Source: a virus
IMG/VR virus record: IMGVR_UViG_3300009537_000092
Coordinates: 1-32,665 of that record
Strand: one strand, 5' to 3'
DNA: 32,665 nucleotides
In this document: in pieces, positions 1-32,665 of the stretch
Layout of the letters: the number at the start of each line of letters is the position of its first letter
Numbering within the stretch: position 1 is the first letter of the stretch
Notes under the pieces: model-generated
What the model saw: only the letters and a program-made list of their open reading frames with translations
The model's database searches: none
Told to the model about the DNA's origin: nothing
Made by a program: the position numbers and the translations under genes

Positions 1-119
1 GTTTGCCAACCTGGTGCTGCCTCTTGCTCCGGGAGCTACCTTTACCTTTATCTTACTAAAGAATATTCTGGCAATTTGCCAATGAGGGGCGCAAAACGTA
101 TTAGATTATAGGAGATAAA
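1..119. other. Left edge, no assignable gene
   Basis: The first ~55 bases are clearly richer in GC than the rest of the window. Forward frame 1 is open from the edge to a TAG at 109-111 and could be the last 36 codons of a gene that starts outside, ending in the peptide LPMRGAKRIRL, but I do not recognise it. A minus-strand frame is also open to the edge. The only clear signal is the AGGAG Shine-Dalgarno at 110-114, which belongs to the endolysin gene at 120. Confidence 0.4.
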
Positions 120-587
120 ATGCCGATAAATTATAAGCAATTTAAAGATTTAATTATTATACCGTCTCTGGAACATCTTGGATTATATTCGGAATCTTCG
201 GTTAATTTATTATCAGGAATTGTAGCTCAAGAATCACATGTGGCGACATATATCAAACAAATTAATGGGCCTGCAATCGGGCCATATCAAATGGAAAAAC
301 CTACCTACTCCACAAATATGGAATATCTTATTTATCGCAATGATGACTTAACCGACAAGGTGATAAACTTAACTTTAAAAGAAATACCTCATTTTGAAAG
401 CATGGCGGGTAATTTTTATTTTGCTACGGCAATGGCAAGAGTGCATTTTTTAAGATTTGAAGAACCGTTGCCACCCGCTTATGATATTCGAGCTTTAGCA
501 ATATATTGGAAAAAATATTATAATACTGAAGCAGGAAAAGGGACGGTTGAGGAATTTATTAAAAATTATGAATGTTATATAAAATAA
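120..587 (+). CDS. Lysozyme-like endolysin (transglycosylase-type)
   Basis: This 155-residue protein probably cleaves peptidoglycan at the end of infection. Residues 32-59 hold the family signature: SGIVAQES, with Glu38 as the candidate catalytic acid, followed by GPAIGPYQME. This matches the E-S...G-P-x-Q arrangement of lysozyme-fold phage proteins common in podoviruses. The middle (FATAMARVHFLR) and C-terminus (LAIYWKKYYNTEAGKGTVEEF) also fit that phage family. There is no signal peptide, so export would need a holin, and a holin-like gene follows 62 bases downstream. The start has AGGAG at an ideal distance. The fold assignment rests on recalled family motifs; the bond cleaved is inferred. 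Confidence 0.75.
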   Translation: MPINYKQFKDLIIIPSLEHLGLYSESSVNLLSGIVAQESHVATYIKQINGPAIGPYQMEKPTYSTNMEYLIYRNDDLTDKVINLTLKEIPHFESMAGNFYFATAMARVHFLRFEEPLPPAYDIRALAIYWKKYYNTEAGKGTVEEFIKNYECYIK

Positions 588-649
588 GGTTCTACGTGGA
601 ACATAAGTACATCATATTGATCTTATTTTAATGATATAAGGATAATAGT

Positions 650-1033
650 ATGTTTGAGGGTATCTTAACATTATCAAGTGTTTTAGTTCCTCCACTTTTT
701 GATTTTGTTAAAAAGAAATTTTTAAAGCCGAATCAAGATTCACCGGAGGCCACTTTATCAACGCTGGCCACTACAAAACCAGATATTATGCCAGCCTTTA
801 TTGAAGCTCAAGCAAAGCTATTAAAGGCTCAAACTGAATATTTTAATAGGGATGTTATAGGAACCCCTAGCTTGTGGGTAATTAACATGAGAGCGTCTAT
901 AAGACCTCTTTTTGTATGTGTTTCAGTTCCGGCACGCATATGCTCGTGGATATTCTCTTGGCACATTGACCCTCAGTTTTGTTATTTAATGGACGTTTGT
1001 ATTGGATCATGGTTTGGGAGTCGATTAATATAA
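650..1033 (+). CDS. Holin-like membrane protein (3TM-holin type)
   Basis: This 127-residue protein has a hydrophobic N-terminal segment (residues 4-20), a polar linker, the motif RASIRP at 81-86, a hydrophobic stretch at 87-103 and a final one at 110-124 ending in SWFGSRLI. The order 'RASxRP, membrane helix, membrane helix with W-F-G-x-R' is characteristic of the phage 3TM-holin family, which forms the inner-membrane lesion that releases endolysin. It lies between the endolysin gene and a coiled-coil membrane protein, so it completes a lysis cassette. ATAAGG lies upstream of the ATG. The three cysteines in the last 40 residues are more than usual for the family. A structural or immunity role is the alternative. 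Confidence 0.65.
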   Translation: MFEGILTLSSVLVPPLFDFVKKKFLKPNQDSPEATLSTLATTKPDIMPAFIEAQAKLLKAQTEYFNRDVIGTPSLWVINMRASIRPLFVCVSVPARICSWIFSWHIDPQFCYLMDVCIGSWFGSRLI

Positions 1034-1043
1034 AGGTAAAAAT

Positions 1044-1445
1044 ATGCAAATACCAACGGAATATGCAAAGCTTATGGGCGAATTTCAAACAAGCATTGAA
1101 AGATTTATGGATGATATAAAGGACATTAAGGTCATTTTGAAAGATATTCTAGATAAGCTCGACGAACATAGTAAATTAATCACTCAGCTTGAGTATAAAC
1201 AAGAGGAATATGAAAAGATGAGACGATTAACAGAAGAAGAAAAGAAAAAACGCAAAGAACGAGAAAAGGAACAACAAAAACGAAAACAGGGTTTTTGGGA
1301 TAATATCATGAATAGAATTTTGGGAGCTATTTTAGTAGCACTGATATTATCAAGTGCAAGCTACTTTTGGGGCATGTATCATGAATATCTAAAATACCAA
1401 GAACCACCTAATCATACTCAGAAAATAGGTATTAAAAAGGTTTGA
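1044..1445 (+). CDS. Coiled-coil protein with one membrane helix, lysis-associated
   Basis: The 133-residue product is strongly charged and heptad-rich from about residue 8 to 85, including a Lys/Glu block at 61-82. A single hydrophobic helix follows at about 90-110 and then a short polar tail. I do not recognise a named family. The architecture resembles XhlA/hemolysin-type accessory holins and some spanin-like proteins. Its start is 10 bases after the holin stop, preceded by AAAGG, so the two are probably translated together. It is the last gene before the convergent csrA operon. A lysis accessory role is inferred from position and topology only. Confidence 0.55.
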   Translation: MQIPTEYAKLMGEFQTSIERFMDDIKDIKVILKDILDKLDEHSKLITQLEYKQEEYEKMRRLTEEEKKKRKEREKEQQKRKQGFWDNIMNRILGAILVALILSSASYFWGMYHEYLKYQEPPNHTQKIGIKKV

Positions 1446-1465
1446 AATAAGTTTAATTTGAACCT
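1438..1465. terminator. Candidate bidirectional terminator between convergent operons
   Basis: AGGTT (1438-1442) pairs with AACCT (1461-1465), and AAAT (1445-1448) pairs with ATTT (1456-1459) around a 7-base loop; ATTTTAG follows on the plus strand. An alternative 9-bp stem, AAAATAGGT (1422-1430) with ACCTATTTT (1462-1470), covers the same ground. It lies exactly between the last lysis gene (+) and the last gene of the csrA operon (-). The U-run is weak, so function is tentative. Confidence 0.4.
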
Positions 1466-1468
1466 ATT

Positions 1469-1906
1469 TTAGTCGTCAAGACCAAGCCTTAATAATTTAA
1501 AATTATCGCAGTCTTGGTTTTGGCAATAAAAAACTTCTTTTTTGAAGTTATATGCTAACCTTTCTTCACATAAATAACATATTAGTTCATCGATTATTTC
1601 TTTTTCACTCCTATTTTCGTTCCTATCATCAACTAGGCAATCGTTTTTAAGGTCGAATTCTTTCGGGTTGTTATCGCAAGACGTACAACCATCATCACCA
1701 TGGAATAAAGAATAGTCAAATACCCAAAATTTATCTAAAAACAGATAGGGTTTAGATAAATATTTTATTTCTTTACTTCCAGTTGCCCACCCTATATCCA
1801 AAGCAAATAAAAACTTTTGAAGTTCTTTAGATTGTTGTTCATCTTTGATTCTAAACTTTAATGGAACTTTATCTTTAACCAATTGTTTAAGTTTTTTTGA
1901 GTACAT
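1469..1906 (-). CDS. Unknown protein with C-terminal zinc ribbon
   Basis: This is a 145-residue protein of unrecognised family, the last gene of the csrA operon. Its C-terminal 35 residues carry CYLC and, about 17 residues later, CQNQDC followed by DNFKLL, a plausible four-cysteine zinc ribbon. The spacing and the trailing D-C-x-N-(F/Y)-x-L-L resemble the small zinc-ribbon protein encoded at 4417, so the two domains may be paralogous. A second cysteine pair (CTSC) lies in the middle. AAGGAG precedes the start. It is 12 bases downstream of the SSB-like gene. A nucleic-acid role is possible but not shown. Confidence 0.6.
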   Translation of the reverse strand: MYSKKLKQLVKDKVPLKFRIKDEQQSKELQKFLFALDIGWATGSKEIKYLSKPYLFLDKFWVFDYSLFHGDDGCTSCDNNPKEFDLKNDCLVDDRNENRSEKEIIDELICYLCEERLAYNFKKEVFYCQNQDCDNFKLLRLGLDD

Positions 1907-1918
1907 GTTATTTTCTCC

Positions 1919-2317
1919 TTAGAAATCAATATCATCATCTTTAAATTCATCTTCTGCCTTTTCATCAGATTTTTTGAAATCTAAGATAATTGGTCGTTCA
2001 CCATATTTCATATTATTTTCAACTTCAATAAAACAAGGGGCCTTTGAACCAATTAAACTTTCAGTGTTTATTTGGCCTTCTTCTAGTTGATTAAATTTAT
2101 TAATGGCTTTGAAATAATGTTTTGTTTTAAAAAACATTGGGCCCTCTAACATTAACCAGGTTCGGCATTTAATCTTAATTCCTTCTTGGGCTATTTGTCC
2201 ATCAAGCTCTAACATTTGATTACCGGATTGCGATTTTTTGGAAATGGCTTTTTCAGTAATAAAGATAGCACTTCCATCTTGAATTTGAATTGGCATTTTA
2301 AAAGGTATGATAGTCAT
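1919..2317 (-). CDS. DUF669-type, SSB-like single-strand DNA-binding protein (probable)
   Basis: The start is placed at 2317 because AGGAG lies 8 bases upstream; a longer in-frame start at 2389 would run deep into the ATPase gene and lacks a site. The 132-residue product is beta-rich, with the YGERP motif near residue 108 and an acidic tail ending DDDIDF. I place it with DUF669-like phage proteins, which commonly sit next to RecA-like AAA ATPases. The tail closely resembles the DDDIPF tip by which bacterial SSB recruits partners. Together with the adjacent Sak4-like gene this supports a single-strand DNA-binding role in phage recombination. That role is inference; family and context are consistent. 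Confidence 0.6.
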   Translation of the reverse strand: MTIIPFKMPIQIQDGSAIFITEKAISKKSQSGNQMLELDGQIAQEGIKIKCRTWLMLEGPMFFKTKHYFKAINKFNQLEEGQINTESLIGSKAPCFIEVENNMKYGERPIILDFKKSDEKAEDEFKDDDIDF

Positions 2318-2327
2318 TTTGGAGCTC

Positions 2328-3017
2328 CTATTGTTGAATATCTTCATTAAAATAATCGTTAATTGTATCAGAAACAAACTGTAAATCATTTGGTATTTTT
2401 ATATCTTTAAACATATCTATGGGTGATTTTGAATTAAATTTATCCACGGATTTTGTTATAAAGTAATGATTACCGTCCTCTACTATAGAATTTAAAACAA
2501 TTGTAAACATGCCTTCAATTGTAATTTTCTCATCTAGCATTTTACCGATGGTTTTACACTTTGTCTTCCCATACATATCAACGTCAGAATGCGTGAGAAA
2601 ATAAATAATCAGATCAGATCGACAGACGCTCGCTTCATTAATAATCGACCATGAGTTTTTAGCGATTTCGGTAAACTTATCATATCCTCGTTCAATTGCC
2701 CTGCGCATAAATTCATTTGCCATGACATATTGAAAATCATCGATAATAATTTGTTTTACTTCTTTTCGCTCGCTTTCAATTTTTTTTATACAGCTAATGA
2801 TTTTCTCTGATTTATCTGTTGAGTATAGATTACAGATGCTTTTTTTGTTATCTTCTTTTTGGGTAACGACGGGCTCCTTATAAGAATGCCTCCAGCCTTT
2901 AAATGGCAGTGGCTTCCCAAGAACGTTAATAATAAATGTTTCTTTTGGGTTTAAGGTTCTAATAGCTGTAGATTTTCCTGAGCCACTTTCACCAATAATT
3001 AAAACGGGAGTACTCAT
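2328..3017 (-). CDS. Sak4-like RecA-fold recombination ATPase (AAA_24)
   Basis: This 229-residue ATPase has a Walker A GESGSGKST at residues 9-17 and a Walker B IIIDD at 90-94. YFLTHSD at 139-145 sits in a sensor position, and KTIGKMLDEKITIEGMF at 155-171 matches the conserved block of phage Sak4/AAA_24 proteins. Members of this family promote single-strand annealing and recombination together with an SSB, and an SSB-like gene lies immediately downstream. The start at 3017 is chosen over the ATG at 3023 because AGGAG is 8 bases from the former and only 2 from the latter. It is translationally close to the 25-residue gene upstream, whose TGA overlaps the 3023 ATG. Confidence 0.8.
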   Translation of the reverse strand: MSTPVLIIGESGSGKSTAIRTLNPKETFIINVLGKPLPFKGWRHSYKEPVVTQKEDNKKSICNLYSTDKSEKIISCIKKIESERKEVKQIIIDDFQYVMANEFMRRAIERGYDKFTEIAKNSWSIINEASVCRSDLIIYFLTHSDVDMYGKTKCKTIGKMLDEKITIEGMFTIVLNSIVEDGNHYFITKSVDKFNSKSPIDMFKDIKIPNDLQFVSDTINDYFNEDIQQ

Positions 3018-3019
3018 CC

Positions 3020-3097
3020 TCATTTCTCCTGTTGTTGACGATGATTATCATCATCATTTTCTTGTGATAAAAAATCTTCCATATCAGAATGAAACAT
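3020..3097 (-). CDS. 25-residue acidic peptide in the csrA operon
   Basis: A very short reading frame, MFHSDMEDFLSQENDDD followed by a Gln/Arg-rich end, starts 9 bases after a good AGGAG. It begins just after the stop of the 72-residue gene upstream, and its TGA overlaps the start region of the Sak4-like gene. Spacing and Shine-Dalgarno quality argue that it is translated, either as a functional peptide or as a coupling frame for the ATPase. No family is recognisable. Confidence 0.5.
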   Translation of the reverse strand: MFHSDMEDFLSQENDDDNHRQQQEK

Positions 3098-3098
3098 A

Positions 3099-3317
3099 TT
3101 AATAACTCCTTGATTCATTAATACGTCTGTTCATGTCACAATCATAATTTATTTCATTTTCTGTGCGTGAACGATTTTTCTTGAACGCGCGTTCTTGTGC
3201 ACGGTCAAGCTTGTGAAGAAATTTTATTTCTTCTTTTATTTCTTCATCGGTAAGACTAGACATCTTATTATCCATGTATATTTTCGTTTCATTATCAATA
3301 ATTTTAAATAGATCCAT
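3099..3317 (-). CDS. Small charged helical protein downstream of csrA
   Basis: The 72-residue product is highly charged and probably helical, with [21 protein letters not shown] in its centre and an Arg/Asn-rich C-terminus. The start is put at 3317, where AAGGAG lies 7 bases upstream; the ATG at 3323 is too close to the same site. The gene overlaps the end of csrA by 14 bases, so the two are translationally coupled. I do not recognise it. A partner or modulator of CsrA is a possibility based on coupling only. Confidence 0.6.
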
Positions 3318-3498
3318 GTTCATTCTCCTTTTTTAATTCAGCTTGAATGCGTTCATATATTTCAAGTCTATGAACGGCAATTTCTTTTGGGGCTTTAATT
3401 CCTGTTCTTATTTGGCCACATTGATATCCTAAGATGGTTACTTCTATATTGTCACCAATTTTAATAGTTTCACCAACCCGTCTAGATAATATCAGCAT
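3304..3498 (-). CDS. csrA: CsrA/RsmA-family RNA-binding translational regulator
   Basis: The 64-residue protein matches CsrA over its full length: [16 protein letters not shown] at the N-terminus, [16 protein letters not shown] in the middle, and IYERIQAE at the start of the C-terminal helix. The residues known to contact RNA are intact: Leu4 and Arg6 on strand 1 and Arg44 in the V-H-R motif on strand 5. CsrA homodimers bind GGA motifs in mRNA leaders and usually block ribosome access. The gene is first in a six-gene minus-strand operon with a ~100-nt leader whose own Shine-Dalgarno contains GGA, so autoregulation is possible. CsrA genes are usually chromosomal; mobile copies are known, for example on Legionella integrative elements. 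It may rewire host mRNAs or act on the GGA-rich phage leaders described below. Confidence 0.95.
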
Positions 3499-3517
3499 AA
3501 AATACTCCTTATTTTAT

Positions 3518-3601
3518 GAAGCGACGGGACGGACTCATAGATTTTAAAAATGTTAATTAAGAATGTTCACAAGTTGAACTCTCTTTATATCCCATCGCTT
3601 C
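3518..3601 (-). promoter_or_regulatory. Structured 5' leader of csrA
   Basis: In the minus-strand transcript the predicted first bases (3601-3590) pair with 3529-3518 in a continuous 12-bp stem with one G-U pair, starting GAAGCGA. The same position on the plus strand is a C-A mismatch, so the pairing holds only in the minus-strand RNA. Inside it, 3565-3569 and 3575-3579 form a 5-bp hairpin (GTTCA/TGAAC). The stem closes just before the AAGGAG of csrA at 3510-3505. It could stabilise the 5' end, present CsrA sites or gate translation. Confidence 0.55.
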
Positions 3602-3607
3602 GAAACC

Positions 3608-3660
3608 AGTATAGGCGTTAGAATTAAAGCTGTCAACATTTTTATATAAAAAAGTTGACA
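3608..3660 (-). promoter_or_regulatory. csrA operon promoter and 30-bp inverted-repeat operator
   Basis: On the minus strand TTGACA (3636-3631), a 17-bp spacer and TATACT (3613-3608) form a near-consensus sigma70-type promoter, predicting a start near 3601. The -35 box is the left arm of a 30-bp inverted repeat (3631-3660) with the form TGTCAAC-N16-GTTGACA. The right arm abuts the 3' end of the Cro-like gene. The same element, nearly base for base, recurs at 11020-11049, and a diverged version lies at 3927-3956, which suggests a common regulator. Confidence 0.75.
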
Positions 3661-3661
3661 T

Positions 3662-3910
3662 TTATTCGGGATAATTCATATGGGGTCGTAAGTCTTTCAT
3701 TTTTAGTTTTATTTTATTCTTTTTGCAAAAATTAATTAAGCGAATAGCGTTTGCATCAGAGATAGTTTTTGTGCCAGTTTCATCGTTTAAATAGGTATAT
3801 AAAGTTGAATGTGGAATATTAGCATCTTTACCTAATTGAAAAATACTAATTTTAAGTTTATAACAAATTTGTTTTAATAATTTTTTTGGGTTATCTTGAA
3901 TGTTTCTCAT
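3662..3910 (-). CDS. Cro/CI-like helix-turn-helix regulator
   Basis: The 82-residue protein has an HTH-like segment at residues 23-41 (IFQLGKDANIPHSTLYTYL) and ends with KDLRPHM, a C-terminal signature seen in many small Cro-like repressors. It is too short to hold a CI dimerisation or cleavage domain. Its promoter lies in a 37-bp region shared with the divergent nuclease gene and is built from TTGACA/TGTCAA half-sites. It is therefore the best candidate for binding the three operators in this window, including its own. SD AGGAG lies upstream of the ATG. Confidence 0.7.
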   Translation of the reverse strand: MRNIQDNPKKLLKQICYKLKISIFQLGKDANIPHSTLYTYLNDETGTKTISDANAIRLINFCKKNKIKLKMKDLRPHMNYPE

Positions 3911-3926
3911 GATTATAGCTCCTTAT

Positions 3927-3985
3927 TGTCATAAATATTATATAAAAATGTTGACATTGTCAATAATGTCATTTAATTTAATGTC
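3927..3985. promoter_or_regulatory. Overlapping divergent promoters and operator between regulator and nuclease
   Basis: Minus strand: TTGACA (3963-3958), 17 bp, TAATAT (3940-3935) drives the Cro-like gene. Plus strand: TTGACA (3951-3956), 17 bp, TAATTT (3974-3979) predicts a start at about 3986, the A of the nuclease ATG. The two -35 boxes form a palindrome, TTGACATTGTCAA (3951-3963). A diverged copy of the 30-bp element spans 3927-3956, and two more TGTCA half-sites occur at 3967 and 3982. One bound repressor could shut both promoters. Confidence 0.7.
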
Positions 3986-4408
3986 ATGAAACCCATTAAA
4001 CTTAACACAAAGCCTAAACGAAAGCATGAAGAGCAAGACTTGCAGATTTCCGTGGCTCAGTTGTTAGATAGCATTACTATGTTTAGAAACAAATGGTGCC
4101 ATGTTCCGAATGGAGGCGCAAGAGATGCAAAAGAAGGGGCTAGACTTAAGAAAATGGGGGTTAAGAAAGGTGTTCATGATAATCTTATTTTTAAAAATAT
4201 TAAATGGTTAGATACATGTCAATCTTTTTTCGAGCGAAAGTTTTATACAGGTTTAGCGATTGAAATAAAAGTTGGAAAAGGGAAACTAACAAAAGAACAA
4301 TTAGACTGGAAAAAAAGCCTTGAAGAAGAAGGATGGCTTTGCATTCCATGCAAAACAATTGACGAAGTCATGGCATTAATTACGAAATATTACGGGATTA
4401 AATTTTGA
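3986..4408 (+). CDS. VRR-NUC domain nuclease, probably leaderless
   Basis: The 140-residue protein is a stand-alone VRR-NUC domain of the PD-(D/E)XK superfamily. HVPNGG is at residues 39-44, GVHDN at 62-66 (Asp65 as metal ligand), EIK at 93-95 (Glu93, Lys95) and the family glutamine in KEQLDW at 104-109. Phage VRR-NUC proteins are thought to cut branched or recombining DNA. The usual G-V-P-D-L is G-V-H-D-N here, a small deviation next to the ligand. No Shine-Dalgarno lies upstream, and the predicted transcript starts on the ATG, implying leaderless translation. It heads the long plus-strand accessory operon. Confidence 0.85.
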   Translation: MKPIKLNTKPKRKHEEQDLQISVAQLLDSITMFRNKWCHVPNGGARDAKEGARLKKMGVKKGVHDNLIFKNIKWLDTCQSFFERKFYTGLAIEIKVGKGKLTKEQLDWKKSLEEEGWLCIPCKTIDEVMALITKYYGIKF

Positions 4409-4416
4409 GGTGAGTG

Positions 4417-4593
4417 ATGGATGAGGCAAAACGCACATGTAATCAGTGTGGTAGAGAGATGGAATATTCTACTGAGATAGAATGTAAATTAGTTTGCGTC
4501 TGTCATTATCCAGACTGTCCTAATTATGCTCTATTACAAATATCTATGGAAAACATGTCTAAAGGGATTAATGAAGAGGTGAGTGATGGATGA
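4417..4593 (+). CDS. Small zinc-ribbon protein
   Basis: This 58-residue protein starts Met-Asp-Glu within the 19-bp start repeat, 8 bases after the nuclease stop. It carries CNQC at residues 8-11, CVCHYPDC at 27-34 and NYALLQ after that. This looks like a two-knuckle zinc ribbon with one or two spare cysteines. The same C-x(n)-D-C-x-N-(Y/F)-x-L-L ending is seen in the C-terminal domain of the protein at 1469-1906. Its last five codons (EVSDG) lie inside the start repeat of the next gene, with which it overlaps by 8 bases. Function unknown. Confidence 0.65.
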   Translation: MDEAKRTCNQCGREMEYSTEIECKLVCVCHYPDCPNYALLQISMENMSKGINEEVSDG

Positions 4594-4759
4594 GAAATGT
4601 AAGAGTAAGATAGAAGAAAAATATCCGACGGAATTATTGAAAATTACCCCGGATTATGAAATCTATTACAGAAAAAAGTTTTTTAGAAAAGATAAAGAAT
4701 TGGCATTAATGTTGTTAGATGTTGGAAATGCATTAATACGTGATAAAGATAATATGTAA
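4586..4759 (+). CDS. Small hypothetical protein (MDE start)
   Basis: The 57-residue, Lys/Glu-rich product overlaps the zinc-ribbon gene by 8 bases and starts inside the second copy of the 19-bp start repeat. The sequence has a polar N-terminus (MDEKCKSKIEEKY), an aromatic centre (YEIYYRKKFF) and a probable helix at 37-50. No family is recognised. Shine-Dalgarno GAGGTGAG, the overlap and the repeat support translation. Confidence 0.6.
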   Translation: MDEKCKSKIEEKYPTELLKITPDYEIYYRKKFFRKDKELALMLLDVGNALIRDKDNM

Positions 4760-4802
4760 AATAATTGATGAGAATCTTTATTGCCGATAAATGAGGTGAG
4801 GA

Positions 4803-5165
4803 ATGGATGAGAAAACAAAAAGACGAGCAAAATTTGTGTATAATGCAGCGAGGCTTGCCGCAGAAGCAGCCTCTGCTCCGATTATTCCTCTTATTTTTGA
4901 AGAAAGAGAAGAATCTTTTATAGATCAATTTTTAAAAGTCATTGAACGACAATGCGGTGATCAGCGCTCAAAGTCCCCAGAAGAATTGCATGGAAGTTGG
5001 ATGCAAGCATATTTCGCAATGGGATGGGTGTACGGTGAAAAGTATGATCGAGAGAAAAAAACACACCCAGATCTTGTGCCTTATTCGGATCTTGAGCAAC
5101 TTGAACAGGATAAAGATGCTGTGTTTATTGCTTTGTGTGAGATTGCACGTCAATGGATTTATTAA
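4803..5165 (+). CDS. RyR-domain protein
   Basis: Residues 58-115 match the RyR domain, first defined as a repeat in ryanodine receptors and also found in bacterial and phage proteins. The segment includes SPEELHGSW, GWVYGEKYD and THPDLVPYSDL. The first ~45 residues are a helical, Ala-rich N-terminus. Its ligand in phages is unknown. The gene is flanked by 14-base direct repeats differing at one position (4784-4797 and 5177-5190, CCGATAAATGA(G/T)GT), consistent with a mobile cassette. It starts with the third copy of the Met-Asp-Glu start repeat. Confidence 0.8.
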   Translation: MDEKTKRRAKFVYNAARLAAEAASAPIIPLIFEEREESFIDQFLKVIERQCGDQRSKSPEELHGSWMQAYFAMGWVYGEKYDREKKTHPDLVPYSDLEQLEQDKDAVFIALCEIARQWIY

Positions 5166-5212
5166 TTTAATTAATACCGATAAATGATGTTACCGGAGAT
5201 AGGAGTAGGAAT

Positions 5213-5425
5213 ATGTTTAAATGGTTATTTAAGATTTTTAAGAAAAAAAGACCGCTCCTTACATTAAAAAAAGACGCCATTTGGTTTGACGCAAGTGATC
5301 GTCCAACAATGTCATTTCATATAAATGGAAATGTTAGAGAATGGAGGTCAAAAAATGGAGGGCCTCCATTCCGTCAATGGCACGTCTCAGATGCGCCTAA
5401 ACTTGGAAGTGAGATGAAAGAATGA
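5213..5425 (+). CDS. Small hypothetical protein
   Basis: The 70-residue product begins with a basic amphipathic stretch, MFKWLFKIFKKKRP, that could lie on a membrane surface. A Trp- and Gly-rich region follows (WRSKNGGPPFRQWHVSD). It is not recognised. A TTACCGGAGATAGGAG leader precedes it, and it overlaps the next gene by ATGA (5422-5425), so the pair is coupled. The downstream partner is a membrane protein, which fits a membrane location. Confidence 0.55.
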   Translation: MFKWLFKIFKKKRPLLTLKKDAIWFDASDRPTMSFHINGNVREWRSKNGGPPFRQWHVSDAPKLGSEMKE

Positions 5426-5643
5426 AAACTATAGCAATGTTTTTTTTAGGGTATCTTCTAATGTCAATTATATCTTTTGTCATAGCGGATATTATTTTTA
5501 TTGATGAATATAAAAAATATAATTTAAATAAAATTGATTATATGAATTTTCTTTGTGGGGCTGCTTTTTTATGGCCATTATTTTTTTTAGGAATGATTCG
5601 CACTACAATTAAATATCTTTGTATAAAACTAAAAGACAATTAA
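5422..5643 (+). CDS. Small two-helix membrane protein
   Basis: The 73-residue product has hydrophobic helices at about residues 3-23 and 43-64, separated by a charged segment with IDEYKKYNLNK. It starts within the stop of the preceding gene (ATGA), so it is translated by coupling rather than from its own site. No family is recognisable. Small membrane proteins in early accessory regions often alter host envelope or superinfection, but there is no direct evidence here. Confidence 0.55.
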   Translation: MKTIAMFFLGYLLMSIISFVIADIIFIDEYKKYNLNKIDYMNFLCGAAFLWPLFFLGMIRTTIKYLCIKLKDN

Positions 5644-5672
5644 AATGACGTTACCGGAGATAGGAAAGGGAT

Positions 5673-6026
5673 ATGAGTTTGGATTTTGATTTAACTGAAA
5701 AATATATAAAAATTAAACTTTCAGATTTAACATGCGAAGAATATATAGAAACAGTTTATTCAAGAAATATAACTCATAATGTAAATATAATGTGGAAAGA
5801 ATCTGGCTGTTATGAGGCCCTTTATGAAAGTGATGGTAAAAAAGCTGTTGAGATAATACCTATACTAAAAGATGCTATTGAAAAAATGGGTAGTGATCCA
5901 GAAAAATATAAAAAAATGAATGCTCCAAATGGGTGGGGAACCTATGAGAGTGCTTTTAATTTTTTAACAAATGTTTTTAAGGCGTGCTTTGAAAACCCCA
6001 ACTCAATAATTAATATAGACAAATGA
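5673..6026 (+). CDS. Hypothetical protein
   Basis: The 117-residue product has a mixed alpha/beta composition. Its N-terminus is MSLDFDLTEKYIKIKLSDL and it has a Gly/Trp motif, NAPNGWGTYESAFNFL, near residue 86. The sequence from KAVEIIPILKDAIEKM to the Gly-Trp-Gly-Thr-Tyr motif resembles small phage and immunity-type proteins of unknown role, but I cannot name a family. A repeated leader precedes it, and its TGA lies inside the conserved stretch of the next leader. Confidence 0.55.
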   Translation: MSLDFDLTEKYIKIKLSDLTCEEYIETVYSRNITHNVNIMWKESGCYEALYESDGKKAVEIIPILKDAIEKMGSDPEKYKKMNAPNGWGTYESAFNFLTNVFKACFENPNSIINIDK

Positions 6027-6263
6027 CGTTACCGGAGAGACGGAGATAAAACAGTTTTAATAAGAGAAGGAGCAGATCGTAGCGGTAAGCGAGAACAGGA
6101 AAATTTGTGAAGAATTGACCATCAATCAATACATCATGAATGAGTAGAATGTTAAACGGAGTGGCGGGAGACCTGATAAATCAATGTGTCCACACCGAAT
6201 CTTATTAATAAGTTGATTGAATTAAAAGAATACGAATAACTTTACCGGAGATAGGAGAGAGAT
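6027..6263 (+). other. Gene-poor stretch between two leader repeats
   Basis: This 237-base stretch starts with a variant leader (TTACCGGAGAGACGGAG) and ends with a perfect one. It holds no convincing gene. A 22-codon frame at 6140-6208 has no Shine-Dalgarno. A short frame ending ...LKEYE at ~6187-6237 looks like the tail of a lost gene, because its stop sits at the same place in the repeat as the tail of the 45-residue gene downstream. The purine-rich 5' half could be an untranslated RNA. A decayed cassette is the simplest reading. Confidence 0.4.
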
Positions 6264-6401
6264 ATGTTTGATTGGTTTGATATGCACGATAGCTGTGAAA
6301 AAAGACTTGAAGAAATTGAAGAATCGCTTAATGAATTGGAGGAGCGTTATAGTAAAGCAATTGAAGAATCAACTAAAAAAATTAATGACGAAGACGAATA
6401 A
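6264..6401 (+). CDS. 45-residue acidic coiled-coil peptide
   Basis: The product, starting MFDWFDMHD, is a single charged helix with Leu/Ile at heptad positions (RLEEIEESLNELEERY) and an acidic end, NDEDE. A perfect leader repeat supplies AGGAG 7 bases before the ATG. Its last codons and stop belong to the next repeat. The sequence looks like a small coiled-coil oligomer or an inhibitor, but no family is recognisable. Confidence 0.55.
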   Translation: MFDWFDMHDSCEKRLEEIEESLNELEERYSKAIEESTKKINDEDE

Positions 6402-6418
6402 CTTTACCGGAGATAGAA

Positions 6419-6574
6419 ATGAAATTTATTATTAGTATTTGGATATGTGTTTCTTTTGCGTTCATGATGATGTGGGGAATGGGCGGATGGGTTGATTGGG
6501 GTCTTTTCCCGGGCGGCATTTTATTCGGATTTGGAATAGGAGTATTAATTAGTTGGATGGCTAATGAGTTTTAA
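6419..6574 (+). CDS. 51-residue membrane peptide
   Basis: This very hydrophobic peptide has two predicted membrane helices, at about residues 3-21 and 32-48. They are joined by a Gly/Trp turn (GMGGWVDWGLFPGG). The leader here is truncated (ACCGGAGATAG directly before AAATG), so the first GGAG is the likely ribosome site. I do not recognise a family. It could be a holin-like or superinfection-exclusion peptide, by topology only. Confidence 0.5.
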   Translation: MKFIISIWICVSFAFMMMWGMGGWVDWGLFPGGILFGFGIGVLISWMANEF

Positions 6575-6606
6575 TCAAATGATATTACCGGAGATAGGAG
6601 ATAAAT

Positions 6607-6780
6607 ATGACAAGACCAGATTACCCAAATTGTGTAATGACACCTTTAATAATTAGCAGAATTGGTCGCGATCAAGAATTCTACGATGAAGATCCAGACA
6701 GATGGGAGCGCAGACAAGAGGAAGTAGAAGAATTGCGAGCTAGAGAAGAACAAGAAATGAAAGAAGAACAGGAATTTTAG
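6607..6780 (+). CDS. 57-residue charged peptide
   Basis: The N-terminal third is neutral (MTRPDYPNCVMTPLIISRIG). The remainder, from residue 21, is a run of Glu/Arg/Gln that forms one long charged helix. It is preceded by a full leader repeat with AGGAG 7 bases before ATG. The 80 bases after its stop contain no gene, only a remnant CTGACGAAGACAAATAA that matches the ends of other cassettes. No family is recognised. Confidence 0.55.
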   Translation: MTRPDYPNCVMTPLIISRIGRDQEFYDEDPDRWERRQEEVEELRAREEQEMKEEQEF

Positions 6781-6860
6781 ATGATAACGGTTTAGGTTTC
6801 TAGACAACTAATTGTTTATCTGACGAAGACAAATAATTTTACCGGAGATAGGAGATAAAT

Positions 6861-7190
6861 ATGTTTAATCAATTAAAAAGAGCAAATAAGAATGATCAGC
6901 TTCAAGAACAGCAGCGTAGATATGATGATCTGGTGGATAGAGTCATATTATTAAGTGATCGATATTTTCATGAGCACGGTCGAAAACCAACTGATGTCTA
7001 TTTACGCTTAGACGATCTTAAGTTTGTCAGAAACTTTCATGAGATAAGGCGAGTCATTCATGGGCTGTCATCATCTCAGCTGAATAAGCTTGCTGGACTC
7101 GAACTTAATGTAGGTGAGCAAATGGTAGTCGAATCTAAAGAAACCAATAAATATAATTGGCGTATTTTTATGAGACGAAGTAGTTTTTAA
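6861..7190 (+). CDS. Hypothetical protein, charged and helical
   Basis: The 109-residue product starts with a strongly charged helix (QLKRANKNDQLQEQQRRYDDLVDRV). A compact region follows (FHEHGRKPTDVYLRLDDLKFV) and the end is MRRSSF. It is not recognised. It carries the last perfect leader of the array. The mixture of a charged helix and a structured C-terminus suggests an oligomeric or nucleic-acid-associated protein, but this is weak. Confidence 0.55.
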   Translation: MFNQLKRANKNDQLQEQQRRYDDLVDRVILLSDRYFHEHGRKPTDVYLRLDDLKFVRNFHEIRRVIHGLSSSQLNKLAGLELNVGEQMVVESKETNKYNWRIFMRRSSF

Positions 7191-7215
7191 GAAGTTATCT
7201 TATAGGGAATTAAAG

Positions 7216-7587
7216 ATGGAAGAAGACGATTTCGAATATCCTCTTAATCATTATGATAAAGAAGAGGAGCAATGGCTTGGAAAAGATCTATTTGATTTAG
7301 AAGACATCGCTGATTGTCCTGAGGAATTACAAAATGATATTAGGCCTATTCGAACTTATAAAGAAAACACACAATACAAGCAGGTGTATGAGCTTTTCTT
7401 AAAGAAAGACACATTAACCTTAGATGAAATCCAGGTAGGGCTATGGCGAAAATTTAAGCTTTATTTAAAACGACCTGTCATTGTAGGCTCAATCCAAATT
7501 CTAAAGCGAGACAAAGGATTAATTAGAGGCATAAGAAATGGCGTTTATCGTAGAAATGGTGCAAAGATGGGGAAATTTAGATCATGA
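7216..7587 (+). CDS. Hypothetical protein with possible winged-helix domain
   Basis: The 123-residue product has an acidic first third. Residues 55-115 could fold as a winged helix: QVYELFLKKDTLTLDEIQVGLWRKF, then KRPVIVGSIQILKRDKGLIRGIRNGVYRR. The pattern 'helix, LTLDEI, helix, SIQILKRDKGLI, G-x-Y-R' resembles DNA-binding domains of small phage regulators. It has no leader repeat, and its TGA overlaps the next gene's ATG (7584-7587). Function is inferred weakly. Confidence 0.5.
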   Translation: MEEDDFEYPLNHYDKEEEQWLGKDLFDLEDIADCPEELQNDIRPIRTYKENTQYKQVYELFLKKDTLTLDEIQVGLWRKFKLYLKRPVIVGSIQILKRDKGLIRGIRNGVYRRNGAKMGKFRS

Positions 7588-7898
7588 AAAATAAGATAAA
7601 GATAAAATGTCAATCAATTCCTTCAATTGTTATGCCGGCTATTTTGGTATCAATTTTTGTTTTAGGGATGTTTTTAATATGTTTGTTTGTGGTATTGACG
7701 CGAAATACATCTGAACTATTCAAGATTTTTATATCAACCTCTTGGGCACTTACATTCTTACTTCAATACAAGTCATGGAAGATTGTCATTGAAATGATTA
7801 AGTCTGAGCTATCGTTTAGAAAATATGCAACTAAACAACTTAGCGAGTTCACAGAAGAAATTCAAAAAATTATTGACATGTTGAAAAGCATAGAATAA
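7584..7898 (+). CDS. Two-helix membrane protein with cytoplasmic coiled tail
   Basis: The 104-residue product has a basic N-terminus (MKNKIKIKCQ), membrane helices at about residues 12-38 and 47-62, and a charged helical C-terminus (KQLSEFTEEIQKIIDMLKSIE). It is translationally coupled to the gene before it by ATGA. A strong terminator begins 59 bases after its stop, so it closes the rightward accessory operon. No family is recognised. Confidence 0.55.
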   Translation: MKNKIKIKCQSIPSIVMPAILVSIFVLGMFLICLFVVLTRNTSELFKIFISTSWALTFLLQYKSWKIVIEMIKSELSFRKYATKQLSEFTEEIQKIIDMLKSIE

Positions 7899-7956
7899 TA
7901 TTTGTTTGTTGAGTATGCTTACTACTCATTTTTCATTTTTCTTGTTTGTTTGTTAG

Positions 7957-7985
7957 AAAGGCCGATAGAAATATTGGCCTTTTTT
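7957..7985 (+). terminator. Strong intrinsic terminator
   Basis: AAAGGCCGATA (7957-7967) pairs with TATTGGCCTTT (7972-7982) in an 11-bp stem with one G-U pair and a GAAA tetraloop. It runs straight into TTTTTT. It ends the plus-strand accessory operon just before the convergent regulator/membrane-peptide pair. This is a textbook rho-independent terminator. Confidence 0.9.
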
Positions 7986-7993
7986 AATGAAGG

Positions 7994-8113
7994 TTAATCC
8001 CTAAAAACTGCTAAACAAAACATGAAAAATAACATCCAAAAAATACTATTTACCTTACTTGAAATTGATTGAAGTGCTTTAACTATTTGAATTGTATCAT
8101 TAGGGGCGATCAT
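7994..8113 (-). CDS. 39-residue membrane peptide coupled to the RHH regulator
   Basis: The peptide starts MIAPNDTIQIVKALQSIS and ends with one membrane helix, IFWMLFFMFCLAVF, then RD. Its ATG overlaps the regulator's TGA (ATGA), so it depends on translation of that gene. A single-helix hydrophobic peptide beside a ribbon-helix-helix DNA-binding protein recalls a toxin-antitoxin layout, but it could equally be a small membrane effector. It is not recognised. Confidence 0.5.
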   Translation of the reverse strand: MIAPNDTIQIVKALQSISSKVNSIFWMLFFMFCLAVFRD

Positions 8114-8325
8114 TTTATTTCCTTAGTTTTTCTCAAATGTTCTATAATTATACGTCTTAAATATGTGCTAGTTGAAATAAAATTTTTACTGGCATTACAT
8201 TTAATTTCTTGTAGTATTTCGTTTGGCAAATAAACCTGTGCTCTTTTTAAATCATGATAGATAGAGTAAAGGTGATTTTTATTACCACTTAGATCATGTA
8301 ATTCTTTAGTTCTTGATTTTTTCAT
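8110..8325 (-). CDS. Ribbon-helix-helix transcriptional regulator, probably leaderless
   Basis: The 71-residue protein has the RHH pattern from residue 29: a beta strand (AQVYLPNEI), a first helix (LQEIKCNASKN), a turn (STST) and a second helix (YLRRIIIEHLRK). RHH dimers use the strand to bind direct or inverted repeats. Its promoter -10 ends 6 bases before the ATG, predicting a leaderless transcript, and two TGAGTC repeats 10 bp apart lie inside that promoter, which suggests autorepression. It is divergent from the replication-initiator-like gene, so it may act like CopG-type control of replication; that part is inference. Confidence 0.65.
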   Translation of the reverse strand: MKKSRTKELHDLSGNKNHLYSIYHDLKRAQVYLPNEILQEIKCNASKNFISTSTYLRRIIIEHLRKTKEIK

Positions 8326-8331
8326 GGGATA

Positions 8332-8360
8332 AGTATAGACTCATTATGACTCACCGTCAA
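8332..8360 (-). promoter_or_regulatory. Promoter of the RHH gene with direct-repeat operator
   Basis: On the minus strand TTGACG (8360-8355), a 17-bp spacer and TATACT (8337-8332) fit sigma70 well. The spacer contains TGAGTC twice, 10 bp apart (one helical turn), reading TGAGTCATAATGAGTC. The transcript would start on or next to the A of the ATG at 8325. Confidence 0.7.
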
Positions 8361-8380
8361 GTCTTCAATAAGGAAGTTTA

Positions 8381-9088
8381 ATGAAGAATAGCTTTATATT
8401 ATATCATGATATTGTTCATATATTCGATAAACTGACAAATGAACAATCTGGCATTTTGATCAAAGCAATTCTAGATTATGAGGTTAGGGGAAAAATTCCA
8501 ACTTTAGACTTTGCTCTGGATTTAGCCATCACTCCAATCCTTCAATCATTGGACAGAAACAAGGCAAAACATGCTGAAGTTAGCAGAAGGCGCGCCCTTG
8601 CGGGCTCTCGTGGGGGGAAGCAAAAGGTAGCAAATCTAGCAAATGCTAGCAATTGCTACGAGAGTGATAGTGATAGTGATAGTGATAGTGATAGTGAATT
8701 AAAGAAAGATTTTTCTAAAGAAAAATCTTATGTCGAGCAAAAGCTCGACGGCGCCCAGCCTGTTAAAAAAAAGAACCCCAATAAAGAGATCAAAAAACAA
8801 GCATTAGAAGTTTTGGATTTTTTAAACAAAGTGACAGGACGAAACTTCCGGCCAGTGGATGCAAATTTAAAATTAATCGAAGCCAGATTGAGAAGTGGCG
8901 TTAAAGTCCACCAATGTCGAGCGATTATTGGCATTCAATACAATGAATGGAAAGATAGCGAAAAGATGTTTCAGTATTTACGACCTGCCACATTGTTTAA
9001 TAAAACCAAGTTTGAGCAATATTTCGCAAAATTGAACCCTAATTACGTACCACCGGAGGAGGAAAATGAAGATGAAAAAGACGTGTGA
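8381..9088 (+). CDS. Replication-initiator-like protein (DUF6291 N-terminus, Phg_2220_C C-terminus)
   Basis: The 235-residue protein has two domains. Residues 1-60 (SFILYHDIVHIFDKLTNEQ...AILDYEVRG) resemble the DUF6291 type. Residues 140-218 (LDFLNKVTGRNFRPV, ARLRSGVKV, YLRPATLFNKTKFEQYF) match the conserved phage C-terminal domain found in lambda-O-like and DnaD-like replication proteins. The linker, residues 83-115, is low in complexity and includes five Ser-Asp pairs. That linker DNA carries iteron-like repeats and two hairpins, as expected for an origin inside the initiator gene. AAGGAAG lies before the ATG. No helicase loader or helicase is in the window. The domain calls are recalled families; the initiator role is inferred. 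Confidence 0.7.
   Translation: MKNSFILYHDIVHIFDKLTNEQSGILIKAILDYEVRGKIPTLDFALDLAITPILQSLDRNKAKHAEVSRRRALAGSRGGKQKVANLANASNCYESDSDSDSDSDSELKKDFSKEKSYVEQKLDGAQPVKKKNPNKEIKKQALEVLDFLNKVTGRNFRPVDANLKLIEARLRSGVKVHQCRAIIGIQYNEWKDSEKMFQYLRPATLFNKTKFEQYFAKLNPNYVPPEEENEDEKDV
8628..8749 (+). other. Candidate replication origin inside the initiator gene
   Basis: Three near-identical 9-10 bp direct repeats, TAGCAAATC, TAGCAAATGC and TAGCAATTGC, fill 8628-8656. Five tandem AGTGAT hexamers plus a partial sixth follow at 8663-8697. A 10-bp perfect hairpin with a TAAA loop (8706-8729) comes next, then a 7-bp perfect hairpin, GTCGAGC/GCTCGAC with an AAAA loop (8732-8749). Position between the two initiator domains matches lambda ori in gene O. 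The hexamer array could also vary in copy number without breaking the frame. Confidence 0.5.
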
Positions 9089-9422
9089 CAAATGTTTTGG
9101 TGCTTATAATTCATTGGGGCAATGTAGTTGTACGCTTCCACCTGAAAGAAACGAAGTATTTCAGCAAATTTATAAATGTGAATTATGTGGCGAACAAAAA
9201 AATATTGTCTGTGTTGGTAGAATTTCGACCAATGGTCAAAAATATATCACTTGGTTATGCGAAGATCATTATTTTAATCGACTCAAAAATATGGGAAGAC
9301 TTAGAAAAGATTTGTGTTGGTTAGATGCTGACCCAGCGAAGGTGCCAAATCCTGACGTAGTGATGAGTTTAGTAAAAAACAGGGGAATTAATGACCTCGT
9401 AAAATCGTTGCTCTGGGGATAG
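9066..9422 (+). CDS. Cysteine-rich zinc-binding protein
   Basis: The 118-residue product has CDKC and CSC in the first 22 residues and CELC at about 38-41. WLCEDHYFNRL follows near 69-79. Together these could form one or two zinc sites. The 3' half is helical and basic. It overlaps the initiator gene by 23 bases, and its site GGAGGAGG is inside that gene (Pro-Pro-Glu-Glu-Glu codons), so the two are coupled. A second ATG at 9072 is possible. It may assist replication or be a Nin-type recombination factor; I cannot choose. Confidence 0.6.
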   Translation: MKMKKTCDKCFGAYNSLGQCSCTLPPERNEVFQQIYKCELCGEQKNIVCVGRISTNGQKYITWLCEDHYFNRLKNMGRLRKDLCWLDADPAKVPNPDVVMSLVKNRGINDLVKSLLWG

Positions 9423-9500
9423 ATTTAGTGTGTTATTTACGGTTCGTATTATCGGAGATAAGTGATGAATATTTAACCAGGTTATCTTTTAAGATTATAA

Positions 9501-9524
9501 ATTTTTTACATAGATATAAAAAAT
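9501..9524. terminator. AT-rich hairpin between convergent genes, possible weak terminator
   Basis: ATTTTTTA (9501-9508) pairs with TAAAAAAT (9517-9524) around an 8-base loop. It lies between the zinc protein gene (+) and the end of the minus-strand operon at 9536. The stem has no G-C pairs, so it is weak. A TTATCGGAGATAAG leader copy with no gene after it lies just upstream (9449-9462), and a palindrome, TAACCAGGTTA, is at 9474-9484. Confidence 0.3.
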
Positions 9525-9535
9525 CCACGGAAGTT

Positions 9536-9664
9536 TCATTCGTCATCTTCTTCATCTATTTGTGATTTTGCAAGCTCTACAAATTTCGCAAAAGTTTTGT
9601 TTAGTTTATTTAGTTCATAACAAATATCTCTTAAAATATCATTTGTTAGATCATCTTTATTCAT
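9536..9664 (-). CDS. 42-residue acidic peptide
   Basis: The peptide begins MNKDDLTNDILRDICYELNK and ends with the acidic stretch QIDEEDDE. It is probably one long amphipathic helix. AAGGA lies 9 bases before the ATG, and the frame is the last gene of the minus-strand operon that starts at 10937. It is too short for a family call. Translation is supported by the site and by spacing to the gene upstream. Confidence 0.5.
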   Translation of the reverse strand: MNKDDLTNDILRDICYELNKLNKTFAKFVELAKSQIDEEDDE

Positions 9665-9675
9665 TTTGATTTTCC

Positions 9676-9927
9676 TTATATAAAAAAAATGTCATTAAAT
9701 TTGTTAGTAATGTAAAATTTATTTTTACTAATATCATATTTCAATTTCATTTCATCTTGAACAAAGCCGCCAGGAACAATATAGCTTGTAAAGTTTTTTT
9801 TAAGATGACGGACTTTGTGATTTAATAAGTTAAGTGGCGCATGTTTCAATTCATCGTAATTTATTTCTATGTTATTTATTTCTTTAATGCTCCGTGATAA
9901 AGCATTCTCAGTAGATTTAATTGGCAT
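9676..9927 (-). CDS. Hypothetical protein
   Basis: The 83-residue product has a polar N-terminal helix (MPIKSTENALSRSIKEINN). A more compact C-terminal part holds VPGGFVQDEMKLKYDIS and ends in KFNDIFFI. It is not recognised. AAGGAT precedes the start. It sits 9 bases after the next gene upstream, so it is part of the same minus-strand operon. Confidence 0.5.
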   Translation of the reverse strand: MPIKSTENALSRSIKEINNIEINYDELKHAPLNLLNHKVRHLKKNFTSYIVPGGFVQDEMKLKYDISKNKFYITNKFNDIFFI

Positions 9928-9936
9928 AAATAATCC

Positions 9937-10227
9937 TTAGTGTACATTTTCGTCTAAGTTTTTATTATATTTAATATCCATAATGTCGAGCATTTCTATA
10001 AGAGTATTTTCAACGGAGTTTAAATGATCCATAGCACTTTTTTTTGTAACGTATGTAGCTACTCCCCATATTAATATACAAGCGTCATTTTTATTATAGT
10101 TTTCTAAAATAAATCTAATCATTTCGTCGTAGGTTTCTGTTTTTTTATCAATATTATCTATTATTTTCTGCGCTTCTACTGTATCAAATGAAGCGTTAAA
10201 TGTTTTTTGGTAATCAGTTTTTTTCAT
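9937..10227 (-). CDS. Hypothetical protein
   Basis: The 96-residue product is mostly helical: a charged first half (DTVEAQKIIDNIDKKTETYDEMIRFILENY), a short hydrophobic stretch (ACILIWGVATYVT) and a second charged helix (LNSVENTLIEMLDIMD). It is not recognised. The ribosome site is weak (GGAAT). It belongs to the minus-strand operon at 9536-10937, in which all products are small and helical. Confidence 0.5.
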   Translation of the reverse strand: MKKTDYQKTFNASFDTVEAQKIIDNIDKKTETYDEMIRFILENYNKNDACILIWGVATYVTKKSAMDHLNSVENTLIEMLDIMDIKYNKNLDENVH

Positions 10228-10242
10228 GTTTATTCCTTCAGT

Positions 10243-10566
10243 TTATTTTACATATATTTTAATAAGTTTTTTATCAATCAATTCTTTAATCCACGTTTCA
10301 ACTAATTCAGAATCTTCTTCTATATTTTTTATAAAAAAATACATATTTACCCTCTCTTTTGCAGTCATGATTAAAAGGAGATTAGTACCTAATTTCGAAT
10401 CTTCATCATCACATCTCATACTCACAGCATAACCCATTAAAAAAAGTAGCAACGCGGCAGCATAAGGAGATAAAGTATCTAATAATGAATCAAGATCTTC
10501 GCTAGATTTAGTTTTTGAAACGGCTTTTTTTGAAAATATGAACGACTTTAATTCCCGTAGTTTCAT
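10243..10566 (-). CDS. Hypothetical protein with one membrane-like segment
   Basis: The start is placed at 10566, where ATGA overlaps the previous stop; the longer frame from 10590 would run back into that gene. The 107-residue product has a basic N-terminus (MKLRELKSFIFSKKAVSK) and a hydrophobic stretch at about residues 35-50 (LSPYAAALLLFLMGYAV). A charged C-terminus ends DKKLIKIYVK. It is not recognised. Translational coupling to the upstream gene is clear. Confidence 0.55.
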   Translation of the reverse strand: MKLRELKSFIFSKKAVSKTKSSEDLDSLLDTLSPYAAALLLFLMGYAVSMRCDDEDSKLGTNLLLIMTAKERVNMYFFIKNIEEDSELVETWIKELIDKKLIKIYVK

Positions 10567-10760
10567 TTTATACCCCACTTTTCTTGCCAATATATTCGAG
10601 TTATTGGTAAATTTTTAATGTAATTGCGTGAATCTTCGAGTTTAGCATATGCCTCCTCTCGTGATAATCCCATATTAATAAAATCACGAAACATCTTTGC
10701 TAATGTTTGCATATGTAAGTAAAAGATTCGTTCAAGCTCCTTATATGTTTTAGTTTCCAT
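10563..10760 (-). CDS. Hypothetical helical protein
   Basis: The 65-residue product (METKTYKELERIFYLHMQT...) is a helix-rich protein with REEAYAKLEDSRNYIKNL near its C-terminus. The ATG at 10760 is preferred over 10766 because AGGAG lies 8 bases from the first and 2 from the second. It is 12 bases from the upstream gene and overlaps the downstream one by ATGA. No family is recognised. Confidence 0.55.
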   Translation of the reverse strand: METKTYKELERIFYLHMQTLAKMFRDFINMGLSREEAYAKLEDSRNYIKNLPITRIYWQEKWGIK

Positions 10761-10772
10761 TTTCATTTCTCC

Positions 10773-10937
10773 TTATGACTTTTCTTGATTACGTTTAGCT
10801 ATCTGACGTTGTAATTTTTGCCAAACTCCTAAGTCGCTGCTAGGATCGGCATAGTGTAAATAATGGTCAAATAACGCAGGGCCATATTTTGTGATATCTC
10901 TCTCTAACTTCGATTGTCTTTTAGTGTTTCTGTTCAT
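10773..10937 (-). CDS. 54-residue protein, first gene of the leftward operon
   Basis: The product, starting MNRNTKRQSKLERDITKYGP, is basic and ends QKLQRQIAKRNQEKS. The centre holds an aromatic patch (FDHYLHYADPSSDLGVW). AGGAG lies 8 bases before the ATG. It is the first gene after the divergent promoter at 10998-11025 and therefore the leading gene of the five following minus-strand genes. The family is unknown. Confidence 0.55.
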   Translation of the reverse strand: MNRNTKRQSKLERDITKYGPALFDHYLHYADPSSDLGVWQKLQRQIAKRNQEKS

Positions 10938-10997
10938 GATTAAATCTCCTTATTTTAATTAGCTCCTAAGCTCTTGTTTTTTGTTATTCTTAAGTTA

Positions 10998-11071
10998 ACT
11001 ATAGCACTCTTTTATGGGTTGTCAACAATTTAATATAAAAAAGTTGACATACATATATAAATAGATAATAT
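10998..11071. promoter_or_regulatory. Back-to-back promoters on a 30-bp operator (copy 3)
   Basis: The inverted repeat TGTCAAC-N16-GTTGACA occupies 11020-11049 and is nearly identical to the copy at 3631-3660. The left arm is the -35 of a minus-strand promoter (TTGACA, 16 bp, TATAGT at 11003-10998) for the 9536-10937 operon. The right arm is the -35 of a plus-strand promoter (TTGACA 11044-11049, 16 bp, TAATAT 11066-11071) for 11098-11590. A bound repressor would cover both -35 boxes. Confidence 0.75.
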
Positions 11072-11097
11072 AGAGTGTATGAGTGGGGTGGGGACAA

Positions 11098-11271
11098 ATG
11101 AAAAAGTATGAGTATTTTGTGAGCTATACTACACACACAGGCGCAGGCAATGTTTCTATAACATCGTCTGATAAAAAAATCTCAATGAAACTAATTCAAG
11201 AAATTCAGAGACTGATAGAAAATAAATTTAATTATAAAAAAGTCATTATTAATAATATTATAAAATTATAA
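11098..11271 (+). CDS. 57-residue hypothetical protein
   Basis: The start is set at the ATG at 11098, after a G-rich site (GGGGTGGGGA); a GTG at 11083 is the alternative. The product opens MKKYEYFVSYTTHTGAGNVS and contains ISMKLIQEIQRLIENKF. The pattern 'strand, TGxGN, strand, helix' resembles small phage proteins that start with K-x-Y-x-V-x-Y and contain 'GxGN', but I know no function for them. It is the first gene rightward of the shared operator. Confidence 0.55.
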   Translation: MKKYEYFVSYTTHTGAGNVSITSSDKKISMKLIQEIQRLIENKFNYKKVIINNIIKL

Positions 11272-11284
11272 AGGAAAATATTAA

Positions 11285-11590
11285 ATGGCCATACCTAATA
11301 CAATTTCAAATTTTGGAATTATGCGCATGACATCATTTTGTCGGCATTTTAATATTGAAGTTACTTCAGAATGGTCATTCAAAAAACTAAAATGGTATTT
11401 TATTTTAGAATGTAACCATATCCCTGATCATAAAACTAAAATGCGGCTAAGAAGATATATTGATAAAGTAATTAAGAACGAGTGTTGCTGTTCGGGCGCT
11501 TATTCAATTTTATTTAAGAAAAAAACTCAGCGGGATCAAATTATGTCAACAGAAGAAGAAAATAAGAAGAAAACAGAAAACAAGTCATAG
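11285..11590 (+). CDS. Hypothetical basic protein with Lys-rich tail
   Basis: The 101-residue product has a compact N-terminal part (MRMTSFCRHFNIEV...WYFILECNHIP). A basic centre follows (KMRLRRYIDKVIKNECCC) and then a Glu/Lys tail. It ends at a TAG, after which the same frame continues for 13 more codons that are almost all Lys/Arg. The context after the stop (TAG-AAAAAAAG) is A-rich. No family is recognised. Confidence 0.55.
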   Translation: MAIPNTISNFGIMRMTSFCRHFNIEVTSEWSFKKLKWYFILECNHIPDHKTKMRLRRYIDKVIKNECCCSGAYSILFKKKTQRDQIMSTEEENKKKTENKS

Positions 11591-11702
11591 AAAAAAAGAA
11601 AAAGAAGAAAAAAGAAGAAGCCGGCACTCTAATACCATCCAAAAACCTTGTCAATAGGAGCAAACGCAAAATAATTCGCTTTTTTGCAAATTAGTCTAAC
11701 AT

Positions 11703-11731
11703 TTGTTCAAATCCCTACCCTTTGGTATCAT
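11703..11731 (+). promoter_or_regulatory. Candidate late promoter upstream of the virion genes
   Basis: TTGTTC (11703-11708), a 17-bp spacer and TATCAT (11726-11731) match sigma70 partly: a weak -35 and a good -10. It stands in the 284-base gap before the small terminase gene, where a promoter for the long virion operon would be expected. It is weaker than the other promoters of this window, consistent with activation late in infection, but this is a guess. Confidence 0.4.
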
Positions 11732-11777
11732 ATTAACTACATATCGATCTCTTCTTATACGCAAGATATGAAAGCCT

Positions 11778-11812
11778 TATTATCGGAGATAAAAAAAATT
11801 ATCGGAGATAGG
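11778..11812 (+). repeat. Two tandem leader units upstream of the terminase gene
   Basis: TTATTATCGGAGATAAAA (from 11778) and TTATCGGAGATAGG (11799-11812) are two copies of the leader unit with T in place of the second C. No ATG follows within 60 bases, so they do not serve directly as ribosome sites here. They may be an untranslated regulatory leader or remnants of a cassette. Confidence 0.6.
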
Positions 11813-11874
11813 TATACTTTTAAATCAAATAAGAATAAACTATCAAAAATAGATGTTTAAAAAAGATACAACAT

Positions 11875-12441
11875 ATGGCAATGCCAAAGATTCAACTTAC
11901 AGACGAGCTCATTGAAAAGATATGTTCATATGTTGAACAAGGAAACCCTTTCGATTATGCTTTTATCTTAAGTGGTATCTGTAAAGCAAGCGGTTATGAA
12001 TTGCGCAGAGCTGGTACCAATGATAAAACTTGCTCAACTCAAGAATATAAACTTTGGTCAGGGATGAATGAGGCCAAGGCTAAATATTGTTCACGTCTTG
12101 TTGCTCGCATGTCACGTCTTATTGATCTTGATGATGATAAAGTCGACTGGAAATCAGTTATGACGATGCTCGAGCGTCGCGATCCAGGCAACTATCGTCG
12201 TGATGGTGCGCGTCATGAGAATGACGCCCCTGTTATTGAAGCTGATGATAATTGCGATAATCTTGTTTCACAAATGGCTAAGCTATTGCAGCAAGTCAAT
12301 AACAAAGAATTAGATTCCGATGAAGCTTGTAAGCGCGCTGAACTTCTTACTAAAGCAACCCACGTTAAAGATGGCGGCGACACGCGACATGCTGTTGAAG
12401 ATATCAAAGACTTTATAAGCGAGTTAGATAGCAAAAAGTGA
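11875..12441 (+). CDS. Terminase small subunit (probable)
   Basis: The 188-residue product begins QLTDELIEKICSYVEQGNPFDYAFILSGI. This matches the DNA-binding N-terminus of phage small terminases ('I-x-x-x-V-x-x-G-x-x-x-x-x-A-x-x-x-G-I'). A helical centre (KAKYCSRLVARMSRLIDLDDDKVDWKSVMTMLERRDPGNYRR) follows, in which W-x-x-x-x-x-x-L-E-R-R-x-P-x-x-Y is typical of the family. The acidic C-terminus may contact the large subunit or portal. The large subunit gene is not next door, which is unusual. The Shine-Dalgarno is poor. It is the first virion-module gene. Confidence 0.75.
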   Translation: MAMPKIQLTDELIEKICSYVEQGNPFDYAFILSGICKASGYELRRAGTNDKTCSTQEYKLWSGMNEAKAKYCSRLVARMSRLIDLDDDKVDWKSVMTMLERRDPGNYRRDGARHENDAPVIEADDNCDNLVSQMAKLLQQVNNKELDSDEACKRAELLTKATHVKDGGDTRHAVEDIKDFISELDSKK

Positions 12442-12448
12442 GGTTGTT

Positions 12449-12640
12449 ATGGCAAATTGGATTCAAAAAGCTAATTTAAAAGAAGGTGCGTTTACTAAAA
12501 AAGCTAGAGCAGCCGGCATGAGCGTTGCAGAATATGCAGCAAAAGTTACTAAAAAAGGCTCTAAGGCTTCTGCAAAAACAAAAAAGCAAGCTAATCTCGC
12601 TAAGACATTCAAAAAGATTGTTAAAAAAAGGAGCAAATAA
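12449..12640 (+). CDS. Small basic protein conserved in phage structural modules
   Basis: The 63-residue product starts ANWIQKANLKEGAFTKKARAAGM and is rich in Lys and Ala, ending VKKRSK. The A-N-W-I-Q-K-A start followed by 'x-G-A-F/L' is a pattern I associate with small phage proteins near terminase and portal genes. The role is unknown; a DNA-binding or virion-internal protein would fit its charge. GAGG precedes the start, and its TAA directly abuts the next ATG. Confidence 0.65.
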   Translation: MANWIQKANLKEGAFTKKARAAGMSVAEYAAKVTKKGSKASAKTKKQANLAKTFKKIVKKRSK

Positions 12641-12973
12641 ATGGCCGATCAATTAGATATCACTCGTGACCCTCACAATATCCCGGTTTATGACATTGAC
12701 GTAGAAGATGCAACATTAAACTATAATGCACGATTAGCTGCCGATACTGACACAACTGTTACAGTTCCCGCCGGTGTACGTCTTGCATTCATATCTTGTA
12801 GTGACTTTGTGTTTGTGTGGAAAAATGCCGTTATAACTTTGCCAACCGTAGGAGCAGGGTTTGCAGCCGGCGCAGGATTTCAAAACCCGCAAGCTATTCC
12901 TGTTGTAGAGGGAGATGTCTTACATCTTAGAGCTAGAAATGCCACAGATGTGACCGTTATATTTAAAGCATAG
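12641..12973 (+). CDS. Probable minor virion protein, beta-rich
   Basis: The 110-residue product is beta-rich, with an NYNARLAADTDTTVTVPAGVRLAFIS segment. Its end, VVEGDVLHLRARNATDVTVIF, is typical of jelly-roll-like decoration or tail proteins. No enzyme motif is seen. The gene starts right after the stop of the basic protein and uses GGAG within that gene's last codons. Structural assignment is from composition and position in the virion operon. Confidence 0.5.
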   Translation: MADQLDITRDPHNIPVYDIDVEDATLNYNARLAADTDTTVTVPAGVRLAFISCSDFVFVWKNAVITLPTVGAGFAAGAGFQNPQAIPVVEGDVLHLRARNATDVTVIFKA

Positions 12974-12981
12974 GTGTTTGT

Positions 12982-13164
12982 ATGATATTTAGTAATGTCT
13001 TCAGCAAGATTGTCAGGTGGACACCCTGGCATCATCTTTATACTCAACCGATGCGCGCCGTAGGTTCAGTGCCGCCACCTGCTGATTATAATATTCTCAA
13101 AGAAGATGGTTTTAATTTGTTGTTAGAAACGGGCGGTAAAATCTTGCTCGAGAATGGAAACTAG
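12982..13164 (+). CDS. Small structural-module protein with LLLE motifs
   Basis: The 60-residue product ends with DYNILKEDGFNLLLETGGKILLENGN. The repeated 'L-L-L-E-x-G-x-x-I/L-L-L-E' motif is common at ends of small phage virion proteins and may be a beta-solenoid cap or adaptor. The N-terminal half has the aromatic stretch WTPWHHLYTQPM. GTTTGT precedes the ATG, with no clear Shine-Dalgarno. The function is not known. Confidence 0.5.
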   Translation: MIFSNVFSKIVRWTPWHHLYTQPMRAVGSVPPPADYNILKEDGFNLLLETGGKILLENGN

Positions 13165-13175
13165 GAGATAAAACT

Positions 13176-14744
13176 ATGGCCGCAGCCGATGAAAAGATTA
13201 GTGCGTTATCTACGAGCGCCGCATTTGATGGAACAGAGCTTTTTGCATTAGTAGATGTATCAGGAGCGCCATATGTTACAAAGAAAAACACTACGACGGC
13301 TATGGGTACATTTGTCGTTGAAGTTCAAACGTTTTCTGGTCTATCGACTACTGATAAAACAATCCAAGGTGCGATCAATGAAGTTTATGCAAGCATAGTG
13401 ACTGAAAGTCTGTGGGATCGTAATGCGGGATCTGGGTTTTTATATCCTCAAACCGCTGGCGACGATTTAAATATGCTTGATGGCACTATTTTTTCAATTG
13501 ATCCTGCCATGCCAGTTACCAAAAAAAGTTATCAAATCTCACAAACTGTTACGGGTGTTGCCCCAGGGTTTGAAAATGCACGAATTGATTTGTATGGTTT
13601 ATATTCTGGTGGTGAACGTGTTGTATATAGTTATGCAGGTGCGTCTAATTCTCATAATTGGACGGGACAAGATTATACTTATGACAATAATACGGGAACT
13701 GTTTCACAGCATATTTATAAGACAGAACTTAATACTGTGGATGGTACAGGCATTATATTACAAGAATTTTTCGGCTTAAATGATGCTTCGCCCACCCCAG
13801 CAGATTATCAATATACACAAATTGGTCATATTATTAAGACTAATACCGAAGGTTCTGAGGATGCAGCAATGGCACTTTCAGTATCAGAAGCTGGTTCTAT
13901 GACTGAGTATATGCGTTTAGATGGTAAGAATATTAAAATAACTACTGCTAAGCCTGTAGATCTAGCAAATAATTCAATTGCTGTTACACAATCTGTTGCA
14001 GATAATTCGACAAAGGTTGCGACAACAGCCTATGTTCAAAATGAATTAAATGCAAATATTCCTGCTGCTCAAGAAGAAATATTAACGATTTCTGGGGATG
14101 GTCAAACTGCATTTACATTAGCGGGAACGCCAAATTCAGATGCTGATTTTACATTGTATCTAAATGGTCAACTTCGAACATTAACGGCAGATTACACGAG
14201 ATCTGGTACTTCATTGACATGGGGTGACCCAGGTGGTTTGACTTTAAAAACAACCGATGAATTAAAGGCTCGTTATAATGCAGTTTCATCAGGCATTGAA
14301 AGTCCGACTGAACTTAATTATGTTCAGGCCTATGATGATACATTACAGGCTATTTCGGTTGGGGCAACGCCGCAAGATGTTCTTTTCTCGACAAATGTAC
14401 AACTAAATGGATGGACGCATACCGCAGGAACAGCCAATTTTACTTGTAATGCGACAGGAAAATATTTAGTTACCTACGCGGTTTATTTTGAGAAAACAGC
14501 GGGCGCTCCATCTCAAATGGAAGCATGGGTTAATTTTAATGGCTCTCAAGTGAGTGATACACACGCTTCAGTTTCTACCATTACAAATAATGTTATTCAG
14601 GAAATGGGCGCGTCATCAATTATATCTGCAACGGTATCTCAGGTATTAAAAATTGAAATTCAGGCCCCCAATACATTCTTTCAATTAAATCAGCATACGT
14701 TACCGGAACCTACTGCAAGAATTACAATCGTGAGGATTAGCTAA
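13176..14744 (+). CDS. Tail fibre/adhesin with C-terminal C1q/TNF-like domain
   Basis: The 522-residue protein starts with an 'EKISALSTSAAFDGTELFALVD' adaptor-like segment. TIQGAINEVYASI follows at about residue 64. In the middle is TQSVADNSTKVATTAYVQNEL, a motif common in phage fibres. A short domain, FTLYLNGQLRTLTADYTRSG, comes after it. From about residue 390 the end looks like a C1q/TNF-type jelly roll (WTHTAGTANFTCNATGKYLVTYAVYF... to the C-terminus), a receptor-contact fold in many fibres. AGGAGAT precedes the start. It overlaps the next gene by TAATG. Trimerisation and host-surface binding are inferred from the family. Confidence 0.7.
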   Translation: MAAADEKISALSTSAAFDGTELFALVDVSGAPYVTKKNTTTAMGTFVVEVQTFSGLSTTDKTIQGAINEVYASIVTESLWDRNAGSGFLYPQTAGDDLNMLDGTIFSIDPAMPVTKKSYQISQTVTGVAPGFENARIDLYGLYSGGERVVYSYAGASNSHNWTGQDYTYDNNTGTVSQHIYKTELNTVDGTGIILQEFFGLNDASPTPADYQYTQIGHIIKTNTEGSEDAAMALSVSEAGSMTEYMRLDGKNIKITTAKPVDLANNSIAVTQSVADNSTKVATTAYVQNELNANIPAAQEEILTISGDGQTAFTLAGTPNSDADFTLYLNGQLRTLTADYTRSGTSLTWGDPGGLTLKTTDELKARYNAVSSGIESPTELNYVQAYDDTLQAISVGATPQDVLFSTNVQLNGWTHTAGTANFTCNATGKYLVTYAVYFEKTAGAPSQMEAWVNFNGSQVSDTHASVSTITNNVIQEMGASSIISATVSQVLKIEIQAPNTFFQLNQHTLPEPTARITIVRIS

Positions 14745-15187
14745 TGCCTATATCGGTTCCATATAATTGTTATAAGCCTGGGTATTCTGAATTAAATTTA
14801 GTCTCTCCTGACAATAATATTTGGAATATTGGCGTTACAAATATGGGTGCATTTGATATAACCGATACAGCAACAGCGTTTGTTGCTGGTTCTTCTCCAT
14901 TTTCGTCTGTTCCAAGTTTGATTTATGAAACAAGTAATTTAAAGCTCATTATGGTAGATCCTTCTAACAATGAATGGGAAATGAAGATTGATAATCTAGG
15001 TGTTTTAAGTTTTTCTGATATGGCAGACTCCTGTGTTTTTGGTGCTGCGCCAAGTAATGTTATGAGTAATGTTTTTTCAACCTCTTATTATAAATTGAAG
15101 ATTGTAGCACCTGATACAAAAATATATGAAATTACAATTACGAATGCAGGTGTTATGCAAACAAGTGATACGGGCGATACTTATTAA
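14744..15187 (+). CDS. Triple-repeat protein of the fibre cluster
   Basis: The 147-residue product is made of three divergent ~45-residue repeats. The matching cores are ELNLVSPDNNIWNIGVTN, LKLIMVDPSNNEWEMKID and YKLKIVAPDTKIYEITIT, each followed by N-x-G and (S/T)D. The unit 'L-x-L-x-x-P-(D/S)-x-x-x-(W/Y)-x-(I/M)-x-(V/I)-x-N' appears in phage tail-fibre and adhesin proteins as a beta-hairpin module. It overlaps the fibre gene by one base (TAATG). A role in the fibre network is inferred. Confidence 0.6.
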   Translation: MPISVPYNCYKPGYSELNLVSPDNNIWNIGVTNMGAFDITDTATAFVAGSSPFSSVPSLIYETSNLKLIMVDPSNNEWEMKIDNLGVLSFSDMADSCVFGAAPSNVMSNVFSTSYYKLKIVAPDTKIYEITITNAGVMQTSDTGDTY

Positions 15188-15203
15188 TTAAGGGGAAACG
15201 AAG

Positions 15204-16283
15204 ATGCCAACATTAAGGGGACAAGTTCAAGCAGATATTCAATTAGAAGATTATATTATTAGTGGCGATTGGAATTTTGATGGTCAAAATAATTTTACTG
15301 ATCTGAATATATTTTCTAAACACAGCGCATTAACAAATAGTGTTCAAATTCTTGAAAGATTTCAACATACAACATCTGGGACACCTGCGAATGGAATTGG
15401 CATGGGAATGGAGTTCCAACAAGAAACATCCGTCGGCAATGATGAGATTATTGGAAATTTTGGATATAAAGTAACGGATGTTACACCGGCAGCAGAAGAT
15501 GCTGAATTTTTCATAAGCCTTATGAATGGCGGAGCGGCTGCGACTGAAGTATTTAATATAAAGCCAACTCAATTAGAGATGCAGGGAAATTTAGTTTCAA
15601 CAGTGACCGGAACCGACGGTAGTCTTATTCTTAAAAATGCTTCAAGCGTTATTACAGTTAATTTAGATACCAATGGTTTAAATTATATCAACGGTGGTAA
15701 TCTTGGTGTTGGTACGACAACGGCCGATAAATTATTCCATATGGAAGAAGACACCGCATTAACGAATACTGTAAATATTATTGAGCGATCTACTCATACA
15801 ACATCTGGGACACCTGCGGCTGGAATAGGTGTGGGGCATGAGTTTGAACAAGAAACAAGTGCAAGTAATAACGAAATTATTGGTAATTATGCATTTGTGA
15901 TGACTGATGTTACCGCTGCTGCTGAAGATGCTGATTTTGTATTATCTTTGATGGAAGCAGGCGCTGCGGCAGCTGAAAAATTCAGAGTGACATCAAAAGG
16001 TGATACGTACGTTCAAGACAGTCTTGAAATAGGAAATATTGGAAATCCAGGAGATGGCACCAGTATTTTTAGTATTAAGAGCGGTACACACGGTACTCAC
16101 CGAGCTGATACTGTTCAACTTACCTCTGTTGATTTATCAGCGGGTAATACGATGTTATCGGTTCAAGTGGAAGGAACAAGCAGCGGAACGGGAACGGGCG
16201 ATAATACAAGTGATGGATGGATTGCAATAAAATATGCTGGAACAACACATTATATTTTAACTAAATCCACTCAACCAATATAA
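15204..16283 (+). CDS. Fibre/virion protein with internal duplication
   Basis: The 359-residue product contains a ~85-residue domain twice, at about residues 41-126 and 183-269. Both copies read 'ALTN(S/T)V-x-I-x-E-R-x-x-HTTSGTPA-x-GIG', then 'EF-x-QETS' and 'AAEDA-(E/D)-F'. At DNA level a 24-base stretch is identical at 15366-15389 and 15795-15818, 143 codons apart. This domain type is common in environmental phage tail proteins. The end has a G/T-rich beta region. AGGGG precedes the start. Confidence 0.65.
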   Translation: MPTLRGQVQADIQLEDYIISGDWNFDGQNNFTDLNIFSKHSALTNSVQILERFQHTTSGTPANGIGMGMEFQQETSVGNDEIIGNFGYKVTDVTPAAEDAEFFISLMNGGAAATEVFNIKPTQLEMQGNLVSTVTGTDGSLILKNASSVITVNLDTNGLNYINGGNLGVGTTTADKLFHMEEDTALTNTVNIIERSTHTTSGTPAAGIGVGHEFEQETSASNNEIIGNYAFVMTDVTAAAEDADFVLSLMEAGAAAAEKFRVTSKGDTYVQDSLEIGNIGNPGDGTSIFSIKSGTHGTHRADTVQLTSVDLSAGNTMLSVQVEGTSSGTGTGDNTSDGWIAIKYAGTTHYILTKSTQPI

Positions 16284-16295
16284 GATTATTAAATT

Positions 16296-17054
16296 ATGTC
16301 GACTATAACACTTACGAATGGGACTTTAATTAATGGAAGTATTAAGACTTTTTCTCCATTAGCTTATTCTCCAGGACTTTGGTTAGATGCTATGGATTTT
16401 TCGACATTTGAAATGAATAGTTCGAATAATATCAGTAAATGGTTGGATAAAAGTAGTAATAATTATGATATGTCTCAGGGAGTTGCTGTTGATCAACCGG
16501 TCTATTCTGCTACGGGATTTAATGGAAAGCCTACGGTTCAGTTTGTTGACGCAAATACGACTTATCTAAATAGAGACATGGCCGGAACATTTATCAGTAA
16601 CCCTGGACTTACGGGTGAGATGACATGGATTGCTGTGTTTAATAATTCGGTTAATCCAGGCACTCGCATCATGATGGATTCTGGATATGGTACGAATAGA
16701 ATAGGTTTTTGTGTTGGATTATTTTCAGCTCAAGAACGATCACAACTACAAAATGCATCAAACTCATGGGTTTCTCCTGGAAATCAATGGGTTCAAAATA
16801 CTGATACGATATTAACTAGTGTTTGGGACGGGACGACATTAGATATTTGGAATAATGGAATTTTCAAGCAAAGTACGTCAGCCGCTGCTAATTCTGGAAC
16901 TGATAGTCGTACGAATTTTAATATTGGAACAGGTTCAGTTCCCAGTCTTTATGCTGATTTTGTATTATCTGAATTAATTATTTATCCAACGGCATTAACC
17001 GTTGCACAACGTAAAAATATTGAATTTTATCTAACACAAAAGTGGGGGATATAA
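16296..17054 (+). CDS. Concanavalin-A-like (LamG-type) fibre or adhesin protein
   Basis: The 252-residue product has the pattern of LamG-like jelly rolls: PGLWLDAMDFSTF near residue 28, ISKWLDKSSNNYD, then GKPTVQF, ILTSVWDGTTLDIWNNG and ADFVLSELIIYPTALTVAQRKNIEFYL at the end. The 'W-L-D-A...W-x-D-K-S' start and the 'E-(L/I)-I-(I/V)-Y' end are typical. Such domains usually bind glycans, so this could be a second host-recognition module. It overlaps the next gene by TAATG. Confidence 0.65.
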   Translation: MSTITLTNGTLINGSIKTFSPLAYSPGLWLDAMDFSTFEMNSSNNISKWLDKSSNNYDMSQGVAVDQPVYSATGFNGKPTVQFVDANTTYLNRDMAGTFISNPGLTGEMTWIAVFNNSVNPGTRIMMDSGYGTNRIGFCVGLFSAQERSQLQNASNSWVSPGNQWVQNTDTILTSVWDGTTLDIWNNGIFKQSTSAAANSGTDSRTNFNIGTGSVPSLYADFVLSELIIYPTALTVAQRKNIEFYLTQKWGI

Positions 17055-17281
17055 TGAAATTCTATAAAGGCACAATTGAAGAATTTAATTCATGGATTTC
17101 TTATGCTAACGATCAAGAAGGATTGCCAAATAAATACACAACCACTTACTCTGAAGCTATTCAAAAATTAAGTGGTGAAAATAATTACATATGGAAGTTT
17201 GGAGAATATGATACACTCGCATTGCCGAAGATAACTTATGAAGAGGCGTTAAGGATTGGTTATTTTCCAACAGAAGAATAA
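17054..17281 (+). CDS. Hypothetical protein following the adhesin
   Basis: The start is placed at the ATG in TAATG (17052-17056); a GTG at 17042 is an alternative inside the previous gene. The 75-residue product opens MKFYKGTIEEFNSWISYAN and ends RIGYFPTEE. It is acidic and probably compact. I recognise no family; the place right after a host-binding protein suggests a fibre-associated or assembly role. Its TAA overlaps the next ATG. Confidence 0.55.
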   Translation: MKFYKGTIEEFNSWISYANDQEGLPNKYTTTYSEAIQKLSGENNYIWKFGEYDTLALPKITYEEALRIGYFPTEE

Positions 17282-17475
17282 TGAGTAAATATAGTGCTGT
17301 TAGGTCATACAAAAGAGGTTTATTAAAAAAATTAAATGATAATAGTTGCATCATTAAATATGTTCATGCAGAAAATCAAGAAGATTTTGATAGAGCCAAT
17401 CTGGCTGCTAGCGAATCTCATGAAAAAATTACGCTCGTTGTCTTTAAACAATATGAGGTTTTTAAAGACCAATAG
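17281..17475 (+). CDS. Small hypothetical protein
   Basis: The 64-residue product (MSKYSAVRSYKRGLLKKLND...) starts on the last base of the previous stop and runs 23 bases into the next gene. It is basic at its N-terminus and acidic in the middle. No family is recognised. The overlapped ends on both sides show tight coupling in the block of small genes before the portal. Confidence 0.55.
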   Translation: MSKYSAVRSYKRGLLKKLNDNSCIIKYVHAENQEDFDRANLAASESHEKITLVVFKQYEVFKDQ

Positions 17476-17878
17476 GGTGTTAGAATATTGGGTAATATTT
17501 CTTGCGCCTGATAATAAGGCAACCAAATGGATGTTAGACAATAAATTTGGTCATTGCGTTATCATGAAAATTCAAGACAGCGGGTTAATCAGAATTGAGC
17601 CTACGCATGGGCGATTAAAGGTTGACTTTATCGACATAGATGCCCCCCTTGATTTTTCAGAATGTGCAGCATTAAGAATTAAAGTAAAAAGTTTGGTATC
17701 TAAGAATAACTTTTTAAATTGGATAATTATGCACTTACCGCACAGAGTAGATTGTGTATCGCAAACCATGTATTGCCTTGGACTTCATGGATTTACATTG
17801 ACACCAAAACAATTATATAACCGGCTTCTTAGAAAAAGGTTTTTTAACATTGTTGAATGTGAGGATATTTTAAGATGA
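17453..17878 (+). CDS. Conserved phage protein, possible permuted papain-like fold
   Basis: The start is put at 17453 (MRFLKTNRVLEYWVIF), inside the previous gene; a longer frame from 17336 has no site and odd composition. The 141-residue product has GHCVIM at about 43-48 and IRIEPTHGR next. DCVSQTMYCLGLHGFTLTPKQLYNRL follows near 99-124. A conserved His before a 'D-C-V-x-x-x-x-x-x-L-G-(I/L)' helix, ending in TPKQLY, resembles phage proteins near portal genes with a circularly permuted NlpC/P60-type fold. Catalysis is unproven: His and Cys are in that order but the third residue is unclear. Confidence 0.5.
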   Translation: MRFLKTNRVLEYWVIFLAPDNKATKWMLDNKFGHCVIMKIQDSGLIRIEPTHGRLKVDFIDIDAPLDFSECAALRIKVKSLVSKNNFLNWIIMHLPHRVDCVSQTMYCLGLHGFTLTPKQLYNRLLRKRFFNIVECEDILR

Positions 17879-18072
17879 GTGGCGACGATAATAGTGCAAA
17901 TGATCAACAACAACAACAATTTAATGAGCAACAAGCTGAATTAGAAGCTAAAAACAAGCAAATAATGATTCAGAAATTACTTGCATTAAAGAGGGCAACG
18001 CCAGGTGCGGTTGATCCAACGCAACCGGTTAGCTTATTAACTGGACAGAAACCAAAATTAGGCAGTGAATGA
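17875..18072 (+). CDS. Small Gln-rich protein before the portal
   Basis: The 65-residue product is hydrophilic: MSGDDNSANDQQQQQFNEQQ at the start, a helix with AELEAKNKQIMIQKLLALKRA, and a Pro-rich end. It overlaps the previous gene by ATGA and ends 1 base before the portal ATG. Small disordered proteins at this place are common in podoviruses. The role is unknown. Confidence 0.55.
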   Translation: MSGDDNSANDQQQQQFNEQQAELEAKNKQIMIQKLLALKRATPGAVDPTQPVSLLTGQKPKLGSE

Positions 18073-18073
18073 A

Positions 18074-19774
18074 ATGACAAAAATAATTGATTCAATCGAT
18101 ATTAGATATAAGCGTTATCAAAAAGCCAAGAATGATGGCGATGAAATGCGTGGGCTGTTGAGTGATGCTTATTATTATGCGGCGCCTTATCGCAATGACT
18201 TTTTTAATAAAAGTCAGGGTCAAGACGAAATGGTTGATGTCTTTGATAATACGGCCGTTGATGGTGTAGTAAGATATGCTACTAATATTCAATCGATAAT
18301 GATGCCTCCTTATCAGAAGTTTCTAAATTTAGTCCCTGGAAACGTCTTAAAGAAAGATTTAAAAAATGATCAACAATCGCTAGATGAAATAAAAGAACAA
18401 TTACAGGAAAACACGGATTTATTTTTCACTAACTTAAATAACTCTAATTTCTTTCAAGCATCCCACGAAGCATTACAAGATATGTGTATATCAACCGGTG
18501 TATTAATGATAAATGAAGGCACGCGCGATATGCCGTTTATATTTAGCTGTGTACCATTATCTCAGGTTTACTTCGGTAGAAATAGTAAAGGTCAAATTGT
18601 CGATTTCTATCGTGAATGGCATATTAAAGTTAGAAATATCAAAGGAAATTGGCCGGACGCTACACTCACTAGCGAGCTACAATCGAAATTAACAAACACA
18701 CCTGATGAAGAAGTAGACTTGATAGAAAGCATTATTGAATACCCAGATAACTCACCTGAATTTCGTTATTATCATTGCGTAATCACAGAAAAAAAAGAAG
18801 AAATATTCAAGCAGTTTATGAATTATTCGCCGATGATTGCCTTTCGATCTAATGTATCGCCCAATTCAATTTATGGCATAGGCGCAATCATTCGGCTATT
18901 ACCTACCATTCGTCTATTAAATCGGTTATTAGAGGATGGCGTTGCGATTTTAGATTGGTCGGCATTTCCTTCGTGGATGTTAACAAGCAGCGCAATCATT
19001 AATCCATATTCGATTTCAGTTGGTGCTAACCAAACATTTTATGTGAGAGACGCACAGGGCGATGCGATTAAGTTATTACAGCCTAATAATAATGGCGCTT
19101 CTCAAATATTTGAGGCGTGGGTTCAAGAATTACAACAAGTGATTAAAGATACATTATTTTTAAACCCGTTGGGCGATGTTGGAGAGGCGCCAAATCAAAC
19201 AGCTACAGAAGTAGCCACACGTCAGCAAAATTGGATTAGAAATGGTGGTTCTGAATTTGGACGATTAAACAATGAGCTTATCAAACCATTTGTTAAGGTT
19301 TGTTTTCAGATTTTAAGAAATTTGGGGATAACATCCGATATACAAACCCAATCTGGTTCAATTGAAATGACTATAAATGAGGAAATGGTCGCAATTGATT
19401 ATGCTTCACCGTTGTTAGCGCTTCAAAATCAAGAAGACATTAATAATATGAACGCATATATGCAAAACTGGGCTGGTTTATTTGGTGTTGAATTCTTACC
19501 AACATTTCTTGACATCACTAAAATTCCGATGTGGATGGCTGAAAAACAAAATGTTCCGTTGAAGTTTTTAAGAAGCGAAGACACTATCAAACAAATGATA
19601 AATAAATTAATTCAAGCGACACAACAACAAACCCAACCTGGAAGTCAAGGAGGGGCACAACCCGCACCCGGATCGCCGCAGCAATTGATCTTGCCAGGAT
19701 CAAATCAAGGACAGGCGCCGACACAACCAGCACAACCAGCACAACCAGGTCAACCAAACCAATTATTAACATAG
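18074..19774 (+). CDS. Portal protein (podoviral head-tail connector)
   Basis: The 566-residue protein matches the T7-like head-tail connector family. The N-terminal region has RYQKAKNDGDEMRGLLSDAYYYAAPYRNDFF and VFDNTAVDGVVRYATNIQSIMMPP; later come EWHIKVRN, FRSNVSPNSIYGIG, TATEVATRQQNW and GRLNNELIKPFVKVCF. These are landmarks of the portal wing and stem. The dodecamer forms the DNA entry channel. The last ~55 residues are Pro/Gln-rich and come from tandem CACAACCAG-type repeats, probably flexible. The ATG at 18074 is preferred over a GTG at 18065. Confidence 0.9.
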   Translation: MTKIIDSIDIRYKRYQKAKNDGDEMRGLLSDAYYYAAPYRNDFFNKSQGQDEMVDVFDNTAVDGVVRYATNIQSIMMPPYQKFLNLVPGNVLKKDLKNDQQSLDEIKEQLQENTDLFFTNLNNSNFFQASHEALQDMCISTGVLMINEGTRDMPFIFSCVPLSQVYFGRNSKGQIVDFYREWHIKVRNIKGNWPDATLTSELQSKLTNTPDEEVDLIESIIEYPDNSPEFRYYHCVITEKKEEIFKQFMNYSPMIAFRSNVSPNSIYGIGAIIRLLPTIRLLNRLLEDGVAILDWSAFPSWMLTSSAIINPYSISVGANQTFYVRDAQGDAIKLLQPNNNGASQIFEAWVQELQQVIKDTLFLNPLGDVGEAPNQTATEVATRQQNWIRNGGSEFGRLNNELIKPFVKVCFQILRNLGITSDIQTQSGSIEMTINEEMVAIDYASPLLALQNQEDINNMNAYMQNWAGLFGVEFLPTFLDITKIPMWMAEKQNVPLKFLRSEDTIKQMINKLIQATQQQTQPGSQGGAQPAPGSPQQLILPGSNQGQAPTQPAQPAQPGQPNQLLT

Positions 19775-19781
19775 GGGATTT

Positions 19782-20078
19782 ATGACTAATATACCTTTAG
19801 ATGGCATGTATAAGAGAAAAATTAATAAAGATAAGCAACCTATTTCAAATAGATTTCAAGAATTAACGTATCGTATATTTTCAACACAACCAGACGGCAT
19901 AGAATTATTAAAATTATGGAAAGAAGCTTATATTAATCAGCCCAGGTTTATTCCGGGGATGGACCCATACATGGGGTATTATCGATCCGGTCAAGAAAGC
20001 ATTGTGTTAGGAATATTGGCATTAATTGAAGAGCAAAAGAAATTAAATGATTTAAATAAACCAAGCGAGGAAAAATAA
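19782..20078 (+). CDS. Hypothetical protein between portal and scaffold
   Basis: The 98-residue product (IPLDGMYKRKINKDKQPISNRFQELTYRIFS...) is basic and helical, with GMDPYMGYYRSGQESIVLGILALIEEQ near its end. A gene of this kind often lies between portal and scaffold in podoviruses. AGGGG precedes the start 7 bases away. The ending resembles the phage 'Y-x-x-G-x-x-x-x-I-x-x-I-x-x-x-I' family whose role is unknown. Confidence 0.6.
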   Translation: MTNIPLDGMYKRKINKDKQPISNRFQELTYRIFSTQPDGIELLKLWKEAYINQPRFIPGMDPYMGYYRSGQESIVLGILALIEEQKKLNDLNKPSEEK

Positions 20079-20080
20079 GT

Positions 20081-20908
20081 ATGAGTGATAATCTATCATT
20101 AGCAAATTTTGTAGAACCGAGTGAGACAGCTGCGCCTACTGAGGATGTAGCAACCCCCGAAGCAGAAAATCAAGAAGTGGTTGATAATCAAACAGCGGAG
20201 TCATCGCAAGAAACGCAAGAAACGCGTGAGCCAGAGTGGTGGTATGACGAGGGCGTTCCTGGTGTTGGCCCTAAACCTGAATGGCATGATAATAAAACAT
20301 TTGGCACATTGGCCGCACAAGCTCGAAATCAACGTGATCTTCGTAAGAAAATGGCTACGTTTGAGGGAGCTCCTGAAGGTTATGAAATAAACCTCAGCGA
20401 AGAATTAGCAGAATATGAAGTTAATCCCGATGATCCGATGATTAGAGGACTTCAGCAGTTTGCAAAAGAAAAGAACATGCCTCAGAAATATTTTGATGAG
20501 GCAGTTAATATGATTGCAAAAATGTCAATTGAAGCAGAGCAAGAAGAGAATGAAACCGTTCAAGAATATTTCAAAAACGAGGTTAAATCATTAGGAAGTG
20601 ATGGGAGCAAACAGGTATTAGATGTTTTAGATTTCTTAAAGAACACGTTTGAAGATTTTGACCCTGAAAAAGATCAAATGTTATTAAATAGCGCGCATGC
20701 CATTCGAAGATTTCAGGCGTTGCAAAAAAAATTAGCAACAAAAAATTTACCTGTATCGCCTACTTCGCCGTCAAAGCTTCCTATAAAATCCCAGTCTGAA
20801 TTAGATCAAATGTTAAACGATCCAAAATATTTGACTGATCCAGCCTACCGAAAAGATGTCGATGATTTATGGAAAGCTAAACTTGGTGAGAAAAAAATTA
20901 TTAGTTAA
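20081..20908 (+). CDS. Capsid assembly scaffolding protein
   Basis: The 275-residue product is acidic and mostly helical. Its N-terminal 50 residues are low in complexity and acidic. The phage-scaffold signature EWWYDEGVPGVGPKPEW is followed by ARNQRDLRKKMATFEGAPEGYEINL. Coiled helices (IEAEQEENETVQEYFKNEV) and a basic end, DVDDLWKAKLGEKKIIS, finish it. It lies between the portal and the major capsid protein as expected for gp9-type scaffolds, which guide capsid shell assembly and then leave. Confidence 0.85.
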   Translation: MSDNLSLANFVEPSETAAPTEDVATPEAENQEVVDNQTAESSQETQETREPEWWYDEGVPGVGPKPEWHDNKTFGTLAAQARNQRDLRKKMATFEGAPEGYEINLSEELAEYEVNPDDPMIRGLQQFAKEKNMPQKYFDEAVNMIAKMSIEAEQEENETVQEYFKNEVKSLGSDGSKQVLDVLDFLKNTFEDFDPEKDQMLLNSAHAIRRFQALQKKLATKNLPVSPTSPSKLPIKSQSELDQMLNDPKYLTDPAYRKDVDDLWKAKLGEKKIIS

Positions 20909-20954
20909 AAGTTGTTGCTATTTCAAACAAAAAGATTATTATTAATACATAATT

Positions 20955-21113
20955 CTGCTTAGTCTCAACTAAACAGTTTACCGAGAAATAATCTATTTCT
21001 TGCTTGAACGCCTTAGATTGAGTCACCGGAAAATTCGTGTGGAAACACATTGGTTTTTAGTGGGTGACTCAATATCGAGTAAACCCGCTAATAAAATATT
21101 AATTTATTAGTGG
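20955..21113 (+). promoter_or_regulatory. Multi-hairpin leader before the major capsid gene
   Basis: The 215-base gap holds four stems in series. H1: 20955-20963 with 20968-20976 (CTGCTTAGT, one C-A mismatch, CTCA loop). H2: 20982-20990 with 20994-21002 (one G-U). H3: an 11-bp perfect stem, ATTGAGTCACC (21017-21027) with 21063-21073, enclosing TGTG-GAAA-CACA. H4: 21085-21095 with 21103-21113, an 11-bp stem whose last bases are the GG of the capsid Shine-Dalgarno (GGAG at 21112-21115). TTTAC (20977-20981) can also pair with GTAAA (21079-21083), enclosing H2 and H3. GGA occurs at 21028, 21041 and 21112. Confidence 0.65.
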
Positions 21114-21123
21114 AGAATTTAAA

Positions 21124-21963
21124 ATGGCGGCGCCAAATCCTTTATCAAGTATTGCTATACAGCAATTTAATAGTAATGTTACAACCCTTTATCAATCTGC
21201 TGGTCATCTTTCAGGCACTACGCAAGAAGTTCACGGCATCATTGGTGACGCATACAAATGGCCTGTAGAAGGCAATGTTGATATGTCTCTGAGAGGAGGT
21301 TATGGAAGTATCATCCCTGAGTCAGAATTTGATCATAATTTTATTACTCAAACGTTTGATGACTACACGCTTTTGCTAGCCCTTGATCGTGGTGAGCAAA
21401 CTTTGACAAATGTTAATGAACGTATGCAATTTGCTAAAAAGCATACCAATTCGATGGGTCGACGAATGGATCAATGGAAAATTGATGCAATGGTAAATTC
21501 CGGTACAACTAATTTAGTTGCTGTTGGAACAACCAACTTAACTGAAGACAAGACTTTAGCAGCTGCCTATTATTTAAATGCGGCTAACTGTCCTATGAAT
21601 GATCGTTATCTCGCCATTCATGCAAGCCAATTACAATCAATGTTAAAGCAAACAAAGGTTGGCAGCATTGATTATGTAAATGTGAAAGGCTTAATTAATG
21701 GTGATCTTAAATATTACAATGGTTTCACAATTGTTGTGTTTGGTGATTCAACTGTTGGTGGATTACCAAAAACTGGTGATAACAGAACATGTATTGCTTG
21801 GCAAAAAGATGCTGTCGGTCTTGGTATGAAAGAAGATGGCACCGTTGATGTTTCTTGGTCAACAGAACGACGTAGTTGGATTTCAGTCGGTTCTATGATC
21901 GGTGGGGCAAAAGCAATTTTGCCAGATGGTATTGTTCTCATTACCTGTGACGAAACCAAGTAA
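21124..21963 (+). CDS. Major capsid protein
   Basis: The 279-residue protein has the pattern of podoviral major capsid proteins (HK97 fold). The N-terminus is IAIQQFNSNVTTLYQSAGHLSGTT; the middle has DDYTLLLALDRGEQTLTNVNERMQFAKKH. LAAAYYLNAANCPMNDRYLAIHASQL is the usual landmark near residue 150, and the end is AVGLGMKEDGTVDVSWSTERRSWISVGSMIGGAKAILPDGI. It follows the scaffold gene. Translation is set by GGAG 8 bases from ATG, partly buried in stem H4 of the leader. Confidence 0.92.
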   Translation: MAAPNPLSSIAIQQFNSNVTTLYQSAGHLSGTTQEVHGIIGDAYKWPVEGNVDMSLRGGYGSIIPESEFDHNFITQTFDDYTLLLALDRGEQTLTNVNERMQFAKKHTNSMGRRMDQWKIDAMVNSGTTNLVAVGTTNLTEDKTLAAAYYLNAANCPMNDRYLAIHASQLQSMLKQTKVGSIDYVNVKGLINGDLKYYNGFTIVVFGDSTVGGLPKTGDNRTCIAWQKDAVGLGMKEDGTVDVSWSTERRSWISVGSMIGGAKAILPDGIVLITCDETK

Positions 21964-21989
21964 TTTAAAATTTAATAGGAGAATTTATT

Positions 21990-22742
21990 ATGACTTTTGA
22001 TAGCGCAAATTTTAATAAGGTAGATGCGGGCTTGTTTTCAACATCCCCTGGTGCTTATTCTTATTATACAACTGATACTTTGGCAACTGCCATTGCGTCA
22101 GCGTATTTTAATAACGCGGTAAGCTTACTTCGTAAGTTTGATCGTATTGATATTGAAGCATCGGATGATCGCGGAAGGTTTTATGTCAGTTCGACAACTG
22201 CTGCAACACCGGTCACAGTTGCCACATACGCGGTTAATGATATTCAACCTAATACAATTGTGAATGCTGATATCAATACGGCTGCTGGTATTGTGTCAAG
22301 CAAGTTTGCATTGGCTCAAGGTAGTGTTATTTTGGGGTCTGCAACAGGGATCGGTAGCGATCTTGATGCATCAACCGATACAGCCATCTTGATTGGAAAT
22401 GGCACGACAGCGACCATGAATGTATTATCTGGCGATGTAACGATGAGCAATGCTGGTGTTGTTACGATAGCAGCTGGTGCTGTGGAGTCTTCAATGCTTG
22501 CTGTGCCAAAAATAAGGGCGTCTATACGGCATACTTGGGCCGGTGGTGCTGCAACGACTGACACAGTCACCTTAACAGGCGTTGCTGCAACTGACATCAT
22601 TCATGTGACAACTAACGCTAATAGTGGTGTTGGCGCGGTTGTTTCTGCCGAAAGATCAGGTGTAGATTCAATTCTTGTTACAATGAGTGCTAATATGGCT
22701 GATGGTGATATTTTATCAGTAACAGCTATTCAGGTAGTATAA
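21990..22742 (+). CDS. Head-associated structural protein (decoration or fibre)
   Basis: The 250-residue product follows the capsid gene. Its first 75 residues are a compact domain (YYTTDTLATAIASAYFNNAVSLLRKFDRI). The centre is a beta-repeat-like stretch (SSKFALAQGSVILGSATGIGSDLDAS, then AILIGNGTTATMNVLSGDVTMSNAGVVTIAAGAVESSML) typical of phage decoration or fibre proteins. The end is a small beta domain. AGGAG precedes the start. A structural role is well supported; the exact place on the virion is not. Confidence 0.7.
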   Translation: MTFDSANFNKVDAGLFSTSPGAYSYYTTDTLATAIASAYFNNAVSLLRKFDRIDIEASDDRGRFYVSSTTAATPVTVATYAVNDIQPNTIVNADINTAAGIVSSKFALAQGSVILGSATGIGSDLDASTDTAILIGNGTTATMNVLSGDVTMSNAGVVTIAAGAVESSMLAVPKIRASIRHTWAGGAATTDTVTLTGVAATDIIHVTTNANSGVGAVVSAERSGVDSILVTMSANMADGDILSVTAIQVV

Positions 22743-22756
22743 TTGCCAAAAAAGTT

Positions 22757-22787
22757 ATTAATGGGGTATACTTCATACCCCATTAAT
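22757..22787 (+). promoter_or_regulatory. Perfect 13-bp hairpin in the late operon
   Basis: Bases 22757-22769 (ATTAATGGGGTAT) pair perfectly with 22775-22787 around a 5-base loop (ACTTC). It lies between the head protein gene and the next small gene, starting 14 bases after the stop. There is no U-run on the plus strand, so it is not a classical terminator; a processing site or attenuator is more likely. On the minus strand TAACTTTTTT follows it. Confidence 0.55.
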
Positions 22788-22805
22788 CAACAAAGAGGTA
22801 ATTTT

Positions 22806-23051
22806 ATGGCACGTCCTAAAAAAGTACAAAATGTAGAAAAAGTAGAAGCGGAAAAAAAACAAGAACCAATTAACTTTAAAAATGAATTAGACTCTTTGAA
22901 TGCGCAAAGGTCAATTCTTGAAAAACAAATTGATGAATTGAGCATGAACCTGGAAAAATGCAAACAAATGCACTTAAGATGTTCAGGCGCAATACAATTA
23001 GTTGAAAAGTTAATAAACATTTCTACTAAGAAGGTAGCTAATAAAAAATAA
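22806..23051 (+). CDS. Small coiled-coil protein in the virion operon
   Basis: The 81-residue product (MARPKKVQNVEKVEAEKKQ...) has a basic start, then a heptad-rich segment (NELDSLNAQRSILEKQIDELSMNLEKC). It is translated from AGAGG 8 bases before the ATG, after the 13-bp hairpin. Reading from a TTG at 22743 is possible but has no site. A small helical protein between head and tail genes may be an assembly factor or minor virion protein. Confidence 0.6.
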   Translation: MARPKKVQNVEKVEAEKKQEPINFKNELDSLNAQRSILEKQIDELSMNLEKCKQMHLRCSGAIQLVEKLINISTKKVANKK

Positions 23052-23072
23052 ATTATTGGGGAAGGGGAAACG

Positions 23073-23669
23073 ATGAGTCAGACTAAAGTCAATATAATCT
23101 CAAATGCGTTTGTCCTTCTCGGTAAAAATCCAATTATAGCGATAGATACGAGTAATCCAATCCAATCATCAGTTAGTATTTTATATGATTCATTAATGTT
23201 AAATGAATTATGTAAGGGCCAACCGTGGCGTTTTGCAATTGGAACTGCAGAACTAACACAAGTGAATGATACGCCGATTAATGGTTGGAAATATGAATAT
23301 GACCTTCCATCAAATTTTTTAAGAATTGTAAGAACCTACGGTTCAGCGTTTGAGACGATTTCTTATGATATTTATCAAAATCGACTTCTGACGAATGAGA
23401 CATTGGTTAAAATCGATTATATCTTTAAAGTTAATGAATCCTTATTTCCACCTTATTTTTATACACTCATGGTATATTGTATGGCTATGCATGCCGCAAT
23501 GCCTGTTACAGAAGACCCAAACCTTGTAAAATTATGGGAAAATGCTTATAACGAACAACGCTTGATTGCCGAATATATTGATTCTATATCAAGACCAAAT
23601 GTTTCATTTGCGCCAGGAGAGCTTTATCAAGCAAGAGCCTCGGGGGTAACTAACCGTGCCCTATATTAA
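23073..23669 (+). CDS. Tail tubular protein A (gp11-like gatekeeper)
   Basis: The 198-residue protein has the hallmarks of T7 gp11-type tail adaptors. The start contains NIISNAFVLLGKNPI, and the middle has LMLNELCKGQPWRFAI and GWKYEYDLPSNFLRIVRTYG. IDYIFKVNESLFPPYFYTLMVYCMAMHAAMPV marks the helical bundle. The adaptor joins portal and nozzle. GGGGAAGGGG precedes the ATG. It overlaps the gp12-like gene by 14 bases. Confidence 0.9.
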   Translation: MSQTKVNIISNAFVLLGKNPIIAIDTSNPIQSSVSILYDSLMLNELCKGQPWRFAIGTAELTQVNDTPINGWKYEYDLPSNFLRIVRTYGSAFETISYDIYQNRLLTNETLVKIDYIFKVNESLFPPYFYTLMVYCMAMHAAMPVTEDPNLVKLWENAYNEQRLIAEYIDSISRPNVSFAPGELYQARASGVTNRALY

Positions 23670-25641
23670 TCAAAATGAATTTTCATATGGTGCCGTTGAT
23701 CCTCGATTAATTAATAAATCAAATGTATCATTTTATGTCCAATCTGCTCAAATAATACAAAATGCTTTGGTCAGTAATTTTACAAACATAGTAAAAAGAT
23801 TTGGCCTAGAGTATCTTTTGACCATTTCTGCAAATAGTGATGAATATCAATTAGCAGAATTTTTATACAATGACGAGACTATTTATTTATTAATTTTTAC
23901 TAATTTAAAAGTTGATATTTATCGAAATGATGTTTTCAAGGCTTCTATAGTCACTGTTTGGACAGCCGCTCAATTAAAAGCTAATGATTTAAACATGTCG
24001 ATGACAAACAATGAAATGATTCTTGTTGATGGGACAAATATTCCTTATCGTTTATCAAATGGTGGTGATGATGTTACTTGGTCATTAACCCAAGAAAATA
24101 TAAAAAATTATCCCACTTATGATTTTAAAAAAAATTATGATACGTTTTCTTTTTCTTTAAGTGAGGTTGCACCAGGAGAAGGACGAACACTTACATGTTC
24201 TGATGATATATTTGATGCGTCTTATGTAAATGGTCGGTTTGCCTCTATTGGATCAACTTCAACTGAAAATGCGCCGATCGGATCAGCACGAATTACCGCG
24301 TACTTAACCACAAAAACTGTTACGGTAGAGATTACAAACTCATTTGATGGTTCATTAAAAACGGGTACTGTTTCTGGAAAAAATTGTCAGTTAGAGCAGC
24401 CTGCATGGTCGGCAGCGAATGGATGGCCCCGTTCAATATGTTTTTATAGCGGCCGCGCATGGTATGGTGGTACAACATCATTACCGAATGTTGTATTTGG
24501 CTCTGTAACATATGATTATAATAATTTTGATCTGGGTGCTGGTTATGATTCAGATGCGGTTATTCAAATATTAGATGGATCAGACGGTGAGCCCGTTGGT
24601 GAGATTAAATATCTTTTGGGTGATAAATCATTACAGATATTTTGTCTGCGATCTGAACATGCTGTCTCGAATGCTTCTGGCGCAATTAGCCCGAGCAATT
24701 TCATTATTCGTCGTCAATCATCCGAAGGAATTTCAGATTTACCACCTATATTATTTAACAATACTACGATGTTTGTCAGGCGTGGCGGAAAAGCCATTAT
24801 GACCTATAATTATGACGGTGCCGCGGATGATTATGCGTCAAAGAATGCAAGTAAAATAGCATCACACTTAATTAATGATCCTGTTGATATGGCGGTTTTA
24901 AAGTCGTTATCTACAGATGATGAAAGCTATCTATTTATTATAAATTCGGATGGCACTTTAACAACATTTACCTCTGATATTGATGAGAACATAAAAGCTT
25001 TTACGTCTAGCATTAGTGACGGTTCGTTTAAACGTGTTGTATCACTAGATACATCAATTTATTTTGTCATTGAGCGTACGATTCAATCGGTTACTTATCA
25101 ATATTTAGAAAAGCTTAATTTTGATATTTATACAGATAGCTCTAAGGTTTATACAAATATTGTTTCGACAAAAACTTTAACAGGGTTGTCTCATTTAAAT
25201 GGTAAAACAGTCAATATTGTTGGCGATGGTTATGTTTTAAAAGACCAGGTTGTTAGCGGTGGTTCGGTTACATTAGACGATGACGAATCAGCCGTGACAA
25301 ATGCTGTAGTTGGTCTTAATTTTGAATCTTTAATTGTGCCTCATCCGCCCATGATATATGGTGCTCAAGGTTCTGAATATTACACACGAAAAAGAATTAT
25401 TCGTGTATTTTTACATTATTTTGAATCTTTGGGTTTAAAAATAAATGGAGTAGAAGTGCCTTCAGTTGCATTTGATGAATCATTATTCTTACCACCTGAA
25501 GCAGCAACAGGTATTTATGAATATAATGGGTTGTCTGATTGGGATCCATTATCTACCATACAAATTACACATGATAAACCATTACCATTTACAATTTTAG
25601 GATTGGGTTATCAAGTAACACAAAATCCACAAGGAGAATAG
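23656..25641 (+). CDS. Tail tubular protein B (gp12-like nozzle)
   Basis: The 661-residue protein begins at a GTG (PYINQNEFSYGAVDPRL) inside the gp11-like gene. It carries nozzle landmarks: FTNIVKRFGLEYLL, a lattice-like AWSAANGWPRSICFYSGRAWYGGT, and FGSVTYDYNNFDLG. SLQIFCLRSEHAV and MFVRRGGKAIMTYNYDG are other conserved sites. It should form the hexameric tail nozzle. The GTG start with an overlap and no alternative ATG nearby suggests coupled, lowered translation. Confidence 0.9.
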   Translation: MPYINQNEFSYGAVDPRLINKSNVSFYVQSAQIIQNALVSNFTNIVKRFGLEYLLTISANSDEYQLAEFLYNDETIYLLIFTNLKVDIYRNDVFKASIVTVWTAAQLKANDLNMSMTNNEMILVDGTNIPYRLSNGGDDVTWSLTQENIKNYPTYDFKKNYDTFSFSLSEVAPGEGRTLTCSDDIFDASYVNGRFASIGSTSTENAPIGSARITAYLTTKTVTVEITNSFDGSLKTGTVSGKNCQLEQPAWSAANGWPRSICFYSGRAWYGGTTSLPNVVFGSVTYDYNNFDLGAGYDSDAVIQILDGSDGEPVGEIKYLLGDKSLQIFCLRSEHAVSNASGAISPSNFIIRRQSSEGISDLPPILFNNTTMFVRRGGKAIMTYNYDGAADDYASKNASKIASHLINDPVDMAVLKSLSTDDESYLFIINSDGTLTTFTSDIDENIKAFTSSISDGSFKRVVSLDTSIYFVIERTIQSVTYQYLEKLNFDIYTDSSKVYTNIVSTKTLTGLSHLNGKTVNIVGDGYVLKDQVVSGGSVTLDDDESAVTNAVVGLNFESLIVPHPPMIYGAQGSEYYTRKRIIRVFLHYFESLGLKINGVEVPSVAFDESLFLPPEAATGIYEYNGLSDWDPLSTIQITHDKPLPFTILGLGYQVTQNPQGE

Positions 25642-25643
25642 GC

Positions 25644-26129
25644 ATGGCTTTTGCAGCGGTAATGTTAGCAATTTCATTGGCATCTACAGCTTATGAAGGA
25701 TATTCGGCTTATAAAACAAACGAAGCTCAACAAGATGCGATTGAACAGCAATCAAATGCTGCTCAATTACAAGCCCAGCAGGAGAGTTTACAGCGTGCGA
25801 ATAAAATTCAACAAGTATTATCAGCCCAAACAAATCAAGCTGCTGCGTCTGGGGTCGCGGCTGGATCGCCAAGTTTAAGTACTATTCAGACCGAATCTAT
25901 TAATCAATTTAGCCGAGATCAGCGCGCAGCAAATTTAACAAGCGCCCTTCAAAAAGAATATTTTAAAGATTATAGCAAAGCTGCGACCGGTCAAATGTAT
26001 TCAAAAGAAGCAAATATATTTGGAAGTTCAGTTGTGGGGGCTATGGAAGGCTATCAAGCAAATAAGTTTTATGAATCTCAGAAACCTAAAACGTCTCCAT
26101 CAGGCGATAAGACAGGATCATTTTTATGA
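25644..26129 (+). CDS. Internal virion protein, gp14-like
   Basis: The 161-residue product has a hydrophobic start (AFAAVMLAISLASTAYEGYSAY) and then a long Ala/Gln-rich helix (QQDAIEQQSNAAQLQAQQESLQRANKIQQVLSAQ). SGVAAGSPSLSTIQTES follows, a landmark of gp14-like ejection proteins ('G-V-x-x-x-G-S-P-x-x-x'). These proteins enter the host envelope during ejection to extend the tail channel. It overlaps the next gene by ATGA and directly follows the nozzle gene. Confidence 0.8.
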   Translation: MAFAAVMLAISLASTAYEGYSAYKTNEAQQDAIEQQSNAAQLQAQQESLQRANKIQQVLSAQTNQAAASGVAAGSPSLSTIQTESINQFSRDQRAANLTSALQKEYFKDYSKAATGQMYSKEANIFGSSVVGAMEGYQANKFYESQKPKTSPSGDKTGSFL

Positions 26130-28489
26130 CGTTCCCAGTATATCAAAGTACAGTTACAACACAATCACCGGATTTAGCCGATGTTGCTGGAAAAGCAGAT
26201 GAGGCATACGGGGATGTTGCAAAAACCGTTAACCAAACCGTTGATCAGGCAAATAAATATTTAACGACCACAGATGTCTTAAATACTGTCAATAAGATGA
26301 AAAACCAGTTTAGCAATAATTTTAAAGGTCAAACCACAATTGATCAAGCTAATGCTGCTTATGGCGCATATGCAAAGGGCGTTATTAATACAACACCATT
26401 TTCAAACCGGCCTTATGTGGTTGCTGTTTTAGCTCAGAATTATTCCTCTTTAAATTCAACACTTGATGCCCAGAATAAGTCATACACTAAAGCTATGACG
26501 ACAGTTCATTTTAATAATAGCTTAAATACATTAACCGATTCAATGGAGAAGAATGCGCGTGAAGCCGCTTTAAATCCATCGGATGACCCTAATAAAAATC
26601 CTGCTTTGGCAGCGGCTCTTACGGATCATGCAACAATTGTACAAATGGCAACTGGTGTTGCGCCTATATTGGGCGGAAAAGTTGCCTCTAAAGCAATCCA
26701 AGACGCGCGCGATAATTTACATATGCAGCGTGTTTTGGGTCAATATCAAACTGCAAAACTTAAACAATACCAAGACCCCGCTAATAATGCCGATGCGCCT
26801 AAAAAAATTCGTGATCAATTTGTGAGCGGTGGTTATGATAATTTATTACGACCTGATCAATTAGAAAAAACAAACTCAAGCTTTAATGCTATTGATAATA
26901 TGTTCAAACAAGCAGCAGGGTTGAGCAAAGAGCATACTGATAATTTAAAACAAAATGTTTTATTATCAACCATCACAACGGGCAAACAAAACGCAACGGA
27001 TTATGGAAATGTGCTTGCTGCTGATCCCGAGGGTGCCGAAGATTTTCAAACAAAAGTGAATGCGTATAGTGAAGTACATAATGAAATTGCTAATGCTCAA
27101 GAAAGTCTTCCAAAACTTGAATCTTTATATAATAAATATCAATTACCATTATCAGATAAAGATGCTATGTCCTCTGATGCGTGGGCAAAAAATGAAGCGC
27201 GCAAAGCTGGCGCACAACAAATCGCTCAAATTGTTAAGCAAGCCAAGACAAATCCGGCTGTTTTAAGTGAATCAACCCCAATTGTTCAACAGCAAATTCA
27301 AGCAATAAAAGCAAGTCCAGCTTATGTCAATGAAACTAATCCCATTAAAAAACAATTTATTTTATTTAATGGTACAGCAGCGGCAAATGTTGCAGCCCAA
27401 AAAGCACAAGAAATACCTGACAATCAGATTAAAGCATTAGATGATCAATCATCCGCAGCGTTAGCATATGATATTAATAGCGCACCCGATTTATCAACAC
27501 AAGTTTCAAGGGTAATAGAAACGGTTAATTCATTTGATAAATCTGTACAGCCTTATGTCATAAATGGCATGAAGAAATATTTACCAGGATCATCTCAATA
27601 TTTATTAAAAGCTGATGCCAACCCGCAAACAAAATATTTAGTGCCTTATCTTGCTTTAGGTTATTCGAAAAAAATATCTGATTTTGATTCAACATTAAAA
27701 AATCATAATACAACCTTAAATAATGTTACACAGGCGGTTATTAATTCACCTTCCTATCAAAGTGAAATGGCAATGTTACAAGCAAAGGGCGGTGATCCTA
27801 CGCCAGAATTAACCGCATTCCAAAATTATGCTGTAAAAGCCACATTGCAATTAATGGATTCACGATCACTTGATGCGCCTACAGCGGCAAATTTAGTTAC
27901 ACAGGCACAAGCGGGCGAAGCTACTTATCATACCTTTTTAACAAATGGATCAACGATAAAAACGCCTACAGATGTTCAATTTGTCGATTTACATAATACG
28001 ATGTCATATTTAATTGATAAGGCATCTCAAGAAGGTATCACGCTAAATCCAAATGTTGTAGCGCAATATGGCCAACATCCTGATACAAAAACAATGGAAG
28101 GCTTGACACTTAATACAGCAAAATTTGTGAACAATAGGATGAACAATGGCATCGTTCTGATTGATAAAGACGGAAGCATTGTTACTGATAAAAACGGCAA
28201 GCCTATCGGTGAAACATTTGACAATATAAAATCATCACAATATCAAAGTACGACTGTAACACCATATTTAAGAAATCTGGCTCAGAAAAAACTTTTGGGT
28301 GTTAAGAAATTATCTGATTTTCAATCAATCTTGAATGAGCATGCTTCAAAGATTGCAAGTAATTATGTCTCGCTTCCCACCTTGATAAAAGGATCATTGG
28401 GTAATCAAGATAGATTTGGGCCGTTTGTAAATCCTAATCAGCCTAACCGATCTATTGGTGAAAACATTTCAAAAGAATTTGGCGGTTAA
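26126..28489 (+). CDS. Internal virion protein, gp15-like (helical)
   Basis: The 787-residue product is a long, almost wholly helical protein without membrane helices. It is rich in Ala, Gln, Asn and Lys. The N-terminus has ADVAGKADEAYGDVAKTVNQTVDQANKYL, and the first third resembles gp15-like ejection proteins. Position between the gp14-like and the next two large proteins matches the T7 order 14-15-16. It is likely packed in the capsid core and ejected into the periplasm. The call rests more on size and synteny than on motifs. Confidence 0.65.
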   Translation: MTFPVYQSTVTTQSPDLADVAGKADEAYGDVAKTVNQTVDQANKYLTTTDVLNTVNKMKNQFSNNFKGQTTIDQANAAYGAYAKGVINTTPFSNRPYVVAVLAQNYSSLNSTLDAQNKSYTKAMTTVHFNNSLNTLTDSMEKNAREAALNPSDDPNKNPALAAALTDHATIVQMATGVAPILGGKVASKAIQDARDNLHMQRVLGQYQTAKLKQYQDPANNADAPKKIRDQFVSGGYDNLLRPDQLEKTNSSFNAIDNMFKQAAGLSKEHTDNLKQNVLLSTITTGKQNATDYGNVLAADPEGAEDFQTKVNAYSEVHNEIANAQESLPKLESLYNKYQLPLSDKDAMSSDAWAKNEARKAGAQQIAQIVKQAKTNPAVLSESTPIVQQQIQAIKASPAYVNETNPIKKQFILFNGTAAANVAAQKAQEIPDNQIKALDDQSSAALAYDINSAPDLSTQVSRVIETVNSFDKSVQPYVINGMKKYLPGSSQYLLKADANPQTKYLVPYLALGYSKKISDFDSTLKNHNTTLNNVTQAVINSPSYQSEMAMLQAKGGDPTPELTAFQNYAVKATLQLMDSRSLDAPTAANLVTQAQAGEATYHTFLTNGSTIKTPTDVQFVDLHNTMSYLIDKASQEGITLNPNVVAQYGQHPDTKTMEGLTLNTAKFVNNRMNNGIVLIDKDGSIVTDKNGKPIGETFDNIKSSQYQSTTVTPYLRNLAQKKLLGVKKLSDFQSILNEHASKIASNYVSLPTLIKGSLGNQDRFGPFVNPNQPNRSIGENISKEFGG

Positions 28490-28491
28490 AG

Positions 28492-30279
28492 ATGAGCTAT
28501 GTTTCATTTCCATTTCAAGAAAATACTCAATTTAACCAAGGGGAGTTTGAAAAGGCGCCCCCTACTTCTGGTACTTTAGGAACCGTCACATCATTTGAAA
28601 ATGGATTACAGTCGCTACCCGTTGCTGTTGCTGCAAATCATATGATGAAGACCTATCAAGCAAATATGAATCCTGGGCCGACATTATCACCAGAACAAGT
28701 TAAATCTCAATATCCTGAGATGTTATCAAAATATCCAAAGGGTGGTTTACAGTCTGATATTTCTTATGATCAATCTTTGCGCGATCGCGATGATATGCAA
28801 CAGGGCATATTAGAGAATATGAACCCTGGGATAATCTCCGGTGCTGAGCGTCTTGCGGGTAGTAATGCTGCGATTTTTGGAAGCCCATTGACTTATCTTG
28901 CAGGCGGCGTAGCAGAAAAATTAGGTGGGGTTATTGGCGATCCAATTTATCGTGCTATTTTTGCTGCTAGTCAAAAAGAATCTCAAATGACGGCAGCAAA
29001 CGTTGCGGCACATATCGGCATTGGATTTTCAAAAGGTGCTGCTACAAGTTTACCTTTAGCGATCAGTACGCGTGATTATTATCATTCTATCAATCAAACA
29101 TATTCACCGTGGAACACCGCATTGATGATTGGAATGTTTGGTGTTGGTGATGCTGCTATTACGACCTTTCAAGGATTTAAAGCGCCAATTGATACGGGTG
29201 ATGCTAATACAATAATGAATAAAGCCGGTATGGATATGGCTCAAGGCAAAACGCCTGATGTTGATCCATTATTAAAGGATGCTCTATATACAGCAAATGT
29301 GAGAGACGTTAGCGATATTGATAATCCCGAAACCCAATTAAAAATTACTCAAGCATTAGATGATTCTCACAAACAATCACAAGCGGAATTAGAGCAGGCG
29401 AATAATGAATATGATAAAGCGGTTAGCCAAAATCCTGATGCGCAGTTAGATGATATTAAAAACATTAAAACAGGGCCTGAAATTATTGAGAATCTGAAGC
29501 GATTAAAGGGCGTTCCTGAAGAATATATGGGCGATGAAGATAAAAGCTTCATGCAAAGTTTGCCAAACAATGATGAAACTAAAGAAGCGCTTACTTATGC
29601 TATGCAAGATGCAAATAGCATCACACCGGAAAATAAATCTTTTCTGGATGACTTTGTAGCATCAAACGATGATCCCAAGAATGAAACGATGCTCATCAAG
29701 GACAATTTACAAAAGGCTCAAGACTTGCTTGATAAAAATAATGCTTATTATAAAGATAATAATATTGATTTGAATGCTCCCGAAAATGAGCTAAAAAAAA
29801 TACAGATGGAGGCGCTGAAAGATGAGATTGAAAGAAAGAAGGCTCGATTAAAAGATTTGCGAAAATTAAATAATTTACAAGCTGGATTAAAGAAAATCAT
29901 TGATACTCAGAAAAAAGCAATTGCAAAAGAGAAAACTTTGCGTGAGATGAAAGAAGGAACTGAGACATTTTTTAATCTAAAGAATAGTTCTAATCAGCCA
30001 ATGACACGTGAAGATTTACAGAATATGGTGGCTCGATCCAATTCGTCTGTATCTTCTGCTGATTATGTTGGGACGAATGTAGAAGAACCAGCGCCCGAAA
30101 TGAGTGATGAAGAAGAAGCGGCATTAAGTGATGAATTAAATAATTATGTAGAGGCACAGGGTGAAGGCGCAAACGAATATAAAGATGATCTTAATGAGAT
30201 AAAGAGAAATCAAAAGATATTTGATAAAGTTCAGAAAGCAATTCAAGCGTATGTTAAATGTAATAAATTAAAGGGTTAA
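28492..30279 (+). CDS. Internal virion protein, membrane-active helical
   Basis: The 595-residue product has hydrophobic, Ala/Gly-rich stretches in the first 200 residues (AERLAGSNAAIFGSPLTYL, AAHIGIGFSKGAATSLPLA and WNTALMIGMFGVG). A long charged coiled part lies from about 280 to 500. Membrane-inserting segments in an internal virion protein suggest it forms part of the ejection conduit. Weak SD AAAG lies before the ATG. It could be one half of a split gp16-like protein, with the following gene as the other half. Confidence 0.6.
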   Translation: MSYVSFPFQENTQFNQGEFEKAPPTSGTLGTVTSFENGLQSLPVAVAANHMMKTYQANMNPGPTLSPEQVKSQYPEMLSKYPKGGLQSDISYDQSLRDRDDMQQGILENMNPGIISGAERLAGSNAAIFGSPLTYLAGGVAEKLGGVIGDPIYRAIFAASQKESQMTAANVAAHIGIGFSKGAATSLPLAISTRDYYHSINQTYSPWNTALMIGMFGVGDAAITTFQGFKAPIDTGDANTIMNKAGMDMAQGKTPDVDPLLKDALYTANVRDVSDIDNPETQLKITQALDDSHKQSQAELEQANNEYDKAVSQNPDAQLDDIKNIKTGPEIIENLKRLKGVPEEYMGDEDKSFMQSLPNNDETKEALTYAMQDANSITPENKSFLDDFVASNDDPKNETMLIKDNLQKAQDLLDKNNAYYKDNNIDLNAPENELKKIQMEALKDEIERKKARLKDLRKLNNLQAGLKKIIDTQKKAIAKEKTLREMKEGTETFFNLKNSSNQPMTREDLQNMVARSNSSVSSADYVGTNVEEPAPEMSDEEEAALSDELNNYVEAQGEGANEYKDDLNEIKRNQKIFDKVQKAIQAYVKCNKLKG

Positions 30280-30280
30280 T

Positions 30281-32665
30281 ATGAGTGTAACAAGCTGTTT
30301 TACAGATTTTGAAAATGCCTTAAAAGACATAGATGATATGTCGGAAGAAGAAAAAAAAGACTTATTAAAAAGTGTTAAAGATAGCGCACAAGCACGTCTT
30401 GAAAAAAGACTTATGCCTAAAGCTAAAGCATTGAATGTTTCACTCGAAGAATTATTAAAAGAACGTGAAATTGATCAAAATATATCCCGAAAACAATCAC
30501 TACTTGCTGTTCAAAAACGAATTGCTGCGGAAAAGCAAATCAAGGAATTTCCTAATCTTGCGAGAGGAACATACGCATGGTTTGCAGGAGTAGAAGGAAA
30601 GGTTAAAGGGGGCAGATTATCTGTTGTCGGAAAGATGTTAGACGATCGTCAAAATGCTTATGCTAAATTTTTAAAACCTATTGAAGAAGATTCTTTATTA
30701 AAAACATTTAATAATAAAAAAAATGATCGAGAAATAGGCAGAGCAATTTGGAATAAAAATCATGATGACCCAAAAATCAACAAAATAGCAAAATCTTTTC
30801 TGGATTATGAAGAATGGCAACTCGGAAATTATAAAGCTGAGGCTGCTTTTGTTGGAACCGCTGATGATCGAATTGCAAACATGGTATATAACCGAGAACG
30901 ATTACAATCAGCTACAGGCCACGGCATTTCAGATATGACATTAAAATCTAAATTACTTGCAAAAAATAATGGCGATTATGTTGCCATGAATAAGGAATAT
31001 GTTGAGATTGCCTATCAACGATTTCGTAATAAGGTTTTAGGACGATTGAACGAAGAAAAGACCTTTGAAAATGTCCCTGAAGAAGAGAAAGAAAAATTTA
31101 TTCGTGGCGCTTATGAAGGGCTTGTGACGAGCGTTCATAAGGTTCCCTACACAGAAGTGGGTCATCCTGCTATCAGTCGAACAGGGTCAAATCTTGGTAA
31201 AAAACTTGCAAAAGGTCGCGTGTTCTTCTGGAAGGACGCCGATGCGTGGATGGATATTAACGAAACCTATGGATTTGGTAATGTTCATGATGCGATATTA
31301 AATGAAATTGAATCAGGCGCAAAAAACCTAACGGTACTTAAAACAATGGGCACATCTCCCCAGGTCTTTGTCGATCGATTAATAAATCGAATGCAAAAGC
31401 AATCAAGAGACTTGGCATCGAACAAACGAAATCAAAAATACTTTACGAATGCGCGAAATGCTGCGGAAGCCATTATTGGTGATCAAAATAGGGTTGATGA
31501 TGGGATGCTAGGAAAGATGATCAATGGGATGCGTATGTTTTCTTATTTAACAAAAATGGGGAGTATTACAGAAGCATCCATTCCAGATTTAGGCGTCATG
31601 ATTTCTGCATGCAAACAACATCATATTCCAGCTGTAGAAGTCATGAAAGAAGCAATGACAAATTTTACTCATGGTATGCCAAAAAATGAAAAGCTTCAGT
31701 TATGGTTAGATTTGGGTATTTATTCAAAGGGATCGATTGGCGGTATTATGTCAAAAGTAGGTAATATCGATTCACCTGGATATATGTTTGCAAAAGGCAT
31801 GAAGCTCGTAGATAAGTTAACACTTATAAATTCGTGGGATAGTTTAAATCGAGGAACGATGGGTACTGTTATCTCTCGCAATACGGCTCGATCTCTAAAG
31901 ACTGAATTTGATAAATTACCTGATTCGCAAAAACGCACACTTGAAATTTCGGGTATTAATAAACAACTCTGGGAATTATTACAAAAACACCAGGATAAGC
32001 TTGCTGTTATTGATAGACAAAAATATTTAACTCCTCAAATTGTTCATGAATTTTCTGATGATGATATTAAGGAATTTGGAAAGGTGTTAAATCCAGACCG
32101 AAAGAAATTTACTCAAGAATATTTGAATCGCGTGCGCGGAGAAATCAGACAACGTCTGGGTGTGTTTTTTACGGATCAAACCGCTTATGGTAAAGTTTTT
32201 CCAAATAAGTCAGATATGGCACTCATGAATTTTGGCGTGAAAAATGGCACACTTCCAGGTCGCGTATGGCAATTATTTACAATGTTTAAATCCTTTCATA
32301 TAGCAATGTTAAGGCGCACCTATGGACGGTTTATCTATGGTAATGGCGCTGATAGTGTTTATGATGCTCTTTTTCGCGGTAAAGCTGATTATAGTGGTAT
32401 GATTCACTTTATGATGGGGCAAATGCCGTGGCAATATATTTCCATGGCCGCTAGTAGCTTAACAAGGGGCCTCACAGCGCCGTCACTTGACGATCGAAAG
32501 ACTTGGGAGGAATTATTCGCACGATCAGTTGTACCCTTATATAGCTCAATTTTGCAGTTAGCAAATGCTGATAGTTCGCTTTCTGGCTTAAGCCCAGCAC
32601 TGGGAACTTTAAATGATGGGGTAAAATTAGCTAAATCTGTGATGTCAGGAAAAAATGCAGCAAAT
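30281..32665 (+). CDS. Large internal virion (DNA-ejection) protein, cut by window edge
   Basis: Translation from the ATG at 30281 stays open for 795 codons to the window end, so the gene is partial at its 3' end. The N-terminus (MSVTSCFTDFENALKDIDDMS) is charged. Later motifs typical of large podoviral ejection proteins include FFWKDADAWMDINETYGFGNVHDAIL, MRMFSYLTKMGSITEASIPDLGVM and GRVWQLFTMFKSFHIAMLRRTYGRF. Hydrophobic stretches alternate with charged helices. It follows the previous gene by one base. In T7 this position is held by gp16. No lysozyme or transglycosylase motif is seen in the visible part. Confidence 0.75.
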   Translation, partial: MSVTSCFTDFENALKDIDDMSEEEKKDLLKSVKDSAQARLEKRLMPKAKALNVSLEELLKEREIDQNISRKQSLLAVQKRIAAEKQIKEFPNLARGTYAWFAGVEGKVKGGRLSVVGKMLDDRQNAYAKFLKPIEEDSLLKTFNNKKNDREIGRAIWNKNHDDPKINKIAKSFLDYEEWQLGNYKAEAAFVGTADDRIANMVYNRERLQSATGHGISDMTLKSKLLAKNNGDYVAMNKEYVEIAYQRFRNKVLGRLNEEKTFENVPEEEKEKFIRGAYEGLVTSVHKVPYTEVGHPAISRTGSNLGKKLAKGRVFFWKDADAWMDINETYGFGNVHDAILNEIESGAKNLTVLKTMGTSPQVFVDRLINRMQKQSRDLASNKRNQKYFTNARNAAEAIIGDQNRVDDGMLGKMINGMRMFSYLTKMGSITEASIPDLGVMISACKQHHIPAVEVMKEAMTNFTHGMPKNEKLQLWLDLGIYSKGSIGGIMSKVGNIDSPGYMFAKGMKLVDKLTLINSWDSLNRGTMGTVISRNTARSLKTEFDKLPDSQKRTLEISGINKQLWELLQKHQDKLAVIDRQKYLTPQIVHEFSDDDIKEFGKVLNPDRKKFTQEYLNRVRGEIRQRLGVFFTDQTAYGKVFPNKSDMALMNFGVKNGTLPGRVWQLFTMFKSFHIAMLRRTYGRFIYGNGADSVYDALFRGKADYSGMIHFMMGQMPWQYISMAASSLTRGLTAPSLDDRKTWEELFARSVVPLYSSILQLANADSSLSGLSPALGTLNDGVKLAKSVMSGKNAAN

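Follow-up and report, generated by a model that had tools for sequence, protein, structure and literature searches.

Small lambda-repressor-like helix-turn-helix (HTH) proteins regulate phages 434 (Cro and CI) and P22 (c2), where palindromic operators lie over early promoters, the regulator's own included. The locus described here has both features, its HTH protein being predicted. The 434 operator has the form ACAA-N6-TTGT, and operators of the 434/P22 type cluster as OR/OL triplets. The site of the mycobacteriophage L5 repressor contains TGTCAAG and overlaps a -35 box. This repressor, a monomer of 183 residues, binds asymmetric 13-mers at more than twenty places in the genome, some of them in promoters (PMC9283540). 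Our locus differs in having three symmetric sites of 30 bp, and no description of a phage operator TGTCAAC was found in a literature search. Another precedent is provided by the restriction–modification controller proteins C.Esp1396I and C.AhdI, which belong to the same fold class as our HTH model and whose operator consists of two adjacent palindromes. According to the title of structure entry 3clc, such an HTH protein of about 80 aa occupies a 35-bp site as a tetramer. In contrast to the controller-protein systems, the inner halves of our sites are AT-tracts with no clear half-site, and no restriction–modification genes were noted.

The DNA analysed (hereafter the window) is 32,665 bases long, has a GC content of 0.35 and corresponds to the whole of the IMG/VR record IMGVR_UViG_3300009537_000092. 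Judging from a head–tail connector match (PF12236), the phage looks like a small podovirus. Neither a large terminase (TerL) nor a terminal repeat was detected in the window, so the record is probably incomplete. Three 30-bp palindromes in it are real and functional-looking; they are of a known kind, that of a phage repressor–operator circuit, with an odd spacing. It is probable, on sequence grounds, that they are the operators of a single phage repressor, most likely an 82-aa HTH protein.

A preliminary description had placed TGTCAAC-N16-GTTGACA, with almost identical AT-rich centres, at two positions and a diverged copy at a third, and all of this was recovered. Site 1 (3631..3660, TGTCAACATTTTTATATAAAAAAGTTGACA) and site 2 (11020..11049, TGTCAACAATTTAATATAAAAAAGTTGACA) match exactly, and site 3 (3927..3956, TGTCATAAATATTATATAAAAATGTTGACA), in the intergenic region between the HTH gene and a nuclease-like gene, has two mismatches. 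Compared pair by pair, the sites share 14, 13 and 13 of their 16 inner bases (permutation p ~1e-4). These bases are also partly self-complementary (18/24, p ~0.008), and the spacing between TGTCAA and TTGACA is N18 at all three sites.

Chance resemblance is a scarcely credible explanation for this family. With up to three mismatches allowed, the pattern only mildly exceeds expectation (four matches against 1.2), and 3 of 100 shuffles scored equally high, so that this count is weak evidence alone. TGTCAAC/16 is the only palindrome with 7-base arms found twice in the window with the same arm and spacer, and in Markov simulations a repeated family with at least three G/C in the arm arose in only 1 of 200. 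The genome scan proposed in the preliminary description, carried out over the 32.7-kb record, returned three places only. Their profile scores are 42.5, 39.8 and 36.0, against 11.6 for the next-best place in the window; 50 simulations gave no score above 19.2. As the profile was trained on the same three sites, its informative part is the score gap and the lack of further copies. Chance is opposed by the exact repetition, this gap, the promoter placement and the synteny with relatives, and the repeat statistics exclude it in practice.

The gap between the HTH and nuclease-like genes is also rich in half-sites: there are five TGTCAW half-sites in 70 bp (3927-3988), whereas 100 simulated genomes never had more than three anywhere. 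Those beside site 3 lie on the plus strand at 3958, 3967 and 3982 (within 3957..3988). The sequence TAATGTCAT is present twice, 16 bp apart, within 3964-3988, directly before the nuclease start. No ribosome-binding site is visible for the nuclease ATG (3986), and the gene may be nearly leaderless, as far as its sequence indicates.

The three sites overlap the best promoter candidates of the region. At site 1, the left arm provides the -35 box of the promoter TTGACA-17-TATACT (3608..3636, minus strand, 11/12 matches), directed towards the csrA-Sak4-SSB operon. The left arm of site 2 does the same for TTGACA-16-TATAGT, with an extended -10 (TG) (10998..11025, minus strand, 11/12), which serves the leftward 10937-9536 genes, and its right arm for TTGACA-16-TAATAT (11044..11071, plus strand, 10/12), which faces the rightward 11098 genes. 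The two leftward promoters are the two best sigma-70 matches within 1-13000. At site 3, a weak rightward promoter for the nuclease begins from the right arm. The earlier proposal that an arm of each site doubles as a -35 box can be refined: not all arms do so. No usable -10 (3/6) goes with the right arm at site 1, which would also read antisense to the HTH gene; at site 3 the left arm reads ATGACA and lacks a -10. The same proposal for the Cro-like (HTH) gene needs modification. Its promoter, TTGACA-17-TAATAT (3935..3963, minus strand, 10/12), has a -35 box (3963-3958) that lies beside the palindrome and adjoins it; the part that stands is that site 3 spans the spacer, the -10 and the start region.

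The first gene under site 1 encodes CsrA (64 aa; 3304..3498, minus strand; PF02599, E 1e-22), and the operon also includes a Sak4-like single-stranded DNA annealing protein (2328..3023, minus strand; phrog_2872, E 9e-78). The nuclease-like gene (VRR-NUC/resolvase-like; 3986..4408, plus strand; phrog_824, phrog_5702 and a weak PF08774 match) runs divergently from the HTH gene at site 3. Under site 2, the leftward operon opens with a gene (10773..10937, minus strand) whose homologue in the relative L006 lies in an operon downstream of an operator.

The csrA leader (3489-3602, minus strand) has a predicted fold of -31.1 kcal/mol, far better than shuffled sequences (z -4.4). It comprises a 13-bp long-range stem followed by a hairpin, AUAAAAUA-AGGAG-UAUUUUAU, which exposes the Shine–Dalgarno sequence AGGAG in its loop; this is the GGA-loop type that CsrA binds. 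The phage csrA may be self-regulated. The leader 3489-3602 has no Rfam match, and a clear hairpin of this type is absent at the three other phage csrA-like genes checked.

The overlap with promoters could also be read without any operator: each site would then be a pair of divergent promoters placed back to back, with one AT-rich UP-like element common to the two outward -35 boxes. In favour of this, the A-tract adjoining TTGACA looks like the proximal subsite of an UP element, and good promoters lead away from site 2 in both directions. Viral contigs commonly contain back-to-back TTGACA promoters, with a good -10 on both sides in about one-third of the matches listed. Among these matches (L104-L183), phage contigs often have promoter pairs in which each outward TTGACA box is followed by a TATAAT, the spacing ranging between 3 and 28 bp. 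A search for the AT-centred 30-bp pattern across the whole collection gave two other contigs only. One match, in L005, looks incidental and lies in an apparently coding stretch; the other, in L004, was rejected as an operator, being a clear back-to-back pair with TATAAT on either side. Promoter pairs elsewhere, however, have many spacings and no preference for 18 (among the matches listed), whereas the window sites are 3/3 at 18 with near-identical centres. Neither the right arm at site 1 nor the left arm at site 3 has a -10, and in the relatives L006 and L012 the palindromes, which have a conserved core of their own, in most cases accompany a promoter in one direction only. Site 2 could be accounted for by back-to-back promoters; site 1, the unvarying spacing and the one-sided sites of the relatives could not, and we regard this reading as quite improbable. 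That two arms unable to act as promoters still preserve the palindrome argues instead for operators.

A general promoter-linked N18 geometry was hinted at by Sak4 loci and was rejected: the cases in L013 and L014 look incidental beside other palindromes, and a wider promoter-pair search showed no N18 preference among the matches listed. These two Sak4 phages have different palindromes (L013 4130-4165, L014 6620-6670; TGCCAAGTGTTGGCA and GTATATG...CATATAC), lying either next to a small Cro-like gene or where the terminase and early regions meet.

The nearest relative of the window phage is L006, with identities of 72% for Sak4, 64% for the SSB-like protein and 46% for the nuclease. It has its own repeated palindrome of 18 bp, TGTCAAGAAAYnTTGACA (TGTCAA-N6-TTGACA). 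The copies at contig positions 1136 and 33325 are exact; that at 5618 has one mismatch and that at 5299 has two. The cores are TGTCAAGAAAC at 33325 and 5618 and TGTCAAGAAAT at 1136. Three of these four places correspond to window sites: 5618, which separates the HTH gene from the genes that follow, to site 1; 33325, flanked by the terminase small subunit gene and by an early gene divergent from it, to site 2; and 5299, between the HTH and nuclease-side genes, to site 3. The HTH orthologue is thus flanked by operators on both sides, and the copy at 1136 precedes the operon carrying the homologue of window 10773-10937. The right arms of the L006 palindromes are -35 boxes (one reads TTGACT), with -10 matches of 4-6 of 6. 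A direct repeat, CAAAGTTTCTTGAC/CAATGTTTCTTGAC, 18 bp apart, is present at 5621-5652, where a second, weaker putative operator copy seems to lie between the -35 and the -10. The 758-aa ORF at 8187-10463 of L006 holds a large terminase match that a long insert, possibly an intein, seems to interrupt.

A second relative, L012, encodes a different HTH protein (73 aa) and has TGTCAACAARTGTTGACA-like sites at two places matching the window layout: TGTCAACAAGTGTTGACA separates the HTH gene from the early genes, and TGACAACAAATGTTGACA lies at the terminase/early boundary, again with a -35 and a -10. Two further matches to the L012 pattern (contig positions 25200 and 25281) were discounted, as they fall within an ORF. 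By sequence comparison, the layout is common to the three phages and the operator sequence is genome-specific, in a synteny that was found by seeking such sites and covers two relatives only. The head–tail connector, SSB-like and 123-aa proteins, used as queries, yielded no additional close relatives. The exact repetition, the like centres, the absence of copies elsewhere, the overlap with the best promoters, the half-site cluster at the HTH promoter and the counterparts in relatives together favour operators. Sequence, placement and the syntenic operators of the relatives give good support to the proposal that one phage regulator acts through them on the early promoters listed in the preliminary description.

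The likely binder of the three sites, on sequence and structure predictions, is the Cro/CI-type HTH protein of 82 aa (3662..3910, minus strand). Its matches to Cro/C1-type HTH models are weak, the HTH_26 match (E 6e-4) falling slightly below the curated Pfam cut-off. The AlphaFold2 model (pLDDT 79) is a five-helix lambda-repressor-like domain whose best structural matches include SinR, P22 c2 and 434 Cro, at Z 7-8, a middling value common to many HTH proteins. Homologues were found in L006 only (35% identity) among viral contigs, phages and bacterial genomes; the sole bacterial match, in L091, covers just 26 residues. A PDB sequence search with the HTH alignment gave no match. The assignment is based on the position of the gene between sites 1 and 3, on the lambda-repressor-like model and on the operators flanking the L006 orthologue. 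The similarity of the arms cannot identify the binder: TTGACA serves as a -35 box in each of the three phages, and L012 has the TGTCAA/TTGACA arms with a different HTH protein. The 35% identity of the two HTH orthologues and the wide half-site spacing in the window also count against the assignment.

The sites may be operators of another protein: the RHH-like protein of 71 aa (8110..8325, minus strand; weak NikA-like and CopG-like matches), a host regulator or a regulator from the missing part of the genome. The half-sites of the RHH regulator NikR lie two turns apart (GTATGA-N16-TCATAC), which the arm-N16-arm geometry of our sites resembles; an RHH-like ORF exists in the window, and the incompleteness of the record leaves room for a binder encoded elsewhere. 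Nevertheless, two of the three sites flank the HTH gene. No homologue of the RHH-like protein was found in L006, a negative that weighs little here, and its own promoter has a different repeat. At 71 aa, the only RHH-like ORF noticed in the window has no room for the C-terminal metal-binding ACT domain that accompanies the RHH domain in NikR-like proteins. A binder other than the HTH protein is unlikely. The promoter of the RHH-like gene (8110-8360, minus strand) is TTGACG-17-TATACT, its -10 ending 7 nt 5' of the ATG. It contains the direct repeat TGAGTC-ATAA-TGAGTC, possibly, from its sequence, the gene's own operator.

With the HTH protein as the preferred binder, the spacing calls for comment. 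The distance of about one helical turn suited to one HTH dimer is found in L006 and L012 (N6), the L006 form TCAA-N6-TTGA having the spacing of the 434 operator. In the window the half-sites are 12 bp further apart than in 434 (N18), and a single HTH dimer is not easily reconciled with this. If only TCAAC/GTTGA were contacted, the half-sites would be 21 bp apart, i.e. two helical turns, on one face of the DNA, an arrangement that might fit two dimers or bending of the A-tract spacer. That orthologous repressors of 82-85 aa use N6 and N18 operators, a 12-bp shift amounting to a new binding mode within one lineage, is a tentative and rather doubtful proposition. If true, the window protein would recognise half-sites separated by some two helical turns, with a T-tract/TATA/A-tract spacer between them, either as two dimers or through bending of that spacer.

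We infer binding and repression by this protein, and a biological use in early shut-off or lysogeny. At sites 1 and 2 the repressor would cover the -35 box, and at site 3 the spacer, the -10 and the start region. Bound repressor would exclude RNA polymerase from the csrA-Sak4-SSB operon; at site 2 it would shut both the leftward 9536-10937 operon and the rightward 11098 genes; at site 3 it would silence its own gene, by autoregulation, together with the divergent nuclease gene. One regulator could thus switch the early genome, as had been suggested. Unlike the clustered OR/OL triplets, these operators are scattered over 7 kb, and in contrast to the 434/P22 switch no second repressor was noticed. 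No tyrosine integrase (PF00589) was found in the L006 record or in the window, whose record is probably incomplete, and early shut-off is therefore as possible as a lysis/lysogeny switch.

The sites provide a likely map of early control for a small podovirus-like phage that carries a csrA of its own and is otherwise undescribed. The three related phages keep the operator layout while the repressor and operator sequences change, and so form a matched set. Such a set would be useful for studying the evolution of immunity specificity, and of half-site spacing when an operator doubles as a -35 box.

Follow-up and report, generated by a model that had tools for sequence, protein, structure and literature searches.

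A private array of SAS-like start leaders before the small genes of a Sak4-encoding phage

A short repeat, TTACCGGAGATAG, occurs six times within positions 5190–6851 of a linear IMG/VR virus record of 32,665 bases, which is referred to here as the window and is covered by it in full; one more, damaged copy is located at 6029. The six array copies occupy the ribosome-binding position, a few bases from ATG, of ORFs of 45–117 codons. We consider it probable that this repeat is an SAS-like, start-associated translation-initiation junction, which was carried along as small genes were duplicated and exchanged. The array is classed here as a start junction of the SAS-like type, private to this Sak4-encoding phage, with the formal features of SAS elements and a sequence that is not SAS.

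Genome setting

The window has a G+C content of 35% and represents a podovirus-like phage with genes for a small terminase (phrog_4102), a head-tail adaptor (phrog_332), and a tail tube protein B (phrog_376). The block of terminase and structural genes starts at 11875, and the final ORF continues past the end of the record. The virion proteins share at most about 30% identity with proteins of named phages. No relatives were found with the head-tail adaptor or a 522-aa protein as query, while the tail tube protein retrieved distant phages only, all of them devoid of the leader. The 522-aa protein (13176–14744) contains a BclA C-terminal (collagen-like glycoprotein) domain and had no match among phage records.

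The leftward early genes include sak4, csrA, and an SSB-like gene. The first of these (2328–3023, minus strand; phrog_2872, 9e-78) encodes a Sak4-like ssDNA annealing recombinase. The adjoining gene (1919–2389, minus strand) encodes a protein with the acidic tail ...FKDDDIDF which, judged by its translation and by the neighbour rule (PMC5928155), looks like the cognate SSB partner of Sak4. The Sak4 protein of phage HK620 anneals strands diverged by up to 20% and is aided by the neighbouring SSB (PMC5928155). The presence of a phage CsrA, as proposed in the earlier note, was verified: csrA (3304–3498, minus strand; Pfam 1e-22, NCBIfam 1e-26) retains the RNA-binding residues L4 and R44.

The rightward genes between 3986 and 7898 are small and tightly packed. 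A strong intrinsic terminator-like hairpin with a T run (7958–7986, plus strand; z −5.2) lies 3' of the ORF 7584–7898 and is the probable end of the rightward operon. The AT-rich gaps between divergent operons (3607–3660, 3926–3963, and 10998–11071) contain TTGACA/TGTCAA sites facing each other, some of which score 10–11 of 12 as promoters. The HTH protein encoded at 3662–3910 (minus strand) could be the binder of these sites.

Structure and conservation of the leader array

All copies of the array are located on the plus strand. Copy 1 (5180–5205, with the core TTACCGGAGATAGGAG at 5190 and a vestigial TGA at 5185–5187) precedes the ORF 5213–5425 (70 aa); copy 2 (5641–5666, core at 5651) precedes the ORF 5673–6026 (117 aa); copy 4 (6232–6257, core at 6242) precedes the ORF 6264–6401 (45 aa); copy 5 (6394–6419, core at 6404) precedes the ORF 6419–6574 (51 aa); copy 6 (6575–6600, core at 6585) precedes the ORF 6607–6780 (57 aa); and copy 7 (6829–6854, core at 6839) precedes the ORF 6861–7190 (109 aa). 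The damaged copy 3 (6019–6044, core at 6029) is followed by a stretch that holds no ORF of at least 40 aa. The count of at least seven small genes or gaps preceded by the leader, as given in the earlier note, thus stands. The small-gene array behind the leaders extends over 5213–7190 (starts at 5213, 5422, 5673, 6264, 6419, 6607, and 6861). The product of 5673–6026 belongs to phrog_4019, and no two proteins of the array are detectably related.

The search for the 16-mer TTACCGGAGATAGGAG with up to three mismatches gave eight matches, all on the plus strand (5190, 5651, 6242, 6404, 6585, 6839, 9449, and 11799). The chance expectation is 0.06, and none of 100 shuffles reached eight. The 12-mer TTAYCGGAGATA also matches at 11780 and, with one mismatch, at 6029 and 106. 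An Rfam search gave no match.

The alignment of the seven array copies corresponds roughly to GAYRAATRAYNTTACCGGAGATAGGAG. Columns −7 to +14 are invariant or conserved in six of seven copies, except for −4, −2, and −1. An upstream stop, AATRA, is present in all seven copies, with TRA (TGA or TAA) at −5 to −3, and it serves as the in-frame stop of the upstream ORF in only two of them: the TGA of the 6029 copy terminates the ORF 5673–6026, and the TAA of the 6404 copy terminates the ORF 6264–6401. Since this stop codon is conserved as well, the conservation of the leader exceeds a Shine–Dalgarno (SD) sequence. Some pairs of copies are alike over 45–55 nt, from the upstream gene end through the start into the first codons ATGTTTRAT; homology of the flanks outside the −10 to +15 element is limited to weak pairs. 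The second GGA is lost in the 6404 copy, so that the first GGAG must act as the SD there. The leader also bears some resemblance to the leader of T7 gene 10 (AAATAATTTT...GGAGATA).

The predicted anti-SD pairing of the array has a median of −7.0 kcal/mol, which is ordinary among the starts of the window (p 0.70 vs other starts), and SD strength therefore leaves the fixed TTACCGG unexplained. Array starts did not differ from other starts in SD strength or accessibility. The invariant stop, the fixed TTACC, and the ordinary anti-SD pairing bear out the earlier suggestion that the leader is conserved beyond the SD.

Copies outside the array and other shared leaders

Three TTATCGGAGATA relatives of the leader, at 9449, 11780, and 11799, had also been listed in the earlier note, and all of them were recovered. 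The copy at 9449–9464 (plus strand), TTATCGGAGATAAGTG, stands before a three-codon ORF, ATG-AAT-ATT-TAA, and is probably a relic. The pair at 11780 and 11799 (11780–11811, plus strand) is located about 60–95 bases before terS and has no start codon behind it. The earlier statement that no clear hairpin surrounds the GGAs is valid for the array leaders. The 11780/11799 pair is able to form a single hairpin, with a z of −3.0 when 71 nt are folded but of only −1.7 for 53 nt. In the fold of 11765–11826, a long hairpin, two GGAs are opposed in an internal loop. As DNA, both copies are 5+3+5 dyads, 19 bp apart. In a scan of the whole window, no leader copy with up to one mismatch was found after 11811, i.e. 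the leader is confined to the non-structural region.

A second leader family, GAGGTGAGTGATGGATGAG, is present in three copies on the plus strand: 4407–4428 (start ATG at 4417), 4576–4597 (ATG at 4586), and 4793–4814 (ATG at 4803). The gene behind the third copy (4803–5165) encodes a small RyR-domain protein (Pfam 1e-10). The nearest relative of the phage, L102, carries this second family, as TGAGCGATGGATGAGAA and its variants, in front of five starts in a row. The L102 proteins behind these leaders are related neither to each other nor to those of the window, and the fifth is an 11-codon remnant. One more shared leader, AAGGAGATTTAATCATGAA, occurs before the gene starting at 10937 (minus strand) in the window and before two genes in L102, the proteins again being unrelated; its positions in the nearest relative are listed as L185 2276 and 2620.

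Private arrays in related phages

In a scan of the phage and of its relatives, as advised in the earlier note, copies recurred within the window, whereas the exact leader yielded only chance matches elsewhere. These matches were located inside unrelated ORFs of IMG/VR (16-mer and 20-mer) and GTDB genomes (22-base pattern), and a blastn search of phages with the 42-nt leader consensus also returned chance matches only. With Sak4 as query, phages sharing early genes with the window were identified, the nearest of which, L102, has eight proteins in common with it. Several of these phages possess private leader arrays with sequences of their own: TAGGAGATCGTT in L104/L106, TGGAGACTAAATAATG in L107, AGGAGAACAACAATG in L111, AAAAATTGGAGA in L117/L118 (eight or nine copies), and GGAGAATAGAAG in L125. 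By a fixed criterion, arrays were detected in 8 of 166 loci, including the window, as compared to none of 498 shuffled controls; since L104/L106 and L117/L118 are near-duplicates, the independent cases number about six. Scans with the second leader family and with the L117 leader revealed no further clear relatives; one of these scans added four new single matches.

Gene turnover at leaders in sister phages

L117 and L118 share a block of 10.9 kb with 94% identity. Upstream of it, 127 bp match at 100%; the match runs through the leader, ends two bases past ATG (ATGAA), and is followed by different genes in the two phages. In L118, the leader together with a 112-aa gene is present twice, and one of the copies is 86% identical to the L117 gene. 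L117 contains another pair of related genes, each with its own leader. Between L125 and L116, whose identity is about 95%, the differences comprise whole genes starting at leaders. The differences within both phage pairs indicate that small genes were gained, lost, and duplicated along with their start leaders. No other case is as strong as the junction through the leader in L117/L118. In any compact operon, breakpoints are expected between genes, since genes that were broken do not persist, and the position of a breakpoint is by itself no proof of leader-mediated recombination. An alanine-rich gene recurs several times in L117/L118 (L117 4444–5001 and 12239–13814).

Since no relative with the exact leader was found, exchange at leaders is seen in the relatives only, and a similar history of gene swapping is presumed for the window's own array. 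The proposed junction would consist of the remains of an upstream gene end with its stop codon, the fixed TTACCGG, the SD, and the start codon, and would recur before unrelated tiny genes of what appears to be a single operon. The leaders would function in translation, each of them recruiting ribosomes separately for its own gene. They may have multiplied because small genes were duplicated, inserted, and exchanged together with them. Identical leaders would provide short stretches of homology, where a gene could be newly inserted without loss of its translation signal, and recombination through the leaders may have occurred in the window phage as well. The Sak4/SSB annealing pair would plausibly assist recombination between leaders. 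The fixed TTACC may be maintained because it is functional or because the copies were homogenised repeatedly.

We also propose, quite tentatively, that in many phages the accessory operons are built from interchangeable start cassettes, a lineage-private leader combining the ribosome signal with a short homology for a Sak4-type annealase. If this is true, small genes are added or removed ready for translation. The question addressed is how phages gain tiny orphan genes, many of which are thought to serve host takeover or anti-defence, while their operons remain intact. Phage-specific start junctions at the sites of gene gain and loss would offer a simple, testable answer and would allow islands of accessory genes to be detected from sequence alone.

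Comparison with known systems

The SAS elements of cluster K mycobacteriophages, GGGATAGGAGCCC, are short asymmetric repeats with AGGAG before the starts of non-structural genes; they are conserved beyond SD pairing, rare outside this group, and sometimes overlap the upstream stop (PMC3203893). The TTACCGGAGATAGGAG-type leader is likewise a short repeat in one orientation directly 5' of several starts. It shares with SAS the location a few bases before starts, the conservation beyond rRNA pairing, the restriction to the non-structural region, and the segment GATAGGAG. On inspection, this segment was the only common part, and the aligned copies do not come within two mismatches of the SAS consensus. 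Whereas SAS measures 13 bp, the leader spans about 26 bp, includes a stop codon, and belongs to an unrelated phage. It is also unaccompanied by an ESAS inverted repeat or a promoter, and its copies stand close together in front of successive small genes. One and the same motif across related phages, a trait of SAS, was not observed here, as the relatives carry other motifs. In Microbacterium cluster EF phages, an SAS-like motif, GGGAAAGGACCCC, occupies RBS positions in ten copies (PMC7302621). Its position resembles that of the leader; the sequence is independent, the phages are actinobacterial, and the motif is linked there to an extended motif of weak conservation. The role of SAS is still called ill-defined (PMC11373665). 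SAS elements were described in 2011, and arrays in unrelated annealase phages would offer a second system for testing their function.

The closest parallel for gene shuffling is provided by the PeSL cassettes of T4-type phages (Arbiol 2010; Comeau 2014) which, as cited in PMC4503421, lie between small genes and mediate gene shuffling. Both systems are repeated regulatory cassettes between small genes; PeSLs comprise a promoter and a stem-loop, in contrast to the translation-initiation segment found here, which has neither a promoter nor a hairpin.

Alternative explanations

The leader could be a site bound or cut by another factor, such as a phage translational repressor, a GGAG-cutting RegB-like nuclease, or a small RNA, with TTACCGG as the recognition sequence. 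This would agree with the two GGAGs found in four of the six gene-preceding leaders and with the fact that the fixed bases upstream of the SD add nothing to SD pairing, an argument also made for SAS (PMC3203893). We regard it as unlikely, given that no RegB or repressor annotation occurs among the scanned proteins and that the fixed bases differ in sequence in each relative. It is rather improbable, too, that the array is only a by-product of recent tandem duplication, which left identical leaders under no selection beyond the SD. The likeness does extend to the flanking codons and the vestigial stop, and one copy (6029) is damaged, but the 13-mer is identical in six copies whose gene bodies are unrecognisable as duplicates, which calls for constraint or repeated homogenisation. 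A DNA element, i.e. a promoter or operator, is very improbable. Although TTATCGGAGATAA is a 5+3+5 dyad, perfect at 9449 and 11780, and the 11780/11799 pair has a spacing of 19 bp upstream of terS, the dyad is broken in the array copies, which keep a near-constant distance to start codons, and promoter-like sites in the region (55) do not exceed the number expected by chance (45.5, sd 6.8).

The earlier note had suggested a post-transcriptional CsrA regulon. In such a regulon, phage or host CsrA would bind the GGA pair over the SD and jointly repress or time the translation of the small genes. A plausible CsrA is indeed encoded 1.7 kb from the array, and the array leaders average 2.2 GGAs as compared to about 0.9 elsewhere. 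The preferred target of CsrA is ANGGA within a hairpin loop, and the sites it bridges are separated by 10–63 nt (PMC7652899). As with CsrA/RsmA sites over the SD, the GGA motifs are located at the RBS, but the ANGGA core, the hairpin, and a bridgeable spacing are missing. Among the 13 leader GGAs, A at −2 is present in only one, whereas 16 of the 34 GGAs at other starts have it (Fisher p 0.017). The GGAs are 8 nt apart from start to start, below the bridging minimum of 10 nt (PMC7652899), in agreement with the earlier remark that they are too close. The array leaders form no hairpin loops (z −0.9 to +0.7), and the second GGA is absent from the 6404 copy. Arrays in the Sak4 relatives occur with or without csrA (association p 1.0): csrA was found in 3 of 20 tested records, a small sample, and an array in only one of these three. 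It is thus improbable that the phage's own CsrA operates the leader array as a switch, and we assign a low probability to the regulon as a whole.

At leftward starts, for example those at 3498 and 10937 (both minus strand), nine of ten GGAs have A at −2, mostly as AAGGA. It is quite possible that the phage CsrA has a role away from the array, and these leftward starts would be the better candidates if it has targets in its own genome.

Follow-up and report, generated by a model that had tools for sequence, protein, structure and literature searches.

A putative replication origin in the linker of an initiator-like gene

The segment spanning positions 8619 to 8749 of the DNA analyzed here is very probably a phage replication origin, located within the linker-coding part of an initiator gene. 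The window, meaning the whole stretch of DNA analyzed, is a 32,665-bp virus record (IMGVR_UViG_3300009537_000092) in which podovirus-like virion genes are present. The gene in question (8381 to 9088, plus strand) is an open reading frame of 235 amino acids which encodes, in this order, a DUF6291 domain (aa 4 to 82, positions 8390 to 8626, plus strand; Pfam PF19808, E = 1.3e-18), a linker, and a Phg_2220_C domain (aa 144 to 215, positions 8810 to 9025, plus strand; Pfam PF09524, E = 4.9e-22, 78.2 bits against a gathering score of 27). No RepA_N domain was found in the protein, the Pfam scan returning DUF6291 and Phg_2220_C only. PHROG 428 ('replication initiation protein') matched the linker and C-domain with E = 7e-23, and it is this match, together with Phg_2220_C and the occurrence in relatives of a lambda O C-domain on DUF6291, that places the gene in a replication-initiator family.

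Four iterons of the form AGCAAA(A/T)N (8619 to 8657, plus strand) start at 8619, 8629, 8638, and 8648, thus spaced by 10, 9, and 10 bp; the last copy reads AGCAAT, and a weak fifth (ACGAGA) is found at 8658. Within this region, TAGCAAAT occurs at 8628 and 8637 and TAGCAATT at 8647. The iterons are followed by a hexanucleotide array, (AGTGAT)5, at 8663 to 8692 on the plus strand, which encodes Ser-Asp repeats, by a perfect A+T-rich hairpin with 11-bp arms and a 2-nt loop (8706-8716/8719-8729), and by a GTC-type hairpin, GTCGAGC-AAAA-GCTCGAC (8732-8738/8743-8749), which stands before the Phg_2220_C domain and is of a type also seen in relatives. Three iterons, five AGTGAT units, and two perfect hairpins had been reported for the linker in the preliminary description, and all were present where it had placed them. 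For the iterons, however, the word proved to be AGCAAA, and the copy at 8619, upstream of the start it had given, had been missed.

Synonymous recoding served as the null model for the repeats and hairpins of this gene. At least three exact copies of AGCAAA appeared in the linker in 0.46% of recodings, and the lag-10 repeat in the gene gave z = 3.7 over recoded genes, with the best position allowed for. An 11-bp hairpin arm was obtained in 0.6% of recodings (P = 0.006), compared to 15% for a 7-bp arm; the second hairpin, with its 7-bp arms, is therefore not significant alone, and what counts for it is its recurrence in relatives. The whole 32.7-kb record contains 6 copies of TAGCAAAT and 31 of AGTGAT; the iteron and array words by themselves are not specific, and their clustering alone is special. 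The gene is least stable over a 50-bp segment at its start, and not in the linker, where the A+T-rich 11-bp palindrome lies at 8706 to 8729, and a classical A+T-rich unwinding element is therefore not evident. AGTGAT was also considered as a DnaA-trio and rejected, as only every second triplet fits.

Conservation of iterons and array in relatives

A search with (AGTGAT)4 yielded 67 viral stretches, nearly all of which map to DUF6291 linkers, with the repeat about 100 aa into the protein and in the Ser-Asp frame despite very different C-terminal parts. As these loci were picked by the repeat and are hence biased towards the array, sets were also collected by protein domain, DUF6291 genes being drawn from bacterial genomes and viral contigs and Phg_2220_C genes from viral contigs, and the array statistics were recomputed on loci for which the domain had been the sole criterion.

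At lag 10, the self-match was 0.418 across 73 non-redundant DUF6291 linkers and 0.334 after recoding (z = 17.7); at lag 20 it gave z = 15.4. In the Phg_2220_C gene set, lags of 10, 11, and 22 gave t = 9.0, 9.8, and 9.3, respectively. Since 10 is not a multiple of three, such a period does not arise from repeated codons, and a purely peptide origin of the repeats was rejected on this ground. Among the 40 genes of the AGCAAA type, 90 of 141 intervals were exactly 10 bp, copies per gene averaged 4.53 compared to 0.93 after recoding, and in 28 of the 40 the word was read in all three frames (as KQK, VAN/LAN, and SKx). The iteron words differ between lineages at the same spacing, and include AGCAAA, ACCCA with inverted TGGGT, GCATACGACC, ACGAACGT, and TACCA/TGGTA. 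No significant 10/11-bp signal was detected in TP901-1 orf13 or Staphylococcus phage 80 in a test on single genes.

The iteron type was found to follow the N-domain. Where N-domains exceed 65% identity and the C-parts are unrelated, genes had a mean of 22.6 6-mers in common in the iteron part, compared to 3.8 for N-domains less than 35% identical. As this sharing tracks N-domain identity, the N-domain and its iterons behave as one unit that is exchangeable against C-parts, although physical linkage adds to the association because the two are neighbors.

In 94 DUF6291 genes selected by domain, serine was encoded by AGT at 228 of 261 positions in the array but at 93 of 434 in the domain, and asparagine by AAT at 269 of 280 and 207 of 353, respectively; AGTGATAGTGAT was present in 29 of these genes, compared to 1.05 after recoding. 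The peptides encoded by the arrays are acidic (SD), basic (NK, TK), or mixed, so that the feature kept is not the character of the peptide. Arrays of 5-nt units, such as GAAGA and GGTTA, were found in 11 Phg_2220_C genes and in none after recoding. In relatives chosen by protein domain alone, it is the DNA, and not the peptide, that is conserved. The earlier suggestion that the DNA shapes the linker peptide was supported by the 10-bp period running through all three frames and by the codon invariance of the array, along with the iterons that follow the N-domain and the covarying hairpin arms.

An alternative explanation is that the linker is a disordered, low-complexity segment grown by slippage, whose repeats are without function in the DNA and merely reflect what the peptide tolerates. 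The (AGTGAT)n array stays in one frame, slippage by 6 nt in frame would yield perfect units, and the array has 4 or 5 units in contigs that are otherwise near-identical, from which it follows that slippage surely acts on it and could still be the cause of its length. As a full account, however, this explanation is highly improbable, given an iteron period of 10 bp over three frames, the existence of pentanucleotide arrays, the persistence of the array across peptides as different as acidic SD and basic NK or TK, and the covariation of hairpin arms described below. The array may serve in opening or spacing.

A covarying GTC hairpin before many Phg_2220_C domains

There were 107 viral stretches with the exact sequence TGTCGGGCAANCCCGAC, and in 54 of the 80 loci examined it directly precedes the Phg_2220_C domain. 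A perfect 6-bp hairpin starting with GTC was present before the domain in 49 of 118 non-redundant Phg_2220_C genes, which had been picked regardless of the hairpin, compared to 1.9 after recoding, and across this set it is translated in two different frames. Selection in the covariation test was on the outer GTC and GAC only; the inner three positions paired far above shuffled partners, also with each distinct arm pair counted once (P < 2e-4).

Among DUF6291 genes, the GTC hairpin was found in 3 of 4 with Phg_2220_C and in 5 of 118 without it, so that its link to this domain is strong but not exclusive. Confinement of the hairpin to Phg_2220_C genes had been considered, and was weakened by the latter five, namely locus L090 and four other DUF6291 genes. 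The gene at L090 (4001 onward) carries an exact GTCGGGCAAGCCCGAC hairpin (peptide ILSGKPD) together with an unrelated C-domain. Hairpins with arms of at least 7 bp occurred after the array in 37 of 121 DUF6291 genes, against 10.9 expected. A recurrent hairpin, TTCGGGGG-ACA-CCCCCGAA, was observed after the array in three loci from Clostridia genomes (L083, L086, and L091), and Prevotella-type genes (L094, L096, and L103) contain TGGAAAC-N4-GTTTCCA; these two forms are possibly specific to host groups.

It was also considered that the conserved hairpin might work at the mRNA level, controlling translation or stability, apart from the origin. The element is transcribed, and covariation fits DNA and RNA alike. 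Against this, Rfam gave chance matches only and no family for the hairpin, and in genes with unrelated N-domains the hairpin keeps its place 3' of the iterons and array. A function in the mRNA is accordingly regarded as rather unlikely, and would be compatible with an origin formed by the iterons and array. Taken together, the comparisons show that the three parts, iterons, array, and hairpin, are conserved at the DNA level and in a fixed order.

Comparison with known in-gene origins

In lambdoid phages, iterons and an AT-rich tract make up the origin, which is situated midway in gene O (PMC7466680). As in the gene described here, the lambda iterons are located in the DNA for the linker that joins the initiator's N-terminal domain to its C-terminal domain, but they are 18 bp long and about 20 bp apart, compared to a spacing of 10 bp here, and the N-domain is not DUF6291. 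The 5/6-nt array and the GTC hairpin are further features by which the present arrangement differs from lambda ori. A parallel with lambda ori had been drawn in the preliminary description and turned out to be closer than claimed, as relatives were found that join DUF6291 and the lambda O C-terminal domain in one protein, and as Tuc2009 orf16, described below, shares the iteron-plus-array plan. Identity to the lambda O C-domain was 47% over 96 aa at locus L006 and 40% at L190, and by motif, nine DUF6291 genes have a C-terminal part resembling this domain. The N-domains of L006 and L191 are 90% identical, while their C-parts are of the lambda O type and Phg_2220_C, respectively. Fusions of DUF6291 to a lambda O-like C-domain amount to a domain swap between initiator families. 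Iterons and array were seen to be retained in DUF6291 genes with a lambda O-like C-domain at L006 (7356-8246), L190 (2992-3702), L031, L163, L145, and L172.

Similarities also extend to RepA_N plasmids. In pSK41, the ori occupies a central position in rep and is bound by the N-domain, the linker encoded by the ori can be dispensed with, and primase is bound by the C-domain; in pPR9, an N-domain of phage type, along with its own origin, is joined to the pSK41 C-domain (PMC5703833). By analogy, the plan shared with the present gene would be an ori in the middle of the gene, binding by the N-terminal domain, and recruitment by the C-terminal domain. pSK41 differs in having four Rep boxes and a RepA_N initiator, a domain absent from the protein described here.

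Among lactococcal phages, Tuc2009 orf16 (Rep), whose record is annotated 'contains origin of replication', likewise has 10-bp iterons (z = 6.5) followed in the linker by a tandem pentanucleotide array (GGTTA/GGATA); its N- and C-domains are different, and the GTC hairpin was not seen in orf16. Phage r1t orf11 shows iterons of about 11 bp (GGAACCGAAA), an AT-rich array, a GTCAGG-TAAA-CCTGAC hairpin, and Phg_2220_C in a similar manner, but its N-domain and iteron words differ from those of the present gene.

It could be argued that the repeats are sites for autoregulation or silencing, that is, operator-like iterons within the gene, and that replication starts elsewhere, since iterons imply a DNA-binding protein acting at this place and not the start of replication as such. 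Such an explanation is considered unlikely, as an array and a hairpin adjoin the iterons, DUF6291 is fused to lambda O C-domains, and the annotated origin of Tuc2009 has the same plan. These fusions and the iteron-plus-array plan of Tuc2009, along with the match between the pSK41/pPR9 and lambdoid arrangements and the one proposed here, are among the grounds on which an origin is preferred. The data are best explained by an in-gene iteron origin that works in the manner of lambda ori and the pSK41 ori, but differs in its N-domain, which is unrelated, and in having an additional hairpin. The original proposal of an origin inside the initiator gene is similarly favored by the relatives, through the 10-bp period, the codon invariance, the iterons following the N-domain, and the covarying hairpin arms. 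Cumulative GC skew, which had been suggested as a check, was uninformative: in one circular relative the minimum lay at 10.8 kb and the gene at 17.1 kb, and in the window skew is confounded by gene orientation.

Proposed mechanism and protein models

Given that the iteron type follows the DUF6291 domain, this domain is proposed as the iteron binder. It would bind the helically phased AGCAAA iterons, and the resulting nucleoprotein complex would open the adjoining 5/6-nt array and A+T-rich stretch or palindrome. By comparison with lambda O and pSK41 Rep, the C-domain, which is Phg_2220_C in this protein and the lambda O C-domain or another one in relatives, would recruit the helicase or its loader. 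More speculatively, the GTC hairpin, once single-stranded, might mark or protect the entry point of helicase or primase. The disordered linker peptide would be a by-product of carrying the DNA site.

The DUF6291 model (pLDDT 88.7) is all-helical, with three helices and no beta wing; the absence of the beta wing of known initiator domains counts against an origin. Foldseek and VIA-align gave no confident fold match for this model, and a sequence search of solved structures returned nothing useful. The top structural match of the Phg_2220_C model (pLDDT 94.8) was the SPP1 helicase loader G39P (65 residues, 2.6 Å, Z 5.8), a weak match that can be no more than suggestive for a domain this small and helical.

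In-gene iteron origins are already known. What appears to be undescribed is the link of DUF6291 to such origins, together with the 10-bp iteron words that each lineage uses, the array of 5/6-nt units, and the GTC hairpin with its covarying arms. In the literature searched, which takes in a minority of subscription journals, no paper naming DUF6291 was found, and parts may have been described earlier, notably in lactococcal phages; near-identical phage DNA was not found in the phage collection. The three-part design, with differing DNA words, recurs in well over 100 related phage genes without an assigned function. A tentative proposal, somewhat short of an even chance, is that DUF6291/Phg_2220_C initiator genes carry a modular origin of a shared and hitherto undescribed layout, in which exchangeable iterons matched to the N-domain and a 5/6-nt array are combined with a covarying GTC...GAC hairpin serving as a DNA element for helicase loading or the start of priming. 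If this is true, origins and initiator specificities could be read from the iteron words and hairpin in a large group of phages. Apart from this proposal, an in-gene origin gives a function to DUF6291, which has none assigned, and places a probable origin in many phages whose origins are unmapped. The N-domain and its iterons appear to move as one cassette that is attached to various helicase-recruiting ends, and specificity is therefore open to study by swaps. No described role was found for the hairpin with covarying arms or for the pentamer/hexamer array, which are likewise testable parts.

Several further observations were made. A Sak4-like single-strand annealing protein (PHROG 2872, E = 9e-78) is encoded at 2328 to 3023 of the window on the minus strand, a few kb from the replication gene, and the product predicted from 4803 to 5165 contains a RyR domain (PF02026, E = 1.2e-10). 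Six loci (L078, L084, L085, L087, L088, and L095) contain frame breaks or stops in the linker just before or within the array, such that the protein ends at about 92 to 123 aa; these are either decayed genes or cases in which the N-domain is expressed alone. Finally, many copies of (AGTGAT)4 were found outside any initiator gene on one 17.5-kb contig (L026 and L038; IMGVR_UViG_3300006802_010118), where they apparently form a dispersed short repeat.

Follow-up and report, generated by a model that had tools for sequence, protein, structure and literature searches.

The window, a stretch of 32,665 nucleotides from an IMG/VR phage record, holds a gap of 215 nt (20909–21123) between a protease-like gene (weak PHROG_458 match), which stands where the relatives have their capsid-assembly gene, and the gene for the major capsid protein (MCP) on the plus strand (21124–21963, 279 aa; PHROG_3437, E 4.9e-35). 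What such a gap does in front of this gene is of interest: capsid protein makes up the bulk of what a lytic infection produces, yet the literature searched says little about RNA-level control of the MCP in tailed phages. A sequence-only reading of the window, which gave the length of the gap correctly, had placed a leader of four well-paired stems at 20955–21113 and proposed a new regulatory RNA for capsid synthesis.

Folding of the region 20900–21140 (241 nt) yielded -61.9 kcal/mol against -41.4 ± 4.3 in shuffled versions (z -4.76, 0/200). The strongest local feature was the last stem, H4 (21085–21095 with 21103–21113; z -7.5 for a 37-nt segment), which is indeed 11 bp long and takes the GG of the capsid-gene Shine-Dalgarno (SD) sequence GGAG at 21112–21115. 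The stems H2 (20982–21002; MFE and centroid) and H3 (21017–21027 with 21063–21073; MFE) were also predicted, and a small hairpin GUGUG-GAAA-CACAU (21037–21050; MFE and centroid) was placed like the hairpin P3 of relatives described below. The remaining stem of the four, H1 (20955–20976), appeared only in some folds, and the TTTAC/GTAAA helix supposed to close H2 and H3 into a junction was absent from MFE and centroid and was seen in no relative. Rfam 15 gave no match to the window leader with the gathering score, or an E-value below 1–5, as the cut-off. A sigma70-like promoter (TTGCTA, 16 nt, TATTAT; 9/12 matches) at 20915–20942 would start transcription at ~20950; its match is weak alone, with 8 sites in the region versus 5.6 in shuffles. 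The leader is real and extends further than had been marked, from the promoter-like site to the start codon at 21124.

Single-protein scans for relatives with the capsid, tail tube B and portal proteins found nothing, and relatives were reached only through profile scans: a 7-member capsid profile returned 458 relatives, with 80 loci kept. Many of them had a gap of 75–350 nt before the MCP gene (by a rough ORF rule), in which a common motif was recognized: AAGGCnUA-YCGG..CCGR-C-CCUU, a small hairpin, UGGCU-nCGUAAn-AGCAAGC and GGCCC-nn..nn-GGCnnACC. It corresponds to a covarying RNA of ~98 nt with the hairpins P1–P4. RNAalifold on the first MAFFT alignment recovered just 3 pairs, because loop-length changes misalign the hairpins, and was superseded by a curated alignment. 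In the latter (A5, 36 sequences aligned by sequence) 24 pairs held in 91% of the cells, with 135 double-change cells compared to 42 in shuffles. The larger set A7 (101 sequences, 94 distinct), which is biased toward the structure because the alignment was made to the model, had the pairs in 94% and 411 double-change cells compared to 123 in shuffles; double changes occurred at 18 of the 24 pairs, and the signal was lost when the partners were slid. A search for pseudoknots by mutual information revealed no clear sign of long-range contacts beyond the hairpins. The sequence-only reading had proposed to look for covariation across homologous leaders and regarded its absence as a ground for rejection; that ground falls away, because the homologous leaders covary. 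No Rfam 15 model matched the family RNA, and the accessible passages of the open-access papers on phage MEP301 and on metagenome RNA motifs make no mention of such an element. The family is a new leader RNA of a known general kind, and probably a regulatory one.

The linkage of this RNA to the MCP gene was assessed with an unconditional pattern scan of viral contigs, which used the P3 sequence only and gave at least 120 stretches. Among the matches listed, the family RNA was held by all 118 of 118 viral loci as full-strength model hits, the MCP gene was found downstream in 113 of the 120 hits tested (the other seven leave the contig before any gene is visible), and in 111 of the 113 assessable copies the ATG lay 32–44 nt downstream of the RNA. 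The model hit 59 of the 70 loci searched from the first capsid set, and 20 of the 24 long records searched had a match, with exactly one copy in each. One contig, which has the usual copy at its MCP gene, gave a second, weaker leader-RNA match (32.9 bits) close to its end (L093:24-98, minus strand). Spread to cellular genomes was considered and rejected: they gave 61 pattern hits, of which a single one, L240, scored at full strength; it sits close to the end of a Flavobacteriaceae MAG contig of 6.9 kb, and the other hits look like chance.

The relatives' promoter, as read from column frequencies, consists of TTGCA at -35 to -31 and TAnAAT at ~-13 to -8 from the first base of the RNA. With the promoter at a fixed distance from P1, the MCP mRNA should begin with this RNA, and, as the conserved fold is found only before the shell-protein gene, it probably determines the timing or the amount of shell-protein synthesis. 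A role of the leader in capsid expression is likely. The proposal of a new regulatory RNA for capsid synthesis therefore fits well to homologous leaders which covary and precede the MCP gene wherever this could be checked, by a mechanism that we infer. On balance, we favor the explanation that the family represents widespread cis-acting leader RNAs at the MCP gene of a podovirus group, that the window has a structured 5' leader of the capsid mRNA as a derived member of it, and that in the clade of the window the leader acts as a translational switch; taken as a whole, this has slightly better than an even chance.

A position at the start of a transcript is shared with the put RNAs of HK022, which are structured RNAs opening a phage transcript; in contrast to them, the present family is MCP-linked and has a fixed distance to the start codon, and antitermination is hypothetical here. 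A put-like element would modify the host polymerase to read the long structural operon, which agrees with the location at the 5' end of such an operon and with phage MEP301 having no RNA polymerase of its own (PMC8024684). However, neither the fixed ATG spacing nor a coupling to the SD would be necessary for it, and we consider this possibility improbable.

Both P1 and P4 hold the same asymmetric 4x1 internal loop (strand a GG-CnnA-Y, strand b R-C-CC) in inverted orientation, the GG/CC being on the outer side in P1 and on the inner side in P4, and the unpaired-base elements GGCnnA, CCC, CGUAA and GCAAG are nearly invariant in the family. A strict module descriptor missed most of the true family members; a looser one, chosen after the strict one had failed, detected both modules in inverted orientation in 53 of 89 leaders versus 9 of 4428 background windows. 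A minimal form with the two inverted modules only was recognized by eye before the MCP gene of the cultured Vibrio phage CKB-S2 (L008:1386-1446), with GCGCAACGG-AUAA-UCA..UGA-C-CCGUUGCGC and GUCG-C-CC-GCAA-GG-AUAA-CGAC as the modules; the family model R2 scored this leader at only E 1.7. Such a two-module form is also readable by eye in L078/L085.

These modules bear on what kind of leader it may be. If the RNA were a stabilizer or a plain translation enhancer, P1 would shield the 5' end from 5'-dependent decay and the hairpins would prolong the life of the MCP mRNA without any sensing; an RNA that starts at the expected start site before a bulk product, with an ATG spacing that leaves room for the ribosome, would suit such a role, but conserved unpaired bases are not needed for it, yet they are nearly invariant, and the burial of the SD in the clade of the window is left unexplained, which makes it rather doubtful. 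An autogenous operator, to which the MCP, a scaffold or another phage protein would bind by the twin modules and feed back on MCP translation, has in its favor the linkage to the MCP only, where checkable, and two equal inverted modules, as would suit a dimeric protein. The binding protein is, however, only putative, and the P4 of the main family ends well upstream of the SD, so a direct steric block is not obvious; we regard this variant as unlikely. Going beyond the explanation favored above, the family may form a new class of sensing RNAs in a large group of aquatic phages, in which the twin modules would bind a protein or small molecule reporting the stage of infection or capsid assembly and set capsid synthesis accordingly, with the SD switch in one clade; this we put forward tentatively, as a possibility with the balance against it.

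The membership of the window in the family had to be judged without a model score: the models R1 and R2 did not match its leader (best plus-strand -1.4 and -1.2 bits), and the clade model R3, built without the window, gave no plus-strand hit there, while it did match the held-out L272 with 31.8 bits. The nearer leaders (L271-L278, L280-L286) were obtained via profiles of the window plus L012 and then of the clade, the nearest relative being L280 with 50% MCP identity. The window was aligned to L012, and by eye to L272 and L277, to place P1, P3 and P4, a hairpin set common to L012, L271, L272, L274, L277, L280 and L284. An initial assignment of H1 to P1 and of H2 to P3 gave way, on alignment with L012, to an alternative pairing of the H1 bases, 20953–20972 with 21013–21031, which is the one supported by the relatives. 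Its 5' strand, UUCUG-CUUA-GUCUCAACUAA (20953–20972), matches the P1 5' strand of L012/L271/L272/L277/L284 (UUCUG-CUA[AC]), its 3' strand is UUAGAUUGAGUC-AC-CGGAA (21013–21031; aligned to L012, with energies computed), and H2 would be an apical extension of P1 in the window genome, with no equivalent insert in the relatives. The P4 counterpart, GUGGG-UGA-CUC..GAG-UAAA-CCCGC, pairs 21060–21070 with 21077–21088; its inner CUC/GAG is common to L012, L272, L277 and L284, and the GUAAAC strand at 21079–21084, previously assigned to the junction, falls inside it.

The internal loops of the window, CUUA/AC in P1 and UAAA/UGA in P4, fit neither the strict nor the looser module descriptor, and those of the clade relatives (e.g., CUAC/CC, CUAA/AC, AUAA/C) would bridge them to the family modules. 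The P1 and P4 strands of the window in this order were found in 0 of 20000 shuffles, by a descriptor written after seeing the window. The position also fits the family, with the promoter-like site, weak as a match alone, followed by P1 at 20953 and the MCP gene at 21124. The window leader would therefore be a derived family member, its membership being inferred from where it lies and from the homology of its strands. In several other leaders of the clade (L275, L276, L278, L282, L283, L285) P1/P4 look rebuilt, and L278 has two hairpins closed by GAUG/CAUC.

With the P1 and P4 strands assigned from seven closer relatives, the stems folded from the window alone found an explanation: H3 is the 3' strand of P1 paired with the 5' strand of P4, and H4 is the 3' strand of P4 paired with the SD strand, so that P4 in the window is exclusive with both. 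Own-genome pairing was compared to swapped pairing in eight clade leaders, which are related sequences with strands anchored by hand: the permutation values were 0.0002 for P4, 0.002 for P4-3'/SD and 0.0105 for P1-3'/P4-5', against 0.76 and 0.77 for two control pairings, and an earlier version with six leaders and hand-cut strands pointed in the same direction. Of the eight clade leaders first examined, seven retained the SD-burying hairpin despite differing sequences, with the GG paired at ~1.0 and mostly more so than when the upstream sequence was shuffled. The idea that P4-SD or H3-type pairing characterizes the whole family was rejected: neither exceeded swaps in the main family (0.20 and 0.10, respectively), and the SD burial there was not beyond shuffles (0.75 versus 0.70).

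In the window, the H3+H4 fold (-55.2 kcal/mol) is better than P1+P4 (-47.4) by 7.8 kcal/mol, and the pairing of the four SD bases GGAG is predicted to drop from 1.0/0.99/0.75/0.90 in the free fold to 0.35/0.09/0.08/0.53 with P1+P4 enforced. The other clade leaders speak less for a switch: with P4 enforced, the SD of most of them opens only slightly, and the H3-type fold is by a wide margin the more stable one. The off-fold advantage is much larger in L274 and L277 than in the window, and the pairing of P4-3' with the SD is weak in L280 (-4.8). The better own-genome match of P4, the H3-type helix and P4-3'/SD fits a translational switch which would be off by default; judged by the folding models, it is well posed for the window and less so for the clade. 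As the H3/H4 fold is more stable, such a switch would need either P1 formed co-transcriptionally before H3 or a bound partner.

The mechanism that we envisage within the favored explanation is as follows. The family transcript would start at P1, the twin inverted internal-loop modules in P1/P4 would likely serve as the binding site for a putative partner, and the RNA, which ends 32–44 nt upstream of the start codon, would stay out of the way of the ribosome. The clade of the window would have it additionally wired to the ribosome site: with P1 and P4 open, P1-3' would pair with P4-5' (H3), and the freed P4-3' with the SD (H4). The SD would then be buried in the H3/H4 fold and more open whenever P1 and P4 are formed, either during RNA synthesis or on partner binding.

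One candidate partner had been suggested together with the leader, a phage CsrA, and the phage does encode this protein (3304–3498, minus strand, 64 aa; PF02599, E 6.8e-24). CsrA of the phage or the host would bind GGA in the P3 loop and at the SD, blocking MCP translation, and the three GGA triplets noted earlier are present at 21028–21030, 21041–21043 and 21112–21114, the last being part of the SD. However, no CsrA was found in the 32 other records searched, some of which are fragments, conserved ANGGA in the loops was not found, and the P3-loop GGA, as judged by eye, occurs just in the window and L280 among the eight clade leaders. A GGA in the SD is common and uninformative. Despite the gene, CsrA is a weak candidate, and we consider this route very unlikely.

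Among the known systems, translational riboswitches with SD/anti-SD exchange resemble the clade of the window in having helices that exclude one another, the SD being taken up by one of them; such an SD-sequestering helix is present in the window by prediction only, with weak opening in the relatives. In contrast to riboswitches, the receptor here is a pair of inverted internal-loop modules, the ligand is only hypothetical and the SD exchange is absent from the main family. The MS2 coat operator is an autogenous translational operator of a phage. Another such operator, the T4 gp32 leader (PMC3014915), likewise represents a cis RNA before the gene of a structural or abundant phage protein, while the RNA described here is a larger, multi-hairpin, covarying family whose binding protein is putative. 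Structured RNAs in phages of aquatic bacteria include the manA, wcaG and PhotoRC-II motifs in cyanophages (PMC2864571) and the glutamine riboswitch in the OM43 phage Melnitz (PMC9004378); in contrast to the present family, which has no Rfam match, they precede metabolic genes or ssrA.

A compact, single-copy, MCP-linked RNA is thus present in many phages, including the cultured Methylophilales phage MEP301 and, in a minimal form recognized by eye, the Vibrio phage CKB-S2, and its presence in cultured phages makes the question directly testable. A hit of the RNA can also serve as a genome marker for the capsid gene in unannotated contigs.

Several further observations were made along the way. 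A run of at least six T occurs within 120 nt upstream of the RNA in 47 of 85 leaders, often after a GC-rich hairpin, which suggests a terminator followed by the MCP promoter and, therefore, a separate MCP operon. In an AT-rich subgroup (MEP301 type; L121, L142, L161, L102 and others) the promoter spacer inversely repeats the first bases of the RNA, e.g. GCCTTATC..GGTAAGGC; such an inverted repeat with at least six matching bases was present in 24 of 83 leaders compared to ~6% in shuffles and could act as an operator on the DNA or, in read-through transcripts, offer an alternative pairing. Elsewhere in the window, 13176–14744 encodes a protein whose BclA C-terminal domain only just passes the cut-off (PF18573, 38.9 bits); its gene lies between those of the terminase small subunit and the portal. 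A protein of the replication-initiation type (Phg_2220_C + DUF6291) is encoded at 8381–9088.
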